NCBI GenBank assembly: GCA_002049495.1
Contig: LLYS01000001.1
Location: forward strand, 248,001 to 312,000
Length of the DNA: 64,000 nucleotides
Origin: Epsilonproteobacteria bacterium tcs-49
GTDB lineage: Bacteria; Campylobacterota; Campylobacteria; Campylobacterales; Sulfurovaceae
Direction of reading: 5' to 3'
This document shows, piece by piece, positions 1-64,000 of this stretch. Position 1 is the first letter of the stretch. Each line of letters starts with the position of its first letter. A program made the position numbers and the translations under genes. Below the pieces are notes generated by a model. The model did not search any database and was not told the DNA's origin. It was given only the letters and a program-made list of their open reading frames with translations.

Positions 1-645
1 GAGCTCCCCGAGGATAAAGCCCTCATCGGCTTTACCGGATCGCCGTGGACACTGGCGACGTATATGATCGAGGGACAGGGGACGAAAACGTACAATAAAT
101 GCAAAAAGCTGATCTATACCCAGCCGGAGTTTATGCACAACCTCCTTGGCAAAGTCACGGAAGTGATCAAGCTTTACCTGCAAAAACAGATCGAAGCGGG
201 CGCGGACGTGGTACAGATCTTTGACAGCTGGGCAGCGGCGCTGGAGAAACCGGCGTATTTTGAATTCAGCTGGAAATATATGGTCGAAATCGCGGAGTAT
301 ATCAAGGAGAAGTACCCCCATATCCCCGTCATCATGTTCCCCAAAGGGATCGGACAATACCTGGACGATATCTACGGCAACTTCGACGTTTTCGGCGTGG
401 ACTGGTCTACGCCCATGGCGCTGGCCAAGGAAAAGCTAGGCGACAAATACGTTTTGCAGGGCAACATGGAACCCTGCCGCCTCTACAGCAAGGAAGCAAC
501 CACCAAGTGCGTCGAAGCGCTGCAAAAGGTCATGGGCGGAAAGCGCCACATCTTCAATCTCGGTCACGGCATTTTGCCCGACGTTCCCGTGGAAAACGCC
601 AAACACTTTGTCAGTGAATGCCACAGGGTGAGTTCAAAAGGGTAG
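1..645 (+). CDS. hemE: Uroporphyrinogen decarboxylase, 5' end outside window
   Basis: Decarboxylates uroporphyrinogen III to coproporphyrinogen III in cytoplasmic heme synthesis. The reading frame is open from base 1, and the first codons read [18 protein letters not shown], a hallmark HemE stretch. So the ATG at 64 is internal and the gene starts upstream of the window. About 214 residues are visible of a family usually near 340. A later [10 protein letters not shown] stretch and a GNMEPC stretch fit the substrate-binding core. The stop lies 4 bases before the next gene, so it is likely co-transcribed with the cell-shape pair that follows. Family assignment is confident. Confidence 0.95.
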
Positions 646-649
646 AGTT

Positions 650-1609
650 ATGCGAGTACTGTTATCGATTCTTTTTCTCCTCCAGGCGCTTTTTGCCAAC
701 TCCTATGTCGATGCTTACCTGCAAGGGGGCGTAGAGAAGGTGGAGCGTATGATTGAAAAGCGCTTGGAAGATGCGGCATACTGGGAAAAAACCCTGGGCG
801 ATCAAAACGTCACCTACGGTTATTATCAAGATAATGCCTATGAAACCATCATCGTTTGCGACAAATCCGAACCGATCCTAAACGTCTATGATCAAAATAT
901 GAGTAAAATCTTCTCTATCCCCGCGGTGGTAGGCAAGATCAAAGGGGATAAACGGGTTGAGGGGGATCTCAAAACCCCCGTGGGCGTTTACAACTTTACC
1001 AAAAAGATTACAAAGCTCGATCCCTTTTACGGACCTTTGGCCTATGTGACCAACTACCCCAACTTTTTTGACCGGATGCACAAGAAAAACGGCAGCGGCA
1101 TCTGGCTGCACGGCTACCCCATGGATCAAAGCGAAAAGGAAAACACCAAAGGGTGCGTCGCCATCGAAAACGACAATCTGCTCAGTCTGGATAAACAGAT
1201 CCATTATAAAAAATCCCTTTTCATCATCAACGAAAGGGGAACACTGACGACGAATAAAGGGGAAGTCAGCGCTATTTTGGCTTTTATCTACCGCTGGCGC
1301 AACGCGTGGAAATATGACCGCTATGAGCAGTATATCGGTATGTACGATGAGCAGTTCAAACGCTTTGACGGCAAGGATAAAAAGCAGTTCGCGCGGATGA
1401 AAAAGCGCATCTTTGAAATCGCCTCAAAAAAGCAGATCCATTTTTCCGATATCGAGATCACCCCCTACCCCAACTCCATGCACCACAAGATTTTCAAAGT
1501 ACGCATGGATGAAGTCTATGATGCGTCCAACCACCACTTCGAAGGAAAAAAAGAGCTTTATCTGCGTATGAACGATGACGGTAAAATCACTATTATGATG
1601 GAAAGATAA
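650..1609 (+). CDS. csd6: Csd6/Pgp2-type L,D-carboxypeptidase (YkuD fold)
   Basis: 319 residues with an N-terminal signal peptide (about residues 1-17), a YkuD L,D-transpeptidase-like catalytic domain (about 65-200) and a C-terminal NTF2-like pocket (about 205-319). The catalytic His is in WLHGYP (H154) and the nucleophile is in TKGCVAI (C169). This arrangement matches Helicobacter Csd6 and Campylobacter Pgp2, which trim peptidoglycan tetrapeptides to tripeptides in the periplasm and are needed for helical or curved shape. It sits directly before a Csd4-like gene, which would use the tripeptide product. That pairing supports the call. The precise activity is inferred from family. Confidence 0.85.
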   Translation: MRVLLSILFLLQALFANSYVDAYLQGGVEKVERMIEKRLEDAAYWEKTLGDQNVTYGYYQDNAYETIIVCDKSEPILNVYDQNMSKIFSIPAVVGKIKGDKRVEGDLKTPVGVYNFTKKITKLDPFYGPLAYVTNYPNFFDRMHKKNGSGIWLHGYPMDQSEKENTKGCVAIENDNLLSLDKQIHYKKSLFIINERGTLTTNKGEVSAILAFIYRWRNAWKYDRYEQYIGMYDEQFKRFDGKDKKQFARMKKRIFEIASKKQIHFSDIEITPYPNSMHHKIFKVRMDEVYDASNHHFEGKKELYLRMNDDGKITIMMER

Positions 1610-1612
1610 ACG

Positions 1613-2926
1613 ATGAGAAAACTTTTTTTAGGATTGTTTCTCTGCCTTTCCATACTCCAGGGAGCGAAACTGGATTTTGATTTTTATCAAAAGCACGGTG
1701 AAAAACCGGGTCACACCCTGCTTGTCATCGGCGGTATCCACGGCAACGAGCCGGGCTCTTACTTCGCGCCGATGCTTTTGGCCACCTCCTATACGATCAC
1801 CAAGGGCAACCTCTGGCTTGTGCCGAACCTTAACTTTGACTCCATTGTCGCCTATAGACGCGGTATATACGGGGATATGAATAGAAAATTTGCCCATATC
1901 GACAAGGATGATCCCGATTACGCTTCGGTCATGCGCGTCAAGGAGCTTATCACCGACAAAGCGGTGGATATGGTGCTCAACCTCCATGACGGCCACGGCT
2001 ACTACCGCGAAACCTGGGAAAGCTCCATCTTCAACCCCGCCGCCTGGGGGCAGGCGTGTATCATCGATCAGCACAAGATCCCCGATCCCAAATTCGGCGA
2101 ACTGGACAAGATCGCGCAGCAGGTAAGCAAAAAACTCAACAACGGCCACCTGGATACCGACCACCACCGCTTCGGCGTCAAAAACACCAACACCAAATAC
2201 AAAGATGAGCAGCAGCAACTCTCGCTGACCTACTTCTCCATCACCCACAACAAGCCCGCTTTCGCCATCGAAACCAGCAAAAACATCAAGGAGCTGCACC
2301 TGAAGGTTTTTTACCAGCTCAAAGCGATCGAAGCGTATATGGATATCGTGGGGTTGGAGTATGAGCGGGATTTTGAACTGACCAAAGAAAACGTACTGAA
2401 TAAAATCAGCTACTACGGCAAAGCCACTATTAACGGCAATATCACCCTGGATCTGGACAGCGTCAAGCGGGTTTTGCACTATGTACCGTTGAAAAAAAGA
2501 GGCAACACCCTCCAATCGGACAATCCGCTTATAACGATCCTGCCGCACAAAACCCTGGAGCGCAATCTCTTTAAAGTCAATATCGGCCATAAAACGATCA
2601 CCTATCTCTATCCCGATTACTTCCAGCCCGACCGCTCACTGCAAACAGTCGCTATGGAGATCGACGGCGTCAAGCGTACCCTCGCACCCGCGGAAAACTT
2701 CTCCTTTCAAAAGAGTTTCAAAGTTCTCGCCCCCGAGGGGTACCGGGTCAATATTATCGGTTTTACGAAAAAGGGGATGAACAATGAAAACGGGGTAACC
2801 GTTCGTGCAAAGGATATCGCCGACCGCTTCGCCATGGATAAACAGGAGCAGCGTTTCCGTATAGAGATCTACAAAGAGGGAAAATTCTGCACCATGCTCA
2901 TCGCAAAGAAAAGCAGTGGCAAGTAG
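1613..2926 (+). CDS. csd4: Csd4/Pgp1-type peptidoglycan D,L-carboxypeptidase
   Basis: 437 residues with a signal peptide (about 1-18) and an M14-like zinc carboxypeptidase domain. Visible zinc ligands are H43 and E46 in GGIHGNEPG and H125 in LNLHDGHGYY; an AIETSKN stretch probably supplies the catalytic Glu. Helicobacter pylori Csd4 is known for a Gln at the first ligand position; here the canonical His is present. The remaining 180 residues form accessory beta domains. It should cleave the tripeptide made by the preceding enzyme to a dipeptide in the periplasm. The gene starts 3 bases after csd6 and overlaps the next gene by 11 bases. Confidence 0.82.
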   Translation: MRKLFLGLFLCLSILQGAKLDFDFYQKHGEKPGHTLLVIGGIHGNEPGSYFAPMLLATSYTITKGNLWLVPNLNFDSIVAYRRGIYGDMNRKFAHIDKDDPDYASVMRVKELITDKAVDMVLNLHDGHGYYRETWESSIFNPAAWGQACIIDQHKIPDPKFGELDKIAQQVSKKLNNGHLDTDHHRFGVKNTNTKYKDEQQQLSLTYFSITHNKPAFAIETSKNIKELHLKVFYQLKAIEAYMDIVGLEYERDFELTKENVLNKISYYGKATINGNITLDLDSVKRVLHYVPLKKRGNTLQSDNPLITILPHKTLERNLFKVNIGHKTITYLYPDYFQPDRSLQTVAMEIDGVKRTLAPAENFSFQKSFKVLAPEGYRVNIIGFTKKGMNNENGVTVRAKDIADRFAMDKQEQRFRIEIYKEGKFCTMLIAKKSSGK

Positions 2927-3836
2927 TATCATCTTCGGCCCCGTCAACTCCCGCCGCTTCGGCAAGAGTCTGGGGATCGACCTGAGCCCGGCGAAGAAGC
3001 AGTGCAACTTTGACTGCCTCTACTGCGAACTCACCCCCCGGAAAACGGAAGCGGCCCAAAGCGATACCATCCCTTTGCAAAAGGTCATCGACGCACTGGA
3101 GGAAGCGCTGCTGCGTTTTAAAGATATCGACGTAATCACCCTCACCGCCAACGGAGAACCCACACTCTACCCCCACCTCGAAGGGTTGGTCAAGCACCTG
3201 CAAACGCTGCCGCAAAAAACCCTGATCCTTTCCAATGCCGCAGCGATACACCGACAAAGCATCCAGGATACCCTTTTGCGGCTGGATATGGTCAAACTCT
3301 CCCTGGACTGCGCGACGCAGCGCTGTTTCAAGCGCTTGGACCGGCCCCATAAATCCATCGAACTGCCACGGATCATTGAGGGGATTATCTCCTTTAAGAA
3401 ACGTTTTAAAGGGAAGCTTTTTATCGAAATCCTGATGGTGGAAAATATCAACGACAGCGAGGGGGAGATTGCGGCCCTCGACGCCGTATTGCGACGGGTC
3501 AAACCCGATCGTATCGACCTGGGCAGCATCGACCGTCCCCCCGCCTACGATGTCCGCGGACTGGATTATGAAACCCTGCTGCAAAAAGCGCGCCTTTTTG
3601 ATCCCACCCTGCCGGTCGTGATCACGGGTAAAAAAAATCCTCCCTCCACGCCTTACAGCTATGATGAAGCACAGCTTCTCAATACGCTGCAAAAGCGCCC
3701 GCTGACCGAAAGCGATACCGAGATCTTGTTTGATCAAGAGACCAAAGTGCGGTTTGCGCGCTTGCTTGAAAGCGGCAGGATCATAAAAAAAGAGCAAAGC
3801 GGGATCCTCTTTTTTACCACGCCGCGGCGCGGCTAA
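2916..3836 (+). CDS. Radical SAM protein (COG0731-like)
   Basis: 306 residues, starting at GTG and overlapping the end of csd4 by 11 bases. The 4Fe-4S motif is a CxxxCxxC at C30, C34 and C37, preceded by FGPVNSRRFGKSLGIDLSP, an N-terminal signature of the COG0731 radical SAM group. A TLTANGEPTLYPHL stretch fits the SAM-binding GGEP-like strand. The last 60 residues look like a small winged-helix domain. The substrate is unknown, and nothing in the neighbourhood fixes it. The stop codon overlaps an intrinsic terminator, so this is the last gene of the hemE operon. Confidence 0.75.
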   Translation: MASSIIFGPVNSRRFGKSLGIDLSPAKKQCNFDCLYCELTPRKTEAAQSDTIPLQKVIDALEEALLRFKDIDVITLTANGEPTLYPHLEGLVKHLQTLPQKTLILSNAAAIHRQSIQDTLLRLDMVKLSLDCATQRCFKRLDRPHKSIELPRIIEGIISFKKRFKGKLFIEILMVENINDSEGEIAALDAVLRRVKPDRIDLGSIDRPPAYDVRGLDYETLLQKARLFDPTLPVVITGKKNPPSTPYSYDEAQLLNTLQKRPLTESDTEILFDQETKVRFARLLESGRIIKKEQSGILFFTTPRRG

Positions 3837-3845
3837 GTTTTTTTT
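3821..3845 (+). terminator. Intrinsic terminator after the radical SAM gene
   Basis: A GC-only hairpin (GCCGC, loop GGC, GCGGC at 3821-3833) is followed by TAAG and eight T residues (3838-3845). The stop codon of the radical SAM gene lies inside it. It separates the hemE operon from the signalling operon that starts at 3975. Confidence 0.75.
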
Positions 3846-3915
3846 ACATTAAATCAAGCTACGGCAAACGCCAAAGACATAAAATTGATTAATATTTAAA
3901 TAATTCCCCATGAAG

Positions 3916-3946
3916 CACATTTTTGCTACATTTTTTTAAATATAAT
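3916..3946 (+). promoter_or_regulatory. YACAY direct-repeat promoter, c-di-GMP/two-component operon
   Basis: CACAT (3916-3920), 6 bases, TACAT (3927-3931), 9 bases, TATAAT (3941-3946). The half-sites are 11 bp apart and cover the -35 region; this copy has N9 before the -10, where the other seven have N10. It precedes the operon that also encodes an OmpR-family regulator, so autoregulation is possible. A ribosome site (AAGGGG) precedes the ATG at 3975. Confidence 0.65.
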
Positions 3947-3974
3947 TGTATAAACAGTTATAAGGGGTGGGTAT

Positions 3975-4301
3975 ATGGAAGATCTCAAGCAGTTGCAAAA
4001 TTTAAAGATCCTGTGCGTAGAAGATGATGAGTTCGCGCTGCAAAACCTTGTCGAATTTCTGCGTTATAGCTGCAAAAACGTCTACAGCTGTCTCAATCCG
4101 CAAAAAGCGCTGCAGATGATTGAGGAGAAAAAACCCGATATTATCATCAGCGATATCAAGATGCCGCAGATGAACGGGATCGAACTGCTCACCGATCCGC
4201 CCCGGTATCAAAACGATTCTCATGTCCGCTTATTTCGAACCGGAGATCTTTATCTCCGCCATCGAGCTGAAAGTGGACAACTTTTTGCTCAAACCTTTTA
4301 A
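3975..4301 (+). pseudogene. Receiver domain, frameshifted 5' part of a REC-GGDEF-EAL gene
   Basis: The first 73 codons encode a good receiver domain start, with acidic LCVEDDE and phospho-acceptor IIISDIKMPQMNG. After IELLT (about 4191) the frame turns into nonsense and ends at 4301. The rest of the receiver (IRPGIKTILMSAYF, then FLLKPF with the conserved Lys) continues in another frame from about 4195 into the next reading frame. Compared with the neighbouring receiver at 5609, the junction is about four residues short. That would fit an 11-base deletion better than one inserted base. A sequencing error cannot be excluded. Confidence 0.7.
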
Positions 4302-5616
4302 TAAGCAAGAACTCCTGCAAGCGCTTTCAAGCTGCGTCAAAGCGATCGACCTGGAGCAAAAAGCCCAGGAATACACCGATGCCGAGGAGATGGACAAGGA
4401 CCTTTTCATCGATCCGGTCACCCAGCTTCCCAACTACAACAAACTCGAAAAGGATGTACAAAGCTTCCACAATCCCACCTTGATCATGTTCGAGCTTTTC
4501 GGATTTGAACAGATCGATTCCATGTACGGTACCGACGTGGCGAACAAGCTGCTCAAACAGATCGCCGGGTTTTATACGGTGCAGGTCCCCCAGGGACAGA
4601 AGCTGTACCGCTACCAGTATAACCAGTTTGCCATTTTGCTGGAGGATTTCGACCTCATCGCGGTCAAGGATTTGATCACCACGTTTGACAACGTCACCCT
4701 GCTCTCCTCCTTTGAAACCTACGGCATCAATATCTATTTCAAACTGCAGTACGGCATTTGCCGCGAAAAGGAAAACATCGTCGAAAAAGCGTTCATGGCG
4801 CTGCAGGAAGCCCACAACATTCCCAATAAAAACTACTGCTTTTACGATTCCAAATCCGATATGATCAAGCAGCAGCAAAAAAATATCCTCTGCGGCATGA
4901 AACTCAAAAACGCCCTGGAAAAAGAGAATATCATCGCCTATTATCAACCCATTTTGAATTTGAAAAACAATCAGATAGAAAAGTATGAAGCCCTGGCGCG
5001 GATGAAGGACAACGGCCAGATGGTCGCCCCCATGGATTTTATCCCCGCGGGCAAAACCATGGGGCTTCACGTGCCGATGACCAAGCAGATGATCAATCAA
5101 AGTTTCAAAAAGTTCGCCGATACCCGTATGCAGATTGCGCTGAATCTTTCTCTGGAGGATTTTATCGACAGCGATATCCCCTTCTTTTTGGAAAAGCGGG
5201 TGCTTGATTTCGGGATCGATCCCGCACAGGTGGTTTTAGAAATCACCGAAGATATCAGTATCGACCCCAACAGCGACGTTTTGTATACGCTGCAAAAGTT
5301 TAAACAAAAGGGCTTTCGCCTGGCTATCGACGATTTCGGAACCAAGATGGCGAACTTTTCCAATATCTGCAGTATCGAACCCGATTTCGTCAAGATCGAC
5401 GGGCAGTTTATCAAGGATTTGGAGTTTAACGATAAAAACTACACCATCGTCAAATCTATCGTCACCGTCGCCAAAAGTATCGGCGCGCAAACCATAGCGG
5501 AATTTGTCCATAACGAAAAGATTTTGCAAATCGTCAAGGATCTGGACGTGGATTTCGCACAGGGCTACCTCATCGGGGTGCCGTCAAATAAAAATGAAGG
5601 GGATAGCAATGGGTAA
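4222..5616 (+). CDS. Degenerate GGDEF plus EAL phosphodiesterase, 3' part of the frameshifted gene
   Basis: Begins inside the receiver domain (FLLKPF), then a GGDEF-type domain whose signature is degenerate (YQYNQFAIL in place of GGDEFAIL), then a full EAL domain. The EAL residues needed for c-di-GMP hydrolysis look intact: YEALAR, LNLSL, ITED, IDDFGT, FVKIDG, IAEFV and QGYLIG. So cleavage of c-di-GMP to pGpG is plausible, while cyclase activity is not. The ATG at 4222 has no ribosome site, so it is an open-frame boundary and not a likely true start; expression depends on the upstream frameshift. It overlaps the next gene by 8 bases. Confidence 0.72.
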   Translation: MSAYFEPEIFISAIELKVDNFLLKPFNKQELLQALSSCVKAIDLEQKAQEYTDAEEMDKDLFIDPVTQLPNYNKLEKDVQSFHNPTLIMFELFGFEQIDSMYGTDVANKLLKQIAGFYTVQVPQGQKLYRYQYNQFAILLEDFDLIAVKDLITTFDNVTLLSSFETYGINIYFKLQYGICREKENIVEKAFMALQEAHNIPNKNYCFYDSKSDMIKQQQKNILCGMKLKNALEKENIIAYYQPILNLKNNQIEKYEALARMKDNGQMVAPMDFIPAGKTMGLHVPMTKQMINQSFKKFADTRMQIALNLSLEDFIDSDIPFFLEKRVLDFGIDPAQVVLEITEDISIDPNSDVLYTLQKFKQKGFRLAIDDFGTKMANFSNICSIEPDFVKIDGQFIKDLEFNDKNYTIVKSIVTVAKSIGAQTIAEFVHNEKILQIVKDLDVDFAQGYLIGVPSNKNEGDSNG

Positions 5617-6307
5617 TATGGATGAGTTGCAATATTTGAATATTCTTTATGTCGAAGACGAGATCGAAACACTGGAACTCTATAGCGAATTTCTTTCATA
5701 TTACGTCAACGGGGTCGAAACCTCCACTTCCAGCGGGGAAGCGCTGGAGATGTTTAAGCGGAAAAAACCCGACGTGGTTTTGACCGATATCGATATGCCC
5801 GGCATCAACGGCGTTACTTTGGCTACGGAGATTCGTAAACTCGACAAGGAGGTGCGCATCATCATGCTTACGGCCCACACCGATCCCAAGTATATGATCC
5901 CCTCCATAGAGCTTGATATCTCCAAATACCTGGTCAAGCCCATCTCCAAATCCGCTTTGCTCGATGCGTTGAAAAAGTGTGCCCACGAGTTAAAAGGAGA
6001 AAACGACAGCATCGTTTTTCTGGATGAGGATTTTACTTTCAACCTGGAAAACAAGGAGCTGTTACACGGCAAAGAGCATATCAGGTTGCAAAAAAAATCG
6101 ACCCAGATTCTGGAGTATCTGATTTTGCATAAAAACAGCGTCGTTACCTACGAATCGATCTCTGAACTGCTGTGGGGGGATGAACTGGTGTCGCTCAATG
6201 CGATCCGCTGCCAAATCCGCTCCCTGCGCAAAAAACTGCCCGTAGACGTTGTGGAAAATATTTCGGGCATCGGCTACAAGATCAATCTGTCACAGAAAAA
6301 ACAGTAA
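5609..6307 (+). CDS. OmpR/PhoB-family DNA-binding response regulator
   Basis: 232 residues. Start chosen at ATG 5609, which has a GAAGGGG ribosome site and leaves an 8-base overlap with the EAL gene; the longer frame back to 5504 only shadows that gene. Residues 8-125 are a receiver with D60 in VVLTDIDMPG and Lys in YLVKPIS. Residues 135-232 are a winged-helix output domain ending in the typical IRSLRKKL...ISGIGYKI. It is the only clear DNA-binding response regulator in the window, and this family binds 11-bp-spaced direct repeats. I infer, without proof, that it acts at the repeated promoter element described in the findings. The partner kinase may be the one encoded next. Confidence 0.9.
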   Translation: MGNMDELQYLNILYVEDEIETLELYSEFLSYYVNGVETSTSSGEALEMFKRKKPDVVLTDIDMPGINGVTLATEIRKLDKEVRIIMLTAHTDPKYMIPSIELDISKYLVKPISKSALLDALKKCAHELKGENDSIVFLDEDFTFNLENKELLHGKEHIRLQKKSTQILEYLILHKNSVVTYESISELLWGDELVSLNAIRCQIRSLRKKLPVDVVENISGIGYKINLSQKKQ

Positions 6308-6322
6308 CTATAAAGGGAGTGT

Positions 6323-6628
6323 ATGAACCAAAACATCTATCTGTACGATACCAAAATCCTCATCCTGGAGGATGACGGGATGCTGCAAAACAGGATTTTG
6401 GCCAATTTGGAAGAGTTGGGCAACGAGGTCGCTTTCATCTCTTCGGGGATGAGCGTCGTGGATGAGTATAAAAGTTTCAAACCCGACATCTTTGTCATCA
6501 ATCAAGATATCAACGATACGATCGATCTGGAAAATATGGAGTATCTGCTCAAACACTGCGCTTCCACCCCCTCCATTTTGCTCACCACCGTCGCGAAAAA
6601 GAGTTTTACGAACATCTGCTGCGCCTGA
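6323..6628 (+). pseudogene. Receiver domain, frameshifted 5' part of a REC-histidine kinase gene
   Basis: Starts with a good ribosome site (AAAGGGAG) and encodes ILILEDDGM and a receiver-like core, but the acceptor position reads FVINQDI. The frame ends at 6628. Shifting back by one base at the A-run 6596-6600 restores a natural receiver end (EFYEHLLRL then VLPKPLN with the conserved Lys-Pro) that runs without a stop into the kinase below. One lost A (six to five) is the simplest cause. The site also reads G AAA AAG in frame, which resembles a -1 slippery sequence. Confidence 0.7.
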
Positions 6629-6726
6629 ATACGACGACCGTTTTACCAAAACCGCTCAACAGCGTCCAACTGCTCGATTCGCTCAGCGCCATCTCAAAGC
6701 AGCAAAAGATCGGCGACGCCCTCTCC

Positions 6727-7419
6727 ATGGAGACCAAATTCGAAGGGATCGGGGAGATGGTAGGCAATATCGCCCACCAGTGGAGACAGCCACTCAACCG
6801 CCTCTCGGGGATCATGCTCAATATCTCCGCGGCCAACGACTTTGGAAAGCTCACCCCCGAACTGCTCAACGAAAAGCTGGGCCAGGCCGACGATACGATC
6901 AAGTACCTTTCCCAGACCATCGAGGATTTCAAACGCTTCTACTCCTCCACCAGGATGCAGGAAAATTTCGACCTGGAGCAGGTGATCAAAGAGGCGATCG
7001 ATTTGACCACCGCGCCTATGCAGGAGTTTGTCAAAATACACTTTATCGTCAACGCCAGCTGCTCCATCACCAATTATAAAAAGGAGTTTTTTCAGGCGGT
7101 CGTGAATATTTTGCACAACGCCAAGGACCAGTTTAAAATCAAAGGGATCGAAAGGGCCACCGTCACCATCACCGTCGGAAAAAACGGCGACTCCTGTTAC
7201 GTCATTATCGAAGATAACGCAGGGGGGATCGAGATCGAACCGGTGGAAAAGATCTTTTATCCCTATAAAACCACGAAAAAGAACAAAGGAACGGGTCTGG
7301 GGCTGTATATCACCAAACTGATTATCGAAGAGAAGATGCGCGGAACGATCACCGCGGAAAACTCCCACAAGGGAGCAAAGTTCAAAATCACCCTCCCCCT
7401 GGATGAAGGAGCAGCTTAA
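6727..7419 (+). CDS. Histidine kinase, 3' part of the frameshifted REC-kinase gene
   Basis: 230 residues from the first in-frame ATG; the frame is open upstream to about 6600, where it encodes the end of the receiver domain. The DHp phospho-acceptor is in GNIAHQWRQPLN. The catalytic domain shows NILHNAKD (N box), EDNAGGI (G1) and GTGLGLYITK (G2). No membrane segment is present, so it is cytoplasmic and would have been a hybrid protein with an N-terminal receiver. Being co-transcribed with the OmpR-type regulator makes that regulator a likely partner. Whether a functional product is made depends on the frameshift at 6596. Confidence 0.8.
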   Translation: METKFEGIGEMVGNIAHQWRQPLNRLSGIMLNISAANDFGKLTPELLNEKLGQADDTIKYLSQTIEDFKRFYSSTRMQENFDLEQVIKEAIDLTTAPMQEFVKIHFIVNASCSITNYKKEFFQAVVNILHNAKDQFKIKGIERATVTITVGKNGDSCYVIIEDNAGGIEIEPVEKIFYPYKTTKKNKGTGLGLYITKLIIEEKMRGTITAENSHKGAKFKITLPLDEGAA

Positions 7420-7450
7420 TTTAAACCAGATTAAGCACTTCTTCGCTTTA

Positions 7451-7482
7451 TACACTTTCTTCACACTTTGGGCATATATAAT
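7451..7482 (+). promoter_or_regulatory. YACAY direct-repeat promoter, heme chemoreceptor
   Basis: TACAC (7451-7455), N6, CACAC (7462-7466), N10, TATAAT (7477-7482). Same geometry as the other sensory promoters. It lies just after the stop of the kinase gene and drives the chemoreceptor at 7601, with a short leader reading frame in between. Confidence 0.65.
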
Positions 7483-7518
7483 TGTTTGTAATAACTATTT
7501 ATACCCAAAGGATTACCC

Positions 7519-7590
7519 ATGACTTCCTCTTATCAAAAGATCGATGATCGATTGTTCAACCGACTCCAAACCCGGCCGATGGGCGCATAG
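7519..7590 (+). CDS. Possible 23-residue leader peptide
   Basis: ATG at 7519 is preceded by an AAAGG ribosome site 7-8 bases upstream and lies about 30 bases after the expected transcription start. It encodes 23 residues ([10 protein letters not shown]...TRPMGA) and stops at 7590, overlapping the first base of the ribosome site of the chemoreceptor that starts at 7601. That spacing would allow translational coupling. No recognisable motif. It could be a chance frame. Confidence 0.35.
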
Positions 7591-7600
7591 GGGAGACGGC

Positions 7601-9190
7601 ATGTTTAAAACCTTTAAAGCAAAAGCCCTATTTACCCTGTTTTCCTTTTTTCTTATCGGCGGGATCAGCGTATACTGGCTGATCTCCACCGATTACGTCA
7701 AACTCTCTACGCAAAACGCCAAAAGCTCTTTGACGATGCTTTCGCAATCGGTGTTTCAAACCCTGCGTCAAGGGATGAATTTCGGTTCGCAGGAGGTTAT
7801 TCGTCAAATCGAGGAGGATGCCAAGCAGATTGACGGGATCAAGCAGCTCAAAGTCCACAAATCCCAACAGGTGATCGAGTTTTTCAACCTCAAATCAGCC
7901 CTGAGCGATGATCCCGAAGTCCAGGAAACCTTCCGTTCCAAACGGGAAAAACTCCTTGAAACGCAAAGCGGCAACCAGCACAGCGTCCGTTTACTCAAAC
8001 CCCTGATCGCCGAGCAGGAGTGCCTAAGCTGCCACGCCAACGCCCAACCGGGCGACGTACTCGGGGTCATGGATTTGACCATCTCCATGAACGCCGTGGA
8101 TAAAAAGATACACAGCTCCAAGCTGCAACTGCTTTTGATCATGGCCGTCGCCGTCGCGATCGGTCTTGCGGGCTTGGTGATCTTTTTTTCCAAAGAGTTG
8201 GTACAGCCGCTGAACAAGCTTACCTCTATGGCCAGGGAGCTCTCCGGCGGCGAGGGGGATTTGACAAAGCGCCTGGAGATTAAAAACGAGGATGAAGTTT
8301 CCACCGCTTCGAAATATATCAACACCTTTATTCAAAAGATCCAAAACACGGTTACCCAGGCCAAGGATTCCTCCGACGAAAACATCGACATGGGCTCACA
8401 GCTTCAGCGGCTCTCAAAGGACTTGGTAGAAAGTGCGAAAACCCAGACGCGCTACGTCGAAGACGTTGATACCATCGCCAATGAGATCGATTCCAACCTG
8501 CAAACCAACAGAGAATACTCCGATATGACCACAGCGGATTTGAAAAGTACCGAGCAATCCTTGGAAAATCTCTCTGCAAAACTCACCTCCGTAATCCAAA
8601 GCATTCAATACAACTCCGAAACCCAGGAGGATCTCTCACAGCGTATGGGATCGCTGAACGAACAGGCCGATCAGATCAACAACGTCTTGGAGATTATCTC
8701 CGATATCGCCGATCAAACGGGACTGCTCGCACTCAACGCCGCCATCGAAGCGGCGCGGGCGGGAGAACACGGCAGAGGGTTCTCCGTCGTCGCGGACGAG
8801 GTGAGAAAGCTTGCGGAAAAAACCCAGCAAAGCCTCACAGAGATCAAAGCCACGACAAATATCATCGTGCAAAACATCACCAGCGTCAGCGATGAGATCA
8901 AACAGGCAAGTAACGACGTGATCGAGGTTTCAAGAAGTGCGAACAACCTGATCGAACAAACGGACCAAACCAGATCGCAGCTGCAAAATACTATATCTAC
9001 GGAGGCGGATTCTTCGCAAAAACTCCTGGAAAGTATCGAGAAAACCGCTGATCTGCTACAGATGATGGATCAAATTGTCCAGATTTCGTCCAAAACAGAA
9101 AAAAGCGGTATGGCTGTACACAAGATGTCCGAATCACTGCTTGATAAGGCAAACTTCCTCCAGTCGGAACTGGGGCAGTTCAAGGTATAA
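7601..9190 (+). CDS. Methyl-accepting chemotaxis protein with periplasmic c-type heme domain
   Basis: 529 residues. ATG 7601 chosen because GGGGAGA lies 5 bases upstream; the frame back to 7544 has no support. Order: transmembrane helix 1 (about 8-28), periplasmic domain (30-175) with the heme-attachment motif CLSCH at 141-145, transmembrane helix 2 (about 177-196), HAMP, and a cytoplasmic signalling domain with the conserved tip ([24 protein letters not shown]). The [15 protein letters not shown] context resembles the DUF3365/Tll0287-like heme domain found in some sensor proteins. I infer a redox or gas ligand sensor feeding CheA. It has no CheR-binding pentapeptide tail. It has its own promoter and a hairpin after its stop. 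Confidence 0.88.
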
Positions 9191-9209
9191 CCCCCGGTTC
9201 TCGGGGGTT
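9189..9209 (+). terminator. Hairpin after the heme chemoreceptor
   Basis: AACCCCCG (9189-9196) pairs with CGGGGGTT (9202-9209), loop GTTCT. It includes the stop codon end and is followed by TGCCCC and not by a T-run, so it is a weak intrinsic terminator candidate ahead of the next promoter at 9218. Confidence 0.5.
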
Positions 9210-9217
9210 TGCCCCGA

Positions 9218-9249
9218 TACACTTTTCTCACACTCTCATTCCCTATAAT
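9218..9249 (+). promoter_or_regulatory. YACAY direct-repeat promoter, double-receiver protein
   Basis: TACAC (9218-9222), N6, CACAC (9229-9233), N10, TATAAT (9244-9249). The two half-sites are identical to those of the promoter at 7451. Drives the gene at 9302, which has an AAGGA ribosome site. Confidence 0.65.
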
Positions 9250-9301
9250 AATGATAATTTTACATAATATTTATCTCCGTATTACTTAATAAGGATTCAG
9301 T

Positions 9302-11770
9302 ATGGCACTACCCGGCAACAACGTTTTGATTCTCAGCAATATACTTTTCATAAGCGCAAAAGCACAGACAACCCAAAAGATCGCAGGGGTCTTTTTAAAG
9401 CGCTACTGCAAAAATATCCTCACCGCTGCAAGCGCACAGGAAGCCCTGGAACTTTTGCAAAGCAAACAGATCGATATCGTTATCTGCGATATCAAACTCG
9501 GCGACGGCTGCGGCATAGAGATGCTGCAAAAAGCAAAACGCTTCAACCCCGATACGATCGATATCCTCTTAATGGACAACCTCACCCCCGAACTTTCCAA
9601 AAAAGCTACGGCGATACAGCCCTTTGGCATCTTTGAACGCCCCATTAAGAGCAGCGCCTTTTTAAACAGGATCATCGAGGCCGACAGGGAGATCGCCGCA
9701 AAAACCACCAGACGCTATATGGAAAAGGAGCGCATCCTCAATGAGATTTTCACCAACCAAAACGACAACATCAACGAATACCTCAAGCAGATCGAGCAAC
9801 CCGCCGCATACTTTACGCAAAAAGGCAAACTCCAAGCATTTAACGACCTCTTTTCCAACCTTTTCACAGATGCGACCACCCTGGAAAATTCCTCGATCAC
9901 GGAGCTTCTTCGCGACGAAAACGCGGAACCGGTAACCTTGGAGGATTTAAAAAACCGCCTGCTTGAAAGCGCTACTATCAAAGATGTCCCCGATTCCATT
10001 TACAGTATCAAGATCAAACCGATCGAGTTTGGATTCAATATCAGCTACATCCTCTACCTCGATATCAAGTGCGATCTTGTACCAAAGGTACAAAAACCCA
10101 AGATTCTGCTGGTCGAAGACTCCCCCGTCGCACGAAAGATCGTCAAAAGAGAACTCTCCCCCGAAGCCAACGGCTACGAGTACAAGGAGGCCAAAAGCGC
10201 CGAAGAGGGGTTGGAGATTTTAAAACACTACCTGCCCTGCATCATTATCGCCGATCTGGTTCTTCCCAAAATGAGCGGGGTCAGTATGATCGAAAAGATC
10301 AAAAACGACCCGGAGCTCTCCGATATCCCCATCATCGTCATGAGCGAACTGGACAATATGGAGGTCAATACGAAGCTTATCCGCCTGGGGGTAACCTCCT
10401 TTGTGCAAAAACCCTTTTCAAAAGGAGCTCTGCTACACCGCATCGACGCCATACGCAAAGAGAGCAAACCCTGCCTGGATGTGGAGACCAAGCGGGTGGT
10501 CAATACCCTAAGCCTGTTTGAAAACAGCAGCGGCACCTGGCAGGTGCTTAACTCCCTCTGCGCCTCCTTGCTGCACTTTTTCAAATCCGACGATATCGAC
10601 ACGGCGTACGGGTACTACTCTTTGGGGCTGCTTGCGGCGGCACACCACGGCGAGTCCACACTGCAAAACGTCCTCAAACTTGCCCGCTCCTTCAAACTCG
10701 GCAAAGAGTTTTTGGAGTTTCTTGAAGCGCTGAAAAACCCCGTTTCCACCACCGAACAGATCTTTGCTTCGGTATGGAAGGAGTTTTTAGAATCCAAAGG
10801 GATCGAATCCGCAGAGATCAAGATCAACAACTCTACTATCAAAAAACAGCTCGACAGCTTCATCGAAAGAAACCGCCTACAGTTTAACAACGGCAGCGCC
10901 GCCCAACAGATCGTATACCACTACGGAGCGAAACTCGAGGAGCTTGTTGAGGATATGGCGCTGCGGCAGGAGTTTATCCGTTTGATAGAAACGGTGCTGC
11001 ACCACCAGCTCGTCCACTCCCACGGAGGGACGTGCGAACTGCACGAAGAGCTTCCCTCCCCACGCTTTCTTCTCACACCAAAAACATCTTCTCCCCATGC
11101 CCCTGAACAGCTTCTGGAAACGCTGCGGGCGCAGGATTTTTCAAAGCTGCAGCTTACGGTTGAAACCTATGAGGAGCAAAATGCCCTGATGGTCACCGCC
11201 GCTACACACCAGCCCCAAAAGCAGCAACCTGAACCGGAGGAGCCGGCATTTATGGATTTTTCCTTTGAGGAGGAAGCGGCGCAACAGGATCCCCAAAGCG
11301 AAAAGATCAGTGCCACGGACTTTATGGAGCAAACTGAGATCGATCCCGAGGATATAGAATCTTTGGAGTATATGGAAAATGACCTCTATGACTGCATCAC
11401 CGAATTGACCTACTCCGATTCCCAAAATGAAAAGCTCAGTGAAGCGGGGGAACTGTTTCGTAAATATGGAACGACGATCATCTACCTGCGCGAATTCAAC
11501 ACCATCTCCCAGGCACTGACGGGTTTGGCGACACAGTTTATGGATACAGACCTGGGCAACATCGATCCCGCTTTGGCACGGATGCTGCCCAATATCTTAG
11601 AAAATCTGGTTAATGATTTGCAAAACTGGAGAGAGAGCATCTTTGTCTACCATGAAGCGGATGATATCCACTTTCTGGACTCTTCCATCACCAACAACTG
11701 CGAACAGTGCAAAAGTTTCCTGACCCCCAAACAGGCGCAGGAGCAAAACGATGCGGATATCTTCTTTTAG
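9302..11770 (+). CDS. Large double-receiver signalling protein with uncharacterised C-terminal module
   Basis: 822 residues, no membrane segment. Domain order: receiver 1 (about 7-125, acceptor in IVICDIKLGDG), a PAS-like region (about 150-255), receiver 2 (about 262-385, KILLVEDSPVARKI, acceptor in IIIADLVLPKMSG, Lys in SFVQKPFSKG), an all-helical region (about 395-590), an acidic Gln/Glu-rich linker (about 630-690), and a compact C-terminal helical module (about 700-800). It ends DADIFF. I do not recognise an output domain of known activity. Its location, convergent with cheB (4-base overlap) and under the shared promoter element, suggests a phospho-relay or scaffold role in chemotaxis. Confidence 0.75.
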   Translation: MALPGNNVLILSNILFISAKAQTTQKIAGVFLKRYCKNILTAASAQEALELLQSKQIDIVICDIKLGDGCGIEMLQKAKRFNPDTIDILLMDNLTPELSKKATAIQPFGIFERPIKSSAFLNRIIEADREIAAKTTRRYMEKERILNEIFTNQNDNINEYLKQIEQPAAYFTQKGKLQAFNDLFSNLFTDATTLENSSITELLRDENAEPVTLEDLKNRLLESATIKDVPDSIYSIKIKPIEFGFNISYILYLDIKCDLVPKVQKPKILLVEDSPVARKIVKRELSPEANGYEYKEAKSAEEGLEILKHYLPCIIIADLVLPKMSGVSMIEKIKNDPELSDIPIIVMSELDNMEVNTKLIRLGVTSFVQKPFSKGALLHRIDAIRKESKPCLDVETKRVVNTLSLFENSSGTWQVLNSLCASLLHFFKSDDIDTAYGYYSLGLLAAAHHGESTLQNVLKLARSFKLGKEFLEFLEALKNPVSTTEQIFASVWKEFLESKGIESAEIKINNSTIKKQLDSFIERNRLQFNNGSAAQQIVYHYGAKLEELVEDMALRQEFIRLIETVLHHQLVHSHGGTCELHEELPSPRFLLTPKTSSPHAPEQLLETLRAQDFSKLQLTVETYEEQNALMVTAATHQPQKQQPEPEEPAFMDFSFEEEAAQQDPQSEKISATDFMEQTEIDPEDIESLEYMENDLYDCITELTYSDSQNEKLSEAGELFRKYGTTIIYLREFNTISQALTGLATQFMDTDLGNIDPALARMLPNILENLVNDLQNWRESIFVYHEADDIHFLDSSITNNCEQCKSFLTPKQAQEQNDADIFF

Positions 11771-12819
11771 CCCTGCTCTCTGATCGCTTCGGCGATCTCT
11801 TTTATAGTACACATCCGGCTTACGGCGCCGGTCTCAAGTGCTCTTTTGGGCATCCCGTATACGACGCAGCTGCTTTTCTCCTGCCCCAGCGTCACCGCCC
11901 CGTTGTCTCTGAGCTCCTTCAAGCCTATAATGCCGTCATCGCCCATCCCCGTTAAAATAATCCCCATCGCTTTTGCTCCGACGCTGTTGTTGACGCTTCG
12001 AAAAAGGATATCTACGCTGGGACGGTGCATACTTACCTTCACTTCGGAACTGATGCAAACAAAGAGTTTTCCCTCACGTTTATGGATGATCATATGTTTA
12101 TCCCCCGGAGCAAGATATGCCGTCGCCGGTTGCAGCTGCTCCCCGTCTTCAGCTTGTTTTACCCGCATCGAGGCGACCCCGTTCAAGCGCTGGGCGAAGC
12201 TGTTGGAAAAGCCGTAGGGGATATGCTGCGCGATCACGATAGGTGTTTTCACCCTGCCAATTTGAGAAAATATTTTCATCAGGGTTTCGATCCCGCCCGT
12301 CGAGGAGCCTATGGCGATAAGCTTTTGTGCTCCGCCGACCGCCGGAGAGGAGGGCAAAACCGCATCGGGATGGTTACGGCTGTGCCGACGCGCCGCCTCG
12401 GGTTTTTGTACCGGAGGCTTTTTACGTTGCTTATAGCGCTTCAGTAAAAATTCATAACGCAAAAACGTGTCTTTCAAACGCAGATAAAACTCCCCGTGAC
12501 TCTCTTTGGGCTCGGGTTTAGGAATAAAGCCGACCGCCCCGTCGTCAAACACGTCTTTACTTCGCGAAACATCGGTGGAGATCACGATCACGGGCATGGG
12601 GTGCAGCCGCATCAGGTTTTTCAAAAAAGCCACCCCGTCCATCTTGGGCATATTCACATCCAGCGTCACGAGATCGGGTTCATGCAACTTTATCAAATCC
12701 CTGGCCTCAAAGGCGTCCCTTGCCTTTGCCACGACGTTAAACCCCTCTATCTTCTCGATCATGTCGGTAAGGAAACTGCGCATAAACGAGGAATCGTCCA
12801 CTACGATAACGGTATACAA
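11767..12819 (-). CDS. cheB: Chemotaxis methylesterase/glutamine deamidase CheB
   Basis: 350 residues: receiver domain (1-120, D54 in VTLDVNMPK) and C-terminal methylesterase (about 165-348). Catalytic residues visible are Ser173 in IAIGSSTGG, His199 in AQHIPYG and the Asp in GMGDDG. It removes methyl groups from chemoreceptors and is activated by CheA phosphorylation. CheB of Helicobacter and Campylobacter relatives often lacks the receiver; this one has it. Last gene of the che operon. Confidence 0.95.
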   Translation of the reverse strand: MYTVIVVDDSSFMRSFLTDMIEKIEGFNVVAKARDAFEARDLIKLHEPDLVTLDVNMPKMDGVAFLKNLMRLHPMPVIVISTDVSRSKDVFDDGAVGFIPKPEPKESHGEFYLRLKDTFLRYEFLLKRYKQRKKPPVQKPEAARRHSRNHPDAVLPSSPAVGGAQKLIAIGSSTGGIETLMKIFSQIGRVKTPIVIAQHIPYGFSNSFAQRLNGVASMRVKQAEDGEQLQPATAYLAPGDKHMIIHKREGKLFVCISSEVKVSMHRPSVDILFRSVNNSVGAKAMGIILTGMGDDGIIGLKELRDNGAVTLGQEKSSCVVYGMPKRALETGAVSRMCTIKEIAEAIREQG

Positions 12820-12828
12820 ACTCTTCTC

Positions 12829-13497
12829 CTAAAACAGCGTAATATCGCAGCTTTGCGTCTGCGCGCTTTTCTTTTGGATCTGCTTTTGATAGCGTTTCTC
12901 CTCCTGCAGCAGGTGCTCGTCTCGCATCCTTGAACCGATCTTGCGGATATAGGTTTGGAAGTTGTGGATCAGCAGCACTTCCCGCCCATGCTCTCCAAGC
13001 GTATTTTCCGCCGTGATCCTGATATTTTCGCTTTTGCAAAACTCCCTGGCGAAATTGACGTTTTTCAAGCCGGTATTGCTGGAAACACTGTGCAGCACAT
13101 TGGCTCCGCCGGCGATCTTGGCGACGACGTGTTCTTTTTTCACTCCCAGCTTGAGCATCTCGTTAAACATACTTTCTATGGAGTAAAGCCCGAAACGGTA
13201 GCAATCGGTCTTGCTCGAACTTGCCGGCAATACGAAATGGTTCATCGCCTTGATCTTCGTTTTACCGTCGTACAGCATCAGCGCTACGCATGATCCCAGA
13301 ATCGTACTCAGCGCGACATGGGAACTGTCCCTCGTGATAGCAAACTCCCCGGCAACGATGGGGTAGGTTTTATACCCGTTGACGATCTTGGATCGGGGGA
13401 CCTCCTTGATACGCTCGACCCCCTGTCGTTTCCCCCCTTTAAAATCACGGCATCGGCCTTTGTTTGACAAAGATGTTTTGTCCCAGGTTCTGTACAT
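12829..13497 (-). CDS. cheD: Chemoreceptor glutamine deamidase CheD
   Basis: Conserved CheD core from about residue 40, with the catalytic Cys in TILGSCVALMLYD, His in MNHFVLP and a later SSNTG stretch; it deamidates receptor glutamines. The start is uncertain. The ATG at 13497 lies 50 bases inside cheR, a TTG at 13470 is an alternative, and no ATG, GTG or TTG occurs between the cheR stop and the core. The protein has an unusual charged C-terminal extension of about 60 residues, ending DITLF. That tail is much like the end of the CheZ-like protein at 17714 (EFTLF). Confidence 0.9.
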   Translation of the reverse strand: MYRTWDKTSLSNKGRCRDFKGGKRQGVERIKEVPRSKIVNGYKTYPIVAGEFAITRDSSHVALSTILGSCVALMLYDGKTKIKAMNHFVLPASSSKTDCYRFGLYSIESMFNEMLKLGVKKEHVVAKIAGGANVLHSVSSNTGLKNVNFAREFCKSENIRITAENTLGEHGREVLLIHNFQTYIRKIGSRMRDEHLLQEEKRYQKQIQKKSAQTQSCDITLF

Positions 13498-14287
13498 AGT
13501 TGCTCAAATTCAACGGGGATTCCGAATGTCCGAGATAGAGCGTGCCGCCGGGTTTGAGATGGGAAAAAAGGCGTTTAAGGATCTTTTGCTGGTCCGGGAT
13601 TTCAAAATAGATCAAAACGTTTCGGCAAAAGATCACGTCAAACTCCTCCTTGCCAAAGGGATAAGCCGTATCAAAAAGGTTCATCTGCATAAACTCCATC
13701 TGCTGCTTCAACCCCTCCTTTGCTTTGATCAAAAACTCCTCCTTCTGATCATCCAAAAGACGCCTTTTGAAATATTTCGTGGGATTGATCCACGCGGGAA
13801 AGGGGGTATTATCGGGGGAGAAGCTATATATCCCCTCCTGAGCGCGCCGCAACACGTTGGTATCGATATCGCTGGAGACGATCCTGTATTGCAGGTGCGC
13901 CTGCTTGGCCGATGCTTTGGACTCGGCGCAGGTCATGGCGATGGAATAGGGTTCCTCCCCCGTAGAACTTGCCGAACAATAGATTTGAACGCTGCCGCTT
14001 CGGGAAGCCAAGCCGGGTAAAACGCGATTTCTCAAATCCTCGAAATGGTGCCCTTCGCGAAAAAAATGGGTTTTATTGGTCGTAAAGGTATTGATAAAGA
14101 TCTCTTTGAACGTATCGTTTTTGAGTTTACGGGTCAAATCCTCCAGGCTTTCGATCTCGCTGTATGTTTGAAACAGTTTGTTCAGCCTGTTTTTAATCAT
14201 CATATCCTTTTTATCCCCCAGGGTAATCCCCGTAGAGGCATAGACCAACTCCCGGATTTTTTTCAACTCCCTGTTTCCGATCTGCAT
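13445..14287 (-). CDS. cheR: Chemoreceptor methyltransferase CheR
   Basis: 280 residues. N-terminal helical domain (1-75) and S-adenosylmethionine-binding domain (about 85-275) with SGSVQIYCSASSTGEEPYSIAM, VSSDIDTNVLRRA, DVIFCRNVLIYF and GGTLYLGHSES. Methylates receptor glutamates. A receptor in this cluster (18725-21052) ends in a QWESF pentapeptide, a tether used by some CheR proteins, so a pentapeptide-binding insert in the C-terminal domain is worth looking for. Overlaps cheD. Confidence 0.95.
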   Translation of the reverse strand: MQIGNRELKKIRELVYASTGITLGDKKDMMIKNRLNKLFQTYSEIESLEDLTRKLKNDTFKEIFINTFTTNKTHFFREGHHFEDLRNRVLPGLASRSGSVQIYCSASSTGEEPYSIAMTCAESKASAKQAHLQYRIVSSDIDTNVLRRAQEGIYSFSPDNTPFPAWINPTKYFKRRLLDDQKEEFLIKAKEGLKQQMEFMQMNLFDTAYPFGKEEFDVIFCRNVLIYFEIPDQQKILKRLFSHLKPGGTLYLGHSESPLNLSNYVQNLGQNIFVKQRPMP

Positions 14288-14295
14288 GAAAACCC

Positions 14296-14754
14296 CTAAC
14301 CGTTTTGACAGGTGGAGTTTTCCAGATCCGCACGGTCCAACACACGCTCCATATCCATAATCACCACCATTTCACTATCCTTTTTCAACAAGCCCTTGAT
14401 ATATTTACTCTCGATGGAGGTGCCGATCTCGGGAGCGGGACTGAGATCTTCAAAACTGATCTCTTCCATATCTTTGACCGCATCAACGATCACCCCGATC
14501 ATCCTCTCATCATCGGTACGCACGGCCATCACGACGGACCTGGCATCATATTCGGGATCGCAGGCGGTATGGAATCGTAGCCGCAGATCGATCACGGGGA
14601 CCACGTCACCGCGCAGGTTGATCACCCCTTTGACCCACTTTTCCGTATTGGGTAGTGCGGTGATATGCGGGGCGATAACGATCTCTCGGATCTTTTCGGT
14701 CTCCACCGCAAAGTTTTCGCTCCCCAGTAAAAACTTGATTATCTCTTGTCGCAT
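14296..14754 (-). CDS. cheW: Chemotaxis coupling protein CheW (second copy)
   Basis: 152 residues. ATG 14754 chosen because AAGGAGA lies just upstream; the longer frame to 14775 overlaps the previous cheW. A CheW fold with NTEKWVKGVINLRGDVVPVIDLRLRF, the typical receptor/CheA contact strand, and GVIVDAVKDM. Scaffolds CheA with receptors. It is clearly diverged from the cheW just upstream, so the two may sit in different positions of the array or serve different receptors. Confidence 0.93.
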   Translation of the reverse strand: MRQEIIKFLLGSENFAVETEKIREIVIAPHITALPNTEKWVKGVINLRGDVVPVIDLRLRFHTACDPEYDARSVVMAVRTDDERMIGVIVDAVKDMEEISFEDLSPAPEIGTSIESKYIKGLLKKDSEMVVIMDMERVLDRADLENSTCQNG

Positions 14755-14767
14755 CTTCTCTCCTTGG

Positions 14768-15208
14768 CTACACACTGATCATATCCGCATCCACGAGTCT
14801 GTCCATCTGTAAAATGATCATCATGCCGCTCTCTTTTCGGATATAGCCTTTTAAAAACTTCGCATCGATATAATCGCTGCTGGAAGCGGGAAGGATATGG
14901 TCCATCTCCACCGTTTCGATATCTTTGACTTCATCAACGACAAACCCCACCAGCTTATCCTGCTCGTTTTTGACGCTTACGATCACCGTACGATCGTTGT
15001 ACTCGGGCTCTTTTTCAAAGCCAAAACGCACCCGAAGATCGATGACGGGCATATCTTCGCCGCGGATATCCAGCACCCCTTTAAGCCAGGGGGCGGAGTC
15101 GGGAATCTGCGTAATATTGTTGTACGTTACGATCTCTCGGACACGGTTGATATTGATGCCGTAGTTCTGTTCGCCAAGGCGCACCGTTAAAAACATATTG
15201 TTACTCAT
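14768..15208 (-). CDS. cheW: Chemotaxis coupling protein CheW (first copy)
   Basis: 146 residues. The ATG at 15208 overlaps the TGA of cheA (TGATG), giving translational coupling. CheW fold with SAPWLKGVLDIRGEDMPVIDLRVRF and GFVVDEVKDIE. Role as CheA-receptor adaptor is standard for the family. Two adjacent, unequal cheW genes follow one cheA. Confidence 0.94.
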   Translation of the reverse strand: MSNNMFLTVRLGEQNYGININRVREIVTYNNITQIPDSAPWLKGVLDIRGEDMPVIDLRVRFGFEKEPEYNDRTVIVSVKNEQDKLVGFVVDEVKDIETVEMDHILPASSSDYIDAKFLKGYIRKESGMMIILQMDRLVDADMISV

Positions 15209-17262
15209 CACGCCACCTCTTTATCCAGTTTATACTGATCGACGATCCCGATGATATCCAGGATCAACCCGATACTGCCGTCTTCCCGTACGGTTGCGCC
15301 GCTGACGCCTTTGATATTTTTGTAATTTTTATCCAAAGGCTTGATCACCACCTGCTGCTGGTTTAAAAACTCATCCACAAACAGTGCGATCTTGCTATCT
15401 CCGGCTTTGACCACGATCAGCATCCCCTCAAGCAGCTTTTCATGACTGGGAGCGACGTTGAATATCTTGTGCAGTCGGACGATGGGGATAAACTCATCAC
15501 GCAGCATCAACAGATCTTCGCTGCCGTCGCCGACGACTTTGAGCATCTGTTTTGTCGGCTGCAGGGATTCGACGATGGAAGCCAGCGGCAGGATAAAGCG
15601 CGTCTGTCCCACCGCCACGTTGAGCCCGTCCATAATCGCAAGGGTCAGGGGCAAAACGATATTGATCGTCGTCCCCATGCCCGGTTCGGTATGGATGTTG
15701 ACCACGCCGCCGAGTTTGTTGATATTGCTTTTGACCACGTCCATCCCTACGCCGCGTCCGGAAAGATCGCTGACTTCCTCGGCGGTAGAAAGCCCCGCTT
15801 CAAAGATCAAAGCCGCCTTTTGATCATTGGTCATATCCTCCGCCTCTTCGACGCTGATTACGCCGTTATCGATCGCTTTTTGCGTCACCTTTTCCACATT
15901 CACCCCCGCGCCGTCGTCGCTGATTGAGATGATGATCTGCCCGTTGCCCTGTTCCGCTTGCATACGCACCGTTCCCACTTCCGGTTTGCCCGCACTCTGC
16001 CGCTCCTGCATCGTTTCAAGACCGTGATCCATGGAGTTTCGCACAATATGCATCAGCGGATCGATGATCCCCTCGGTCATCGCCTTATCGATCTCCACCG
16101 AACCGCCCGTGGTTTTAAACTCCACCTTTTTGCCCAGCTTTTTGGAGACGTCACGGATCAGCTTGGGGAATTTGGCGTAGATATCCTCCATAGGTACCAT
16201 GCGAACGGCCAAAACAGACTCCTGCAGCTCCCTGATATCGTTTTCGATCTTGTTCAAACGTTCCAGCATCTGCTCTTTGAGCTTTTGTTCTTCAAGCGAG
16301 TGGGCGACGGGATAGAGCATCGAACTGGAGATAACCAGTTCGCCGATGTTGTTCATCAAGCGATCCACCCGCCCCAGGTCCACCCGGATGGAACTGTTCT
16401 TTTTGGATTTTGGCTTTTTACTTTTGCTTCCGGAACTCTTTGGTTTTGGCGCGGACAAACCTTTTGAAGAGGGCGATTTTTGCTCTTGGTTTTTTTTCTT
16501 TTCGGGGATATCAGGCTCGTCAAAGAAGCCAAATGCTTCCCCCTCCGCGCTATTAAGCCTTTGCTCATCTAAAGCTTCGGCGAAGAAACCAAAAGGTTCG
16601 CTTTGCTCAAAAGCCTCCTCCATCTTCGGATCATCAAAAAACCCAAACGCTTCGCCGTCACCGGAGCCTTTGGGTTTGCTGTCATTGTTATAAAAACCGT
16701 ACTCCCCCTCGCACTGCTTGAAAAAACCAAACGCTTCCTCCTCGCTGCTTTCTTCAGAGGCATCAAAAAAGCCGAAGCTCTCATGGTTTTTCTCCTCCTT
16801 CAAAGGCTGCGAATCGTTTTCGAAGAAGCCATAATTTTCCTGCTGCTCTACAACCGCTTCGCCGCCCTTTTTATAAGCTTTGATCTGTTCCAAAAGCGGA
16901 GCGGTCAACCCTTCATAATGCTCCCGTGTCAGGGGTTCGTCGACCTCCGTCTCCAAAATCTCCTGCATCGCGTCGTTGGCGGACATAAAAAGATCGGCCA
17001 TCGAAGCATGATAACCGATCTGGTCGTTTCTGATCTCATCAAGAAAGCTCTCCACCTCATGGGTAAAACTTTGCAGCTGCTCCAACTCTACCGAACCCGC
17101 ACCGCCTTTTATGGTGTGCATAGCGCGAAAAAGGGCGTTGAGTTCCTCGGCTTCGAGAGTATGAGCCTGCTCCGCTTCTAAAAGGATATTTTCGATATCG
17201 GTAAAAAGCTCCTCCGCTTCTTCGAGGAACATCTCCCGGTATTTTTCCAGATCAAAGGACAT
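15208..17262 (-). CDS. cheA: Chemotaxis histidine kinase CheA with repeated [FY]GF[FY] linker
   Basis: 684 residues. P1 phosphotransfer domain (1-130, H49 in RAMHTIKGG), long linker (131-290), P3 dimerisation (about 291-360), P4 ATPase (HIVRNSMDHG, SDDGAGV, GRGVGMDVV), P5 CheW-like (about 545-680). There is no recognisable P2 domain. In its place the linker has seven short motifs: NYGFF 143, SFGFF 162, AFGFF 177, EYGFY 187, AFGFF 205, PFGFF 223 and AFGFF 243, in acidic low-complexity context, then a Lys/Ser-rich stretch. No C-terminal receiver is fused, unlike CheA of Helicobacter and Campylobacter. Phosphorylates CheY and CheB. Confidence 0.96.
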   Translation of the reverse strand: MSFDLEKYREMFLEEAEELFTDIENILLEAEQAHTLEAEELNALFRAMHTIKGGAGSVELEQLQSFTHEVESFLDEIRNDQIGYHASMADLFMSANDAMQEILETEVDEPLTREHYEGLTAPLLEQIKAYKKGGEAVVEQQENYGFFENDSQPLKEEKNHESFGFFDASEESSEEEAFGFFKQCEGEYGFYNNDSKPKGSGDGEAFGFFDDPKMEEAFEQSEPFGFFAEALDEQRLNSAEGEAFGFFDEPDIPEKKKNQEQKSPSSKGLSAPKPKSSGSKSKKPKSKKNSSIRVDLGRVDRLMNNIGELVISSSMLYPVAHSLEEQKLKEQMLERLNKIENDIRELQESVLAVRMVPMEDIYAKFPKLIRDVSKKLGKKVEFKTTGGSVEIDKAMTEGIIDPLMHIVRNSMDHGLETMQERQSAGKPEVGTVRMQAEQGNGQIIISISDDGAGVNVEKVTQKAIDNGVISVEEAEDMTNDQKAALIFEAGLSTAEEVSDLSGRGVGMDVVKSNINKLGGVVNIHTEPGMGTTINIVLPLTLAIMDGLNVAVGQTRFILPLASIVESLQPTKQMLKVVGDGSEDLLMLRDEFIPIVRLHKIFNVAPSHEKLLEGMLIVVKAGDSKIALFVDEFLNQQQVVIKPLDKNYKNIKGVSGATVREDGSIGLILDIIGIVDQYKLDKEVA

Positions 17263-17269
17263 GCAGCGA

Positions 17270-17638
17270 CTACTTCAATACGGTATTGACGGCTTTTAAC
17301 AGTTGCTCAGGCACAAACGGTTTGACGATCCATCCCGTCGCCCCGGACTCCTTGCCCCTGCTTTTCATATCCGCGCTGTTTTCGGTCGTCAGGATCAGGA
17401 TCGGCTTAGCTTTATACGCATCGATCATCCGCAGTGACTGTACCAGTTCAAACCCGTTCATATTGGGCATGTTGATATCGGTGATCACAAGATCAAACTC
17501 CTGCTCTTTGGCACGATCCAAACCGTCCGCACCGTCGATTGCTTCGACCACGTCGGCGTATCCTCCGTCGTTGAGGGCATATTTGACCATATCGCGCAAC
17601 ATGTTGGAATCATCTACGATTAAAATCTTTTTTGACAT
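17270..17638 (-). CDS. cheY: Chemotaxis response regulator CheY
   Basis: 122 residues, single receiver domain: acidic pair in ILIVDDSNM, D54 in DLVITDINMPNMNG, Thr84/85 in LILTTENS and K106 in WIVKPF. Phosphorylated by CheA; controls flagellar motor switching. It starts with an AGGAG ribosome site. A TATAAT on the same strand (17659-17664) and a strong palindrome lie between it and the upstream CheZ-like gene, so it may have an extra promoter. Confidence 0.96.
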   Translation of the reverse strand: MSKKILIVDDSNMLRDMVKYALNDGGYADVVEAIDGADGLDRAKEQEFDLVITDINMPNMNGFELVQSLRMIDAYKAKPILILTTENSADMKSRGKESGATGWIVKPFVPEQLLKAVNTVLK

Positions 17639-17658
17639 TACTATTTCTCCTGTGTGTG

Positions 17659-17698
17659 ATTATAGGGTATGGATAGGAAGCCTCGGCTCACTATCCAT
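17659..17698 (-). promoter_or_regulatory. Palindrome and -10 element upstream of cheY
   Basis: A two-part hairpin: ATGGATAG (17669-17676) pairs with CTATCCAT (17691-17698), and inside it AGCC pairs with GGCT (17679-17682, 17685-17688). On the minus strand it is followed by TATAAT (17664-17659) and then AGGAG before cheY. It could be an operator, an attenuator or a processing hairpin that raises cheY expression over the rest of the operon. Confidence 0.4.
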
Positions 17699-17713
17699 GC
17701 CCTACAAAGGCAC

Positions 17714-18586
17714 TTAAAAAAGGGTAAACTCCTCCTCTTCGGATTCCGTGTTCTCACACCCTTTCATATCCACCTCTTTGTCCATGAGCATATCGCGCTG
17801 CTCCTGGATGCTATAACACTCCATCACCCGTGCTTTTATCTCCTGCTCTTTTGTCGCATCAAGCGTCCCGTCCATCTCAAACTCCCTGGACAAAACACAG
17901 ACGATCCCGTCAATCATCTGCGAAATACGATCTTCACACTGTAAAATCCCCACAAAGCCATGCATATTTTTGATGATATCGCCTGTTCTGGCAAGAATAT
18001 CTTCGGTTCGATCGATGCTCTGGGCCAAAATGAGATCCTCTTTGCTTTGATCCTGCAGTTTTGCGATAGTGTGCCTGGTTGCTTCTAAGTCGGCGTAGAC
18101 GCTGCGCATCCGCTCGATCTCACTTTTAAATATTCCCCGGATCTCGGAGGTACTGTGCTGCATCTTTGTTTTGATCATCTGCAAATTCTGTTCATTGAGC
18201 CGGGAGAGATACCCCTGACTTGCCAACTGTGCCCCGGCACGTCGCAATAAAGCGATACGATCCATCTCCCGACGGCTTTGCCGGCATACGTCGTACAGGT
18301 TCTCCCCCAGGCTCTGTTCCTGCGCACTGACCCAGGCGTCAAACAGCGGCGGTTCCTCCTGGGTATTGGTTCCCTCTTCGACCATGCAGATCACAAAAGG
18401 CAGGACCACGCCCTCACCTTCCAACGATTCAAGCCGGTGTTTGCACCCTTCTGCACACAATAAAAAATCATATGCTCCATACCCGCTTGTTTGCAGTTGT
18501 TCAAAGCTGCCCATCTCCAGCGAGATATGCTCGGTATCGACTTCGGGTACATCCACGATCGCGATCCCTTTAAAGTGTTGCTGCAT
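17714..18586 (-). CDS. CheZ-like phosphatase candidate with N-terminal pseudo-receiver
   Basis: 290 residues, no membrane segment. Residues 1-90 have receiver-like beta/alpha spacing without an acceptor Asp. Residues 100-265 are long helices containing GILQCEDRISQMIDGIV. Its D219xxxQ223 matches the DxxxQ active-site pattern of CheZ, which dephosphorylates CheY. The protein ends in an acidic tail EEEEFTLF, placed like the CheY-binding C-terminal peptide of CheZ. It is the first gene of the che operon, directly before cheY, which supports the idea. The overall sequence is not an obvious CheZ, so the call is inference. Confidence 0.6.
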   Translation of the reverse strand: MQQHFKGIAIVDVPEVDTEHISLEMGSFEQLQTSGYGAYDFLLCAEGCKHRLESLEGEGVVLPFVICMVEEGTNTQEEPPLFDAWVSAQEQSLGENLYDVCRQSRREMDRIALLRRAGAQLASQGYLSRLNEQNLQMIKTKMQHSTSEIRGIFKSEIERMRSVYADLEATRHTIAKLQDQSKEDLILAQSIDRTEDILARTGDIIKNMHGFVGILQCEDRISQMIDGIVCVLSREFEMDGTLDATKEQEIKARVMECYSIQEQRDMLMDKEVDMKGCENTESEEEEFTLF

Positions 18587-18633
18587 TGTTTCTCCCGTTG
18601 TTTTGGCCTCGAAGGCCTTTAAATATTTTTGTC

Positions 18634-18665
18634 ATTTTATCGAGCACATATGTGCAATTTATGTG
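18634..18665 (-). promoter_or_regulatory. YACAY direct-repeat promoter, che operon
   Basis: On the minus strand: CACAT (18665-18661), N6, CACAT (18654-18650), N10, TAAAAT (18639-18634). Same spacing as the other sensory promoters. It drives the CheZ-like gene and probably all of cheY to cheB. A further unpaired CACAT lies upstream near 18706. Confidence 0.6.
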
Positions 18666-18724
18666 CGGATCCCGGCACCTGCAGTTTACCTCCCGCCACT
18701 TTATGTGACATTGGCGCTTTGTGT

Positions 18725-21052
18725 TTAAAAACTCTCCCACTGCTGGTCTTGCGTTTCACTCTCACCGCTTGGCTTTGCCGGTTGCGCCGACTGCCGGGCG
18801 GTTGTGTGCAGCTGCGAGGTGTGGTCTTGCTGCACCGTTTCCTGCTCCGCTTTGGCTTTGCAGTTTTGCAGTTTTGCCTCATCAAGGTATTCAAAAACCC
18901 TGAAAGTATCTTGCTCGATCTCTTTGGAAATTGCGAAAAGTTCATGGTTTTTGCCTCCTGAAAAGTAGGAATCAACGTAGTTTTGTACCCCTTTGTGCAC
19001 ATGGGCATGCACGTCAAGGAAGCTGTTCCAGTAGGGAGCGTCGGTAAAGTCGTCTCCCTGATGGTTATCGATCCAGCGTCCCAGGTTGCAGCCGTGGTGA
19101 TCGGTCACCGTGAATTTGGAAGTGGCATCGATCAGTTTTTTATACGCCCCCTCTTTAAACTTCACGTGATCGAGCTTCAACCCGTTGGCGTCAAAGATCA
19201 TATCGATATCGCACACCCGTTTTTCACTGGCCGGATCCACGCTGGTTTTTTCAGAGATCACATGCAGGTTATCCGCCACCTGTGAAAGGTTTTTACTCAT
19301 CTGACTGACCGTCTGCGCGGTTTTGGTGTTTTGCTGGGTCATGGTATCAAGCTGCGCGAGCGCATCGTTGATCTGTTCGATTCCGCTCATCTGCTCTTTG
19401 GAAGATTCGGTCACGTCATTGACCATCTCCTGGGTCTGTTTGATCTTTTCGTTGATCTCGTTAAAGCCTTCAAGCATCTGCGTGGCAACGTCTTGCCCCT
19501 GACTGGTCTTTTCCTGCGCCTCGTTGACGATCTGCTGGATCTCCTGGGCCGCGTTGGCACTTCTGCTGGCCAGGTTACGCACCTCCTGCGCAACCACGGC
19601 GAAACCTTTACCCGCTTCCCCGGCGTTGGCCGCTTCCACGGCGGCGTTAAGACTGAGGATATTGGTTTGAAAAGCGATGGAATCGATCACGTTGACCGCT
19701 TCCCCGATCTTTTTTGCCGCCTCATTGATACTCTCCATAGAACTTACCGTCTGGTTTGCCAACTCCTTGCCCTCTATGGTAGAGTTCATCGCCTCATTGG
19801 CGTATCCCGCCATGGAGATCGCTTTGTCGGTGTTGTTTTGTACGTTGCCGCTGATCTCCTCCATAGAAGCGCTCGTCCCCTCCAGGCTCGCCGCTTGCTG
19901 GTTTGTCGCCGTGGAAAGCTCCTGCGAAACGTCCAGAAGTTTCTGCGCGCCCTGTTTTACCTGTTCGCCGCGGTATTTAATGGTTGCGAAAACATCGCTG
20001 TTTCCCTGCCCCAGTACGGTCAGTGCCGCTACAAAGGAGCCCAGGTTCCCCTGTGCCGAAGCGTTGGATTTGTACGCGTAATCCCCTACGACGTAGTGGT
20101 TGACCAGTTCGATAGCGTCTTGGAAACTACCGTAGGTGGAACTTAGCATCTCATTGATCAAATCCTTGACCGCTTTGAGCTCTTCCGACGCCGGTTCGGC
20201 ATCGATCGTATACATAAAAAAGCCCTCTTTTGCCTGCTCTACGACACGTGCGATTTCGCCCACGGCACGGTTATCCGCTTCGATGGAGCGCTTTGTGGCT
20301 TCAATATTTTCATTGAGCAGCTTCGCCATCTGCCCAAACTCATCTTCGCTGTTTATCTCGATCAATTCGCTGGTTTCGCTTTTTTTACCGACAAAAGCGA
20401 AGAATCCGTCCAACCCGTGCTGCACCGCCTGCAAGCTTTTGATGATATTTGTAAAGAGGGTATAAAGCATTCCCGAAAGGATCAACACGATCGCCAAAGC
20501 GATGGAAACCCCCATAAGAAGTAAAGAGTTGATATCGGAGTAAAACTGCTGCTGCAAACGGGCCACTTCGCGATCGCAGTGGGCCTTCCACTCAAGCAGC
20601 GCCCCCTTGATCGCCCGCCACTTTTTGGTACTGTTGTTGATCACCTCCAAAGTCAGCGATTGGTTCTCAAGATGGGACAGCACCTCTGCGATATCATCTC
20701 TATACGCTTTTGCGGCTTTTGCCGCACCGTATTTTTCATACCCCGGTGAAACTTTTTTGGTCGCTGCCGAACCGAGATCTTTCAAAAGCGCTTCCAGTTT
20801 TTGCGCCGACTTGTTGGCGTTTTGCTCCGCTTTGATACTTGTAGCGTCGATTGCGACCTTACGCACCGCATTGGAAAACTGCAACCCCTCGGCAAGGGTT
20901 TTTAAGACGTTTTCCCGCACTTTTGCCACCTTGGAAGCGTGTGTATACTCCTGTTGCAACGTTGATACCTTGACCCATAAAAACAAAACCAGGCCTATAA
21001 GCAATACGGCACTTACCGCCCCGGTTAAGAGCGCTTTTTTTGATATTGACAT
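18725..21052 (-). CDS. Methyl-accepting chemotaxis protein with C-terminal CZB domain and CheR-tether tail
   Basis: 775 residues. Transmembrane helix 1 (about 8-27), helical periplasmic domain (30-175), transmembrane helix 2 (about 175-200), a long HAMP-containing region, then a signalling domain with tip [23 protein letters not shown] split across 460-500. After about residue 620 comes a chemoreceptor zinc-binding (CZB) domain: [21 protein letters not shown] and HAHVHKG supply the His and Cys ligands. A 60-residue flexible linker ends in QWESF (771-775), like the NWETF/NWESF pentapeptide that recruits CheR and CheB. CZB domains have been linked to zinc or hypochlorite sensing. The gene has its own promoter. 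Confidence 0.93.
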
Positions 21053-21137
21053 TCTTTTCCCTTTTTTATTCTCATTTTTTTCATTGCTGTATCTTGCAAA
21101 TTCATGGACTTGTCGTATCCTTTGTAAAGATGACGCA

Positions 21138-21169
21138 ATGATAGCCTTTGCAAATGTGCTTTTTATGTA
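21138..21169 (-). promoter_or_regulatory. YACAY direct-repeat promoter, CZB chemoreceptor
   Basis: On the minus strand: TACAT (21169-21165), N6, CACAT (21158-21154), N10, TATCAT (21143-21138). It is back-to-back with the plus-strand copy at 21236 in the 310-base divergent gap 21053-21363. Nothing else recognisable is in the gap apart from the leader frame at 21327. Confidence 0.6.
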
Positions 21170-21235
21170 GGGTTACAAAATCCTTTGGCATTTGTAACCG
21201 CCTTAAAAACGGATGCGCCGCACATTTATAAAGAT

Positions 21236-21267
21236 TACATTTTTCTCACATAATTATCATTTATAAT
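21236..21267 (+). promoter_or_regulatory. YACAY direct-repeat promoter, PAS-kinase operon
   Basis: TACAT (21236-21240), N6, CACAT (21247-21251), N10, TATAAT (21262-21267). An extra CACAT half-site lies at 21221. Drives the operon 21364-25985. Confidence 0.65.
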
Positions 21268-21326
21268 GTGTAACGATTTAAAAAGCTTAAAACCCCGCAA
21301 TATAAAGTGCTAAAGAGAGGAACAGC

Positions 21327-21404
21327 ATGCGATTTACAATATACATAGAAAGAAAGAGGCGCTATGGAACACAACATCATAAACGTCGCGATCTACGGCT
21401 TTAA
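21327..21404 (+). CDS. Possible 25-residue leader peptide overlapping the PAS kinase start
   Basis: ATG at 21327 has a strong GAGAGGA ribosome site and encodes a basic 25-residue peptide (MRFTIYIERKRRY...DLRL) ending at 21404, overlapping the kinase start at 21364 in another frame. Arrangement resembles the leader frame at 7519, which also follows a direct-repeat promoter. No motif is recognised, and it may be spurious. Confidence 0.3.
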   Translation: MRFTIYIERKRRYGTQHHKRRDLRL

Positions 21405-23337
21405 AAACCTCACTACCCCTCCCAAAGCCGCCGACAGTTCGATCATGTTCAGCGTCCACGATTCCATAGAACAGCTGCAGCAGTTCAATGAAAAAAATCA
21501 ACCCTGCTTTCTCGTCGTGCCGTGCAAAAAGGTCAAAAAACTGCAAAAACGGTTTGACAACTTCGAGGACACTTTAAAAATCATCATCGTAAAAAACGGC
21601 GAAAAACTGATCGAAATGATGGACAACTCCCAGCTGGACAAATATATGAAAGCTCCCTTTGACGCCAAAAAGATTGAAAAATATCTGATGAAGATTTATC
21701 AAAAGGACAGCTACTTCGTCATCGACGATGAAGATACGCAAAGCTTGAAATCGCGGCTGGATATCCAAAGACGTGAACTGCAAAGCTCCACGGCGCTGCT
21801 GGAAAGTTACAAAAAAGCGGTGGACGCGGGAACGATCCTTTCAAAAACCGACACGAAAGGGGTGATCACCTACGTCAACGAGCAGTTTTGCAAAATTTCG
21901 GGGTACACGAAAGAGGAGCTCATCGGCAAACCCCACAACATCATCCGCCACCCCGATAATCCCCCCAGCATCTTCAAACAGATGTGGGATAGAATCCAAA
22001 GCAAGCAGATTTGGCACGGGGAGGTCAAAAACCGTACGAAAAACGGAGGCCACTACTGGGTGGACGCCACCGTGGTCCCCATCCTGAACGAAAACAACGA
22101 AATCATCGAATACGTCGCGCTACGGCACAACATCACCGAAGTGATGGATTACAAAGAGTTGCTCGAACAGCGGGTCAAGGAAAAAACCAAAGAGATCACG
22201 AAAAATATTAAACTGCTCCAGGAGTATAAAAACGCCGTTGACGCCAGTTCGATCATGTCCAAAACCGATACCAAGGGCCGCATCACCTTCGTCAACGACG
22301 AGTTTTGCAAAGTGGCGAAATACAGCAAAGAGGAGCTCATCGGCAAACCCCACAACATCGTCCGCCACCCCGACATGCCCAAAGAAGCTTTCAAGCAGAT
22401 GTGGGATACAATTTTAGACAAACAGATATGGACCGGGGTGGTTAAAAACCGTGCCAAAGACGGTACCGCGTACTGGGTACACGCCACCATCGTTCCCATC
22501 TTGGATGATCGCAACAATATCGTCGAATTCGTCGGGATCCGCCAGGATATCACCGAATTGATGAGTTACCGTCAGGAGTTGGAGAAAAAAGTGCAGGAGG
22601 AGTTGGAGAAAAACCGCGAAAAGGATGTGATGCTCCAGCAGCAATCGGCCCAGGCGGCGATCGGGGAGATGGTCAACTCCATCGCCCACCAGTGGCGGCA
22701 GCCGATCAACTCCATCAGTCTGGAAGCGACCAACATTATTTTGGATGCGCAGATGCAGGAGGGGTTTGACACGATCGAAGAATCCGCTTCGACCATCAGT
22801 TATCTTACCAAAACGATGTCGCAGACCATTACCGATTTTATGGAGTTTTCCAACCCCGACCGTACGGAGGAGAGATTTTTCGCCGCGGAGATGTTCGATT
22901 CGATCCAAAAGATGCTCGAATCCCAACTCTTTAGCAAGAATATCGCTTTTGTGAACAACTGCGATACCGGGTTGCAACTCTATACCTATAAAAACGATTT
23001 GAAACAGGTGGTGATCAATCTGGTCAACAACGCAAAGGACGCTTTCGTCAAACACAATATCGAGGGTAAGGACAAACAGATCGTTATCCGCGTCAAAGAG
23101 GATGCGATCAACGTCGCCATCACTATCGAGGATAACGCCGGGGGTATCCCCGAGGAGTACAAAGAGAAGATATTTGACCCCTACTTTACCACCAAAAATC
23201 CCGGAGAGGGGACCGGACTGGGGCTTTATATCTCCAAAAAGATCGTCAACGACCAACTGATGGGGGAGTTGTACTATACCAGCAGCGGTGAAGGGACGCG
23301 CTTTACAATCGATATACCGAAACGATGCACAATTTAA
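21364..23337 (+). CDS. Cytoplasmic histidine kinase with pseudo-receiver and two Aer-type PAS domains
   Basis: 657 residues, no membrane segment. Residues 5-115 resemble a receiver that has lost its acceptor (FLVVPCKK at the Asp position) but keeps an MKAPF Lys-Pro-like turn. PAS1 (150-262) has KPHNIIRHPD and PAS2 (288-400) has KPHNIVRHPD, the motif of Aer/CetB-type PAS domains that bind FAD. A coiled coil (400-430) leads to the DHp box NSIAHQWRQPIN (H442) and an ATPase domain (NLVNNAKD, EDNAGGI, GTGLGLYISK). Likely a redox or energy-state sensor kinase. The next gene, a receiver protein, is the probable partner. Confidence 0.88.
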   Translation: MEHNIINVAIYGFKNLTTPPKAADSSIMFSVHDSIEQLQQFNEKNQPCFLVVPCKKVKKLQKRFDNFEDTLKIIIVKNGEKLIEMMDNSQLDKYMKAPFDAKKIEKYLMKIYQKDSYFVIDDEDTQSLKSRLDIQRRELQSSTALLESYKKAVDAGTILSKTDTKGVITYVNEQFCKISGYTKEELIGKPHNIIRHPDNPPSIFKQMWDRIQSKQIWHGEVKNRTKNGGHYWVDATVVPILNENNEIIEYVALRHNITEVMDYKELLEQRVKEKTKEITKNIKLLQEYKNAVDASSIMSKTDTKGRITFVNDEFCKVAKYSKEELIGKPHNIVRHPDMPKEAFKQMWDTILDKQIWTGVVKNRAKDGTAYWVHATIVPILDDRNNIVEFVGIRQDITELMSYRQELEKKVQEELEKNREKDVMLQQQSAQAAIGEMVNSIAHQWRQPINSISLEATNIILDAQMQEGFDTIEESASTISYLTKTMSQTITDFMEFSNPDRTEERFFAAEMFDSIQKMLESQLFSKNIAFVNNCDTGLQLYTYKNDLKQVVINLVNNAKDAFVKHNIEGKDKQIVIRVKEDAINVAITIEDNAGGIPEEYKEKIFDPYFTTKNPGEGTGLGLYISKKIVNDQLMGELYYTSSGEGTRFTIDIPKRCTI

Positions 23338-23349
23338 AAGGATGTTACG

Positions 23350-24168
23350 ATGATAAACAATTTAAAACAACTGGGTGAAGGTTTGGAAATCTTATACGTT
23401 GAGGATGATCAAAACGCCAGAGAATCCACCACGAGAATCCTGCGGCGCTTTGTGGACAACCTGCGCGTAGCCCAAGACGGCAAGGAGGGCTTGGATATCT
23501 TTTTAGAACGCAAGGAGTATCTGGATCTGGTCATTACCGATATCTCCATGCCGGTGATGAACGGACTGGAGATGCTTTCAAAGATGAAAGAGCTCTCCCC
23601 TTCGCTTCACGCCATCGTCATCTCTGCGCATAACGATACGGGCAACCTTGTCGACGCGATCGAGATCGGGGTGGAGCACTTTTTGATCAAGCCCATCGAA
23701 CCGGCGAAGATGTTTGCCACCTTTGAAACGGTTTTGCAAAAGATACAAAACGAGAAGGAGCTTGAGCGGCTCAAAAATAAAGAGATCAACGACCGCCTCT
23801 GGCATGCGGTGGATATCTCCTATGAAACGCTTTTGAGCAATATCGCCCTGCCCGCTATTGTTTTAAACGAAGAGGATATGATCCTGGCCCATAACGACAA
23901 GTTTTACAACTGCCTGGAAAATATCGAAAACCCCGAACTTGTCGAGCAACTGGAGCAAAAAACCTTAAGCCTGCAAACGGTAATGCAGGAGGAGCAGATG
24001 CTCAAAGACACCCTTGTCAACTGGAAAGAGGAAGCGGTGCAGCTGCACGAAGGGATCTTGGAAAAGCTTCGCTTCCACTGCCTGGATGATGAGAGGGATT
24101 ACGGTCTCTCCATTCAAAAGTCTACCCTTGACGGGGAGCAGACGCGCTATATAGCGATCTTTTTCTAA
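23350..24168 (+). CDS. Response regulator with C-terminal PAS-like domain
   Basis: 272 residues. Receiver domain (12-130): EILYVEDDQN, acceptor in DLVITDISMPVMNG, Lys in HFLIKPIEP. Residues 165-272 form a PAS-like fold (PAIVLNEEDMILAHNDKFYNCL) without DNA-binding or enzymatic motifs. It lies 12 bases after the kinase gene, so it is probably its phosphorylation partner. The layout is close to the start and end of the receiver-PAS protein at 30914-32074, suggesting related origin. Output is unknown. Confidence 0.85.
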   Translation: MINNLKQLGEGLEILYVEDDQNARESTTRILRRFVDNLRVAQDGKEGLDIFLERKEYLDLVITDISMPVMNGLEMLSKMKELSPSLHAIVISAHNDTGNLVDAIEIGVEHFLIKPIEPAKMFATFETVLQKIQNEKELERLKNKEINDRLWHAVDISYETLLSNIALPAIVLNEEDMILAHNDKFYNCLENIENPELVEQLEQKTLSLQTVMQEEQMLKDTLVNWKEEAVQLHEGILEKLRFHCLDDERDYGLSIQKSTLDGEQTRYIAIFF

Positions 24169-24188
24169 AGATAGGGGAGGATCTGTCC

Positions 24189-25985
24189 GTGCGATTTTTG
24201 CACCGCCGCCTCTCCTTAAGGGGCTTACAACTACTTTTACTGCTGCTGTATCTTTTGTCGCTGCTGCTTTTTTACGGCCTCTACCGCAGCGACGTGCACA
24301 CCTATGAACAGCGCAAGCTCGACAACACCGCCAAACAGTTCAACGGCGTGCTGTATATGTATGAAAAGATCGCTACGCATATCTACGAACACGTGGTCAA
24401 CCATGAACATATCACCGCTTTGCTGCACCGTGCGGCCCACTCCAAAGAGGATGAACGCAACCGTATCCGCAAGGAGCTTTACGCCCTGTTGCAAAACGAT
24501 TACGACAAGATCACCAAACAGGGTATCCGCCAATTCCACTTCCACCTTCCCGACAACACCAGCTTCCTGCGCTTCCACCGTCCGCAGCGCTACGGGGACA
24601 ACTTAACGCAGATCAGGGAATCGGTCCGGCTGAGCAACGCTTTGCAAAAACGGGTTACGGGCTTTGAAGAGGGCAAAATCTTTAACGGATTTCGCTACGT
24701 CTTTCCCGTTTTCTACAAAGAGATGCACGCGGGCAGCGTCGAAGTATCCATCTCCTTTTGGTCCGTTTTGCAGATGATGCAAAAGCTTTACGGGGTTGAC
24801 GGCAGCTTTTTCATCCTCAAACAGACGGTCCGATCCAAAGTCTTTGACAACGAACGCACCGGCAACTATATCCAAAGCTTTGCCTTTAGCGATTTTTACA
24901 AAGAGCGTCGGCAGCTGCAACGGATCGAGCATAAACTCCAAGACAGCTATATCGACCGGATCAATAGGACCCTTGCGGCCTCTTACGCAGAGCATATCAA
25001 AGCGTTTCTCCCCGTAGGCCACACCGTCAGCATCGACGGCAAAGACCTGTTTGCGGCGATGCTGCCCGTTACCAACATCCAAAACAAGCAGGTGGGGTAT
25101 GCGATATTTTACAGCGACAAAACCATCACCTCCTCCTTTTTTAAAGACCTTATTATCAACCTGCTGGGGTTGAGCGCTTTCTTTGCCACTTTATACGGGA
25201 TCGTTTTGTTTTTGAATAAGGAGCAAAAACATCTGCAGCAAAGCCTTAAACAGGAGCGGCGTATCCGTCAAAAGGAGCAGCTGCACCTCATAGAACAGAG
25301 CAAAACCGCCGCTTTGGGAGAGATGTTTGGCGTTATCGCCCACCAGTGGAAACAGCCGCTCAACACCCAAAGTATGCTTGCTTCGGAGTTGGAACTGCTG
25401 CTTGCCGAATCCCCGGTCGATACCAAAGCGCTCATGCAGGTTCAAAAAAACCTGCTGCGCCAAATCCGGTTCATGTCCGAAACGGTGGATGATTTTCAAG
25501 CTTTTATCACCCCCGAACACAAGCGGCGCACCTTCAATATCAAAACCCCGATAATGCAGATTTTGCGCATCATCGAAAAACCCCTTGAAAATGAGCGGAT
25601 CACCCTAAAACAGCACCTAAGCGACGAGTTTTTTGTCAACGGCGTTCCCAGCGAGCTCAAACATGTCATCCTCAATCTGCTCAATAACGCGAAGGAGGTG
25701 CTTACCAAACAAAAAAGCGAGCATAAAGCGATCGGTATCTCCCTGAGCCGGGAGGGGGATTACGGCTATATAACCGTATGGGACAACGGCGGCGGGATCG
25801 ATCCTAAGCTTCTGCCCGATAACCTTTTCGAAGTGCAGGTCACGACCAAACCCACCGGCAGCGGCATCGGACTGAGTCTGGCGCGGGTGATCATACAGGA
25901 GCACATGCACGGCTATATCAAAGCCTACAACGACGGCGACAAAGCGGTCTTTAGCATCAAACTGCCCCTGGTAAAAGAGGCTTAG
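24189..25985 (+). CDS. Membrane histidine kinase with double-Cache sensor
   Basis: 598 residues from GTG 24189 (GGGAGG ribosome site). Transmembrane helix 1 (about 10-33), a large periplasmic sensor (35-315), transmembrane helix 2 (about 318-338), coiled coil, DHp box GVIAHQWKQPLN, ATPase with NLLNNAKEV, WDNGGGI and GSGIGLSLAR. The motifs SFLRFHRPQRYGDNL and FNGFRYVFPVF are typical of the dCache_3 group of sensors, so a small periplasmic ligand is expected. Last gene of the 21364 operon; its 3' end overlaps the converging PAS gene by 4 bases. Confidence 0.87.
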   Translation: MRFLHRRLSLRGLQLLLLLLYLLSLLLFYGLYRSDVHTYEQRKLDNTAKQFNGVLYMYEKIATHIYEHVVNHEHITALLHRAAHSKEDERNRIRKELYALLQNDYDKITKQGIRQFHFHLPDNTSFLRFHRPQRYGDNLTQIRESVRLSNALQKRVTGFEEGKIFNGFRYVFPVFYKEMHAGSVEVSISFWSVLQMMQKLYGVDGSFFILKQTVRSKVFDNERTGNYIQSFAFSDFYKERRQLQRIEHKLQDSYIDRINRTLAASYAEHIKAFLPVGHTVSIDGKDLFAAMLPVTNIQNKQVGYAIFYSDKTITSSFFKDLIINLLGLSAFFATLYGIVLFLNKEQKHLQQSLKQERRIRQKEQLHLIEQSKTAALGEMFGVIAHQWKQPLNTQSMLASELELLLAESPVDTKALMQVQKNLLRQIRFMSETVDDFQAFITPEHKRRTFNIKTPIMQILRIIEKPLENERITLKQHLSDEFFVNGVPSELKHVILNLLNNAKEVLTKQKSEHKAIGISLSREGDYGYITVWDNGGGIDPKLLPDNLFEVQVTTKPTGSGIGLSLARVIIQEHMHGYIKAYNDGDKAVFSIKLPLVKEA

Positions 25986-26317
25986 CGCAAGATAACAATC
26001 TGCAGGGAGCCTTCCTCCTCCGGTGCTTCGGTGATGCGGACGGAAAAATACTCTCCGTTGACGCACAGCATCTTTTCAGGTGTTTCCTGCAGCTGTTCCA
26101 GCCAGTCCCGGCCGCTGGCACAACCGCTGCGGGGAAGAAAGTATCCGCTTATATCCTCCCTATTCCGATCTTTCTCCGGCATCAAAGTATCAAAAACCTC
26201 ATTGGAATAATAGAGGATGTGGCCGTCGGTGATGAAAGCGGCGCTTTCGATAGTTGTAAGAAGATAGCGGATAAACTCCAAAGGTGGGTTGTTTTCTGCC
26301 GGCTTGGCGGTATGCAT
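25982..26317 (-). CDS. Small single PAS-domain protein
   Basis: 111 residues from ATG 26317, which has an AAGGAA ribosome site; the longer frame to 26356 lacks support. The sequence FIRYLLTTIESAAFITDGHILYYSNEVFDTLM followed by C-terminal beta strands fits a lone PAS domain, without the IRHPD motif of the CetB type. It lies downstream of cetA on the same strand and may act in the same energy-taxis unit. Cofactor and partner are unknown. Confidence 0.6.
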   Translation of the reverse strand: MHTAKPAENNPPLEFIRYLLTTIESAAFITDGHILYYSNEVFDTLMPEKDRNREDISGYFLPRSGCASGRDWLEQLQETPEKMLCVNGEYFSVRITEAPEEEGSLQIVILR

Positions 26318-26345
26318 AGGTTTCCTTTGATAAAAGTTGGGGCGC

Positions 26346-26376
26346 AAGCATAACAAATTCGGGATTTATTATGCTT
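26346..26376 (-). other. Inverted repeat between cetA and the PAS gene
   Basis: AAGCATAA (26346-26353) pairs with TTATGCTT (26369-26376). It lies 22 bases after the cetA stop in transcript direction. No T-run follows, so it may be a processing hairpin or weak terminator ahead of the small PAS gene. Confidence 0.35.
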
Positions 26377-26398
26377 GAATAAACGCCATTTTGCGGAA

Positions 26399-27751
26399 TT
26401 AAATACTTTTTTTCAAAGTCAGGGCCAAATCAGAAACCCTGTCGGAAACCTCATAGGTTTCCTGGGAGAGATCTAAATTCTTATTGGAAAGCCTTTCCAG
26501 CATATAGAGCGCTTCGTTGATCTGTTCAATTCCGTTGTTCTGCTCGGTAGTGATATGGCTGACCTCCTGTGAAGCGCTTTTGGAATCTCCGATCTTGCCG
26601 TTGATGCGCTCGATGGTTGCGACCATACTCTCCAAGCGCTCCTCCCCCTTTTTCGACGAGGCCAGAGAGCGTTCTACGATCGTTTTGACGTTTTGCACCA
26701 CCTCAGAGCTTTTGGAAGCCAACGCCCCGACCTCCTGGGCGACGATGCTAAACCCCCTGCCGTGCTCGCCGGCACTGGCGGCTTCGACCGAAGCGTTGAG
26801 GCTGAGGATATTGGTCTGTACCGCTATCTCTTCGAGATTCTTGGTCGCATCGGCGATCTGGGCGGCGGCGTGGGTGACTTCCGCGATATATTCCCTGGTA
26901 TCCACCGCTTCACTGCGCCCCTGGCGTAGTGCTTGTTCGATCACTTCTACCGAGCGGTTCATCCCGCTGATCTTTTCGCTGACCCCCGCGATACTGGAGC
27001 TGATCTGCGTTGCGGCCGCGGCGGTTTCTTCGAGGCTGGAAGCCTGCTCGTTGGAACTATTTTGCAAATTGTTTACGATCGTTTTCAATTCATCAGCCTG
27101 TTTGGTCAATTCCGCCGCGTAGTGCATATTGTTTTTACGCACCACGCCCAACTGGTCGCCGAGGTCATTGACTCCTTCAATCAGGGTTCCGATCCCCCCT
27201 TTTTGCTTATAATCCTGCAGATGGTTTTCAAAATCCTTCCTGCTGTAACTTTCAAAGACATTCAATACATTGGTGATGATTCCGTCAACCTTGCCGAACA
27301 TGTCGTTGAGGGTTTTGGCGATATATTTGAGCTGGGGATTTTTTGTTTCAAACGTGATCCGCTCATCGAGGTAGCCGTCGCTGACCTTTTCGCATGTGAT
27401 CATGATATCCCCGTAAATACCCAGGTTATCGGTTTCGCGCTGCTTGAACGCGCCGAGTGTTTTTTCTATCTCCTCTTTGATTACCCCCATACAGGAAGCT
27501 TCGATCGGATAGTGTTCCATATTGACGTCGTTGCGCTTGCCCAAAATGAACTCCACAAACTCCCCGTTGAGCTTTTGCACCGTTTGCATATCCCTCTGGG
27601 CCCGCCGCTGCTCCGCAAAGATCACCGCAAACGCCCCTACAACAAGAACCAAAGCGATAACCCCTACCGCTGCGGAACCGCTCAACACTCCCGTGCATCC
27701 CAGGATGATCCCAAGTCCCATCACAAACATCGCACCTTGAAGTTTACTCAT
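26399..27751 (-). CDS. cetA: CetA-type energy-taxis receptor (membrane-anchored, no sensor domain)
   Basis: 450 residues. Two short transmembrane helices close together at the N-terminus (about 7-24 and 28-46) leave almost no periplasmic part, followed by a HAMP-like region (about 95-200) and a signalling domain with tip [29 protein letters not shown] receptor without its own sensor, directly after a PAS-only gene, matches the Campylobacter jejuni CetA/CetB pair. There the PAS protein senses redox or energy state and passes the signal through CetA. No pentapeptide tail. The start is 3 bases after the cetB stop. Confidence 0.82.
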   Translation of the reverse strand: MSKLQGAMFVMGLGIILGCTGVLSGSAAVGVIALVLVVGAFAVIFAEQRRAQRDMQTVQKLNGEFVEFILGKRNDVNMEHYPIEASCMGVIKEEIEKTLGAFKQRETDNLGIYGDIMITCEKVSDGYLDERITFETKNPQLKYIAKTLNDMFGKVDGIITNVLNVFESYSRKDFENHLQDYKQKGGIGTLIEGVNDLGDQLGVVRKNNMHYAAELTKQADELKTIVNNLQNSSNEQASSLEETAAAATQISSSIAGVSEKISGMNRSVEVIEQALRQGRSEAVDTREYIAEVTHAAAQIADATKNLEEIAVQTNILSLNASVEAASAGEHGRGFSIVAQEVGALASKSSEVVQNVKTIVERSLASSKKGEERLESMVATIERINGKIGDSKSASQEVSHITTEQNNGIEQINEALYMLERLSNKNLDLSQETYEVSDRVSDLALTLKKSI

Positions 27752-27754
27752 CTA

Positions 27755-28141
27755 TCACCTCATCGTCCCGTAGAGTTTTTCCGCCGCTTCTACCTCCTGG
27801 GGCGTCGGCTTTTTCCGCACGGAGATATAGCGTATTTGACCGCTTTTCTCATTGGCAAACACCGTAGCGTTCACCCAGTAGAATTTTCCCGTTTTCGTTC
27901 TGTTTTTCACGATTCCGTTCCATACTTTGCCCTGCTTGATCGTATCCCATAGATCTTTGAATGCGGCTTTTGGCATATCGGGATGGCGGATAATGTTGTG
28001 GGGTTTGCCGATAAGCTCCTCCTTGTCGTACTCCGCGATTTTGCAAAAATCCCCGTTGGCGTAAAGGATATTGCCGCGGTGGTCGGTTTCGGAAGTAATC
28101 ATGGTATCGTGCTTCAATACGACTTCGTTGTCCTGTCTCAA
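27755..28141 (-). CDS. cetB: CetB-type PAS redox sensor
   Basis: 128 residues from TTG 28141, chosen because GAAGGAG lies 5-6 bases upstream; an in-frame GTG at 28195 is the alternative and lies within a structured leader. A single PAS domain with EELIGKPHNIIRHPDMP and WNGIVKNRTKTGKFYWV, the Aer/CetB signature associated with FAD binding. It should sense electron-transport state in the cytoplasm and signal through the adjacent CetA. In C. jejuni the order is cetA then cetB; here cetB is first. Confidence 0.8.
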   Translation of the reverse strand: MRQDNEVVLKHDTMITSETDHRGNILYANGDFCKIAEYDKEELIGKPHNIIRHPDMPKAAFKDLWDTIKQGKVWNGIVKNRTKTGKFYWVNATVFANEKSGQIRYISVRKKPTPQEVEAAEKLYGTMR

Positions 28142-28166
28142 CCCTGCTCCTTCAAATAGTTTCAAA

Positions 28167-28214
28167 GGATAGCTCAAAGCATCCGCTGACGCCACCGGGT
28201 AATCTAAGCTATCC
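28167..28214 (-). promoter_or_regulatory. Structured leader of cetBA
   Basis: In the transcript, GGATAGCT (28214-28207) can pair perfectly with AGCTATCC (28174-28167). The 32-base interior can form an inner stem (GCGTC with GATGC, one G-U pair). It lies between the direct-repeat promoter and the favoured TTG start. It matches no riboswitch class that I recognise; it may be a translation-control hairpin. Confidence 0.4.
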
Positions 28215-28226
28215 TATCGGGGTAAA

Positions 28227-28258
28227 ACTATACTCTATAAAAGTGTGCAGATTATGTG
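28227..28258 (-). promoter_or_regulatory. YACAY direct-repeat promoter, cetBA
   Basis: On the minus strand: CACAT (28258-28254), N6, CACAC (28247-28243), N10, TATAGT (28232-28227). Spacing identical to the other sensory promoters. Confidence 0.62.
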
Positions 28259-28260
28259 CT

Positions 28261-29667
28261 TTAAACTTCCCCAAGGCTGTGTTCGAGACTGATAACCGTT
28301 TTTACCCCTTCGCCGTGATTGTGCATACTGATCCTGCCGTTTGAATACTTTTCAATGATCATTTTGCTCATATAAAGGCCGATCCCCGTTCCCTCGGCTT
28401 TGAACTTGGTAGTAAAGTAGGGTTCAAAAACCTTTTCCAGTACCTCCGGTTCCGCTCCTCCGGCGTTATCTGCGATCTCCATCCTTACGGCGGTATCATC
28501 GCATTCAATGAGGATTTTGATCTCCGGACGGGGTGTTTTGTGCAGTTCAAAAGCATCCTTTGAATTGTTGAGAATATTAAGCAGCACCTGCTCAAACTCC
28601 CCCTTGTACCCTTTGACGCGGCAGTTGTAGCGATCTGAGACCGCCACATCGATCTCCAGATGGGCAAAGCTCCCCTCCATAAGCTGCAGCACCGTATCCA
28701 CCGATTCGCGCAGGGAAAAGACCTCCTTCTCCTTGGCCGGTTTGAAAAAGTGCCGGAAATCATCGATAGTATGGCTCAGCTTTTTGATATAACGATCGCA
28801 TTTTTGCATATACTCCTGGATATATTTTTGATCGACCAATCCCTCTTCAAAATCATCTTCAAGCAGCTGCGTATTGATAGAAAGAGCATTGAGCGGCTGT
28901 CGCCACTGGTGGGCTATATTGCTGATCATCTCCCCCATGGAAGCCATCTTGGATTGCTGGATCAGCATTTGATCCTTTTGGCGCAGCTGCGCCACCTTTT
29001 GCTCCACCTTTTGACGCAGCGTCGCGTTGAACTCCCGAAGCTGGGCGGTTTTTTGCTCCACGCGCTGTTCCAGGGTATTGTTTAATTTTTGCAGCATCTT
29101 CGCGTAGCGGTGCAGCTTTAACGCAAAAAGCTGCGCGATAGCAAAGGTTATCAACGACGCCACCAGCATCGCCGCCGCCGCGATTTTTATATTCTTTTCG
29201 ATGTGGTGGCTGATGCGTCTTTGTATCTGTGCTTTGATCTGTTCTATCTGCTTGTGTAAATCATCAAAGTAAAAACCGCTGCCGACAATCCAGTTCCACG
29301 GTTTATAGTAGTAAAAATAGCTGTAGCGCTGTGAATACTCATCGCTTTGGGGTTTTTTAAACCGGTATCCCATATACCCCTCCCCGCGCTTGCGCAGCAT
29401 CGCAAGGTAGTTTTTCCGGTACTGCTTCCCTTCCGCGTCGGAAAAATCATCGGAGATCACTTTGCCTTGCAGCTTTGGATCGATGGAAAGGACGATTTTG
29501 CCGAAATTTTTACCGCCTTGAAGTCCCCTGTCGGTCGCGATGATAAATAGATAGTTTTCGGGGGTGCTTTCAAAGCTTTTTAACCCCTCAAGCGTTTTTT
29601 CCCCGGAGCGGATCCTCTTCGAGTACCTTTCTGGCTTTGGCGAAGACCTTTTCCCACTGGCGCTCAA
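28261..29667 (-). pseudogene. Histidine kinase lacking its N-terminal membrane anchor and part of its Cache sensor
   Basis: Recognisable sequence begins only at about 29590. It is the second half of a single-Cache periplasmic sensor (ENYLFIIATDRGLQGGKNFGK, YYKPWNWIVGSGFYFDDL), then a transmembrane helix, coiled coil, DHp box SNIAHQWRQPLN and an intact ATPase (NILNNSKD, ADNAGGA, GTGIGLYMSK). The first transmembrane helix and first part of the sensor are missing. Upstream codons to the ATG at 29667 merely re-read the end of the beta-propeller gene in another frame. A deletion that joined the two genes is the simplest explanation. The kinase domain could still be made, but the sensor would not be exported. 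Confidence 0.6.
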
Positions 29668-30910
29668 GTTTTTGATACAGGTTGAGCTTTTGGATAATGG
29701 GATACTTGGCCGCTATCTGATACGCAAGGGGGTATTTTTTCTCATTGACCGCTTCGATAAACTCGGCGATATGATCTTTTTGCAGCATCAGCGTATCCAA
29801 AGACTGCTGGAACTCTTCAAACCCCATGAAAGGTTCCACCAACTCCAAAGCCTCCTCCAGGCGATCCTTGGCTATGAGCTCCTGGGCTTTTTTGTAGATA
29901 TCCTCAAACCCCGCTTTAAACTTCTCTATCCCCGGGTCCAGATACAAAAAGGAGTTCTCATCCAAAATCTTCTTTGCCCGCGCATAATCTTTTACCTCCA
30001 CGTTGACGTGAAAATCATCCTTTTTATGTCCCATATCCACCGTGTGGATCGTTCCGTTGATATAGGTTAGTTGCAACACCTCCCCATCCAGCGAAAGGGA
30101 GGTCACCCCCTCATCCTCCATATCCACGCTAAACACCGCACGGTTTTGGAAAGGATCAAGCAGATAAAGCCGGTTCTTTCTCGTTCCCACAATAACGTAG
30201 CGCCCATCCCCGGTCAAAACCGCTTCGGTTACCCACTGATTGAAAAGGACCCGTGAATCGGTCACCTTGCCCAACACGCAATCGTAAACGCTGCTGTACC
30301 CCTCCCGGTCCATCAGCAAAATCTTTTTATCATCGTCAAAAAATACCGCCGCTTCCACGACGCCGTTGAGGGTAAAGTGTTTCAACTTATCGTTTGTGAG
30401 GTTTAAAACGAGATTTTCCATATTGAAATAGGAAACGACCGCGCAATCCCCCGAGTGGGAAAATGACGCACAGGAGGCGAAATCGGGCTTGTTTTTAAAG
30501 ATATAGCGGATCTTTTTACTTTTGGTATCGATCAAAAAAGCTTTCCCGTCCGCCCCGGCACAGAGTAGATGCTTTCTGTCGGGGCTGTATCTGGTAAGTT
30601 CGATATCCTGTTCATGCAGTTCGCGTTTGAAAAAGGGTTTGAGCTTTCCCTCCTCGCTGTAGCGTGCCTGCAACAGCGTCTTTTTAGCCGGTACCGCGAC
30701 GAAACCTCCCCGTACGCTGAAAGCTTTGGAAAAGAGGTGCCGCCCGCTGCCCTCTTTGAGCAGCTTCATCTTGGTAATGAGTCCGTAGGAACTGTCAAAG
30801 ATATATAAAACCGCCTGTACGTCAACGATAAAGATATACTCGCCGCTCTTTTGCGCTTCCAAAATGCCGTTTTGAAGTTTAAAATATTTTTGCGTTGCGT
30901 AAGCGGCCAT
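29588..30910 (-). CDS. Beta-propeller (WD40-like) protein with helical C-terminal region
   Basis: 440 residues, no signal peptide. Residues 1-290 show repeated four-strand units (for example LYIFDSSYGLITKM, AFLIDTKSKKIRYIF, LYLLDPFQNRAVFSV), fitting a WD40-like propeller. Residues 300-440 are helical, TPR-like. The protein ends abruptly at EEDPLRGKNA exactly where the truncated kinase begins, so its C-terminus may also have been cut by the same deletion. Such proteins occur beside signalling genes in relatives, but I know of no function. It starts 4 bases after the receiver-PAS gene. Confidence 0.65.
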   Translation of the reverse strand: MAAYATQKYFKLQNGILEAQKSGEYIFIVDVQAVLYIFDSSYGLITKMKLLKEGSGRHLFSKAFSVRGGFVAVPAKKTLLQARYSEEGKLKPFFKRELHEQDIELTRYSPDRKHLLCAGADGKAFLIDTKSKKIRYIFKNKPDFASCASFSHSGDCAVVSYFNMENLVLNLTNDKLKHFTLNGVVEAAVFFDDDKKILLMDREGYSSVYDCVLGKVTDSRVLFNQWVTEAVLTGDGRYVIVGTRKNRLYLLDPFQNRAVFSVDMEDEGVTSLSLDGEVLQLTYINGTIHTVDMGHKKDDFHVNVEVKDYARAKKILDENSFLYLDPGIEKFKAGFEDIYKKAQELIAKDRLEEALELVEPFMGFEEFQQSLDTLMLQKDHIAEFIEAVNEKKYPLAYQIAAKYPIIQKLNLYQKLERQWEKVFAKARKVLEEDPLRGKNA

Positions 30911-30913
30911 CTG

Positions 30914-32074
30914 TTATCGCTTTTCAAAAAGAGTCAGGATAAAACCCTCCTGCTTTGGAGCGAGATTGAGATAAAACTCCCGCCCATCTATCAAAACCAG
31001 TGCCTCTTCCCCGGCAAGCTCATAGCGCTGTTCCAGGGGAAACTCCTCATCGTCGTACAGATAGCCCTCTTCTTTTTCAAACAGCTCCGCAGACGCTGCG
31101 GGAAGACTCCACTCCCGTAAAAACAGCTCTTGGAACAACCCGTTGGTTTGGGTAATTTGGCGAGAATCCTTTTTTAAAAACAGCGCGGGAAGGGGGATCA
31201 CGTCCAAAACTTCCTGGGATCTGAGCGTCAGCGCTTTTGAAACCTCCTCCTTTCGCTGGGAATCTTTAAGCTTTTCAAGCTCCCTTTCTTTAAGCACCAG
31301 GTCGGTGATATCGTCTCTGATCCCGGCATATTCGATCACCTCCCCTTTTTTATCGGTGATGGGAACGATCGTTGCGTCCACGTAGTAGGGATCTCCGTTT
31401 TTTTTGCGGTTTTTCACCATCCCCTTCCACACCTTCTTCGCATGCAGCGTTTCCCACATCTGCGCAAAAGCTTCCTTGGGCATATCGGGGTGACGAACGA
31501 TACTGTGGGGCTGCCCCACGAGCTCTTCCAAGCTGTATCCGGAAACTTCACGGAACTGACGGTTGGCATATTTGATCCTGCCGGAAAGATCGCCGATGGA
31601 GAAGATGGTCGATTCATCCACCGCTTTTTTGTACTCCTCCATCAAGCGTGTCGCTTCGGTACGCTCCTGCTCGAGCTTGCGCGTTTTGGTCAATGAGTTC
31701 AACTGTCCCAAAACCTTGCTTAGCGAAACATCCAGCATCTGATAATTGATGGGTTTGATCAAAAACCTGTCAACCCCCATTTCGATCGCCCGTATCAACT
31801 CCATACGATCATCTTTGCCGCTGATGAGCATAGTGATCAATTCGGGTTTGATCCGCTTCATCTGTTCGATCATCGCAATCCCGTCAAGCTTGGGCATGGT
31901 GATATCCGAGATAACAAAATCGTATATTTCGGGCTGCCGGGTAAAAAGTTCCAGCCCCTGCTGTCCATCTTCCGCGCAATCCACGTTTTCAAAATAGCGT
32001 TTTTTCAAAATTCTGTAAAACGAATCTCTGGTTGCGCTGTTATCTTCCACATACAGTACCCGGATACCATCCAT
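30914..32074 (-). CDS. Response regulator with Aer-type PAS and second PAS-like domain
   Basis: 386 residues from ATG 32074 (AAGGG 8 bases upstream); an ATG at 32098 is possible. Receiver (about 4-120): RVLYVEDNSA, acceptor in DFVISDITMPKLDG, Lys in RFLIKPIN. PAS (about 145-265) with GQPHSIVRHPDMP, the Aer/CetB-type motif. A second PAS-like region (about 290-386) lacks it. No DNA-binding or catalytic domain. A receiver joined to a redox-type PAS suggests a protein that integrates phosphorylation with redox state. First gene of its operon. Confidence 0.82.
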   Translation of the reverse strand: MDGIRVLYVEDNSATRDSFYRILKKRYFENVDCAEDGQQGLELFTRQPEIYDFVISDITMPKLDGIAMIEQMKRIKPELITMLISGKDDRMELIRAIEMGVDRFLIKPINYQMLDVSLSKVLGQLNSLTKTRKLEQERTEATRLMEEYKKAVDESTIFSIGDLSGRIKYANRQFREVSGYSLEELVGQPHSIVRHPDMPKEAFAQMWETLHAKKVWKGMVKNRKKNGDPYYVDATIVPITDKKGEVIEYAGIRDDITDLVLKERELEKLKDSQRKEEVSKALTLRSQEVLDVIPLPALFLKKDSRQITQTNGLFQELFLREWSLPAASAELFEKEEGYLYDDEEFPLEQRYELAGEEALVLIDGREFYLNLAPKQEGFILTLFEKR

Positions 32075-32104
32075 GACAAAGCCCTTTTTTATAAACATTT
32101 ATCA

Positions 32105-32136
32105 ATTATAAAGTATGGATATGTAGGATTTATGTA
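32105..32136 (-). promoter_or_regulatory. YACAY direct-repeat promoter, receiver-PAS operon
   Basis: On the minus strand: TACAT (32136-32132), N6, TACAT (32125-32121), N10, TATAAT (32110-32105). More half-sites (TACAT, TACAC) occur further upstream, to about 32165. Both half-sites are perfect TACAT, so this is the cleanest direct repeat of the set. Confidence 0.65.
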
Positions 32137-32197
32137 GGGGAGGAAAAATGTAAAAAGAAAGTGTAGAAAATAAAACCGCGGCTAAAGGGGGATCCCT

Positions 32198-33016
32198 TTA
32201 GCGCAGAACCTGCAGGACAAATCCCCGCTTATTATCCAGTACCAATTCATACGACGCCTGGGTTACGTCCGTTTGCTTGCCGAAACTGGATTTGATGAGA
32301 TACATCGCTTCTTTAGCCCGTGCCCGTGCCAGTCCCAGGGGAGCGTAGGTTTCAAACTGTTTGACCTGGTTTTTACTCACTTGCAGCTTTTCAAGCAGCT
32401 TTGCATCGGCTTTTTTCAACCCCTGAACCATCGCCGAATCCTCTTTGTCGACGATACCGATGAGGTTGAAGTGGGCATCCTTGTCATACGCGCTTAAAAA
32501 CTCTTTGAGTTTTGCCTTGCAGCTATCGGGCATCAGATAGCTTCCCGAAAGGTGGTTTTCGCAGGTAAAGGTCGCCGCTACCTCTTTATCCTTTGCGGAT
32601 GGTTTTTGCTTATCTTTCATCACGTAAAGGCTTTGCTCCTCGCTATCGAGATCTTCAAAATGGCACTCCGTATCCTCGGGCTGCGCGGCGGTTTCGTTTT
32701 CCACGAACTCCCCGCGGTCAAGCTTGGATTCAAGCTCTTTGATCTTTTCGCTGAGATTGTAAATCTCGTTATCTTTTTTATATACCGCCTGCTGCGCTTT
32801 GCGGTAATCCTTTTCCAATTCGTAATAAACGTCGGCTTTGACATACTCTTTTTTCAGGGTTTTCTTATCCACGCCGCCGAAGTTACCCTCCTTGTAGCCA
32901 AAAACCACCAGCAGTACCACCGCAATCAGCAGTGCGACGTTGAGCACCACCGATAATCGCTGGGTATCGCCCCCCTCGTTTTGATTTACCAAATTTTCAT
33001 CATCATAATCAGCCAT
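32198..33016 (-). CDS. Membrane-anchored protein with possible divergent OmpA-like domain
   Basis: 272 residues. An acidic N-terminus, one transmembrane helix (about 22-40), a coiled coil (about 55-105), and a C-terminal domain (about 150-272). The segment FNLIGIVDKED and the later LGLARARAKEAMYLIKSSFG loosely recall the peptidoglycan-binding loop and helix of OmpA/MotB domains, but the key signature is not clear. Located 7 bases after pgi in transcript order. Function unknown. Confidence 0.5.
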   Translation of the reverse strand: MADYDDENLVNQNEGGDTQRLSVVLNVALLIAVVLLVVFGYKEGNFGGVDKKTLKKEYVKADVYYELEKDYRKAQQAVYKKDNEIYNLSEKIKELESKLDRGEFVENETAAQPEDTECHFEDLDSEEQSLYVMKDKQKPSAKDKEVAATFTCENHLSGSYLMPDSCKAKLKEFLSAYDKDAHFNLIGIVDKEDSAMVQGLKKADAKLLEKLQVSKNQVKQFETYAPLGLARARAKEAMYLIKSSFGKQTDVTQASYELVLDNKRGFVLQVLR

Positions 33017-33023
33017 AGTTCAC

Positions 33024-34289
33024 CTACCTGTTCGTTTGATTTAAAAGAATTTCCTGAAGCTTCACCTTGCCCGCTTCCACTCCCGGTTGATCATAGGTAT
33101 TGATACGCAGATACTCTCCGGTAACGGCGGTCAACAATTCGTAATAGTATATCAAATACCCCACGCTTTCCTCGTCCAATCTGTTGATTTCGATCAGATC
33201 TGTGGGAACATTCTGCTCAATCACCGACTCCATCGTCGCATCGCACTGGGCGTTGATCACGTTTTGCAAACTGTATCCGTTGGCAAAATCGGTCTTTTGC
33301 AAAAATTCCAACTCCATTTTCGGCACCGTGATGGGGATATCAAAATGTTTAAGCTTGATAAAGGTCACCGTCTTGTCCCGCGGCCCCTGGACGATCAGTT
33401 GCAAAAAGGAGTGCTGATCGATGGAACCGATCAATCCCACAGGCGTCAACCCCACTCTGTTGTGCGCCCTGTCAAGCTTGCCCAGGCTCTCTCCCCACAG
33501 CTGGATATACCACTTGTTAAAGCTTTCAAACAGCGACGAGTAGGAGAACAAAACGTTGATATTGGCTCCGTTTTTTGCGTAAAAGGAAGCTTTTTCGAAG
33601 ATGGCGTGGTTGTGTTTTTGCTCGAAAAAGCACTCCCGCAACCGCTTTGCCCCGTTTAAAAAGCGGCGCAGATCGTAACCCAGTATCGCCAGCGGCACCA
33701 AACCCACGCTGCTCAGTACCGAAAAGCGCCCGCCCACGTTTTTGGGGATTTCAAAGCACTCCAGCTGCAGTTTTTTCCCCAACCGGTGCAGGGGAGAATC
33801 CCCGTCGGTAATCACGGCGACGTGATCCTTGTATTTTCTGATAAGCGAGCGTTTTTTGACGTAATCGATCAAATACTTTGCCAAAGAGATCGTTTCCACG
33901 GTGGTACCGGATTTGGAAACGACGAGAAACAGCGCCTTTTCAAATTCGATACATTTGAGTATATCAAGCAGATAGATGGGATCCAGGTTTTCCAGAAAAT
34001 GGATATTGATAATGTTGCGGTTTTTCGAAAAGCGCAGCAGATCATCCACCGCTCGCGTCCCCAAAGAGGAACCCCCGATCCCCACCACGACGAGATCTTT
34101 CAAGCGGTTGTGCTTAATCAGCGTATTCCCGGCGCAAAAATCCTCGATCTGCCGCAGCAGCACTTCTTGGTTGACGGGCAGATCGTAAAACCCCACCTCT
34201 TCGGAAACCTGTTGCGTTTTGATCGCTTCATACGTTTGCGCAGCCTCTTTGTCTCCTCCGGTTTCAAACCATTTTTTAAATTCAAGCAT
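33024..34289 (-). CDS. pgi: Glucose-6-phosphate isomerase
   Basis: 421 residues, shorter than the 550-residue E. coli type, as is usual for the compact bacterial form. Visible signatures are VVGIGGSSLGTRAV, VVSKSGTTVET (phosphate-binding) and GGRFSVLSSVGLVPLAILG. Interconverts glucose-6-phosphate and fructose-6-phosphate in the cytoplasm, probably gluconeogenic here. It lies between hemH and the membrane-anchored gene with spacings of 7-8 bases, so the three are likely one transcript. Confidence 0.95.
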   Translation of the reverse strand: MLEFKKWFETGGDKEAAQTYEAIKTQQVSEEVGFYDLPVNQEVLLRQIEDFCAGNTLIKHNRLKDLVVVGIGGSSLGTRAVDDLLRFSKNRNIINIHFLENLDPIYLLDILKCIEFEKALFLVVSKSGTTVETISLAKYLIDYVKKRSLIRKYKDHVAVITDGDSPLHRLGKKLQLECFEIPKNVGGRFSVLSSVGLVPLAILGYDLRRFLNGAKRLRECFFEQKHNHAIFEKASFYAKNGANINVLFSYSSLFESFNKWYIQLWGESLGKLDRAHNRVGLTPVGLIGSIDQHSFLQLIVQGPRDKTVTFIKLKHFDIPITVPKMELEFLQKTDFANGYSLQNVINAQCDATMESVIEQNVPTDLIEINRLDEESVGYLIYYYELLTAVTGEYLRINTYDQPGVEAGKVKLQEILLNQTNR

Positions 34290-34297
34290 CGTTGATC

Positions 34298-35224
34298 CTA
34301 CATCATAGAATAGATGGAGCGGATAAACTCCACAAAGTCGTTGTCATCGTTTAGACAGCTGCATACGCGGTAATCCTCGATCCCCAGCTCCTTTGCGATC
34401 TGCTTATACTCGATGCGCAGTTCAAACACCGTTTCGGAGTTATCCACGGTAAAGGCGATGGGGTAGATGATCACTTTTTTATTCTGTACCGTCTCAAGCA
34501 TCCGGTCAAGACTGGGTTCGAGCCATTTCCCCTTGCCGACTTTGGACTGATACGCCAGGTGGATCTTATTGTAGCCGTGCAGCTTTTTCGACACTTTTTT
34601 TACCGTCGCTTCGATATGTTTTTGGTAGGGGTCACCCTTGTCCACCACCCGCTGGGGCAAGCCGTGGGCGGAAAAGATCACGTCGTAGCCGGGAAACTTG
34701 TCCAGCTTTTTTTGTATCTGTTTCGCCACGGCATCGGTGTAACCCTTTTCCGCGAAGTAGCTTTCCATTTTGAAAACTCTGGGGCTGTATCTGAGCGTAT
34801 TGAGATTTCGATAGATATCTTCGATGGAGGATTTGGTCGTAGTCGTGGAAAACTGCGGATACATGGGGAAAAGATAAAGGCTTTGCACCCCCTGTTCCTG
34901 CAGCCGCTGCAGCACTTCACGGGCAAAGGGGGGCGTATAGCGCATGATAGCCGTCACCGTCGTATCCTCATCAACCTTTGTTTGCAGCTTACCCACGAGA
35001 TTTTGCGTCAACTTCGGCAGCGGCGATTTGGCCCCGATCGCTTTGTAGTTGCCCTTGGCCTCCTCCAGACGGGAGTTGATGATCCGCTTTGCGATAAACT
35101 TTCGCAAAAACATCGGAAAGGGAAGGATATTTTTATCGTGGAACATGTTTTGTAGAAAAACTTCCACCTCGTCCAAATTATTGGGACCGCCCATATTGAG
35201 CAGAATCAATGCTTTCTTTGCCAT
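34298..35224 (-). CDS. hemH: Ferrochelatase
   Basis: 308 residues from ATG 35224 (GAGAGG ribosome site), giving the standard start MAKKALILLNMGGPNN. The catalytic His is in IFSAHGLPQRVVDKGDPY and the conserved Glu in TVDNSETVFEL. Inserts Fe2+ into protoporphyrin IX. The 271-bp inverted-repeat element ends 28 bases upstream of this start, so the native promoter may have been displaced or replaced by the element. Confidence 0.95.
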   Translation of the reverse strand: MAKKALILLNMGGPNNLDEVEVFLQNMFHDKNILPFPMFLRKFIAKRIINSRLEEAKGNYKAIGAKSPLPKLTQNLVGKLQTKVDEDTTVTAIMRYTPPFAREVLQRLQEQGVQSLYLFPMYPQFSTTTTKSSIEDIYRNLNTLRYSPRVFKMESYFAEKGYTDAVAKQIQKKLDKFPGYDVIFSAHGLPQRVVDKGDPYQKHIEATVKKVSKKLHGYNKIHLAYQSKVGKGKWLEPSLDRMLETVQNKKVIIYPIAFTVDNSETVFELRIEYKQIAKELGIEDYRVCSCLNDDNDFVEFIRSIYSMM

Positions 35225-35252
35225 ACGCCTCTCGTTTATTAAAAATTTATAG

Positions 35253-35523
35253 TAGACTTCTTGCGAAACCATAGATTGAACATAGCTTTGTGGATTTCTT
35301 CACTCAGCAAGGCTTTCTTTTGCAGGTGCAGCCATAGCTGCATCAAAAAAGAGTAACGACGCTGATGGGCAAATACACAAAGCCCTACGGGAGGCAAGGA
35401 AAAGGCAATCTTTATAAAAGTATAACTTTCGAATTAGCTACGGCTAGTCCTTCAAGTTATACTTTTTAAATCTCACCTTTTCTTTGCCCTCTATGTCTAA
35501 CCTATGGTTTTGCAAGAAGTCTA
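35253..35523. mobile_element. MITE-like element, copy A
   Basis: 271 bp, almost identical to the 272-bp copy at 38769. The ends are inverted repeats of about 21 bp (TAGACTTCTTGCGAAACCAT at the left; the right end has one mismatch here), and similarity between arms extends to about 33 bp. Further inside are IR arms GGCAAGGAAAAGG/CCTTTTCTTTGCC and AAGTATAACTT/AAGTTATACTT. No transposase frame. The TA at each end fits a TA target duplication, but cannot be told apart from the repeat itself. Together with the hairpin at 35587 it fills the gap 35225-35657. Confidence 0.75.
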
Positions 35524-35586
35524 TTGTTTAATTATATTCAGTTTTGCTTTTTTTCAGTTGATTTTCTCCATGATGGTACAGGGAAG

Positions 35587-35654
35587 TTTTGGCAGCTATG
35601 AAAAAAGGCTCAGACCGGAGGGAGGATTTGTCCTTTTTTTCATAGCTGCCAAAA
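35587..35654. repeat. Long imperfect palindrome
   Basis: TTTTGGCAGCTATGAAAAAA plus GG (35587-35608) pairs with CC plus a T-run and CATAGCTGCCAAAA (35632-35654), with one bulged base; the 23-base centre is CTCAGACCGGAGG...TTTGT. It lies 3 bases beyond the stop of the FAD oxidoreductase in transcript direction. It lacks a trailing T-run, so it is either a 3'-end hairpin or another small repeat element. Confidence 0.55.
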
Positions 35655-35657
35655 TGC

Positions 35658-36725
35658 TCAACGGTTATGCGATGGCTGATCGATCTTCCGTGCCCACTTG
35701 TAAAACAGCCGGTCCGGATCGATCCGCTCGTCGATCCTTTTTCCTTTAGCAATAAACTCCGCCAAAGCTTTTGCGATCATAGGAGAAAAGACAAACCCCC
35801 TGCCCCCGGTACCGCCGATCATATAGAGGTTTTTCCGATACGGCAATCCGTCTCGGGGTTTGATCCCTTTTTTGACCATCGGGTACTCCCGCAGCGTACG
35901 TGCCACATCCACCACGCGCCCCGCCACGGGGAAATAATCTCGCACCGCCGAACGCATCCCGCAAAAGCTTTGCACGATCTCATACTCGCCAAATTCCCGC
36001 AGCCGCCGCGCTTTTTCCATAAGGACTTCATTGCTGCTTTGGCGGCACTTTTGCGGACGTATCACCTCCTTTTCGTGGGTCGCGCCCACCCGCACGAGCC
36101 CGCCGATGGTCGCGGAGATGGAGACATCTTTGTGCATACTGCGTTGAAAAACCCTGTCCGTTTTCACGTCGCAGCGCTGCCCCCACGTCCTGCGCAATCC
36201 CATATACTCCAGATCCGCCAGCGGCGTTTGTGCACCGGTAGCGAGGATAATGTGTTTGGCTTTGATCCGGGAAAGATCGGTAACCTTTTCATAATATATC
36301 CGCGAACCCCCGCACATCCCCTCGCACAACTCCTTTGCATCGCCCGCGCCGCCGGAGGGGAAGAAAAAGGCGGGAAGGCCGCCGATTTCGGCGTTTTCAC
36401 AGGCTATAGCGTTATGTTTTGCATAGATAGGAAAAAGTTTCGCATCCTCCTCATCTCTGGCGATGCGGTAGATGCCCGTTTCATGGAAGTGTCGGGGGAA
36501 ATTCTCTTTATAAAAGGCGGTGGCAAACGTAAAAGCTTCGTTGGTCAACTGCTGCAGCTTTCCGCCCTTGCCGATGCGCGGCGAGATAAACGCCCCCGCC
36601 GCTCCGCTGGCTTGGGACGCGATACCCTCCGCCTCGTAGATACAGACGCGCATCCCCGCCTCACGGCAAAAATGCGCCGCGGCCGCGCCGGTGGCACCGC
36701 CGCCGATGACCGCTACGTCAAACAC
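35658..36725 (-). CDS. FAD-dependent oxidoreductase, MnmC C-terminal-like
   Basis: 355 residues. Rossmann FAD-binding motif at the N-terminus (VAVIGGGATGAAAAHFCREAG), then ASGAAGAFISPRIGKG, which resembles the FAD domain of the tRNA-modifying enzyme MnmC, and a C-terminal MIGGTGGRGFVFSPMIAKALAE. A D-amino-acid-oxidase-type amine oxidation is the family activity. A stand-alone MnmC-like role in completing mnm5U of tRNA is plausible but not shown; no methyltransferase half is fused. It overlaps the end of glyS by 8 bases. Confidence 0.7.
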   Translation of the reverse strand: MFDVAVIGGGATGAAAAHFCREAGMRVCIYEAEGIASQASGAAGAFISPRIGKGGKLQQLTNEAFTFATAFYKENFPRHFHETGIYRIARDEEDAKLFPIYAKHNAIACENAEIGGLPAFFFPSGGAGDAKELCEGMCGGSRIYYEKVTDLSRIKAKHIILATGAQTPLADLEYMGLRRTWGQRCDVKTDRVFQRSMHKDVSISATIGGLVRVGATHEKEVIRPQKCRQSSNEVLMEKARRLREFGEYEIVQSFCGMRSAVRDYFPVAGRVVDVARTLREYPMVKKGIKPRDGLPYRKNLYMIGGTGGRGFVFSPMIAKALAEFIAKGKRIDERIDPDRLFYKWARKIDQPSHNR

Positions 36726-38727
36726 TGATCTCCTTGATATCAGCCACCTCTTTAAACGCCGCGTAGATGGAAGCGATGGTGTTTTTGCGGTTGGTCTTGA
36801 CCGCTTCGTCTTCGGCGTTGACCATCACGTTGTCAAAGTAGCTATCAAGCAGCGGCTTCAGCCCAAAAAGCGCATCAAGCTTTTGCTCGTAGCTTTCATA
36901 CTCTTTACTCTCCACGGCGGCAAAAGCGCTGAAAAGATCGCGTTCTTGCTGCTTTTCAAACAGCTTTTCATCCACATGCAGGGAGCCTTCGCCCATATCC
37001 TTGCTGATATTTGCCACCCGTTTGAAGGTGGTAAACACCTCTTCAAATCCGTCACTTTGCACGATCGCTTCCAGGGCTTCAAGCTTGCGCCCCAGCTCTA
37101 CGACGTCGCGCTCTCCTCCGTCAAGGACGGCGCTGATCAGCGAGCGGTTGCATTTGAAGCTTTTATAGATACGCTCGATGAAAAACTCCTCCAGCTGCCC
37201 CAGATCAAAATCTGCGTAGTGCCGTTGGAGCGTCCCGAAGATCTCTTTGATGTTAAAAGGCATTGCATAGTGCGTCACGATACGGATGATCCCGTTAACC
37301 GCGCGGCGCAGGGCAAAGGGGTCTTTACTGCCCGTGGGGATCTTGCCGATGCTAAAGAGCGCCATAAGCGTATCGAGCTTGTTGGCCAAAGCCACGATCG
37401 CGCTGAACCTGCTGCTTGGCAGTTCGCTTTTTTCTCCCAGGGGCAGATACTGCTCCCGTATCGCCAGGGCGACGCGCTCATCCTCGCCCAGCGCCTTTGC
37501 GTAATATGAGCCCATGAGTCCTTGCAGTTTGCCAAACTCATCGACCATCTCCGTGGTCAAATCCGCTTTTGCCAAATCCACCGCGCGGCGCAGCAGCGAA
37601 GTATCTTCGCCGTAGCGCTCTCCCAGGGTTTCCGCGATGTGGAGTTCACGCTGGACCTTGTCGTAAACCGAGCCCAGTCCCTCCATAAAGCCGATGCTTT
37701 TGAGGCTGCTGCTGTCTAACCCGTCGCGCAGATCGTTGTCGTAAAAAAACATCGCATCGGCGAGCCTGGGGCGCAGAACCCGCTCATTGCCCGCTATCAC
37801 CTTGGAAAAGTCCTCGGTTAGTGCGTTGGAGACGACGATAAAGCTGTTGGTCAGCTCCCCGTTTTTAAATACGGGAAAGTAGCGCTGGTGCTCTTTCATG
37901 GAGGTCATGATCACTTCGTCGGGAAGCTTTAAAAACCCTTCGTCAAAGCTGCCGATAAGCGCGGTGGGATGCTCGGTGATAGCGACCACCTCGTCCAACA
38001 GCTCCCTGTCGCGCCCGATACTGACGCCGTGCTCCTTTTCGATCGCTTCAAAATCGTGCATGATCTTTTCACGGCGCTTGTCCTGATACAGCGTCACACC
38101 GTTGGTGGCCAACTCAAAAAAGTAGGCTTGGTAACCGTCGATGGCGATGGGGTCATACCCCGCCATACGGTGCCCGTAGGTAACATCCTTGTTTTTCACG
38201 CCAAATAGCTCCACTTCGGGATTTTCGCCCGCAAAACGCACCTGCAGCCAACGGACGGGTCGGATAAACTCCTTTTGCAAAGACCCCCAGCGCATCATCT
38301 TGCCAAAGGCCATGGAGGCAAGCCACTGCTCCAGCATCTTTTGGAGCAGCTCTGCCGTACGTTTGCCCTCGGTGAAGGATTTGTAATACAAAAACTCTTT
38401 TGGCCCCTTGGCCTTTTTTTCCAACTGCTCGATACCGACTCCGCACTTTTTGGCAAAACCGCTGCCCGCGGGCGTGGGCTCACCCTCTTTAAAGGCGATA
38501 TCCACCGGAGGACCCCACAGCTCCTCCTCGCTGTCTTCTTGCTTGATCGCAATCTGCGGATGCCACAGCACAAGCCGCCGCGGCGTGTAGTAAAACTCAA
38601 AGTTGCAGCTTAGCGCATTGGCTTGCAGTATATCGCTCCAACTCTTTTCGATACTGTTTAAAATTTTTAAAAGCGGGACCGCGGGAAGCTCCTCCACGCC
38701 GATCTCGATAAGAAGTGGTTTTAACAT
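36718..38727 (-). CDS. glyS: Glycyl-tRNA synthetase beta subunit
   Basis: 669 residues from ATG 38727, giving the family start MLKPLLIEIGVEELPA. The open frame continues upstream to 38925 only because it runs into the repeat element. Characteristic stretches: YTPRRLVLW, GPPVDIAFKEGEPTPAGSGFAKKCG, KMMRWG, PVRWLQVRFAGE, HQRYFPVF and LRPRLADAMFFYDNDL. Works with the alpha subunit (not in the window) to charge tRNA-Gly. The gap 38728-39117 upstream holds only the repeat element and a promoter for the next gene. Confidence 0.95.
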   Translation of the reverse strand: MLKPLLIEIGVEELPAVPLLKILNSIEKSWSDILQANALSCNFEFYYTPRRLVLWHPQIAIKQEDSEEELWGPPVDIAFKEGEPTPAGSGFAKKCGVGIEQLEKKAKGPKEFLYYKSFTEGKRTAELLQKMLEQWLASMAFGKMMRWGSLQKEFIRPVRWLQVRFAGENPEVELFGVKNKDVTYGHRMAGYDPIAIDGYQAYFFELATNGVTLYQDKRREKIMHDFEAIEKEHGVSIGRDRELLDEVVAITEHPTALIGSFDEGFLKLPDEVIMTSMKEHQRYFPVFKNGELTNSFIVVSNALTEDFSKVIAGNERVLRPRLADAMFFYDNDLRDGLDSSSLKSIGFMEGLGSVYDKVQRELHIAETLGERYGEDTSLLRRAVDLAKADLTTEMVDEFGKLQGLMGSYYAKALGEDERVALAIREQYLPLGEKSELPSSRFSAIVALANKLDTLMALFSIGKIPTGSKDPFALRRAVNGIIRIVTHYAMPFNIKEIFGTLQRHYADFDLGQLEEFFIERIYKSFKCNRSLISAVLDGGERDVVELGRKLEALEAIVQSDGFEEVFTTFKRVANISKDMGEGSLHVDEKLFEKQQERDLFSAFAAVESKEYESYEQKLDALFGLKPLLDSYFDNVMVNAEDEAVKTNRKNTIASIYAAFKEVADIKEISV

Positions 38728-38768
38728 AGACACATTCCCTGTTGTAGTTTTGTCGTAATTAAAGGTAA

Positions 38769-39040
38769 TAGACTTCTTGCGAAACCATAGATTGAACATA
38801 GCTTTGTGGATTTGTTCACTCAGCAAGGCTTTCTTTTGCAGGTGCAGCCATAGCTGCATCAAAAAAGAGTAACGACACTGATGGGCAAATACACAAAGCC
38901 CTACGGGAGGGCAAGGAAAAGGCAACCTTTATAAAAGTATAACTTTCGAATTAGCTACGGCTAGTCCTTCAAGTTATATTTTTTAAATCTCACCTTTTCT
39001 TTGCCCTCTATGTCTAACCTATGGTTTCGCAAGAAGTCTA
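38769..39040. mobile_element. MITE-like element, copy B
   Basis: 272 bp with perfect 21-bp terminal inverted repeats beginning TAGACTTCTTGCGAAACC. It differs from copy A by a handful of substitutions and one extra G. It sits between glyS and the nucleotidyltransferase remnant, flanked by GGTAA and ATTAT. Both copies bracket the FAD oxidoreductase-glyS pair in the same orientation, so recombination between them could delete 3.5 kb. Confidence 0.78.
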
Positions 39041-39081
39041 ATTATATCCTAAAGTAGGTTTAGGCGGGGTTAGTGAATTTA

Positions 39082-39090
39082 TGCTATAAT
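39082..39090 (+). promoter_or_regulatory. Extended -10 promoter for the nucleotidyltransferase remnant
   Basis: TGC-TATAAT at 39082-39090, within TTTATGCTATAATC. A GGGGAAGGG ribosome site follows before the ATG at 39118. No YACAY repeat. Confidence 0.55.
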
Positions 39091-39117
39091 CAATACTATA
39101 GTGTAAAAGGGGAAGGG

Positions 39118-39407
39118 ATGCGCCTGTCTAAACGTCTACGAAACAGCATAAAAACCGCTGCAAAAAAAGTTTCGGGGATGTGGATATCTATCTTTTCGGC
39201 AGTAGAACCGATGAGTACAAACATGGCGGCGATATCGACCCGGCCGTCGATACCAAACTGGAACGAAAGGAGTTTCGCAGGAAAAAAGCACAGTTTCTTG
39301 CGAAACTTTTAAAAATGGGGCTCGATTTAAAGATCGATCTTGTGTCTTTACATAACTGTGATACTTTACTCTATAAAGAGATCAAACGCACCTTTGTAAC
39401 ACTTTAG
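39118..39407 (+). pseudogene. MNT-type nucleotidyltransferase, frameshifted
   Basis: ATG 39118 with a strong ribosome site starts MRLSK, then the frame is lost at an A-run (39130-39132). One added A restores TSTKQHKNRCKKSFGDVDIYLFGSRT... to the stop at 39407. The restored protein of about 96 residues carries the nucleotidyltransferase signature FGSRTDEYKHGGDID. This is the minimal MNT fold seen in HEPN-MNT (MntA-type) antitoxins, which adenylylate their partner toxin. No HEPN gene is adjacent, so this looks like an orphaned relic, near the repeat element. Confidence 0.65.
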
Positions 39408-39414
39408 GCCACCT

Positions 39415-39558
39415 TTAATCGTTCCTCTCCTCCGTTTTGTCTTTCCGCTCATAGGTGTCGTCATTTTCATAATCTTTGGAGCGGTGGTAGCCGCTGGCTA
39501 AAAAGACTAAAAACAGAATAAACGCCCCGATAATGATCGTATCTATAATGGGATTCAC
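39415..39558 (-). CDS. Small membrane protein (47 residues)
   Basis: GTG start at 39558 overlaps the TGA of the preceding small gene (GTGA). It encodes one transmembrane helix (IIDTIIIGAFILFLVFLASG) and a charged tail (SKDYENDDTYERKDKTEERND). Too short for a standard frame search, but the overlap with its neighbour and the clear membrane pattern support it. Third or fourth gene of the msrB-msrA operon. Function unknown. Confidence 0.6.
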   Translation of the reverse strand: MNPIIDTIIIGAFILFLVFLASGYHRSKDYENDDTYERKDKTEERND

Positions 39559-39728
39559 TTTTTTCCTTTATGATCGAATTTTATTTTTTTATAGCGCTTG
39601 ATGTTGCGCCATAAAAGGACGCTGAAAAACAACCCTACAAAAGTCGCGCCCATACCCGGCAGCCACTGTCCCTGCGCGAAAAAGCCGTAGGCAAAGACCA
39701 GGGACACCACCGCAAGGATCAGACACAT
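39555..39728 (-). CDS. Small membrane protein (57 residues)
   Basis: ATG at 39728 overlaps the TGA of msrA (TGATG). Two transmembrane helices (about 2-19 and 26-41: LILAVVSLVFAYGFFAQG and GATFVGLFFSVLLW) and a basic tail (RNIKRYKKIKFDHKGKK). The two 4-base overlaps on either side make translational coupling likely. Unknown function; it may belong with methionine sulfoxide repair at the membrane. Confidence 0.62.
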   Translation of the reverse strand: MCLILAVVSLVFAYGFFAQGQWLPGMGATFVGLFFSVLLWRNIKRYKKIKFDHKGKK

Positions 39729-40210
39729 CAGAACACTTTACGGTAACTGTGGCAATAGGGCGTCGCGCCCTTGTTGCGATAAAAGTTTTGATGGTACGCT
39801 TCGGCGGGGTAAAAGGGTTTGTACTCCAGCAGCTTTGTCGCTACGCCATACCCCTTTTGCTCCAACTCATCCATAAGCTTTTGCGCCGTTTGCTTTTCGG
39901 CGTCGTCTCTATAAAAGATCGCCGAGATATACTGCGGCCCGATATCGGGACCCTGCCCGCCTACCTGAGTAAAATCGTGGATTTCAAAAAAGTATTTTAC
40001 CAGCGCTTCATAACCGATCACAGCGGGATCATACTCTACCTCCACCGCTTCGATATGCCCCGTGGTTTTGGAACACACCTGCTCGTAGGTGGGGTTTTCT
40101 ATCTCGCCGCCCATATACCCGCTGGTGACTTCCGCTACGCCCTCAAGCCGCTGGAAATAATACTCCACGCCCCAGAAGCAGCCCGCGGCAAAATACGCTT
40201 TTTGCATCAC
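39728..40210 (-). CDS. msrA: Peptide methionine (S)-S-oxide reductase
   Basis: 160 residues. The catalytic Cys is in [13 protein letters not shown] near the N-terminus; EVTSGYMGG and [10 protein letters not shown] are family signatures. Reduces methionine-S-sulfoxide in proteins. No signal peptide, so cytoplasmic. Overlaps msrB by 4 bases. Confidence 0.96.
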
Positions 40211-40569
40211 GTCTCCTTCTTTTCAAACTCCAGCGAAACGGAGTTGACGCAGTGGCGGGTGTTTTTGGAGGTAAACCCCTCGCCTTTGAACACATGCCCC
40301 AGGTGGCCGCCGCACGCGGCACAGACGATTTCGGTGCGCATCCCGTCGCCATCGGGAATCTCCTTGAGCGCCCCCTTGATCGCGTCGTCGAAACTGGGCC
40401 ACCCCGTCCCGGAATTAAACTTGTCGCTTGAGTAAAAGAGTTCTGCCCCGCACTTTTTGCAGCGGTAAACCCCCTCTTCGTCAAAATCGTAATACTTGCC
40501 GCTAAAGGGGCGTTCCGTGCCCTTTTTCTCTATAACATACGCTTCAAGTTCATCCAGTTTCTTTTTCAT
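40207..40569 (-). CDS. msrB: Peptide methionine (R)-S-oxide reductase
   Basis: 120 residues. Two CxxC zinc pairs (CKKCGAELF and [12 protein letters not shown]) and the catalytic Cys in [12 protein letters not shown]. Complements MsrA by reducing the R epimer. First gene of the four-gene operon. Confidence 0.96.
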
Positions 40570-40638
40570 GGTTTCGCCTTTCCTTTGAAAACCGATTTTT
40601 CAAATCATAGCAGATGCCGTGCGCTTTTGCAAATCTGC

Positions 40639-41025
40639 CTACGCGCCCAGCTTTAAAACCGCCAGATACCCCGCACCCGCAAAAAGGATCGTAGCGGTAA
40701 CATTAAGCAGCACATTGAGTGCCGCAAACCAAAAGCTGCCGCCTTGCATCAAAAAAAAGCTCTCCATGGCAAAGGTGGAGTAGGTCGTCATCGCGCCCAA
40801 AAAACCGGTGGTCAGAAAGGATTTCATCGTCGGGGAGAAAAAGCCGCTGACATAAAACAGGCCAAAAAGTATCCCCATAAGAAAACTTCCCGCCACGTTG
40901 ACCCCAAGTGTTCCCAGTGGCAGGGCGTGGGGAAAGGTTTTATTGATCCACCCCGTCATCGCCATGCGGGTGATAGCGCCTAAAAAGCCGCCGCTACCGA
41001 CTGCAATGATTGTACTCAAACTCAT
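40639..41025 (-). CDS. crcB: Fluoride ion channel CrcB
   Basis: 128 residues with four transmembrane helices; GGFLGAITRM, GTLGVNVAGSFLMG and GFLGAMTTYSTFAMES are the family signatures, including the Asn and Phe/Thr residues of the fluoride path. Exports fluoride as a dual-topology dimer. It overlaps the end of plsC by 32 bases, so no separate fluoride riboswitch leader can be present. Confidence 0.93.
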   Translation of the reverse strand: MSLSTIIAVGSGGFLGAITRMAMTGWINKTFPHALPLGTLGVNVAGSFLMGILFGLFYVSGFFSPTMKSFLTTGFLGAMTTYSTFAMESFFLMQGGSFWFAALNVLLNVTATILFAGAGYLAVLKLGA

Positions 41026-41668
41026 AATCGATCACCTCCTGCATATCGGTTTGCACCCTTTCATACCACTGTTTATCATCTTGTTCCACCGGAGGCAGAA
41101 AGATCACTTTCATCGTCGTGGGGGTATGGGTTTTGTGCTTTTCATTCAGCAGTGTTCTTGACCCCAGCACCACCACGGGTTGGACCTGCAAACCGTGCTT
41201 GGAAGCCATCAGCTTCGCCCCGCCTTTAAACTTCCCCAGCTTCTGCTGCTTGATGCGTGTCCCTTCGGGAAAGATCGCTACGACCCTTCCCTCATCGACC
41301 CTTGCTTTCACATCTTTTAGCAGCTTCACAAGCCCCGCTTTGTTTTCCCGCTCCACAAGAATCATTTTAAACGCTTTGAGCATATAGCCTAGAAACGGCA
41401 CTTTCAAAAGCTCCACCTTGGACATCCAGGATAGACTGCGGTCACTTACCGCTTCAAGTAAAAAGATATCGACGAAACTTTGGTGATTGAGCATCACCAT
41501 CTGGGTATCTTTGTGCAGTTCGCCCTTGACCTCGATGGGAGCGTTCAAAGCATCAAAGGCGTGTTTACAGTAGCGGGTGCGGTAATCCTTTTTCGTAAAA
41601 AAGCGCAACGTGGCGATCTTTACCGCCGCCGCGACAAAAACCAGATATGCTTTATAGTATCCTATCAT
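40994..41668 (-). CDS. plsC: 1-acyl-sn-glycerol-3-phosphate acyltransferase
   Basis: 224 residues. The HX4D catalytic motif is in LNHQSFVDIF and the substrate-binding motif in AIFPEGTRIK. An N-terminal hydrophobic segment would anchor it at the inner membrane. Makes phosphatidic acid for phospholipid synthesis. Overlaps both neighbours, so translation is probably coupled to crcB. Confidence 0.92.
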   Translation of the reverse strand: MIGYYKAYLVFVAAAVKIATLRFFTKKDYRTRYCKHAFDALNAPIEVKGELHKDTQMVMLNHQSFVDIFLLEAVSDRSLSWMSKVELLKVPFLGYMLKAFKMILVERENKAGLVKLLKDVKARVDEGRVVAIFPEGTRIKQQKLGKFKGGAKLMASKHGLQVQPVVVLGSRTLLNEKHKTHTPTTMKVIFLPPVEQDDKQWYERVQTDMQEVIDYEFEYNHCSR

Positions 41669-42720
41669 TGTGTTCTCTCCTTTTTCACCCAGCCGATGAT
41701 ACCGCTGTCAAACTCGACCTTGACGTACTCCTCATAGCGATCTAGCTCCTTGACGCTTATCAAAGAGGAGGTTTTCATAAACGCCGTAGCGTTTTTCGTG
41801 GGCAGGATATAAACCTTGGTATCGCTTTGCAGCGAAACGGTTTTGAGCGGTTGCAAAATCACGAACAGATAGATCCCCGCCGCCAACGCGATAACCAGAT
41901 AGGGCCACCTTCTTCTTAATGCGAACAGGATCACAAACAGCAGCAGTACCGTAATGGTCGTGATCAGTTTGAGTTGATAGAGTTTACTGTTTTGCGGATT
42001 GAGCTCAGACTGGGTACTCACGCTTTCACGGTGTACGTCTACGGGGATACTCTCTTTGATGTAGGTCGCGCGGTCAAGATCAAAGTAGGAGAAGGTAAAG
42101 CTGTCCAACTCCTGCGGCAATACCGCATAATACGCAACGCTTTGATCCGGTACCTCTCCGCTTATCTTTTCGATACCGCTTTTCGACGCGTAATCGATAT
42201 CAAAATCGGCCATATTCGCGTACTCGCCCTTGAGTTTGATGGCGATGATGTTGCGCTCCTTGTCAAACATGGAAGCTTGGTAACTCTCTACACTCATATC
42301 CCGTGCCAAGACGTGGGAAAAGTATTTGTCGGGATTGAGCTTGGTCGCGTTAAGCGCAACGCCTTCGAGCTTTTTCTTCTCCATCCCCGAGTAGCCCTCC
42401 TCGATCACCGTGATCACAATATCCGGAGTAACGGCCTTTGGGGCGAGTACCTGCATATAAAAGGTATAGTAGGTTTTGATCTCCCCCCGATCTATTAAGG
42501 GTTTGAGCGGATTGAGGACTTTGACTTTCCCCCGCTTTTTATCAAAATCGAAATAGATCTTTTGGTTTTGTTCCAGGGGGATCGTTTCAAGCCGGATTTG
42601 AAAAACTTGACCGACATAGAGTTTTTTGGGAAGCTCGGTGTATTTCACGTACACCGAAGCGTGGAGCGCTATTGTAAAAAGCCCTAGAAAAAGAGCTTTT
42701 ACAAAAAAAGAGTTTTTCAT
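41665..42720 (-). CDS. Exported membrane protein with C-terminal SH3-like domain
   Basis: 351 residues. Signal peptide (about 1-21), a periplasmic beta-rich domain (22-235, beginning VYVKYTELPKKLYVGQVFQIRLE), two transmembrane helices (about 243-262 and 268-287), and a C-terminal SH3-like domain (about 290-350, ISVKELDRYEEYVKVEFDSGIIGWVKKE). The N-terminal part recalls the Ig-like BatD/oxygen-tolerance proteins, but I cannot confirm this. Overlaps plsC by 4 bases. Function unknown. Confidence 0.6.
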   Translation of the reverse strand: MKNSFFVKALFLGLFTIALHASVYVKYTELPKKLYVGQVFQIRLETIPLEQNQKIYFDFDKKRGKVKVLNPLKPLIDRGEIKTYYTFYMQVLAPKAVTPDIVITVIEEGYSGMEKKKLEGVALNATKLNPDKYFSHVLARDMSVESYQASMFDKERNIIAIKLKGEYANMADFDIDYASKSGIEKISGEVPDQSVAYYAVLPQELDSFTFSYFDLDRATYIKESIPVDVHRESVSTQSELNPQNSKLYQLKLITTITVLLLFVILFALRRRWPYLVIALAAGIYLFVILQPLKTVSLQSDTKVYILPTKNATAFMKTSSLISVKELDRYEEYVKVEFDSGIIGWVKKERTQ

Positions 42721-42724
42721 GGGC

Positions 42725-43399
42725 CTAGGCTAAGAAGCCCTCGAGCATCTTTATGCCGTCGGCTGAACCGAGCACCTCTTCCATCGCGCGCTCGGGGTGG
42801 GGCATAAGACCGAAAACGTTTCTGTTTTTATTGCAAATTCCCGCAATAGCTTCCACGGAACCGTTGGGATTGAGCGTATTGCCGTTTTCATCGCAATAGG
42901 TCAGCAGGATCTGGTCATTTTCACGCAGCTCTTTCAACCCCTGCTCGTCGATGTAGTAATTGCCGTCGGCGTGGGCGACGGGGATATTGAGTACCTCCCC
43001 CTTTTCACACTTTTGCAAAAAGGTGTTATCGCTATTTTCTACTTTGAGTCTGTGGTGTTTGGAGATAAAGTGCAGGTTTTCGTTGCGTTTGAGCGCACCC
43101 GGAAGCAGGTGACTCTCGGTCAGAATTTGGAAACCGTTGCAGATACCGAGCACTTTGCCGCCTCTGTCGGCGAATTCGCCCACCTCTTTCATGATCGGTG
43201 AAAAACGCGCGATGGAGCCGCTTCGCAGGTAATCTCCGTAGCTGAATCCTCCGGGTACCACTACAAGGTCGGGACTTTGCAGATCGTGTTCTTTGTGCCA
43301 CACGATCTGCGTGTCGCAGCCAAGCTTTTGAAAAGCGTACTCGGTATCAAACTCGCAGTTGGTACCGGGAAAGCGTAGGATCGTTACTTTCATGCTCAT
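42725..43399 (-). CDS. purQ: Phosphoribosylformylglycinamidine synthase, glutaminase subunit
   Basis: 224 residues. Class I glutamine amidotransferase with the nucleophile in VLGICNGFQIL and the His/Glu of the triad in GLMPHPERAMEE; the start VTILRFPGTNCEFDT is typical. Supplies ammonia for formylglycinamidine ribonucleotide synthesis. The ATG overlaps the stop of purS (ATGA). Confidence 0.96.
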   Translation of the reverse strand: MSMKVTILRFPGTNCEFDTEYAFQKLGCDTQIVWHKEHDLQSPDLVVVPGGFSYGDYLRSGSIARFSPIMKEVGEFADRGGKVLGICNGFQILTESHLLPGALKRNENLHFISKHHRLKVENSDNTFLQKCEKGEVLNIPVAHADGNYYIDEQGLKELRENDQILLTYCDENGNTLNPNGSVEAIAGICNKNRNVFGLMPHPERAMEEVLGSADGIKMLEGFLA

Positions 43400-43635
43400 T
43401 GCTCAAACTTTATAGCATAATCTTCGATAACGGTGTTTGCCAGCAGGGTTTCACACATCTGTTTTACCTGCTCCTCATCGACGCCATCCTCAACGTCCAA
43501 AACGATCTGTTTCCCCATGCGCACGTCGTTGACGCCTTGAAAATCCATCGCTTCGAGTGCGTGGTGGGTTGCTTTGCCCTGGGGGTCGAGTACGCCGTTT
43601 TTCAAATAGATATTTACGATTGCTTTTTTTGCCAT
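43396..43635 (-). CDS. purS: Phosphoribosylformylglycinamidine synthase subunit PurS
   Basis: 79 residues from ATG 43635, matching the usual PurS size (MAKKAIVNIYLKNGVLDPQG start). It bridges PurQ and PurL. The open frame extends upstream to 43764 as a Lys/Arg-rich stretch, but that is the repeat-bearing spacer and is unlikely to be coding. purL is not in the window. Confidence 0.94.
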   Translation of the reverse strand: MAKKAIVNIYLKNGVLDPQGKATHHALEAMDFQGVNDVRMGKQIVLDVEDGVDEEQVKQMCETLLANTVIEDYAIKFEQ

Positions 43636-43666
43636 TGATTTTATCCTGTTGCTTATCTTTTTATTT

Positions 43667-43797
43667 CTCTCACTCAAGCTTCGGCCTCGCCTCAGCTTCG
43701 CTCCGAAACGGCGTAGCCGCTTCTTCGCTTCATCTTTCTTTTCTTTCTCCTTTTTGCCGGGCAAAGCCCGTCAAAAATTCCTCTCACTCAAGCTTCG
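43667..43797. repeat. Spacer with paired AAGCTTGAGTGA repeats and hairpin
   Basis: CTCTCACTCAAGCTTCG occurs at 43667-43683 and again at 43781-43797, bracketing a 97-base segment in the purC-purS gap. A hairpin CGGGC-AAA-GCCCG with flanking T and A runs lies at about 43751-43777. A related copy lies at about 49307-49321 between sdhA and sdhB. Confidence 0.5.
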
Positions 43798-44508
43798 TTA
43801 TCCCCGAAGTCTTTTAAGTACCTCTTCATAGGCTACTTTGACGCTGCCAAGTCCCTGTCTGAAGCGGTCTTTATCCATCTTTTCGTTACTTTTCGCGTCC
43901 CAGAAGCGGCAGCTATCAGGTGTAATCTCATCGGCCAGGATGATGTTGCCGTCCACATCTTTACCGAATTCGAGTTTAAAGTCGATCAGACGCAAGCCTT
44001 TGTCCAAGAAGTAGGGTTTCAAGATCGTGTTGATTTCACGCCCCAGTCTGCGCAACTCTTCAAGTTCGCCCTCGTTATCGACGCAATCGAGCAAGATAGC
44101 GTGCTCGTCGTTGATGATAGGATCGTCAAGGTCATCATCTTTATAGCAAAACTCTACCAGTGAAAAGGGAAGAACTTTTCCGTCTTCAATCCCAAGCCGT
44201 CTTGTCAAAGATCCGGTCGCCACGTTTCTTACGATCACTTCGATAGGAATAATTTCAACTTTTTTCACCAAAAGGTTGTTGCTGTCTATGGTGTCGACAT
44301 AGTGGGTTTTGATCCCCTTTTGTTCCAGCATTTTAAACAGCTCTGTCGTGATTTGGCAGTTGAGTGCGCCTTTGCCCTCTTCACTTCCCTTCTTGGCATT
44401 GTTAAATGCTGTCAAATCATCTTTGAACTCGGCGATATACTTATCCTCGTCTTCGGTTTTAAAGATCTTTTTCGCCTTCCCTTCATACAGCATCTGCTTT
44501 TTTTCCAT
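43798..44508 (-). CDS. purC: Phosphoribosylaminoimidazole-succinocarboxamide synthase
   Basis: 236 residues. [10 protein letters not shown] near the start, [15 protein letters not shown], and the C-terminal LIDFKLEFG and [12 protein letters not shown] are SAICAR synthase signatures. Joins aspartate to CAIR in purine synthesis. Heads a purC-purS-purQ set. Confidence 0.97.
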
Positions 44509-44512
44509 ACGG

Positions 44513-45826
44513 TTATCTCCCCTTTGTAATGATTAATGATTTCAAGATGTCCACGGCCGCTTTAAGCTGTGCATCTTCGTATAATTCATTTTTCGTAATT
44601 ATACCTTTTTTATTTTTGATATTGTCTTTATCTTTTTTTCCGTCCACTTTTTCCAACTCGTTTTTCAAATGCAGTTTCAAATCCCGCTCTTTGATAGCAA
44701 ACTCATTCTCCTGAGCCATCGCCACCTCACCGGCGCTTACTTCGATATCGGGATCGATCCCCACGGCCTGGATGGTTCTGCCGCTTGGCAGATAGTAGCG
44801 CGCCACGGTCAGACGGATCGCTTCACGGCCATCGTTAAGTTCCAGAATCTGCTGTACGCTTCCCTTGCCGAAGGTTTTTTCGCCCACGACGATCGCCCGC
44901 TTGTGATCCTGCAGGGCACCGCTGACGATTTCGCTGGCACTGGCGCTTCCGGAGTTGACCAACACCACAAGGGGCACGTCGGTATAGGTACCTTCCGATT
45001 CGGCGTCGTATTCGATATTTTCCGAATCGATCTTACCCTTTTGGCTGACGATCACGCCGCTGTCGACAAACAGGTCGGTCAAACCGATCGCCTGGTAGAG
45101 ATCACCGCCGGGGTTGTTCCGCAGATCCAGGATGATCCCTTTCAACGGTGTTTGCTCCTGCAGAATCTGCGCCACGGAATCGGTCACTTTTTTATCGAAG
45201 GATTTGACCTTGATATACTGGTATCCCCCCTCGATCTGTTTGGCTTCGACCGATTTGACGTTGATGATATCGCGGGTAATGGAGACCTTAAAGGGGTTGG
45301 GTTCGGTGTCGCGCACCACCGTCAACTCCACATCCGTTCCGGGTTTTCCGCGCATGAGATTCACCGCTTCGTTCAAACTCATATCGATCGTACTGCGGTT
45401 GTCGATCTTGAGGATAATATCCTGCGCTTTCATCCCCGCTTCGCTTGCTGGAGTATCGTCGATGGGAGAGATCACCGTCAACGCCCCGTCGCGAAGTCCT
45501 ACGACGATCCCCAGACCGCCGAACTCGCCCGTGATCTTGACTTTGAACTCCTTATACTCCTCCTTGTTCATAAACGAAGAGTGCGCATCGAGGTTTTTCA
45601 GCAACCCGTCGATCGCTTTGTTGATCACGTTTTCAAAATCGATATCGTCGACGTAGCGGTATTCGATCGTCGAGAGAACCTCTTCGAACTTTTTGATCGC
45701 TTCAAGTCTTGAAACGACCGATTCCTCATTCTCCGTTTTAGCCTGCAGTCCCGAAGAAAACAGCAAAAATAGAGATAAAAATGTCGTTAAAAAACCGGCA
45801 AAGATAAATTTTTTATTTTTTTCCAT
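44513..45826 (-). CDS. ctpA: C-terminal processing peptidase (S41, Prc/CtpA type)
   Basis: 437 residues. An N-terminal signal/anchor (about 8-30), a PDZ domain (about 95-180), and an S41 protease domain with the catalytic Ser in [15 protein letters not shown] and Lys in [11 protein letters not shown]. Acts in the periplasm on C-termini of exported or cell-wall proteins. A Lys/Asp-rich low-complexity stretch (near 395-410) precedes the C-terminal helix. It ends 4 bases before purC. Confidence 0.93.
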
Positions 45827-45868
45827 CGTATAAACGCCCTTTTTGAGGTGAAATTGGCTATATTGTAG

Positions 45869-47095
45869 CTAAAGTAATGTTTTTATTAGTTTAAATACCC
45901 TTTCGCACGAACGAAGACTCGTATATTCCTTGACCGAGTGGGGGTAAAAGATATCGGGCCCGAGGGAAACGATCTGCATATTTGGAAACATTTTGCTAAA
46001 AACCGCACACTCCAAGCCCGCGTGAATGGCGGTAAACTCCGCCCCGCCGTACGCCTTTTGCACCTGCTTGGCAAACTCCGTCACCTTTGGTTCCCAGGGG
46101 TCGTACCAATCGCTAAAAACCGCATCAAAGCCTTCAAAGTGATCCCTCACGTACCGTTGCATCGCTTTTAACCCCTCTGCACTCATGCTGCGGATACTGC
46201 ACTCGATCTTTGCGTTTTCTATCAAAGCGAGGTTCACGCTGTCTTGGGGGATCCCCAACTGCTCGTGCATTCTGTGTACGCCGTTTTTAAAGTTTGCGAC
46301 CTTCTCTATGAGCGCTTTGCCGCCGCCGAGAACCTGCCCGGGCTTGCCGTGGACGGGCAGCACCTTGACCGCGTCGCTTGCGGGCAGCTTTTTTGCGGCT
46401 ACCACCGCTTTGCAAAAGCTGGGGATCGCGTTTCTTCGCTGTCCGCCTACGAACTTGACCAGTTCAAACTCTTTATCCTGCAGATACGCGGCGATCTCGG
46501 TGATGGCGTTGGGGATGGGTTTGTGGATATCGACCCCCGAGTGTCCCCCCTGACTTTGAGCGCTTATCTCGTAAAGGTTTTCAAAGGTTGCCGCTTTAGG
46601 GGTCTCTTCACGGGTAAGTCGGACGTCCACGCCGCCCGCGCAGCCCAGGTAGACTTTACCCTCCTCTTTGCTGTCGAGGTTAAGCATCTTTGGGGTTTTA
46701 AGCTCCAGCTGCAGATTGTGCGCCCCGATGAGCCCCACCTCCTCGTCGTTGGTAAAGAGGCAATCGACCTTTTTGCCCTCCTCCAAAAGCGCAAGCATCA
46801 TCGCACACCCCATGCCGTTGTCCGCGCCCAGCGAAGAGTTTCTGGCTCGCATTATATCCCCTTCGATCACGATCTCGATCTTTGGCGCGCTGCCCATGCA
46901 CACCATATCGTAATGCGATTGCAGCGTGATCTCTGCGTTTTCATTGCTCGCCAGGATATTACCGAACTGATCACTTTGGACGTCACAGCCGCATCTGATG
47001 GCAAAATCGATTATATAGGTTTGCAATTTGCCTGTCTCTTTTGAACAGTGGGGGATGGCGGCAAGCTCTTTGAAAATTTCCAAAACACGCTGCAT
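45869..47095 (-). CDS. pepD: Aminoacyl-histidine dipeptidase (M20 family)
   Basis: 408 residues from ATG 47095 (AAGGA ribosome site); the longer frame to 47272 is spurious. Metal ligands are visible in LQSHYDMVCMG (His), LGADNGMGCAM (Asp) and FTNDEEVGLIGA (Glu-Glu). A cytoplasmic di-zinc peptidase that splits dipeptides such as Xaa-His. It is shorter than the 480-residue E. coli PepD, with a compact lid domain. Confidence 0.87.
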   Translation of the reverse strand: MQRVLEIFKELAAIPHCSKETGKLQTYIIDFAIRCGCDVQSDQFGNILASNENAEITLQSHYDMVCMGSAPKIEIVIEGDIMRARNSSLGADNGMGCAMMLALLEEGKKVDCLFTNDEEVGLIGAHNLQLELKTPKMLNLDSKEEGKVYLGCAGGVDVRLTREETPKAATFENLYEISAQSQGGHSGVDIHKPIPNAITEIAAYLQDKEFELVKFVGGQRRNAIPSFCKAVVAAKKLPASDAVKVLPVHGKPGQVLGGGKALIEKVANFKNGVHRMHEQLGIPQDSVNLALIENAKIECSIRSMSAEGLKAMQRYVRDHFEGFDAVFSDWYDPWEPKVTEFAKQVQKAYGGAEFTAIHAGLECAVFSKMFPNMQIVSLGPDIFYPHSVKEYTSLRSCERVFKLIKTLL

Positions 47096-47127
47096 GGGGT
47101 TCCTTTTTCGCAGATTATAACAAATTA

Positions 47128-47136
47128 TGCTACAAT
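47128..47136 (+). promoter_or_regulatory. Extended -10 promoter giving a probable leaderless transcript
   Basis: TGC-TACAAT (47128-47136) ends 7 bases before the lipoprotein ATG at 47144. With normal -10 spacing, transcription would begin at or next to that ATG. No ribosome site is present. Confidence 0.5.
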
Positions 47137-47143
47137 GCAAGCT

Positions 47144-47380
47144 ATGAAAAAGATATATCTGATACTGATCCCCCTTCTTTTTACCGGCTGTCTGTATCCC
47201 AATAAAACGGGAGTTTCCAAATGGCACTACGATGCGTGTAAAGAGTATTACGACGTGGCGGGACAGTACCACTACGAGTGCGACAATCTTTTTGACTACA
47301 GTGATATGAAAAAACTCAATCCGTGGAGAGAGGAAACCCCTCCGCCCTATGAACCCTGCGAAGGGATTGAGTGCTACTAA
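47144..47380 (+). CDS. Small Cys-rich lipoprotein
   Basis: 78 residues. Lipoprotein signal MKKIYLILIPLLFTGC with lipobox LFTGC (Cys16). The mature part is short, aromatic and acidic with five further Cys (WHYDACKEYY, YHYECDNLF, YEPCEGIECY), so disulfides in the periplasm are likely. Start at 47144 chosen because the signal peptide begins there; the frame upstream to 47048 overlaps the divergent pepD. Not recognised. Confidence 0.7.
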   Translation: MKKIYLILIPLLFTGCLYPNKTGVSKWHYDACKEYYDVAGQYHYECDNLFDYSDMKKLNPWREETPPPYEPCEGIECY

Positions 47381-47399
47381 CGGGGAGAGCCCCCGCTAT

Positions 47400-48278
47400 C
47401 TATTTTGCTTTAAATTCCGTAACGTGGTGTTTTAAGCCCAACTGCTTTTGATCGATACCCAAAGCCAGGCCGATAAGCTGGGGCAGGTGCAGTACGGGCA
47501 GATGCGTTTCGCGCCCTACCTCTTTTGAAATGTTGTGCTGCTGCACGTCCATGCGGATTTGGCACAGGGGACAGGGGGTGACCATCATATCCGCATCGGC
47601 GTCTTTTGCCCCCAGCAAAGCGCTGCCGCTGAGGCGGTTTGCCGTTTTGGGTGCCTGCAGCTCCACGTGGAAACCGCAGCAACTGTTTTTATCCTCATAC
47701 TGGATGCTTTTGCCCTCCAGCGCTTCGATCAAACGATCCAGCGAAGTAGGGTTGTAGGGGTTTTCCCCCATATTCGCATCTTTGTGCAGGTGGCTCGGCC
47801 GGATGTTGTGGCAGCCGTAAAAGGGTGCTACGTTGTAATTGGACAGCGGCGTTTCCACCTTTTTAGCGATCGCATCAAGACCGTAATCCTCGATCAGCGC
47901 GTACTGGAAGTGGCGCACGGCGGAGGTGCCTTTATACTCTAAGCCCACTTCCGCCAGCTTCTCATTGACTCTGGCTTTAAGTTCCGGATCGTTGTCAAGT
48001 TTTTCCTTGGCTTCGGCGGTATTGAGTTGGCACGTATTGCAGATGGTGACCATATCCAGCCCGTGCTTCTCCGCGTAGCAGATGTTGCGCGCGTTCATCA
48101 CGATGGAGAGAAATTCATCAAAGTCCTGCAGGTGGCTCGCCCCGCAGCAGGTCGCCTCATCCAAAAGCACCAGCTCGATCCCCAACTTTTTGGCAACGGC
48201 AAGCGTCGAACTCATCAATTCAGGAGTGGATTCCCTCGCGGTACAACCGGTAAACAGTGCATATTTTAAGTTACTCAT
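47400..48278 (-). CDS. sdhE: Succinate dehydrogenase/fumarate reductase CCG-domain subunit E
   Basis: 292 residues with two cysteine-rich CCG domains like HdrB: FTGCTARE ... DEATCCGAS ... ICNTCQLN, and FYGCHNIRPS ... NSCCGFH ... TPCPLCQIRMD. These bind noncubane iron-sulfur clusters in heterodisulfide reductase and are the membrane-associated subunit of type E succinate:quinone reductases (SdhE; MfrE in Campylobacter and Wolinella). It replaces the usual heme b anchor subunits. Its ATG overlaps the sdhB stop (TAATG). Confidence 0.88.
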   Translation of the reverse strand: MSNLKYALFTGCTARESTPELMSSTLAVAKKLGIELVLLDEATCCGASHLQDFDEFLSIVMNARNICYAEKHGLDMVTICNTCQLNTAEAKEKLDNDPELKARVNEKLAEVGLEYKGTSAVRHFQYALIEDYGLDAIAKKVETPLSNYNVAPFYGCHNIRPSHLHKDANMGENPYNPTSLDRLIEALEGKSIQYEDKNSCCGFHVELQAPKTANRLSGSALLGAKDADADMMVTPCPLCQIRMDVQQHNISKEVGRETHLPVLHLPQLIGLALGIDQKQLGLKHHVTEFKAK

Positions 48279-49261
48279 TATTTACTCCCTTTATACTCTT
48301 CAACGGTGCTTGAAGATTTGATCAGTTTTTTCACCTCGTCGAGGTTTTTGGATTTTGGCATATTCCACGGCAGGACGATCTTGCCCTTTCTAAACATGGT
48401 GATCGCTTCGGGGATATGTTTCATCACGCCCAGGTTACCCTCACTGTAGCGTACCAACTCACCCTCGTCAAGCAGCCCGTGTTTCTCCATGGAGTGTTTG
48501 AAGCCCACCGCGTGCTTGCTCGCCACGTTTTTTGCCGCAACGTTTTCGGCAAAAAGCTGGTTGTGCAGTTTGGTAATCTTCTCAATAGGGTTGACCTCTT
48601 TAGGACAGGCTTCGGCACATTCGTTACACTTCACACAATCCCATACGCCGCTTCCCAGCTCATCGACGATCTCCAAGCGCTCGATCTTTGCCTCGTCACG
48701 CACGTCGGCGTTGAAGCGGTACGCTTTGGCAAACGCCGCCGGTCCCAGGTAATCCTCGTTGACGCCCAAGGCTGAACAGGCATATACGCAGCTGCCGCAC
48801 TGGATACAGTAATCCGCTTCAAGCAACTGCTCCGCTTCATCTTTGGAAACGATATTTTCCTTATCGGGATGCTCCTCCACGTCCGCGATCAGGTAGGGTT
48901 TGACCGCGTCGTACTTTTCCCAAAAGTTTTTCTTATCGATCACCATATCCTTGATCGCCCGGGATTTATCCTGGGGATCGATGGTCAGTTCGGTGCCAAA
49001 CTGCTCGACCAGTTCAAGCACGTTGACTTTGCATGAAAGTACGGGCTTGTCGTTGACTTTGATCGCACAGCTTCCGCAGATTCCGTGCCGGCAGCTTCGG
49101 CGGTAACTGAAGGTGCCGTCCTGTTCCCACTTGATCCTGTTTAAAATATCCAGTACCAAATCATCCTGACCCACCTCAAGTTCATAATTTTTGTAATAAG
49201 GCAGATAATCGGTTTCGGCATTGAATCGAAATACGTTAAATGTTATTGTTTGTGTTTTCAT
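48278..49261 (-). CDS. sdhB: Succinate dehydrogenase/fumarate reductase iron-sulfur subunit
   Basis: 327 residues from ATG 49261 (GGAG ribosome site). The 2Fe-2S motif is in RRSCRHGICGSCAIKVNDKPVLSC, one 4Fe-4S motif in YCIQCGSCVYACSALG. The third motif CVKCNECAEACPKEVNP has a full CxxCxxCxxxCP set, where classical SdhB has a 3Fe-4S site lacking one Cys. This extra Cys is a feature of type E enzymes. The C-terminus is about 80 residues longer than in classical SdhB. Confidence 0.93.
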   Translation of the reverse strand: MKTQTITFNVFRFNAETDYLPYYKNYELEVGQDDLVLDILNRIKWEQDGTFSYRRSCRHGICGSCAIKVNDKPVLSCKVNVLELVEQFGTELTIDPQDKSRAIKDMVIDKKNFWEKYDAVKPYLIADVEEHPDKENIVSKDEAEQLLEADYCIQCGSCVYACSALGVNEDYLGPAAFAKAYRFNADVRDEAKIERLEIVDELGSGVWDCVKCNECAEACPKEVNPIEKITKLHNQLFAENVAAKNVASKHAVGFKHSMEKHGLLDEGELVRYSEGNLGVMKHIPEAITMFRKGKIVLPWNMPKSKNLDEVKKLIKSSSTVEEYKGSK

Positions 49262-49334
49262 TATGTTAAATCTCCTTTTTTCCAAAGCAAAGCTTTCAAA
49301 AAAATCCTTCACTCAAGCTTTGGCTTTGCCAAGA

Positions 49335-49356
49335 GAAACATTCCTCGGAATGTTTC
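49335..49356. other. Perfect hairpin between sdhA and sdhB
   Basis: GAAACATTCC and GGAATGTTTC form a 10-bp perfect stem around TC. It lies 9 bases beyond the sdhA stop in a 104-base intergenic gap that also carries an AAGCTTGAGTGA repeat. It may be an mRNA-processing or partial termination site that sets the SdhA to SdhB ratio. Confidence 0.5.
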
Positions 49357-49365
49357 AGCCGATCC

Positions 49366-51078
49366 TTAATAGGTTCTTTCTTTTACTTCAAACTTGCCAA
49401 GCACGACGTCGGCATACTCAAGCTCAATGGAGCCGTCCTCTTTCATATATCCGAAGGTGTGCTGCAAAAACTTTTCATCGTTTCTGGTAGGAAAATCCTC
49501 TCTATAGTGCGCCCCGCGGCTTTCCTCTCTGGCAAGCGCGCCCTCTACGATAAAGGAGGAGAAATCGATCAAGTGTCCCAGCTCGATCGCCTCTTGCAAG
49601 TCGGTATTGTATACTTTGGATTTGTCATCGATCCGGATATCTTTGTAGCGGCGCTTGAGCTCCGCGATCTTCTCCTTTTGTCTCAAAAGGGTTTCACGGG
49701 TTCTAAAAACCCCCGCATCAAAGGTCATACTCTCTTGCAGCTCGTTGCGAAGCTCGGGTACCCGCTCGCTGCCGTTGTTTGTCAGCAGGGTTTCAAGCTG
49801 CGCAAGCGCTTTTTGGGCATTTTGCTCCGTGGCATCTTTAAAGCCGAGCCCGTCCACGTCCCGCGCGATCGCTTTGCCTACGTGGCGGCCGAAGAAAAGC
49901 GCTTCAAGCACGGAGTTGGCTCCCAAACGGTTGGCGCCGTGGACGCTGACGCAGCTGCACTCGCCCGCTGCGTAGAAGCCTTCGACCAACTCGGTGGGGC
50001 TTTTTTGTACCTGTCCGTCGATATTACAGGGAATGCCGCCCATGGAGTAGTGTGCCGTCGCGGCGATATGGATCGGTTCTTTGATCATATCCTGCCCCAA
50101 AAAAGTGATCGCCAAATCACGCAGTTCGGGAAGTCTCTCCATAATGATCTCTTCGCCCAGGTGGGTCAGATCGATCGCTACGGCGTCTTTGTTGGGCCCC
50201 ACCCCGCGTCCTTCGCGGATCTCGGTGGTGATGGCGCGGCTGACCACGTCACGCGGAGCCAGTTCCATCTTCTCTTTGGCGTATCTCTCCATAAAACGTT
50301 CGCCTTCGCTGTTATAAAGCCGTCCGCCCTCGCCTCTGGCAGCTTCGGAGATGAGTACGCCGCTTCCCGCAAGCCCGGTGGGGTGAAACTGCACAAACTC
50401 CATATCCTCCAGCGGCAACCCGTGGCGCGCTACGATTGAAAGGGCGTCGCCGGTATTGGCGTGGGCGTTGGAGTTGACGGAAAAGGCGCGTCCGTAACCG
50501 CCCGTGGCAAACATCACCGCTTTGGCGTTGAAAATCGCCGTTTGCGTACTTTTGATATCGTAAGCGACCACGCCGTTGACTTTGCCGTCTTCGTACAACA
50601 GATCCATACAGTACCACTCGTCATATACTTTGACGTTTTCCCGGTGCATCTGCTCATAGATCGTTTGCAGCAGCGTCAAGCCCGTTCTGTCTTTGGCGTA
50701 ACACGCTCTGGGCTTTGACTGTCCGCCAAAAGGCCTCTGGGCGATGGTCCCCTGCTCGGTTCGGCTAAACGCCGCGCCCATATGTTCGGCCCACCGGATC
50801 GTTTCCGGGGCTTTGGAACACATCAGGTTCACCGCATCCTGATCGGCTAGATAATCACTTCCCTTAACCGTATCAAACTCATGCAGCTCGATACTGTCCT
50901 CTTCGGAAAGTGCGGCGTTGATTCCGCCTTGAGCGGCTCCGGAGTGGCTTCGTAGCGGGTGCAGCTTCGTAATGACGGCAACGTTTTTGCCCGCAACCTG
51001 CAGTTCGCGCGCAGCTGCCAAGCCGGCAAGCCCCGCACCGACGATCACCACATCATACTTTTTAATCTCAAGACTCAT
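49366..51078 (-). CDS. sdhA: Succinate dehydrogenase/fumarate reductase flavoprotein
   Basis: 570 residues. FAD Rossmann motif [18 protein letters not shown]; the flavin-attachment His region is [17 protein letters not shown]; active-site regions include [30 protein letters not shown] and the [13 protein letters not shown] loop. No Tat signal is present, so the subunit is cytoplasmic, in contrast to the periplasmic MfrA of Campylobacter and Wolinella. This suggests a cytoplasm-facing succinate:menaquinone enzyme. Heads the sdhA-sdhB-sdhE operon, with a -10 TATACT about 15 bases before the ribosome site. Confidence 0.94.
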
Positions 51079-51241
51079 AGATATCCTTAAGTATAATTTT
51101 TTCTTATCTTACTACAATTTTCTTAAATGTAACTTTACGAAACGGTTTTTAAAAGATGAGAGTTTAAAAAAGTGTAGAAAAGTATCACTTTTTTGGTAAT
51201 TTGTAGATTTTTTTATTTTGAAGATTATTTTACTCTTATTT

Positions 51242-51274
51242 GGGCAAAAGTGTTACGATTATACACTTTTGCCC
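51242..51274. terminator. Strong hairpin downstream of the rhodanese gene
   Basis: GGGCAAAAGTGT (51242-51253) pairs with ACACTTTTGCCC (51263-51274) over a 9-base loop. It starts 7 bases past the rhodanese stop in transcript direction. It has no following T-run on the minus strand; the loop also contains a minus-strand TATAAT that could serve the sdhA operon. Nothing else is seen in the 51079-51280 gap. Confidence 0.5.
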
Positions 51275-51280
51275 TCCGTT

Positions 51281-51694
51281 TTACTTCTCTACCGGAAGAT
51301 TCGCCTTGGTCCAGTCATAGGCAAAACCGTTTTCTATATTGTATACTTCGCTAAACCCCTGCTTCGCAAGCAGATTCGCCGCATACTTGGTCCGTGACCC
51401 GCTGCGGCAGATCAGGATAACGGGAGCGTCCGTATCCCCCAGCGTCTGCTCTACCCGCTGTACAAAGGTTTCGTTAAACACCCGTTTGCCGTACTTTTCA
51501 AAAAATACCGGGATATTCAACGCACCCTTGGGATGCAGATACTCATACTCCTTCTTGGTACGTACATCGATGAGCGTAACTCCGTTTTGCTGCTTTTTAA
51601 AAGCGGTTTTAGAGTTGATATCCGCTTTATAGAAGCTTTGACTGGCAATTGCGATCAGCGGTAAAAACATTAACGTAAAAATAAACTTTTTCAT
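51281..51694 (-). CDS. Periplasmic rhodanese-like sulfurtransferase
   Basis: 137 residues with a signal peptide (about 1-18) and a single rhodanese domain (about 28-132). The active-site loop is ILICRSGSRTKYAANLL with the catalytic Cys, and TLIDVRTKKEYEYLHPKGALNIP is the typical entry motif. Probably binds or transfers sulfane sulfur in the periplasm, which would fit a sulfur-metabolising organism. Transcribed alone. Confidence 0.85.
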   Translation of the reverse strand: MKKFIFTLMFLPLIAIASQSFYKADINSKTAFKKQQNGVTLIDVRTKKEYEYLHPKGALNIPVFFEKYGKRVFNETFVQRVEQTLGDTDAPVILICRSGSRTKYAANLLAKQGFSEVYNIENGFAYDWTKANLPVEK

Positions 51695-51759
51695 TGTGCA
51701 AAATCTCCTTATAATATTGCGATCTGTATTTTATCTCATTTTCAACAAATTGCCAAATA

Positions 51760-51768
51760 TGCTACAAT
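51760..51768 (+). promoter_or_regulatory. Extended -10 promoter giving a probable leaderless transcript
   Basis: TGC-TACAAT (51760-51768) ends 6 bases before the ATG at 51775; no ribosome site lies between them. Same arrangement as at 47128. Confidence 0.5.
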
Positions 51769-51774
51769 TTCGCC

Positions 51775-52356
51775 ATGACTGAACATTTACTCGACATCAA
51801 CCACCTTGAGATCGCCTATTTCAGCGGCTGCGGCGAATGCAACCGCTGCTGCGACGGCTCCTCCTTCCGCTTCGCGCCGCTCTTTCTCGGCGATATGGAA
51901 GAGGTATACCGCCGCTTCCCCATCGTCTTTGTCAAGATCGAAAACCGCTGGCGCATGGTGTTTATCCTCAGCGACGGCAACCCCTGCCCCTACCTCAAAA
52001 GCGGAGGTTGCACGATTTACGCCCAACGCCCCCATGCGTGTAGAATCTACCCATTTACTCCTTTTCGCGATTCAATCTACCTTGACAGCAGCTGTCCGGG
52101 AGTGGGGTTGTGCGGAACACCCGTTACCGCGGGGGGCAGACTCTCTCCCGCTTTTGACCACCCCCGCTTATCGCAGATCGGTCAAAAACAGGCCCAAACG
52201 GATCGATTTATAAAGGCGCAGAAAAACATGGAGAAACTGGGTCGTATAGGAGAGTACACCCTCTACGCAAGTGCGGACCGAAGCGACGACCCCCACTTGC
52301 GGATGCACAAAAAATCCCTTGAATTGTTACGGATGTTTTCTTTGCGGGATCAGTAG
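51775..52356 (+). CDS. YkgJ-family cysteine cluster protein
   Basis: 193 residues. The N-terminal SGCGECNRCCDG (CxxCxxCC) plus later NPCPYL, GGCTIYAQRPHACRIYPF and SSCPGVG are the hallmark of the UPF0153/YkgJ family, thought to bind zinc or an iron-sulfur cluster. The biochemical role is unknown. Its last 7 bases overlap the end of the convergent prenyl synthase gene. Confidence 0.85.
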   Translation: MTEHLLDINHLEIAYFSGCGECNRCCDGSSFRFAPLFLGDMEEVYRRFPIVFVKIENRWRMVFILSDGNPCPYLKSGGCTIYAQRPHACRIYPFTPFRDSIYLDSSCPGVGLCGTPVTAGGRLSPAFDHPRLSQIGQKQAQTDRFIKAQKNMEKLGRIGEYTLYASADRSDDPHLRMHKKSLELLRMFSLRDQ

Positions 52357-53249
52357 TTTCGCTCGATCATCTCCCGGGCGATGGAGACCAGGTACTCCTC
52401 TTTTTGCGCGCCCATCAGCGCCACCGCCTCTTCGATCAACTCCTTTGCCAGCGCAAAGGATTGCTCCACGCAGCCATACCTTTGCATCTGCGTTTTGATC
52501 CACTCCTGCTGCTGCGCATCAAGCTTTTTCCCATGCATGGCAAGCAGCTGCTCTTTGCCGCTTGCATCCAGCGAGCGGTAGAGATAGATATAGGGCAGCG
52601 TCGCTTTGCCTTCGACGAAATCATTCAGGGCGGGTTTGCCCAGGGTTGCGCTATCTTGAGTGATATCTAAGATATCGTCGACGATTTGAAACGCGACGCC
52701 CAGGTTTCTGCCGTAGCGGCCGTAGCTTTCAGGCTCCTTCCCCGCCAAAATCGCGCCGGCTTTGGCACTGGCTTCGATCAAAACGGCGGTTTTTTTATAG
52801 ATCATATCCAGATAGAGCTTTTCATCCTCGTTAAAACGCTTCGCCATATCCACATCTTTCAATTCACCGATGGAAAGCTGCGTTACCGCCGAGGAGACGA
52901 TCTCCGCGATCTGCAAATTTCCGCGGGTCAACTCCGAATACGCCTTGGAGTACAAAATATCTCCGAGCATGATCGCGTGTTTGTTGCCGTAGGTCGCGTT
53001 GATCGATGCGACGCCCCGGCGGCTGTGGGCTTCATCTATCACGTCATCGTGCAGCAAACTCGCCGCGTGGATCATTTCGATGATCGCCGCGGTACGCACC
53101 GCTTCGTCCGACGCGTCGGCGATTTTGAGTAAAAGCTTGGCCCGCAGCCGCTTTCCCACGGGCAGCTTGGCGTAAAGTGCTTTGATATCTTCGTCGTTTA
53201 ATTCCTCCCAAAAGTGCTCTATCTGCCGTTCTACCGTTTCCAATGCCAT
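52350..53249 (-). CDS. ispB: Polyprenyl diphosphate synthase
   Basis: 299 residues. Both Asp-rich motifs are present: ASLLHDDVIDEAHSRRG (with the downstream Arg pair) and AFQIVDDILDITQ. Elongates prenyl diphosphates, most likely for the menaquinone side chain, since no short-chain-specific pattern is visible. Chain length cannot be set from sequence alone. Follows the two small genes 53250-53976 in one transcript. Confidence 0.9.
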   Translation of the reverse strand: MALETVERQIEHFWEELNDEDIKALYAKLPVGKRLRAKLLLKIADASDEAVRTAAIIEMIHAASLLHDDVIDEAHSRRGVASINATYGNKHAIMLGDILYSKAYSELTRGNLQIAEIVSSAVTQLSIGELKDVDMAKRFNEDEKLYLDMIYKKTAVLIEASAKAGAILAGKEPESYGRYGRNLGVAFQIVDDILDITQDSATLGKPALNDFVEGKATLPYIYLYRSLDASGKEQLLAMHGKKLDAQQQEWIKTQMQRYGCVEQSFALAKELIEEAVALMGAQKEEYLVSIAREMIERNY

Positions 53250-53681
53250 CTACTGGGTCTCCTCGTTACTGTTTTTAATACTTAAATTCGTTCTGTCGTT
53301 ATCTTTGATATAGATATCAAAATACGCTTCGCGGTTGGTGTCGTCAAACTCTTTGAATACGATCGACATATAGGGTGCGCGCAGCTCACCCGCGATTCTG
53401 GGCAGCAGCTTGAGATTGAACGTATCCAGGTTCGGCCTGGTATACAGCACCGTCTGGTTGTTAAACCCCTGATAGTTGATCAACGTCACCAACCCCTCGT
53501 TGACAAACAGGGTCCAGCGCAGTTTGAACACCCGCTTGACCACGCCTCCTTCGGGGCCCGTTTCGCTAAAGGTCGCGTGAAAAAACTGATCCTTTTTCAA
53601 CTTGACGTGCTGCACCTTGTCCCACACGATCTGCGCGTGCAGCCACAAAGGCAGCAGTACAAGAAAAAGGGCTTTATTCAC
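53250..53681 (-). CDS. Exported protein of unknown function
   Basis: 143 residues with a signal peptide (about 1-16, MNKALFLVLLPLWLHA). The remainder is beta-rich (VFKLRWTLFVNEGLVTLINYQGF...). I do not recognise a family. Its start overlaps the previous gene by 8 bases and its stop touches ispB, so it is co-expressed with them. Confidence 0.7.
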   Translation of the reverse strand: MNKALFLVLLPLWLHAQIVWDKVQHVKLKKDQFFHATFSETGPEGGVVKRVFKLRWTLFVNEGLVTLINYQGFNNQTVLYTRPNLDTFNLKLLPRIAGELRAPYMSIVFKEFDDTNREAYFDIYIKDNDRTNLSIKNSNEETQ

Positions 53682-53976
53682 TTTGACAAACGATGCTGCC
53701 GGTGGTTTCGATCAGCAGACTTGTCTTGATATTTTCCACCTCTTCGCAAGGCTCCCCGGGAAGGCGGCCCAGCCGCTGCTCCAACTCCTGTTCAAGCCCC
53801 CGCTCCTCTAAAATCTTCTCAGCCAAAGCAAAGCGCTCGAGCAACTTTTCCAACTCCATCTCCACGACGTTTCTATTGGCCGTGTAAACGATTTCAAAAA
53901 ACTTCTGTTTGGGCGAACCCCCGCTAAATACCGCGTCATCTTCAAAAATATCCATATAGTTTCTTTTTTCTGCCAT
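53674..53976 (-). CDS. DUF2018-like small protein
   Basis: 100 residues, helical and acidic. The stretch YMDIFEDDAVFSGGSPKQKFFEIVYTANRNVVEMELEKLLERFALAEKILEE resembles the DUF2018 family found in Campylobacterota (H. pylori HP0242 type, small dimers with an intertwined fold). Function is unknown. First gene of the operon leading to ispB; it has an AAAGGA ribosome site. Identification is by recall of the family pattern. Confidence 0.65.
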   Translation of the reverse strand: MAEKRNYMDIFEDDAVFSGGSPKQKFFEIVYTANRNVVEMELEKLLERFALAEKILEERGLEQELEQRLGRLPGEPCEEVENIKTSLLIETTGSIVCQSE

Positions 53977-54018
53977 AGCATGATCCTTTATTTACTGATT
54001 CATTGAATAGAGATAGGG

Positions 54019-54027
54019 ATTATAGCA
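54019..54027 (-). promoter_or_regulatory. Extended -10 promoter for the DUF2018-ispB operon
   Basis: On the minus strand TGC-TATAAT (54027-54019), about 42 bases before the ATG at 53976. No YACAY repeat. Confidence 0.55.
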
Positions 54028-54082
54028 CATTATAACAATGCGCCGGAGTTTTCCTCCCCCGATCTTTCTCTCCCGTTACGCT

Positions 54083-57000
54083 TTAACGCACTTTCACGCG
54101 GTAGATGATACTATAAAGCAGCGGTACCACATAGAGGTTTACGACCGTCGCCCAGGCGATACCAAAGCCCAGCGTCACCGCCATAGGCTGCAAAATTTTC
54201 GCCTGCCCCGACGCGAAAAACATCAGCGTCGCCAACCCCAAAAGCGTGGTCAGCGACGTAAGCAAAATGGGCCGCAGGCGCAGTTTGGCCTTTTGGATCA
54301 GCTGCTCTTTGGTATGCGACCCCTTGATAAAATCAAGCATGATCAGCGCGTCGTTGACCACGACCCCCGCCAAACCGACGATACCGATAAGACTGGGCAG
54401 GGTGATATTCATCCCCATAATAAAGTGTCCGATAAAAACCCCCAGAATCGCAAGGGGGATCGTAGAGATTACGATCAGCGCCAATACCGTGGAATCAAAC
54501 ATCCACACCAGCGTAATAAAGATCAGCAAAAGCGCGATAACCGCCGCTTGCATAATCTCCCGCTGGACCTTTTCATTCTCTTTTTGCTCCCCTTTGATAT
54601 GCACGTTCAACCCCTCGCTGCGCAGCTGCCCCAACAAGGGACGGAGGCGCTCCATCACCTCCGCGGAGGTGATCATATCCTTATCCAGCGAAGCAAACAC
54701 GCTGCGGACCCGTCTACTGTTTTCTTTGTAAATCTTTACAAAGCTCTTTTGGTAGATAAACTCCGTCACGTCGCGCAGCCGCACCATCGCCCGAGCGTCC
54801 GGAGTGGCGATCTCCAAGCGGTTGAGAAACTCCACGCTGTCTTTGTAGCGATCCTGTATGCGCAGCTTGATAAGTCCGCTGTCGTTAAAGAGTTTGCCGT
54901 ACTCGTTTTTTAAAAACCCGCTTTGCAGTACCCGGGTCAAATAGCCTTCGCTAAATCCCAGTTCCTGACCGTAGGGGTTGACTTTGAGTTTGAGCTCCAA
55001 CTCCCCCTCCTTGGCGTCGGTGGCGATATCATACACCCCCTCGATCTCTCCGAGGGCCTTTTGCATCCGATTGATCGCACCGAGCACCTTTTGGGTATCG
55101 GGGTGGCTAAAGCCGATCTCCACGTCGCGCTTGACGATCCCCGCACTGGGCAAGACGACGTTAAACTCTTCAAACAGCGGCTCGCTGCCCTGTTTTCTCG
55201 CCGCTACCTCCGCCGTGATCCTTTCGATCTTTTGGCCGATCTCCTTGGCGCTGCGCTCCCGCTTCATTTCGCTGTCGTCATATTCGGGGCTGAGGTAGGG
55301 GTTGATATATTTGTCAAATACGTTTTGCGGCTTCCGGTCGTTGAGATTGACAAAGATATGAAAAAGGTGTTCGCCAAACTCCGCCTGGTTTTTCGAATCG
55401 ATCTTGATCCCGATCACGGAGGTCACCGATTTGACCGCGTCCCTGTCCAGCTTTTGCAGCAGCAGCTTCTCCACTTCGCTAACGTAGCGCTCCGTATCTT
55501 CAAGTTCGTTATTGATGTTGACGTTGCCGTTGATATAGATCTGCGTCGTATCAAATTCGGGGAAAAGCTGGAACTTGCTGATACTTTGCATATACGCCGT
55601 CAACCCCAGGATCACGCTGACCGAAAAGATCAGCGCGCTTTTTTTGTGGTGCAGCACGAAATCGATCAGCGCTTCGTAGATGCGGTTCATCCGCCCCCAG
55701 AAACGGGTTGCCCGTGAATCCCGCCGCGATGGTTTTATAAAATCCTTAGCGTGCAGCGGCAGGAAGTAAAAGGCTTCAAAGAGTGAACTCAGCAACAAAA
55801 TGGAGATCATGATGGGCAGCACTTTTAAAAACACCCCCATCTCCCCGCTGATCATCAAAAGCGGCAAAAAGGCAAAGATCGTCGTCAGCGTCGCGGTCAA
55901 AACCGCGGGAAACATCTCCACGGCCCCGTCTATGGCCGCCTGGGTCGCGCTTTTATCCATTTGGCGGTGGCGGTAAATATTTTCGGCGACGACGATCGCT
56001 TCATCCACGATCATCCCCAGTGCGATCAGCGCGCCCAGAAGCGAAAGCATATTCAAACTATACCCCATCACGTTCGCGGAAACAAGCCCGATCATAAAGC
56101 TTGCCGGAATTCCGATCCCTACGACCAAAGCGATACGGGAATTGACCGTCAGAAACAGGGCGCTAAAGACTAAAATCAATCCGAAAAAGATATTGGAGAT
56201 GACCGTATTGAGACGGTTACGGATCCATTTGGACGTGTCGGTATAGGCTTCAAAGGTCAACTCGGGGTATTTTTGCTCATACCCTTTGAGGATTTCGCGG
56301 ATTTGGCGGCTGAGCGCAATGGCGTTGCCCTCTTTGGATTTGTTGATGCTCAAAGAAACGTTGCGCTGGCCGTTAAAATGCGAAATCTCCCCGCTGTCGC
56401 CCAGCTTGTACTCCACCTTTGCGATATCACCCACAAACAGCCGCTTCTCCCCGACGGTGATCATCGTTTTGGCCAGGGCCCGGGCACTTTTGACCCCGTT
56501 TATGGTACTGATATACAGATGCTGCCCCTGCTGTTTCACCGTCCCTATGGGAAAGATGGAGCTGAGTTCCTGCAGCGCGCTGATTACGGCAGAACGCTGC
56601 AGATCGTAACTTTGCAGCTTTTTACTGTCCAGACTGATCAACACCTCCTCATCGGCGTCCCCGCGCAGACTCATATCGCTAAGTGCTTTGATGGAACTGA
56701 GTTCGCTTTTAAGCTCCTCTCCCGCGTCCAGCAGGCGCGCTTTGGGTACCTCCCCGGCAATAGCGACGATAAGCAGGGGGAAGTTCTGGGTCTGCACCTT
56801 GGCGACGGGTTCATTCATATCCGCGGGCAGATCGCTTTTGATCTTGCTGATCACATCTTTGACATCTCCTAAAATGAGGTAGGGTTCGCTTCCCTCTTTT
56901 ATCTCGGCGGTGATGATAAAACTGCCGTTTTGGATCACGCTTTCGACCTTCGCGATCTCGCTGATGCTTTTAAGGTCGTCCTCGATGGATTGTACCGCCA

Positions 57001-57190
57001 TCTTGTCCAGCGTATCGGCACTGGCTCCCGCGTATGCCCCCGTAACTTTAATCTTGTCCAAAGTCGAGGGCGGGAATATCTCTTTGGGAATGCTGATATA
57101 GGCAAAGGTCGCCACTACCAGTAAAAAGAGCAGGATCAAGTGGTTGATGATGGGCTTTTTAATTGCAAACGTAATAAAGGAGCGGATCAT
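54083..57190 (-). CDS. RND-family efflux transporter (AcrB-like)
   Basis: 1035 residues with the RND layout: transmembrane helix 1 (about 14-32), first periplasmic loop, helices 2-6 (about 330-475) with LGALIALGMIVDEAIVVAENIYRHR, helix 7, second periplasmic loop, helices 8-12 (about 870-1030) with GIVGLAGVVVNDALIML. The charged residues in helix 4 (GMIVDEAIV) would carry proton flow. No membrane-fusion or outer-membrane partner is adjacent. The neighbours are cell-envelope genes (rsmH, ftsL-like, bamA), so the substrate may be a lipid or envelope component, but this is only a guess. Confidence 0.9.
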   Translation of the reverse strand: MIRSFITFAIKKPIINHLILLFLLVVATFAYISIPKEIFPPSTLDKIKVTGAYAGASADTLDKMAVQSIEDDLKSISEIAKVESVIQNGSFIITAEIKEGSEPYLILGDVKDVISKIKSDLPADMNEPVAKVQTQNFPLLIVAIAGEVPKARLLDAGEELKSELSSIKALSDMSLRGDADEEVLISLDSKKLQSYDLQRSAVISALQELSSIFPIGTVKQQGQHLYISTINGVKSARALAKTMITVGEKRLFVGDIAKVEYKLGDSGEISHFNGQRNVSLSINKSKEGNAIALSRQIREILKGYEQKYPELTFEAYTDTSKWIRNRLNTVISNIFFGLILVFSALFLTVNSRIALVVGIGIPASFMIGLVSANVMGYSLNMLSLLGALIALGMIVDEAIVVAENIYRHRQMDKSATQAAIDGAVEMFPAVLTATLTTIFAFLPLLMISGEMGVFLKVLPIMISILLLSSLFEAFYFLPLHAKDFIKPSRRDSRATRFWGRMNRIYEALIDFVLHHKKSALIFSVSVILGLTAYMQSISKFQLFPEFDTTQIYINGNVNINNELEDTERYVSEVEKLLLQKLDRDAVKSVTSVIGIKIDSKNQAEFGEHLFHIFVNLNDRKPQNVFDKYINPYLSPEYDDSEMKRERSAKEIGQKIERITAEVAARKQGSEPLFEEFNVVLPSAGIVKRDVEIGFSHPDTQKVLGAINRMQKALGEIEGVYDIATDAKEGELELKLKVNPYGQELGFSEGYLTRVLQSGFLKNEYGKLFNDSGLIKLRIQDRYKDSVEFLNRLEIATPDARAMVRLRDVTEFIYQKSFVKIYKENSRRVRSVFASLDKDMITSAEVMERLRPLLGQLRSEGLNVHIKGEQKENEKVQREIMQAAVIALLLIFITLVWMFDSTVLALIVISTIPLAILGVFIGHFIMGMNITLPSLIGIVGLAGVVVNDALIMLDFIKGSHTKEQLIQKAKLRLRPILLTSLTTLLGLATLMFFASGQAKILQPMAVTLGFGIAWATVVNLYVVPLLYSIIYRVKVR

Positions 57191-57199
57191 AACTACCTC

Positions 57200-57469
57200 T
57201 TAAAACATCGTATAGATGACGCTGTTTTTAAACTTCATCGCTTCGATCTTGCGCTTGAGCAAAATCCGCTCCTCCTTCAGCGCCTCAACCTGTACGCGCA
57301 ATCTCTGGATCTCTTTACTGTCGTAATAGATCTGATTCGCCAAGTATACCTTGGGTACGGCTATAAGTAAGACGATGATAATAGAAAAGATTACGATTAG
57401 GAATCCGTAAATATTCAAAACCGATTTCGCATCCTCTTTGACGCTATCGGCTAAAAGCTGTTTCTCCAT
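57200..57469 (-). CDS. FtsL-like single-pass coiled-coil protein
   Basis: 89 residues. A cytoplasmic N-terminus, one transmembrane helix (about 21-42, FLIVIFSIIIVLLIAVPKVYLA), and a leucine-rich coiled coil (about 45-82, EIQRLRVQVEALKEERILLKR). Size, topology and position right after rsmH match FtsL of the division apparatus, whose sequence is poorly conserved. The call rests mainly on context. Confidence 0.65.
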   Translation of the reverse strand: MEKQLLADSVKEDAKSVLNIYGFLIVIFSIIIVLLIAVPKVYLANQIYYDSKEIQRLRVQVEALKEERILLKRKIEAMKFKNSVIYTMF

Positions 57470-57478
57470 CCCTCTCCC

Positions 57479-58390
57479 CTATGCGTTAAATCGAAAAACC
57501 CGCAGTTTCGCACTGCGGCTGCGCGGATTGGTTCTGCACTCCGCTTGCGTCGCAACGATGGGTTTTTTCGTCACTATTTTTCCCAGGGCGTTATCGTTGC
57601 CGCAGGTACAGCGCATCGCCTCGGCCGAACAGATGCAGCTTTTACTCCAGCGCTTGAAGCGCTGCTTCACGAGCCGATCTTCAAGCGAGTGGAAGGTGAT
57701 AAGTGCGATAATAGCGGACTTTGGGCGCTTTTGTTCCAGCGCGTCCAAAAGCCCCTCGATCTCGTCAAGTTCGCTGTTGACTTCGATACGGATCGCCTGG
57801 AACATAAGCGTCGCCGGATTGTGTTTGGATTTGGGCATTACCCGTTTGGCCAAAGCGGCCAACGCTTTGGCTTCGGTAAAGGGCCGGTTCTCCACCACCG
57901 CCGAAGCCAACTTTTTATAGGGTCTGATCTCTCCGTATTCGCGAAAAATCTTTTCAAGTTCCAGCTTTCCGTAGCCGTTGACCACCTCCCGGGCGGTGAT
58001 TCCGGAGGTGGGGTCCATCCGCATATCCAGGTTGTCGCTTTCAAAACTAAACCCCCGTTCAAGCTTGTCAAGCTGCAAAGATGAAACGCCAAAATCCGCG
58101 AGTACTCCCGTGATGGGGTCTTCTCGCAGCGTCGGGAAGACTTTGGAGAAGGAGCCTTTATAGGTCCGTATCCGCTCCCCCAGCCGCTTTTTGGAAAAAG
58201 CGAGGGCTTCATCGTCGCGGTCGATACCGATCAGTGCGATCCGATCCCCGTAGCGCTCCGACATCGCCGCGCTGTGCCCCGCATAGCCCAGAGTACAATC
58301 GACGAAATATCCCTCCTCTATCCCTTCGAAGCTCTCCAAAACCTCCTCTAAAAGAACGGGAACATGGGGTGCATCGCTACGCTTTGACAT
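57479..58390 (-). CDS. rsmH: 16S rRNA (cytosine1402-N4)-methyltransferase
   Basis: 303 residues. HVPVLLEEVLE at the start, FVDCTLGYAGHSAAM (SAM-binding), DFGVSSLQLDKLERGFSF, and the C-terminal ITFHSLEDRLVKQRF and RTNPRSRSAKLRVFR are clear RsmH (MraW) signatures. The start overlaps the end of queH by 14 bases. Confidence 0.97.
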   Translation of the reverse strand: MSKRSDAPHVPVLLEEVLESFEGIEEGYFVDCTLGYAGHSAAMSERYGDRIALIGIDRDDEALAFSKKRLGERIRTYKGSFSKVFPTLREDPITGVLADFGVSSLQLDKLERGFSFESDNLDMRMDPTSGITAREVVNGYGKLELEKIFREYGEIRPYKKLASAVVENRPFTEAKALAALAKRVMPKSKHNPATLMFQAIRIEVNSELDEIEGLLDALEQKRPKSAIIALITFHSLEDRLVKQRFKRWSKSCICSAEAMRCTCGNDNALGKIVTKKPIVATQAECRTNPRSRSAKLRVFRFNA

Positions 58391-59468
58391 CGGTAATCAA
58401 CTCCTCTTTCATATCTTCAAAACAGTGGGCGTCCAGGGTGATTTCAAGCTTTTGCGTCGGAATCGTATCGACGACGATAATGCAGCTTAAATCATGCGCG
58501 TGGGTCAGCTCGGCACGTACTTTGCACAAGGTATCAAAATCCAGCCGGCTTTGCAACAGCTGCGATACGCCGGCAAACTCCCTCCGGGCACAGCTGTTGA
58601 ACTTTTCGATCGAACACAGCTTCACCTCGTCGCGGTTAAAATACCCTACTCCGTCGATAATACGCTCCACCTGTCCCTTGCTTCGAGGATTTTTCATGGT
58701 TGAGTAGGGCAGAAAAAAGCTTGCTATCGTTTCCTTCGTTTTGCTATCACTCAACTTTGCGTGCAGCAGGCGGTAGTTTAAAAAGCGGTTTTTGACGATC
58801 TCATAGGGCTTTTTCCGCACCTCCAGATCCATCCGCTTTTCATACAGTTTGAGTTTATCCTCGTTGGAGTTGGGTTCCAGACTCTCCTGCAGGGCGCAAA
58901 AAAGTTCGTAATCCAGCCGGTTTTGCTGCGCCCTTTGCTTCTTCAGCGCAAAGTGGCAGCCGCAGTAGTTTTGCCGGTAGAGTTTATCCTTTTTTGCCAG
59001 CAGGTTCTGTGCGTTGCTTCCCCCGCCTTTGCGAAAATCGTAAGAAACAAACTCCAACCCGTACTCCTTTGCGATCCGCTCCCCGGCACGGCACAGCTGC
59101 TCCATCGATTTTTTCGGGCTCATCAAAAGCGTGGAGGTAAACTGTTTGATCCCCAGCTCCCTCGCTTTTTTGGCCGTTTCCACAAAACGCGTCTCAAAGC
59201 AGATTTCGCAGCGCTTTCCCTTTTCGGGTTCATCCTCCAGCCCCGTTGCGCACTCGAGCCAATATTCGTAATCGTATGCCCCTTCGATCAGGGGGATCCG
59301 GAGCATATCGCAGCTGCGCGTCACATCCATCAAACGGAGGCTGTACTCACTGTAGGGGTGGATATTGGGATTGTAAAAAAACGAAAAAAGTTCCCGCTGC
59401 GGCGCCTCCTTTTGCAGCCTTGATAAAAAGTAGTGGCTGTCTACGCTGCAGCAGATATGTACCAGCAT
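58377..59468 (-). CDS. queH: Epoxyqueuosine reductase QueH with C-terminal extension
   Basis: About 363 residues from ATG 59468 (a TTG at 59477 is possible). MLVHICCSVDSHYFL, FYNPNIHPYSEYSLR, KRCEICFETR and YCGCHFALKKQR carry the Cys residues that bind the 4Fe-4S cluster of QueH (DUF208), the cobalamin-independent enzyme for the last step of queuosine synthesis. QueH domains are often near 200 residues; about 160 extra C-terminal residues here have no recognised function. Confidence 0.88.
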   Translation of the reverse strand: MLVHICCSVDSHYFLSRLQKEAPQRELFSFFYNPNIHPYSEYSLRLMDVTRSCDMLRIPLIEGAYDYEYWLECATGLEDEPEKGKRCEICFETRFVETAKKARELGIKQFTSTLLMSPKKSMEQLCRAGERIAKEYGLEFVSYDFRKGGGSNAQNLLAKKDKLYRQNYCGCHFALKKQRAQQNRLDYELFCALQESLEPNSNEDKLKLYEKRMDLEVRKKPYEIVKNRFLNYRLLHAKLSDSKTKETIASFFLPYSTMKNPRSKGQVERIIDGVGYFNRDEVKLCSIEKFNSCARREFAGVSQLLQSRLDFDTLCKVRAELTHAHDLSCIIVVDTIPTQKLEITLDAHCFEDMKEELITDVKA

Positions 59469-59482
59469 GTCGCGCAACGCCC

Positions 59483-61669
59483 TTAAAACCTTTTACCCAT
59501 GGTAAATTCAAAGCTTGTCGTATCATCCACAAACTCGTCATCCAACGCCTGGGCAAAGATAAACTGGATCGGGCCAAGCGGTGCCAGCCATTCGATCACC
59601 GCCCCGGTACCGGCACGTTTAATCTCGTTGAAACTGCCTTCGCCGATCATACCGTAATCCAGGAAAAAGGCTAAACGCATCTTTGCCGATTCCACGAGGG
59701 GAATACTGGCTTCAATACTGTTGGCAAACATCTTTTTCCCCCCGATACGATCATACTGCGCATCCCTCGGGGAGATGGAGTTGGTGCTGTAACCGCGGAC
59801 GGTTCCCGTACCCCCCATGTAAAGCTTCTCATTGATATGCAGATATCCCCTGTCGTTGATATATCCCAGCTTCGCTTTGTAGCGCAAAATCATATCGTAA
59901 TCGATCAAATCCTCCAGGCCGTAGTACATGGAGAATTTGGAGTAGCTTTTGACAAACTCCTCTTTCCCGTACATCCCCGCATATTCCAGGCTTGTCGATG
60001 CCGCGATACCCTCTCTGGGAAGGTAGTAACTGTCGGTGGTATCATAGGTCAGGGAGGGAATGATAGAGGATTTGTCATACTTTTCATCCACAAGGTTCAC
60101 ATCGTCGTAATCCAGATCCACGTCCACATAGAGCAGTTTCAACGTCCCGGTAAGATGGCGGCTTAATTTTTTACCCACGAAAACCGAACCGCCCTGGGTG
60201 GTTTCATCATACTCGTAAGCTTCGTAACTGTCTTTAAAGACGTTAACCCCCGTACTGTACTCGCTGTCCCAGACCCGCGGGTTATTCACGTGGATATTAT
60301 AGGTGGAGGTTTTATCCGATTTCTCCACGTCTACGCCCACGTCCAAGCCGCTGCCGAAAATATTTTTATCGGATACGGCGACGTTGTACAAGAAGCCGTC
60401 GTAGCTGCCGTATCCCGCACCCACGATAATGTTACCCGTGGGCTGTTCTTTGACCTCCACTTCCAGATTCATCTCATCGATAGCGACCCGCTTTTGTTTG
60501 ATCTCCACCTTTTCAAAATAGCCCGTACGCTTCAACGCTTTTCTTGAATCCTCAAGGTCGGTCAAGCTGAAAAGATCGCCCGGAGCCAAAAACACTTCCC
60601 GCCGCACGACCCGGTCGATGGTTCGCGTATTGCCGGAGATGATAACGTCGTTGATATAGACCTTATCCCCCGGTTCGATCGTATACACCACTTCGACCGT
60701 ATGCTCTTCGGAGTTGGGGATGATATCGGGGGTAACCCGCACATACGCGTACCCCTTGTCCGCGACGGCGTCGTTGAGGGTTTTACTGTCGGTTCTGAAC
60801 TCTTCGATATTGAACGTTTCCCCCTCTTCAAGCTCCAGCTCTACCGTATCAAGCTCCAAAACCTGCTTCTCCTGCTTGATTGTCACGGTGCTGACCGTGT
60901 AGGGTTCCCCCTCCTCTATCTTGTAAAGCTGTTTCGCTTTATAACCGCCAAAGTCCACCTCCAGCAAACCGTCGCTGATCGCGACGTCGAGATAGCCGTG
61001 CTGCATATAGTAATCTTTCAAACGCTGCTTATCGATAGGGATCTCGTTGACGTGGATCAACCCGTCGTTACGGCCCCACATCCAGCCCAGAAACTCCTGT
61101 TCCCTGTTTTTAAGGATGTTTTCCAAATCGCCGTCGTCAAAAACGGTGTTGCCCATAAATTCCAAACTTTTAATATGAACCTGCTCTCCCTTTTTCACGA
61201 CGATATCAAGCTCGACGGAGTTACCCTCTTCCGTTGTTTCCAGGGAGATATCGCTGTCAAAAAACCCTTCGTACTCCAACAGGTCGAGGATATCTTTTTT
61301 GGCTTCTTGCATCTTTTGCTCATCGTAGATATCACCCTTGTCAATCCCCAGCGCATCGAGAATATTCTCCTGTTCGGCTTCTTTATACCCGATGATATCC
61401 ACCTTGGAGATGATAGGTTTTTCCTTAAAGCTAAACGTCAACGTTCCCTGATCGTACGACGCCACGATATCTTTAAAGTAGTTATACTCATACAACTCTT
61501 TTATCGCTTTATTGATCTTTTCGATATCGAGTTCCTCGCCGACTTCGATCTTTGTGATCTCTCCCGCGGTCTCCTCGGAAAGGTGGATCAACCCTTCATA
61601 CTCAATTGCATCGATACTTTTCGCTTCTAAACCAATAACCGTTATCAACAGGATCAATACGCGCTTCAT
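59483..61669 (-). CDS. bamA: Outer-membrane assembly factor BamA
   Basis: 728 residues from ATG 61669; the frame upstream to 61804 is spurious because tyrA diverges from there. Signal peptide (about 1-16), five POTRA-like repeats (about 17-390), and a 16-stranded barrel with GIAASTSLEYAG, GTGTVRGYSTNSISPRD (lid-lock VRGY/F motif) and the C-terminal FEFTMGKRF ending in Phe. Inserts outer-membrane proteins. First gene of a long envelope operon running to the RND gene. Confidence 0.95.
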   Translation of the reverse strand: MKRVLILLITVIGLEAKSIDAIEYEGLIHLSEETAGEITKIEVGEELDIEKINKAIKELYEYNYFKDIVASYDQGTLTFSFKEKPIISKVDIIGYKEAEQENILDALGIDKGDIYDEQKMQEAKKDILDLLEYEGFFDSDISLETTEEGNSVELDIVVKKGEQVHIKSLEFMGNTVFDDGDLENILKNREQEFLGWMWGRNDGLIHVNEIPIDKQRLKDYYMQHGYLDVAISDGLLEVDFGGYKAKQLYKIEEGEPYTVSTVTIKQEKQVLELDTVELELEEGETFNIEEFRTDSKTLNDAVADKGYAYVRVTPDIIPNSEEHTVEVVYTIEPGDKVYINDVIISGNTRTIDRVVRREVFLAPGDLFSLTDLEDSRKALKRTGYFEKVEIKQKRVAIDEMNLEVEVKEQPTGNIIVGAGYGSYDGFLYNVAVSDKNIFGSGLDVGVDVEKSDKTSTYNIHVNNPRVWDSEYSTGVNVFKDSYEAYEYDETTQGGSVFVGKKLSRHLTGTLKLLYVDVDLDYDDVNLVDEKYDKSSIIPSLTYDTTDSYYLPREGIAASTSLEYAGMYGKEEFVKSYSKFSMYYGLEDLIDYDMILRYKAKLGYINDRGYLHINEKLYMGGTGTVRGYSTNSISPRDAQYDRIGGKKMFANSIEASIPLVESAKMRLAFFLDYGMIGEGSFNEIKRAGTGAVIEWLAPLGPIQFIFAQALDDEFVDDTTSFEFTMGKRF

Positions 61670-61755
61670 AAACAACCTTAAATTAATTTTTGGATAAACT
61701 TCTTTCAATAAACAGACATTATATCGAATACCAAATAAATTTAAAAAGGTCAATA

Positions 61756-62577
61756 ATGCAAATTGCGATAGTGGGCTTGGGTTTGATGGGCGGCTCCTTT
61801 GCACTGGGGTTGAAAAACAGCGATCATACCCTCGTGGGGTTTGATCACAACGAAAAACATTGCCAAAGCGCTTTGGAACTGGGATTGGTGGAACGTATCG
61901 CGGATTTTGACGAAGTCAAACGCTCCGATGTCGTGATTTTGGCCATTCCCGTAGAAGCGATCATCAAAGCGATGGATTCACTTCACGATATTGCACCGGA
62001 AACCACCGTCATCGATCTGGGCAGTACCAAAGAAAAAATTATCGCCGCCATTCCCGAAACGCTCCGGAACAACTTCGTTGCGGCCCACCCCATGACCGGG
62101 ACGGAAAAGTTCGGCCCCCATGCCGCGCTGCCCGACCTGTATGAGGATAAAATCGTCGTTTTGTGTGATTTGAAAGACAGCGGGCAACTGCATGTCCGGC
62201 GAGCTTTGGAACTGTTTAACCTGCTGCAGATGAAGATCGTCAAGATGGATGCCGCAGATCATGATCTGCACGCGGCCTTTATCTCCCACATGCCCCACGC
62301 TTTGAGTTTTGCCCTGGCGCGCGCCGTACTGGCCCAGCAAGATCCCAAAAGTATCCTCACCCTTGCCGCTGGCGGGTTTAAGGATATGAGCCGCCTTGCG
62401 AAAAGCAGCCCCGACATGTGGACCGATATCTTCAAACAAAACAAGCAAAATCTGCTGCACTCGCTCAAGCACTTCCAACAGGAACTCGACAGTTGTACGA
62501 AGATGGTAGAAGATGATGATTTTGAAAGTTTGCACAGCTGGATAGCGCAGTCGAACAAACTGCACCATATCCTGTAA
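61756..62577 (+). CDS. tyrA: Prephenate dehydrogenase
   Basis: 273 residues from ATG 61756 (AAAAAGG ribosome site). NAD-binding motif IAIVGLGLMGGSFALGLK, then VIDLGSTKEKI, AAHPMTGTEKFGP with the catalytic His, and FISHMPHALSFALA. Oxidatively decarboxylates prephenate to 4-hydroxyphenylpyruvate for tyrosine. Close to aroE and a trpE-type gene, though these are on the other strand. Confidence 0.94.
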   Translation: MQIAIVGLGLMGGSFALGLKNSDHTLVGFDHNEKHCQSALELGLVERIADFDEVKRSDVVILAIPVEAIIKAMDSLHDIAPETTVIDLGSTKEKIIAAIPETLRNNFVAAHPMTGTEKFGPHAALPDLYEDKIVVLCDLKDSGQLHVRRALELFNLLQMKIVKMDAADHDLHAAFISHMPHALSFALARAVLAQQDPKSILTLAAGGFKDMSRLAKSSPDMWTDIFKQNKQNLLHSLKHFQQELDSCTKMVEDDDFESLHSWIAQSNKLHHIL

Positions 62578-62583
62578 ATCCCC

Positions 62584-63369
62584 CTATAGTTCAAACGCCT
62601 TTCGCATGACGGGCGTTATCTCCCGGGTCCCGTAGCGGTGGCCGGTAAAGTGTTCAAAGGCCAGCACCCCCTGATACAGCAGCATATCCGCTCCGTCCTT
62701 TACTTCCAAGCCCCGCTTTTGCGCCGCTTGCAAAAAGGGCGTTTGCTTGCCGTAGATGACGTCCACGCACGCTTTGGCGTTTTCAAGTACGCCGCCGATC
62801 ATCGCCTCGGGAACGGGCAGGTTTCCGTCGGCAAGCCCCGCGGAGGTGGTGTTGACCACCAGATCAAACCCCCTGTTTTCAAAGTTTTCCCACGTCATCG
62901 TTTCACAGTGGTTAAAACCTTCCAGCCGACCCGCCGATCGGTTCATCACCGTCACGTCCAGCCCCCGTTTGTTCATGATATACGCGATCGCCTTGGCCGT
63001 TCCCCCCGCGCCTAAAAGCAGTACCTTTTCCCTGCTGAACTCTTCGATACTCAACATAAATCCCGGGGCGTCTGTATTGTAGCCGTGAAGCTTGCCGTTT
63101 TTCTCTATAATCGTATTGATCGCCCCGATCGCTTTTGCATCCTCGTCGATCACGTCGCAGGCGGCAAAAGCGGCCTCCTTGTGGGGGACGGTAATATTGG
63201 CACCGCTGAGCCCCAAAGCAAAAAAACGCGCTTTGAGGTCTTCACCGTTTTTAAGCAAAATACGGGTATAGCAGCTTTTTTCTTTGAAGTGGGCGAAACA
63301 GCGGTTGTGCATAAGCGGGGATTTGGAGTGGCTGACGGGGTTGCCGAAAATCGCAAACAGGTTTTGCAC
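62584..63369 (-). CDS. aroE: Shikimate dehydrogenase
   Basis: 261 residues. FGNPVSHSKSPLMHN (substrate-binding Ser pair), NITVPHKEAAF with the catalytic Lys, INTIIEKNGKLHGYNTDAPGF and LLLGAGGTAKAIAY (NADP-binding). Reduces 3-dehydroshikimate. It starts with a 1-base overlap with the upstream gene. Confidence 0.96.
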   Translation of the reverse strand: MQNLFAIFGNPVSHSKSPLMHNRCFAHFKEKSCYTRILLKNGEDLKARFFALGLSGANITVPHKEAAFAACDVIDEDAKAIGAINTIIEKNGKLHGYNTDAPGFMLSIEEFSREKVLLLGAGGTAKAIAYIMNKRGLDVTVMNRSAGRLEGFNHCETMTWENFENRGFDLVVNTTSAGLADGNLPVPEAMIGGVLENAKACVDVIYGKQTPFLQAAQKRGLEVKDGADMLLYQGVLAFEHFTGHRYGTREITPVMRKAFEL

Positions 63370-64000
63370 TACCTGCCCTTTGCCGAGAGTTCGTCGATAG
63401 TCGCGTGCAGCGCCTTGAGTTTGTTGCTAACCTCCAGATACTCCAGCTCCGGTTTACTGTCCGCCACGACCCCGGCTCCGGCTTGCAGGACAATTCTGTC
63501 CGGCTTGATCATCGCAGTCCGGATCGTGATGGCGCTGTCCATATTGCCGTTGAAACTAAAATATCCCACGCTGCCGCTGTAAAAACCGCGCTTGAGCCGC
63601 TCATACTCCGCGATCAACTCCATAGCGCGGATCTTGGGCGCGCCGGTCATGGTGCCCGCGGTGAAAGTAGCGGCAAAAAGATCGAACATATCCTTGCCCT
63701 CTTGGAGTTTCCCCTCCACGTCGCTGACCATGTGCATCACGTGCGAATAGCGCTCCACGCGCATCAGATCGGTCACTTTCACGCTTCCGCCCTTGGCTAC
63801 TCGCCCCACGTCATTTCGCCCGAGGTCTACGAGCATGATATGCTCCGCCCGCTCTTTGGGATCGCTGAGCATCTCCTGTTCCAGCTCCCTGTCACGGTCT
63901 TTGTCCCTGCCCCGCTTTCTGGTCCCGGCGATGGGGCGCAGCATGATATCCTCATCGTTAAGCTGCACCATCACTTCCGGGGAACTGCCGCAGATGGTAA
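63369..64000 (-). CDS. trpE: Anthranilate synthase component I, 5' end outside window
   Basis: The frame is open to the window edge; the first visible codons read TICGSSPEVMV, so the ATG at 63974 is internal. About 210 C-terminal residues are present, with RPIAGTRKRGRDKDRD, EHIMLVDLGRNDVGRV, TFTAGTMTGAPKIRAMELI and GSVGYFSFNGNMDSAITIRT. These are chorismate-binding enzyme signatures, closer to TrpE than to PabB in my reading, but PabB cannot be fully ruled out without the N-terminus. Confidence 0.85.
   Translation of the reverse strand, partial: TICGSSPEVMVQLNDEDIMLRPIAGTRKRGRDKDRDRELEQEMLSDPKERAEHIMLVDLGRNDVGRVAKGGSVKVTDLMRVERYSHVMHMVSDVEGKLQEGKDMFDLFAATFTAGTMTGAPKIRAMELIAEYERLKRGFYSGSVGYFSFNGNMDSAITIRTAMIKPDRIVLQAGAGVVADSKPELEYLEVSNKLKALHATIDELSAKGR

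Follow-up and report, generated by a model that had tools for sequence, protein, structure and literature searches.

A tandem promoter box and its probable OmpR-type regulator in a chemosensory island of Epsilonproteobacteria bacterium tcs-49

Accessory chemosensory systems are common, but the coordinated expression of their genes is poorly understood. The question is raised by an island of chemosensory genes lying at ~3.9–32.1 kb of the stretch of DNA analyzed here (64,000 nucleotides, hereafter the window), which covers ~28 kb (28.3 kb in the statistics) or 1.3% of the genome. The island was found to encode three MCPs, CheA, two CheW, CheR, CheB, CheD, a CheY-like receiver, several kinases and further receivers, and most of the flanking genes matched by Pfam are of the housekeeping type. 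As the genome has four CheA proteins together with flagellins, the island is one of several chemosensory systems. Its CheA has no match at E ≤ 1e-100 in 174 other genomes of the family. Elsewhere in the window, near-identical stretches at 35424–35536 and 38941–39046 (ataacttgaaggactagccgtagctaattcgaaagttatac) form a small repeated element flanking 35658–38925, a region with genes for an FAD oxidoreductase and the glycyl-tRNA synthetase beta subunit.

A candidate for the control of this gene set is an OmpR-type response regulator of 232 amino acids, encoded by window positions 5609–6304 on the plus strand (gene 5609..6307) in an intact reading frame. Both of its Pfam matches are above the cut-off, namely Response_reg (PF00072, residues 12–121, E 7e-26) and Trans_reg_C (PF00486, residues 156–224, E 3e-14), and the residues of the receiver are all kept (acidic pair E16/D17, phospho-acceptor D60, T88, and K110). 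The recognition helix is SLNAIRCQIRSLRKKLP (residues 195–211), of the type NAIRCQIRSLRKK with the signature AIRxQIR, and none of the other OmpR-type proteins of the genome has this helix. Orthology to PhoB was ruled out, as the score against the PhoB model TIGR02154 is 84.2 bits, far under the curated cut-off of 296.2 bits. The sequence-only reading of this locus had taken the protein to be the only clear DNA-binding response regulator in the window. This holds, as it has the sole copy of Trans_reg_C inside the window (out of 19 genome-wide), and Pfam scans of 57 further ORFs of the window identified no other DNA-binding domain.

The regulator gene stands second in an operon of three, following a REC-GGDEF-EAL gene (3975..5616, plus strand) and preceding a REC-histidine kinase gene (6323..7419, plus strand). 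Each of these neighbors has one frameshift within its receiver domain, the EAL and kinase cores still being open. In the first gene the break lies near 4180–4225 (frames 3975–4301 and 4222–5616). In the hybrid kinase gene it lies near 6590–6630, where the receiver part alone (6323–6628) is out of frame, and the HisKA and HATPase core is open from the ATG at 6727 to 7419. The frameshift in the hybrid kinase had been pointed out before and is confirmed; the suggestion attached to it, that the regulator may now answer another kinase of the island, goes beyond this, since the catalytic core is open, and for this reason the kinase of the same operon would be the simplest phosphodonor. The break sites comprise one short C-rich stretch and one A5 stretch, and would fit mutation and assembly error equally; the two breaks may represent either decay of the phospho-input or errors of assembly. 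The GGDEF signature within 4222–5616 seems degenerate (YQYNQF by eye) and the EAL domain scores well, which suggests that the product is a c-di-GMP phosphodiesterase.

All eight transcription units of the island (delimited by strand and gaps), including the regulator's own operon, were found to be preceded by a tandem box of the form YACAYWW-N4-YACAYWW, with an 11-bp period and a position ~7 bp upstream of the -10. Counted from the -10 hexamer, the half-sites begin 25 and 14 bp upstream, or 24 and 13 bp at box 1, which has 1 bp less spacing to its -10 than the other boxes. YACAY followed by A or T is present in 16 of 16 half-sites, giving an ACAY core with an invariant C. Box 1 (3917..3934, plus strand; ACATTTT-N4-ACATTTT, 6 bp before TATAAT at 3941) belongs to the regulator's own operon and is the element previously placed at 3916, present here as a copy with one mismatch. 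Box 2 (7452..7469, plus strand; TATAAT at 7477) precedes an MCP gene (7601–9190), and box 3 (9219..9236, plus strand; TATAAT at 9244) precedes the gene of an 822-aa double-receiver protein (9302–11770). Box 4 (18647..18664, minus strand; TAAAAT at 18639) stands before the che operon (18586–11767), which encodes a 290-aa unknown protein, CheY, CheA, CheW, CheW, CheR, CheD, and CheB. It is followed by box 5 (21151..21168, minus strand; TATCAT at 21143) before an MCP-CZB gene (21052–18725), box 6 (21237..21254, plus strand; TATAAT at 21262) before a PAS-kinase/receiver/dCache-kinase unit (21364–25985), and box 7 (28240..28257, minus strand; TATAGT at 28232) before the genes of a PAS protein and an MCP (28195–26399); the -10 is weak at boxes 4, 5, and 7. 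Box 8 (32118..32135, minus strand; TATAAT at 32110) precedes a REC-PAS/beta-propeller-like/Cache-kinase operon (32098–28261) and contains the perfect TACAT-N6-TACAT repeat, earlier assigned to 32136 and located here at 32121–32136 (minus strand). Between the REC-PAS protein and the Cache kinase of this operon, a 440-aa protein (29588–30910) has weak WD40/beta-propeller matches. In the other 36 kb of the window, beyond the island, the scan revealed no promoter-anchored box.

The element rises clearly above chance only once it is tied to the -10. When it was searched for without an anchor, TACAT-N6-TACAT gave 27 matches with ≤2 mismatches, compared with an expectation of 28.1, and 61 of 100 shuffled sequences had at least as many; a triple TACAT was found nowhere in the genome. 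An anchored scan (CAY repeated at a given period, the second CAY 12–14 bp before the -10 and the preceding base free) of 122 kb of the genome, consisting of the window and five other stretches, identified 12 repeats at period 11 compared with 0–3 for any other period between 7 and 15. The 8 matches in the window all fall in the island, with an A before the CAY in both halves. Across the whole genome (2.22 Mb), the pattern ACAY-N7-ACAY-N10-TATAAT has five exact matches, four of them in the island, and 15 matches with one mismatch, seven of them in the island, compared with one for the reversed pattern which served as the control. At the density outside the island, the Poisson probability of 7 matches in 28.3 kb is ~2e-11. 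The shared tandem element with an 11-bp period at the -35, as described in the sequence-only reading, is thus real once anchored to the -10. Outside the island, seven of the eight one-mismatch matches have an ORF start 5–113 bp downstream of the -10 (C13:105952 has none). Among the genes at these outside matches are those of a protein which looks PAS-like from its start sequence (C3:10174) and of a double-receiver protein (C14:53875), as well as an unknown gene that adjoins another chemosensory cluster (C1:73844); some of the matches may be due to chance. The signal depends on the CAY core. A de novo 6-mer scan of the regions of regulators with the AIRxQIR helix shows no box by itself (11 repeats at period 11 compared with 4–14 at other periods), and when any 7-bp repeat lacking this core was allowed, across all regions and with much low-complexity noise, period 11 did not stand out (153 compared with 172 at period 12).

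A repeat of this kind need not imply a dedicated regulator. The sigma-70 promoters of Campylobacter jejuni are reported to have no -35 box and to carry a periodic A/T signal instead (PMC3656092), and the island repeat could be only such a signal, replacing the -35 in sigma-70 promoters of the Campylobacterota. The C which is invariant in the core of every half-site speaks against this, as does the concentration of the word in the island rather than across the promoters of the genome, and a neighboring chemosensory cluster uses a different letter (see below). On account of the invariant C and the island concentration, periodicity alone was rejected and is regarded as highly improbable.

The identity of the protein reading the box was approached through homologues, as no orthologue is present in the genomes searched. 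Among 175 genomes of the family the best match had no more than 45% identity, and among 398 sampled genomes of the order no more than 43%; these genomes contain no further member of the same genus, and a search of genome contigs gave 4 loci at 25–29% identity, too distant for use. It had been proposed that boxes in genomes lacking the regulator would refute its role. The argument fails, since the searches gave no orthologue exceeding 45% identity and similar boxes are used by paralogues. In 33 regions of relatives, picked by protein similarity, 11 promoter-placed CAY repeats were identified at period 11 compared with 0–2 at other periods; nine of these lie within 3 kb of the homologue, and the spacing is 13 in 10 of the 11. 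The exact pattern was counted 56 times across 98 relatives, compared with 16 for its reverse, a control which does not correct for common -10 boxes.

When aligned, the homologues sort into recognition-helix types, of which AIRxQIR or AIRxQVR is found in 19 (L103, L150–L159, L161–L163, L166, L196, L197, L201, and L203). The octamer TTACATTT, with its CA 13 bp before the -10 of a promoter within 3 kb, is present in 9 of these 19 and in 0 of 35 homologues with other helices (Fisher 1.7e-5 for the 54 homologues, the same-helix relatives being kin and the counts not independent). The octamer was chosen when several of the 19 were already in view, and most of their promoters had been inspected by the time the exact test was fixed; in 15 regions added after this choice, it is present in 2 of 4 same-helix regions and 0 of 11 others. 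L151 has the variant TTACATTA, L103 has TTACATTT one base nearer its -10, and L162 has it after the kinase gene, where it was not counted as a promoter in the test. No box was found for L150, L154, and L196, and L155, L161, L163, and L197 are either near contig ends or have a following gene that was not parsed. The first half-site in the same-helix relatives is mostly unlike that of the island (TTCCATT, TTTCACA). In the tree, the window protein is the sister of the 19 (support 98/92), to which it is about 35–45% identical.

The box of these relatives lies directly after the OmpR-kinase operon, and the gene which follows it differs between genomes, being presumably ArgB-like from its start in L103, L159, L166, L201, and L203 and a different gene in L151, L152, L153, L156, and L158. 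The box thus tracks the regulator and not the target. Box 2 of the window (7452–7469) also lies directly after the regulator's operon with its CA at -13; its sequence is CACACTTT and differs from the exact octamer. A strict code linking helix to box was abandoned, as TACAC-type boxes also adjoin regulators with other helices. L165 and L118, which are of another helix type, have the closely similar word TACACTTTTTCTACATTT, with TACAC-TACAC/TACAT boxes in the upstream region, which means that the word is not determined by the helix signature alone. For eleven homologues with the helix TDSALRSLVRNLRKKL, namely L108 and ten of the later set, no box was found within 3 kb. Tandem boxes of the GACACTT type were observed near regulators with AVKSFM/AIKSFI/AVKSLI/AIKSLI-type helices in L121 (G043:C11), L122 (G017:C8), L120 (G062), and L101 (G081), apparently another helix-box pairing. 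A tandem box was also seen in L106 (G094:C1:618000–636000) between an OmpR-type gene and a TRAP-type-transporter-like operon (order by eye), a locus which also has a divergent Cache-type kinase gene.

A further explanation is that the island box is read by an OmpR-type paralogue from another part of the genome (C1:83763, C4:55468, or another of its 19 Trans_reg_C proteins), with a different role for the local protein. The genome has eighteen further copies of Trans_reg_C, an exact box (C4:54386) lies ~1 kb from the C4:55468 regulator, a near-box (C1:73844) lies within the other chemosensory region, and in relatives TACAC/TACAT words are found beside regulators with other helices as well. However, the box is concentrated around the 5609–6307 gene, its own promoter included, no paralogue has the AIRxQIR helix, which is the type that goes with TTACATTT in relatives, and the closest paralogue sits among a different word, CCAC. 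Reading by a paralogue is therefore considered quite unlikely. This closest paralogue, C1:83763, has 33% identity to the regulator and adjoins another CheA (C1:80713), a FIST-domain kinase, receivers, and a REC-GGDEF-EAL gene. CCAC-type tandem boxes are present in the regions of this second cluster, L072 (G000:C1:80000–88000) and L069 (G000:C1:66000–80000). Genome-wide, CCAC-N7-CCAC-N10-TATAMT with ≤2 mismatches gave 13 matches and the reversed control 30, so that only the top three matches carry weight. These three, the only ones with 0–1 mismatch (C1:72425, C1:86586, and C1:83657), are all in the neighborhood of the second cluster, one of them just downstream of the C1:83763 gene. As a different OmpR-type gene (C1:70731) is in the same stretch as the CCAC boxes, C1:83763 is one candidate for their reader. 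Another OmpR-type gene of the genome, G000:C1:384493 (L034), matches the first half only of the winged-helix profile and looks frame-broken.

The chances appear evenly balanced that the genome has at least two self-contained islands, each with a REC-GGDEF-EAL protein, kinase(s), Che proteins, an OmpR-type regulator, and a private box (ACAY vs. CCAC, the latter at C1:72–87 kb), as would result from an insulated duplicate re-coded by a few helix residues (NAIRCQIRSLRKK vs. YALRTVVKNLRKK). The pair of regulators would offer a two-way test of how the DNA specificity of a winged helix changes after duplication.

For the first island, it is very probable that the 5609–6307 protein is the dedicated regulator of the ~3.9–32.1 kb region and turns on its eight operons through the box, the one that encodes the regulator among them. 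The sequence-only reading had proposed OmpR-type control of the island and of the regulator's own promoter, and this is supported by the presence of the box at eight of eight operons, by its link with the helix in homologues (9/19 vs. 0/35), by the tree and by the geometry of PceP sites, the binding itself being inferred. Phosphorylation would take place at D60, with the operon's kinase as the simplest donor, and the regulator would bind as a head-to-tail dimer to the two YACAYWW half-sites spaced by 11 bp. The bound half-sites would cover the -35 region and the spacer, and the regulator would stand in for the missing -35 contact, activating the eight island operons and, at its own, exerting positive autoregulation. 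The opposite sign can also be envisaged, with the regulator binding the boxes and repressing the island until it is released on phosphorylation or dephosphorylation. The box overlaps the contact region of RNA polymerase, and at promoters without a -35 box, as in C. jejuni, a bound protein could block. Against this, PceP, whose sites overlap the -35, is argued by its authors to activate (PMC7755780), and DccR is reported to enhance transcription (PMC9449129, PMC7118207). Repression is considered rather unlikely, and activation with positive autoregulation is favored because of the case made for PceP and because C. jejuni promoters have no -35 box. If activation by the 5609–6307 protein is correct, one local regulator would serve the whole island and a sister regulator with a different letter the second, which would explain how a cell could express its chemosensory arrays as separate programs.

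The regulator family and the box geometry are of known kinds. PhoB of Escherichia coli is a winged-helix activator acting on direct repeats of 7 + 4 bp which replace the -35, and this geometry is shared by the box described here. The repeat of DccR is reportedly TTCAC-N6-TTCAC, with the same 5 + 6 bp geometry and a different word. The 19 AIRxQIR regulators share the helix signature of the window protein and form its sister clade (98/92); comparison of the neighborhoods of L150, L151, L152, L156, L158, and L166 with the island's proteins revealed no island-type Che protein or MCP, and the kinases of L151 and L152 bear CBS domains. A published OmpR regulon of chemosensory genes was not found in literature searches of open-licence papers, and a whole chemosensory island under one local regulator would apparently be a new regulon.

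Sulfurospirillum, which is presumably of the same bacterial class as the window organism, is the source of PceP. PceP (RR2) is an OmpR-family regulator of tetrachloroethene respiration, for which gel shifts showed binding to sites with CTATA repeats and 6-bp gaps overlapping the -35 (PMC7755780). PceP resembles the window regulator in its family and, as proposed for the latter, reads short direct repeats that are separated by 6 bp (11-bp period) and overlap the -35, and controls several operons around its own gene, the regulator operon being among the targets. It differs in its word (CTATA vs. YACAY), in the proposal that the outer repeats (17-bp gap) are those bound, in its target, which is a respiration region and not a chemosensory island, and in the control of its own operon from 85 bp upstream and not over the -35 (PMC7755780). 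DccR of C. jejuni is likewise OmpR-like with a cognate kinase, and activates a small regulon which includes its own gene, as proposed for the window regulator; its targets, unlike those of the island, are periplasmic and membrane proteins (PMC9449129, PMC7118207).

Follow-up and report, generated by a model that had tools for sequence, protein, structure and literature searches.

A CheA with seven aromatic motifs and no P2 domain

How does a CheA histidine kinase that lacks the P2 domain find its response regulators? It has been reported that 52% of CheAs have no P2 (PMC10782961), and one such CheA is encoded in the DNA analyzed here, a stretch of 64,000 nucleotides from Epsilonproteobacteria bacterium tcs-49, which is called the window below. 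All features that are given with window coordinates lie on its reverse strand. The cheA gene (15208..17262) encodes a protein of 684 amino acids that consists of P1 (Hpt), a linker, P3, P4 and P5, and that has neither a P2 nor a receiver domain. The histidine kinase set is complete in one chain: Hpt (residues 8-90), H-kinase_dim (residues 290-352), HATPase_c and CheW were all detected above the Pfam cut-off, and Pfam detected nothing else. The linker comprises residues 131-290 (16393..16872). It has an acidic part, which bears the motifs and extends to about residue 252, and a Lys/Ser-rich tail.

A preliminary description of this DNA had reported seven [FY]GF[FY] motifs between P1 and P3, and all seven were found as described. 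They are YGFF at residue 144 (16822..16833), FGFF at residues 163 (16765..16776) and 178 (16720..16731), YGFY at residue 188 (16690..16701), and again FGFF at residues 206 (16636..16647), 224 (16582..16593) and 244 (16522..16533). The array spans window positions 16833-16522, and the start-to-start spacings are 19, 15, 10, 18, 18 and 20 residues, in agreement with the described intervals of 10-20 residues. The description that the motifs are usually followed by D, E or N applied to five of the seven, but not to the two that are followed by K and A. When residues 131-290 were shuffled 20,000 times, the pattern occurred 0.032 times on average and at most twice, compared to seven times in CheA. 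Nearly all aromatic residues of the linker (21 of 22) are inside the motifs, and 31 acidic versus 7 basic residues are present in the 112 residues from 141 to 252.

A recent tandem duplication of the motif DNA was ruled out, because the codon combinations differ from copy to copy, no tandem array was detected, and the 21-nt direct repeats centered on the motifs are 67-81% alike. Thus, the constraint on the motif acts at the level of the peptide and does not reflect a recent expansion of the DNA.

The absence of the usual P2 had also been noted, and this was verified. Pfam found no P2 in the window CheA or in the 11 aligned relatives. In addition, the linkers of the motif-bearing clade were aligned with P2 domains using hhalign, which gave probabilities of 0.2-0.5%, versus 98.3% for the positive control, Campylobacterota P2 (including that of L004, another CheA of this genome) against proteobacterial P2. 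A hidden P2 was thus ruled out. In an AlphaFold2 model of the whole CheA the pLDDT was about 24-34 over residues 141-290, and no confident fold was predicted for the linker. The alignment comprised 12 sequences and the CheW domain failed likewise, and, therefore, little weight is put on this model as evidence for disorder. The position of the motifs between P1 and P3 is that of the expected docking element for CheY and CheB in the CheAs of E. coli, T. maritima and B. subtilis, but there it is one folded domain, whereas the window CheA has only repeated motifs of four residues. The P2-bearing CheAs, including L004, do not contain the motif.

Conservation of the motif within one CheA clade

A kinase-core tree of 70 CheAs showed that the motif carriers form one clade (support 100/99), in which the motif was present in 36 of 36 members. 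Outside of this clade, a single match at a chance-like level was found in one of 34 CheAs (L003), and with this exception the motif was absent from F3, P2-bearing and other CheA classes. Throughout the clade the motif has the form [FY]-x-[FL]-[FY] plus D or E and occurs in one to seven copies, the window CheA having the highest number. In orthologues from Arcobacteraceae and from other members of the Campylobacterota, which are about 45-53% identical, the linker is of the same kind, with [DE]-x-[FY]-G-[FI]-[FY]-[DE]-[DE] in one to five copies, and F-x-L-F-[DST] is present in one to three copies in the CheAs of the sister group (GFELFDE, GFALFDPAQIEAAQ, DGFMLFTPEMIE). The last motif of the window CheA, FGFFD, is nearly invariant in orthologues: all 21 [FY]G-type linkers that were compared have F246, F247 and D248, while the surroundings drift. 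Whole-genome DNA pattern searches for the motif yielded mostly chance coding matches and were left out of the results.

Judged from these alignments, the linker motif is under selection as a peptide, because it is conserved across a deep clade, its last copy is nearly invariant, and the codons differ from copy to copy. The same three observations speak against the view that the motifs have no function and are the product of duplications in a drifting linker of low complexity; copy numbers from one to seven would suit such a drift, but it is regarded as extremely unlikely. Most likely, docking motifs for CheY took the place of P2 in a single CheA clade and were expanded to seven in the window CheA.

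A comparison of the repeat number across orthologues had been suggested together with the idea of multivalent docking. The motif itself was kept. Multivalent docking is a possible role, but because relatives have one to five copies, seven copies are an extreme and not a requirement. This also bears on the view that the motifs are stickers, which would associate among themselves or with the kinase core and lead to clustering or autoregulation of CheA, like FG repeats. Aromatic motifs at every 10-20 residues of an acidic chain indeed have a sticker-and-spacer look. However, many relatives conserve just one or two copies, which suits a binding site better than multivalent cohesion, and the confidence of the motifs was not raised in the whole-CheA model, making a sticker function very unlikely.

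Matching C-terminal tails of other chemotaxis proteins

The motif recurs at the C-termini of further proteins of the operon. The CheZ-like protein (17714..18586) has a D-x3-Q motif (LQCEDRISQM) and ends with EEEEFTLF. It had no Pfam or NCBIfam match above the cut-off, and no relative was found in the PDB. Its relatives have the D-x3-Q motif, which resembles that of CheZ, in common and end, after a diverged stretch, with DIDDFTLF (L036) and DIDDFILF (L101). E. coli CheZ, read from its locus, has QDLTGQ and ends with DDLLDSLGF, and this C-terminal tail has been reported as crystallized with CheY. The tails are alike in being short acidic peptides with an aromatic/hydrophobic end. FTLF of the window protein shares the pattern of the CheA motif, in contrast to L-G-F of E. 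coli CheZ versus F-x-[FL]-F in the window, and the copies in CheA are internal and repeated.

CheD (12829..13497) ends with CDITLF. In the Arcobacter-type loci that were read to the end CheD terminates with MEIELF, and two more relatives have QITLF and GVTLF. The short CheDs that these genomes encode in other che clusters do not have the tail motif. When 429 distinct ORFs from the loci were screened for the tail pattern acidic-[FIV]-x-[LF]-F, 20 matched, 19 of which are chemotaxis proteins.

A Vibrio operon belonging to this class encodes a CheD that ends with DDDVELF and an McpA-like receptor that ends with EVELF, although the CheA of this operon retains P2, and thus the motif need not concern the interaction of CheA with CheY. 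The striking conservation of the McpA-like receptor tail has been published as unexplained (PMC7184735). CheD tails of the types VELF, MELF, IEFF or VTLF were also found in Azospirillum, Cupriavidus, Comamonadaceae, Burkholderia, Paroceanicella, Novosphingobium, Sinorhizobium and Tritonibacter (L154, L158-L166). [VIM]-x-[LF]-F appears to be a general C-terminal peptide of CheD in many proteobacteria, with a distribution wider than this class. The CheD of Burkholderia glumae has two copies of the tail motif. A tail-like end, ENDDDEDDIDFF, was also seen in a protein with a receiver domain that is encoded immediately upstream of the second CheA in the genome analyzed here (L131, L014; near 81.8 kb).

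The operon and its CheY

The gene order of the operon is Aer2-like receptor, CheZ-like, CheY, CheA, two CheW, CheR, CheD and CheB. The receptor (18725..21052) has Aer2 as its best NCBIfam match, below the cut-off of that family, and carries the CheR-tether pentapeptide QWESF at its C-terminus. CheY is encoded at 17270..17638, followed by the two CheW (14768..15211 and 14296..14775), CheR (13445..14287) and CheB, a receiver plus methylesterase (11767..12819), at the positions given. The order agrees with the published stage-1 (early) F7 order, except that a CheZ-like gene is present and that the receptor is placed differently. By its gene set, its Aer2-like receptor and the QWESF tail, the system is assigned to class F7. 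The orthologous Arcobacter operon cheYARDB has been classed as F7 (PMC9321776). The genome has four CheAs. In 59 other sampled members of the family there were at most weak matches to the window CheA, confined to the kinase domain; within its family, this is probably the only lineage that kept or acquired chemotaxis.

The residues that have been reported for FliM binding are replaced in 28 of 28 CheYs of these loci (W58 to V or I, K91 mostly to S, K119 to A, Y106 to W). A PDB search revealed 4h60 and 4hnr, both Vibrio cholerae CheY4, as the nearest solved structures of the window CheY. CheY4 also has Trp at position 106 and has been reported not to bind FliM; CheZ and FliM use a common face of CheY (PMC3774744). 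If the motif binds the CheY of the operon, the motor output would have to come from another CheY, because the operon CheY is devoid of the FliM-binding residues. The FliM-type CheY-binding helix, L-S-x-[ED]-[ED]-[IVL]-D-x-L-L, had no match in the CheA linkers of the motif clade.

Candidate partners of the motif

Short docking sites that replace P2 are the best-supported reading, because the motif is conserved in the clade, restricted to it, and recurs on the C-termini of the CheZ-like protein and CheD. The preliminary description had proposed multivalent docking of CheY, CheB or a double-receiver protein; this proposal is partly supported, with CheY favored and CheB disfavored. CheY is the established substrate of CheA and CheZ, and it is favored because one reader must explain CheA, the CheZ-like protein and CheD together. 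Further evidence came from the sister operons (L167-L173), in which F-x-L-F is kept in CheA, and in which no match to CheB, CheR or CheD was found within the stretches read, while most of them encode receiver proteins (CheY, CheW-REC, beta-propeller-REC, REC-EAL). Some of these genomes carry CheD at another locus. CheB, CheR and CheD are thus disfavored as general reader, because the motif is kept without them in the stretches read.

Another view is that the motifs are internal pentapeptides for the tethering of CheR or CheB, comparable to NWETF, which would bring one of these enzymes to CheA. AFGFF, NYGFF and EYGFY agree with the consensus -x-[HFYW]-x(2)-[HFYW] (PMC7184735) by inspection, as do the other [FY]GF[FY] copies, but this consensus is loose. 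Both CheB and CheR are encoded in the operon, and CheA must phosphorylate CheB. However, in addition to the sister operons without CheB and CheR in the stretches read, the window receptor has a tether of its own, the CheD tails ITLF, IELF and VELF do not conform to the consensus, and in McpA a Val in place of the aromatic residue has been reported to block CheR binding (PMC7184735). The known tethers (NWETF, GWEEF) are also short aromatic motifs on a flexible chain, but they are present as a single copy of the type W-x-x-F at the receptor C-terminus, in contrast to several copies in the internal linker of CheA. Taken together, tethering of CheR or CheB is unlikely.

CheW and the CheA core are constant across the motif-bearing operons, and, therefore, a component of the array (CheW, P5 of CheA or a ParP-like CheW homologue) could also be bound, which would hold CheA, CheD and CheZ in the array. 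A precedent exists in Vibrio, where CheA-LID, an extra protein-binding element of some CheAs, is bound by the CheW-like domain of ParP (PMC5706961). But no ParC/ParP-type gene was found among the operon genes examined, and the tail of the CheZ-like phosphatase fits CheY better. Binding to an array component is thus quite unlikely.

It is predicted, with somewhat better than even confidence, that the CheA linker is a string of short CheY docking motifs in place of P2. From the observed motifs and tails we infer the following scheme. The linker would be an unfolded tether with repeated [FY]-x-[FL]-[FY] motifs in an acidic setting. Each motif would bind the CheY of its own class, probably on the alpha4-beta5-alpha5 face, which is the CheZ/FliM face in E. 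coli. CheY held in this way would stay near the P1 histidine, and phosphotransfer would be faster. The tails of the CheZ-like protein (FTLF) and CheD (ITLF) would be competitors of the motifs for their site on CheY, so that kinase, phosphatase and adaptation enzyme would share one CheY, and seven copies may confer higher avidity. A natural in-frame read-through of CheY and CheA (L023, stop read as Ser) was also modeled with AlphaFold2, and the mean pLDDT was 40-45 for the motifs compared to 27-35 beyond them, on a shallow alignment; at these values no docking was predicted with confidence.

A possible class-wide docking code

The recurrence of the motif leads to a more general proposal, for which the chances are considered to be slightly below even. 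According to this proposal, acidic-[FIVY]-x-[LF]-F would be a docking code of the whole class, present in CheA linkers and in the tails of CheD, CheZ-like and McpA-like proteins. It would be read by an F7-type receiver, characterized by W at position 106 and the loss of the FliM-binding residues, and it would be insulated from a second code, the LSxEExD helix, which FliM, F3-type CheZ and F3 CheAY appear to use. If this is true, two peptide alphabets would separate two CheY circuits within the same cell, and a peptide code would have taken over from a folded domain in the window CheA.

Docking elements of CheA and CheY-binding peptides are already known as kinds. Repeated linear motifs in CheA that are shared with the tails of CheD, CheZ-like and McpA-like proteins were not found in the literature searched, nor was a report on FGFF in connection with CheA or on short linear motifs in CheA, in a search that covered few subscription journals. 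Repeated linear motifs instead of a folded docking domain are thus a concrete candidate answer to the question how CheAs without P2 find response regulators, and the motif ties the CheA linker to the tails of CheD, CheZ-like and McpA-like proteins and to a CheY type that does not bind FliM (PMC3774744, PMC9321776).

Further linkers and fusion proteins

The CheAY proteins of Helicobacter and Campylobacter (F3) are similar to the window CheA in having a flexible linker and no P2, but they have a fused receiver, and most of those read contain a helix motif that resembles the N-terminus of FliM. It was seen in eight F3-type CheAY linkers (L001, L076, L077, L079, L080, L091, L092, L094; e.g., MSEEEVEAEIE and LSPEELDAVLE) and occurs twice in L076, L077 and L080, the regular expression having been designed after the motif was seen. 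The FliM of the window genome begins with MADILSQEEIDQLL, and its F3-type CheZ (L142) with MTQEELDALM.

Another type of linker was observed in the CheAs of family f18 (L078, L083-L086, L115, L117, L120), in which P2 is replaced by a conserved module some 60 residues long (DVDPxIQELIKKYPDKSFxExLDELILLPPEERDMDLIxKLDELI). The CheA of a plasmid of Sphingobium sp. V4 (L127) has two FGF elements (EFGFTP, DPFGFEPV) in the linker before P2. The CheA of one relative (L175) is split into frames of 147 and 478 amino acids, due to a frameshift or a sequencing error. Lastly, four sister operons encode fusions of a WD40-like beta-propeller with a C-terminal receiver, an unusual type of response regulator (L167:2437-3771, L169:11215-12450, L170:1264-2610, L173:9956-11290).
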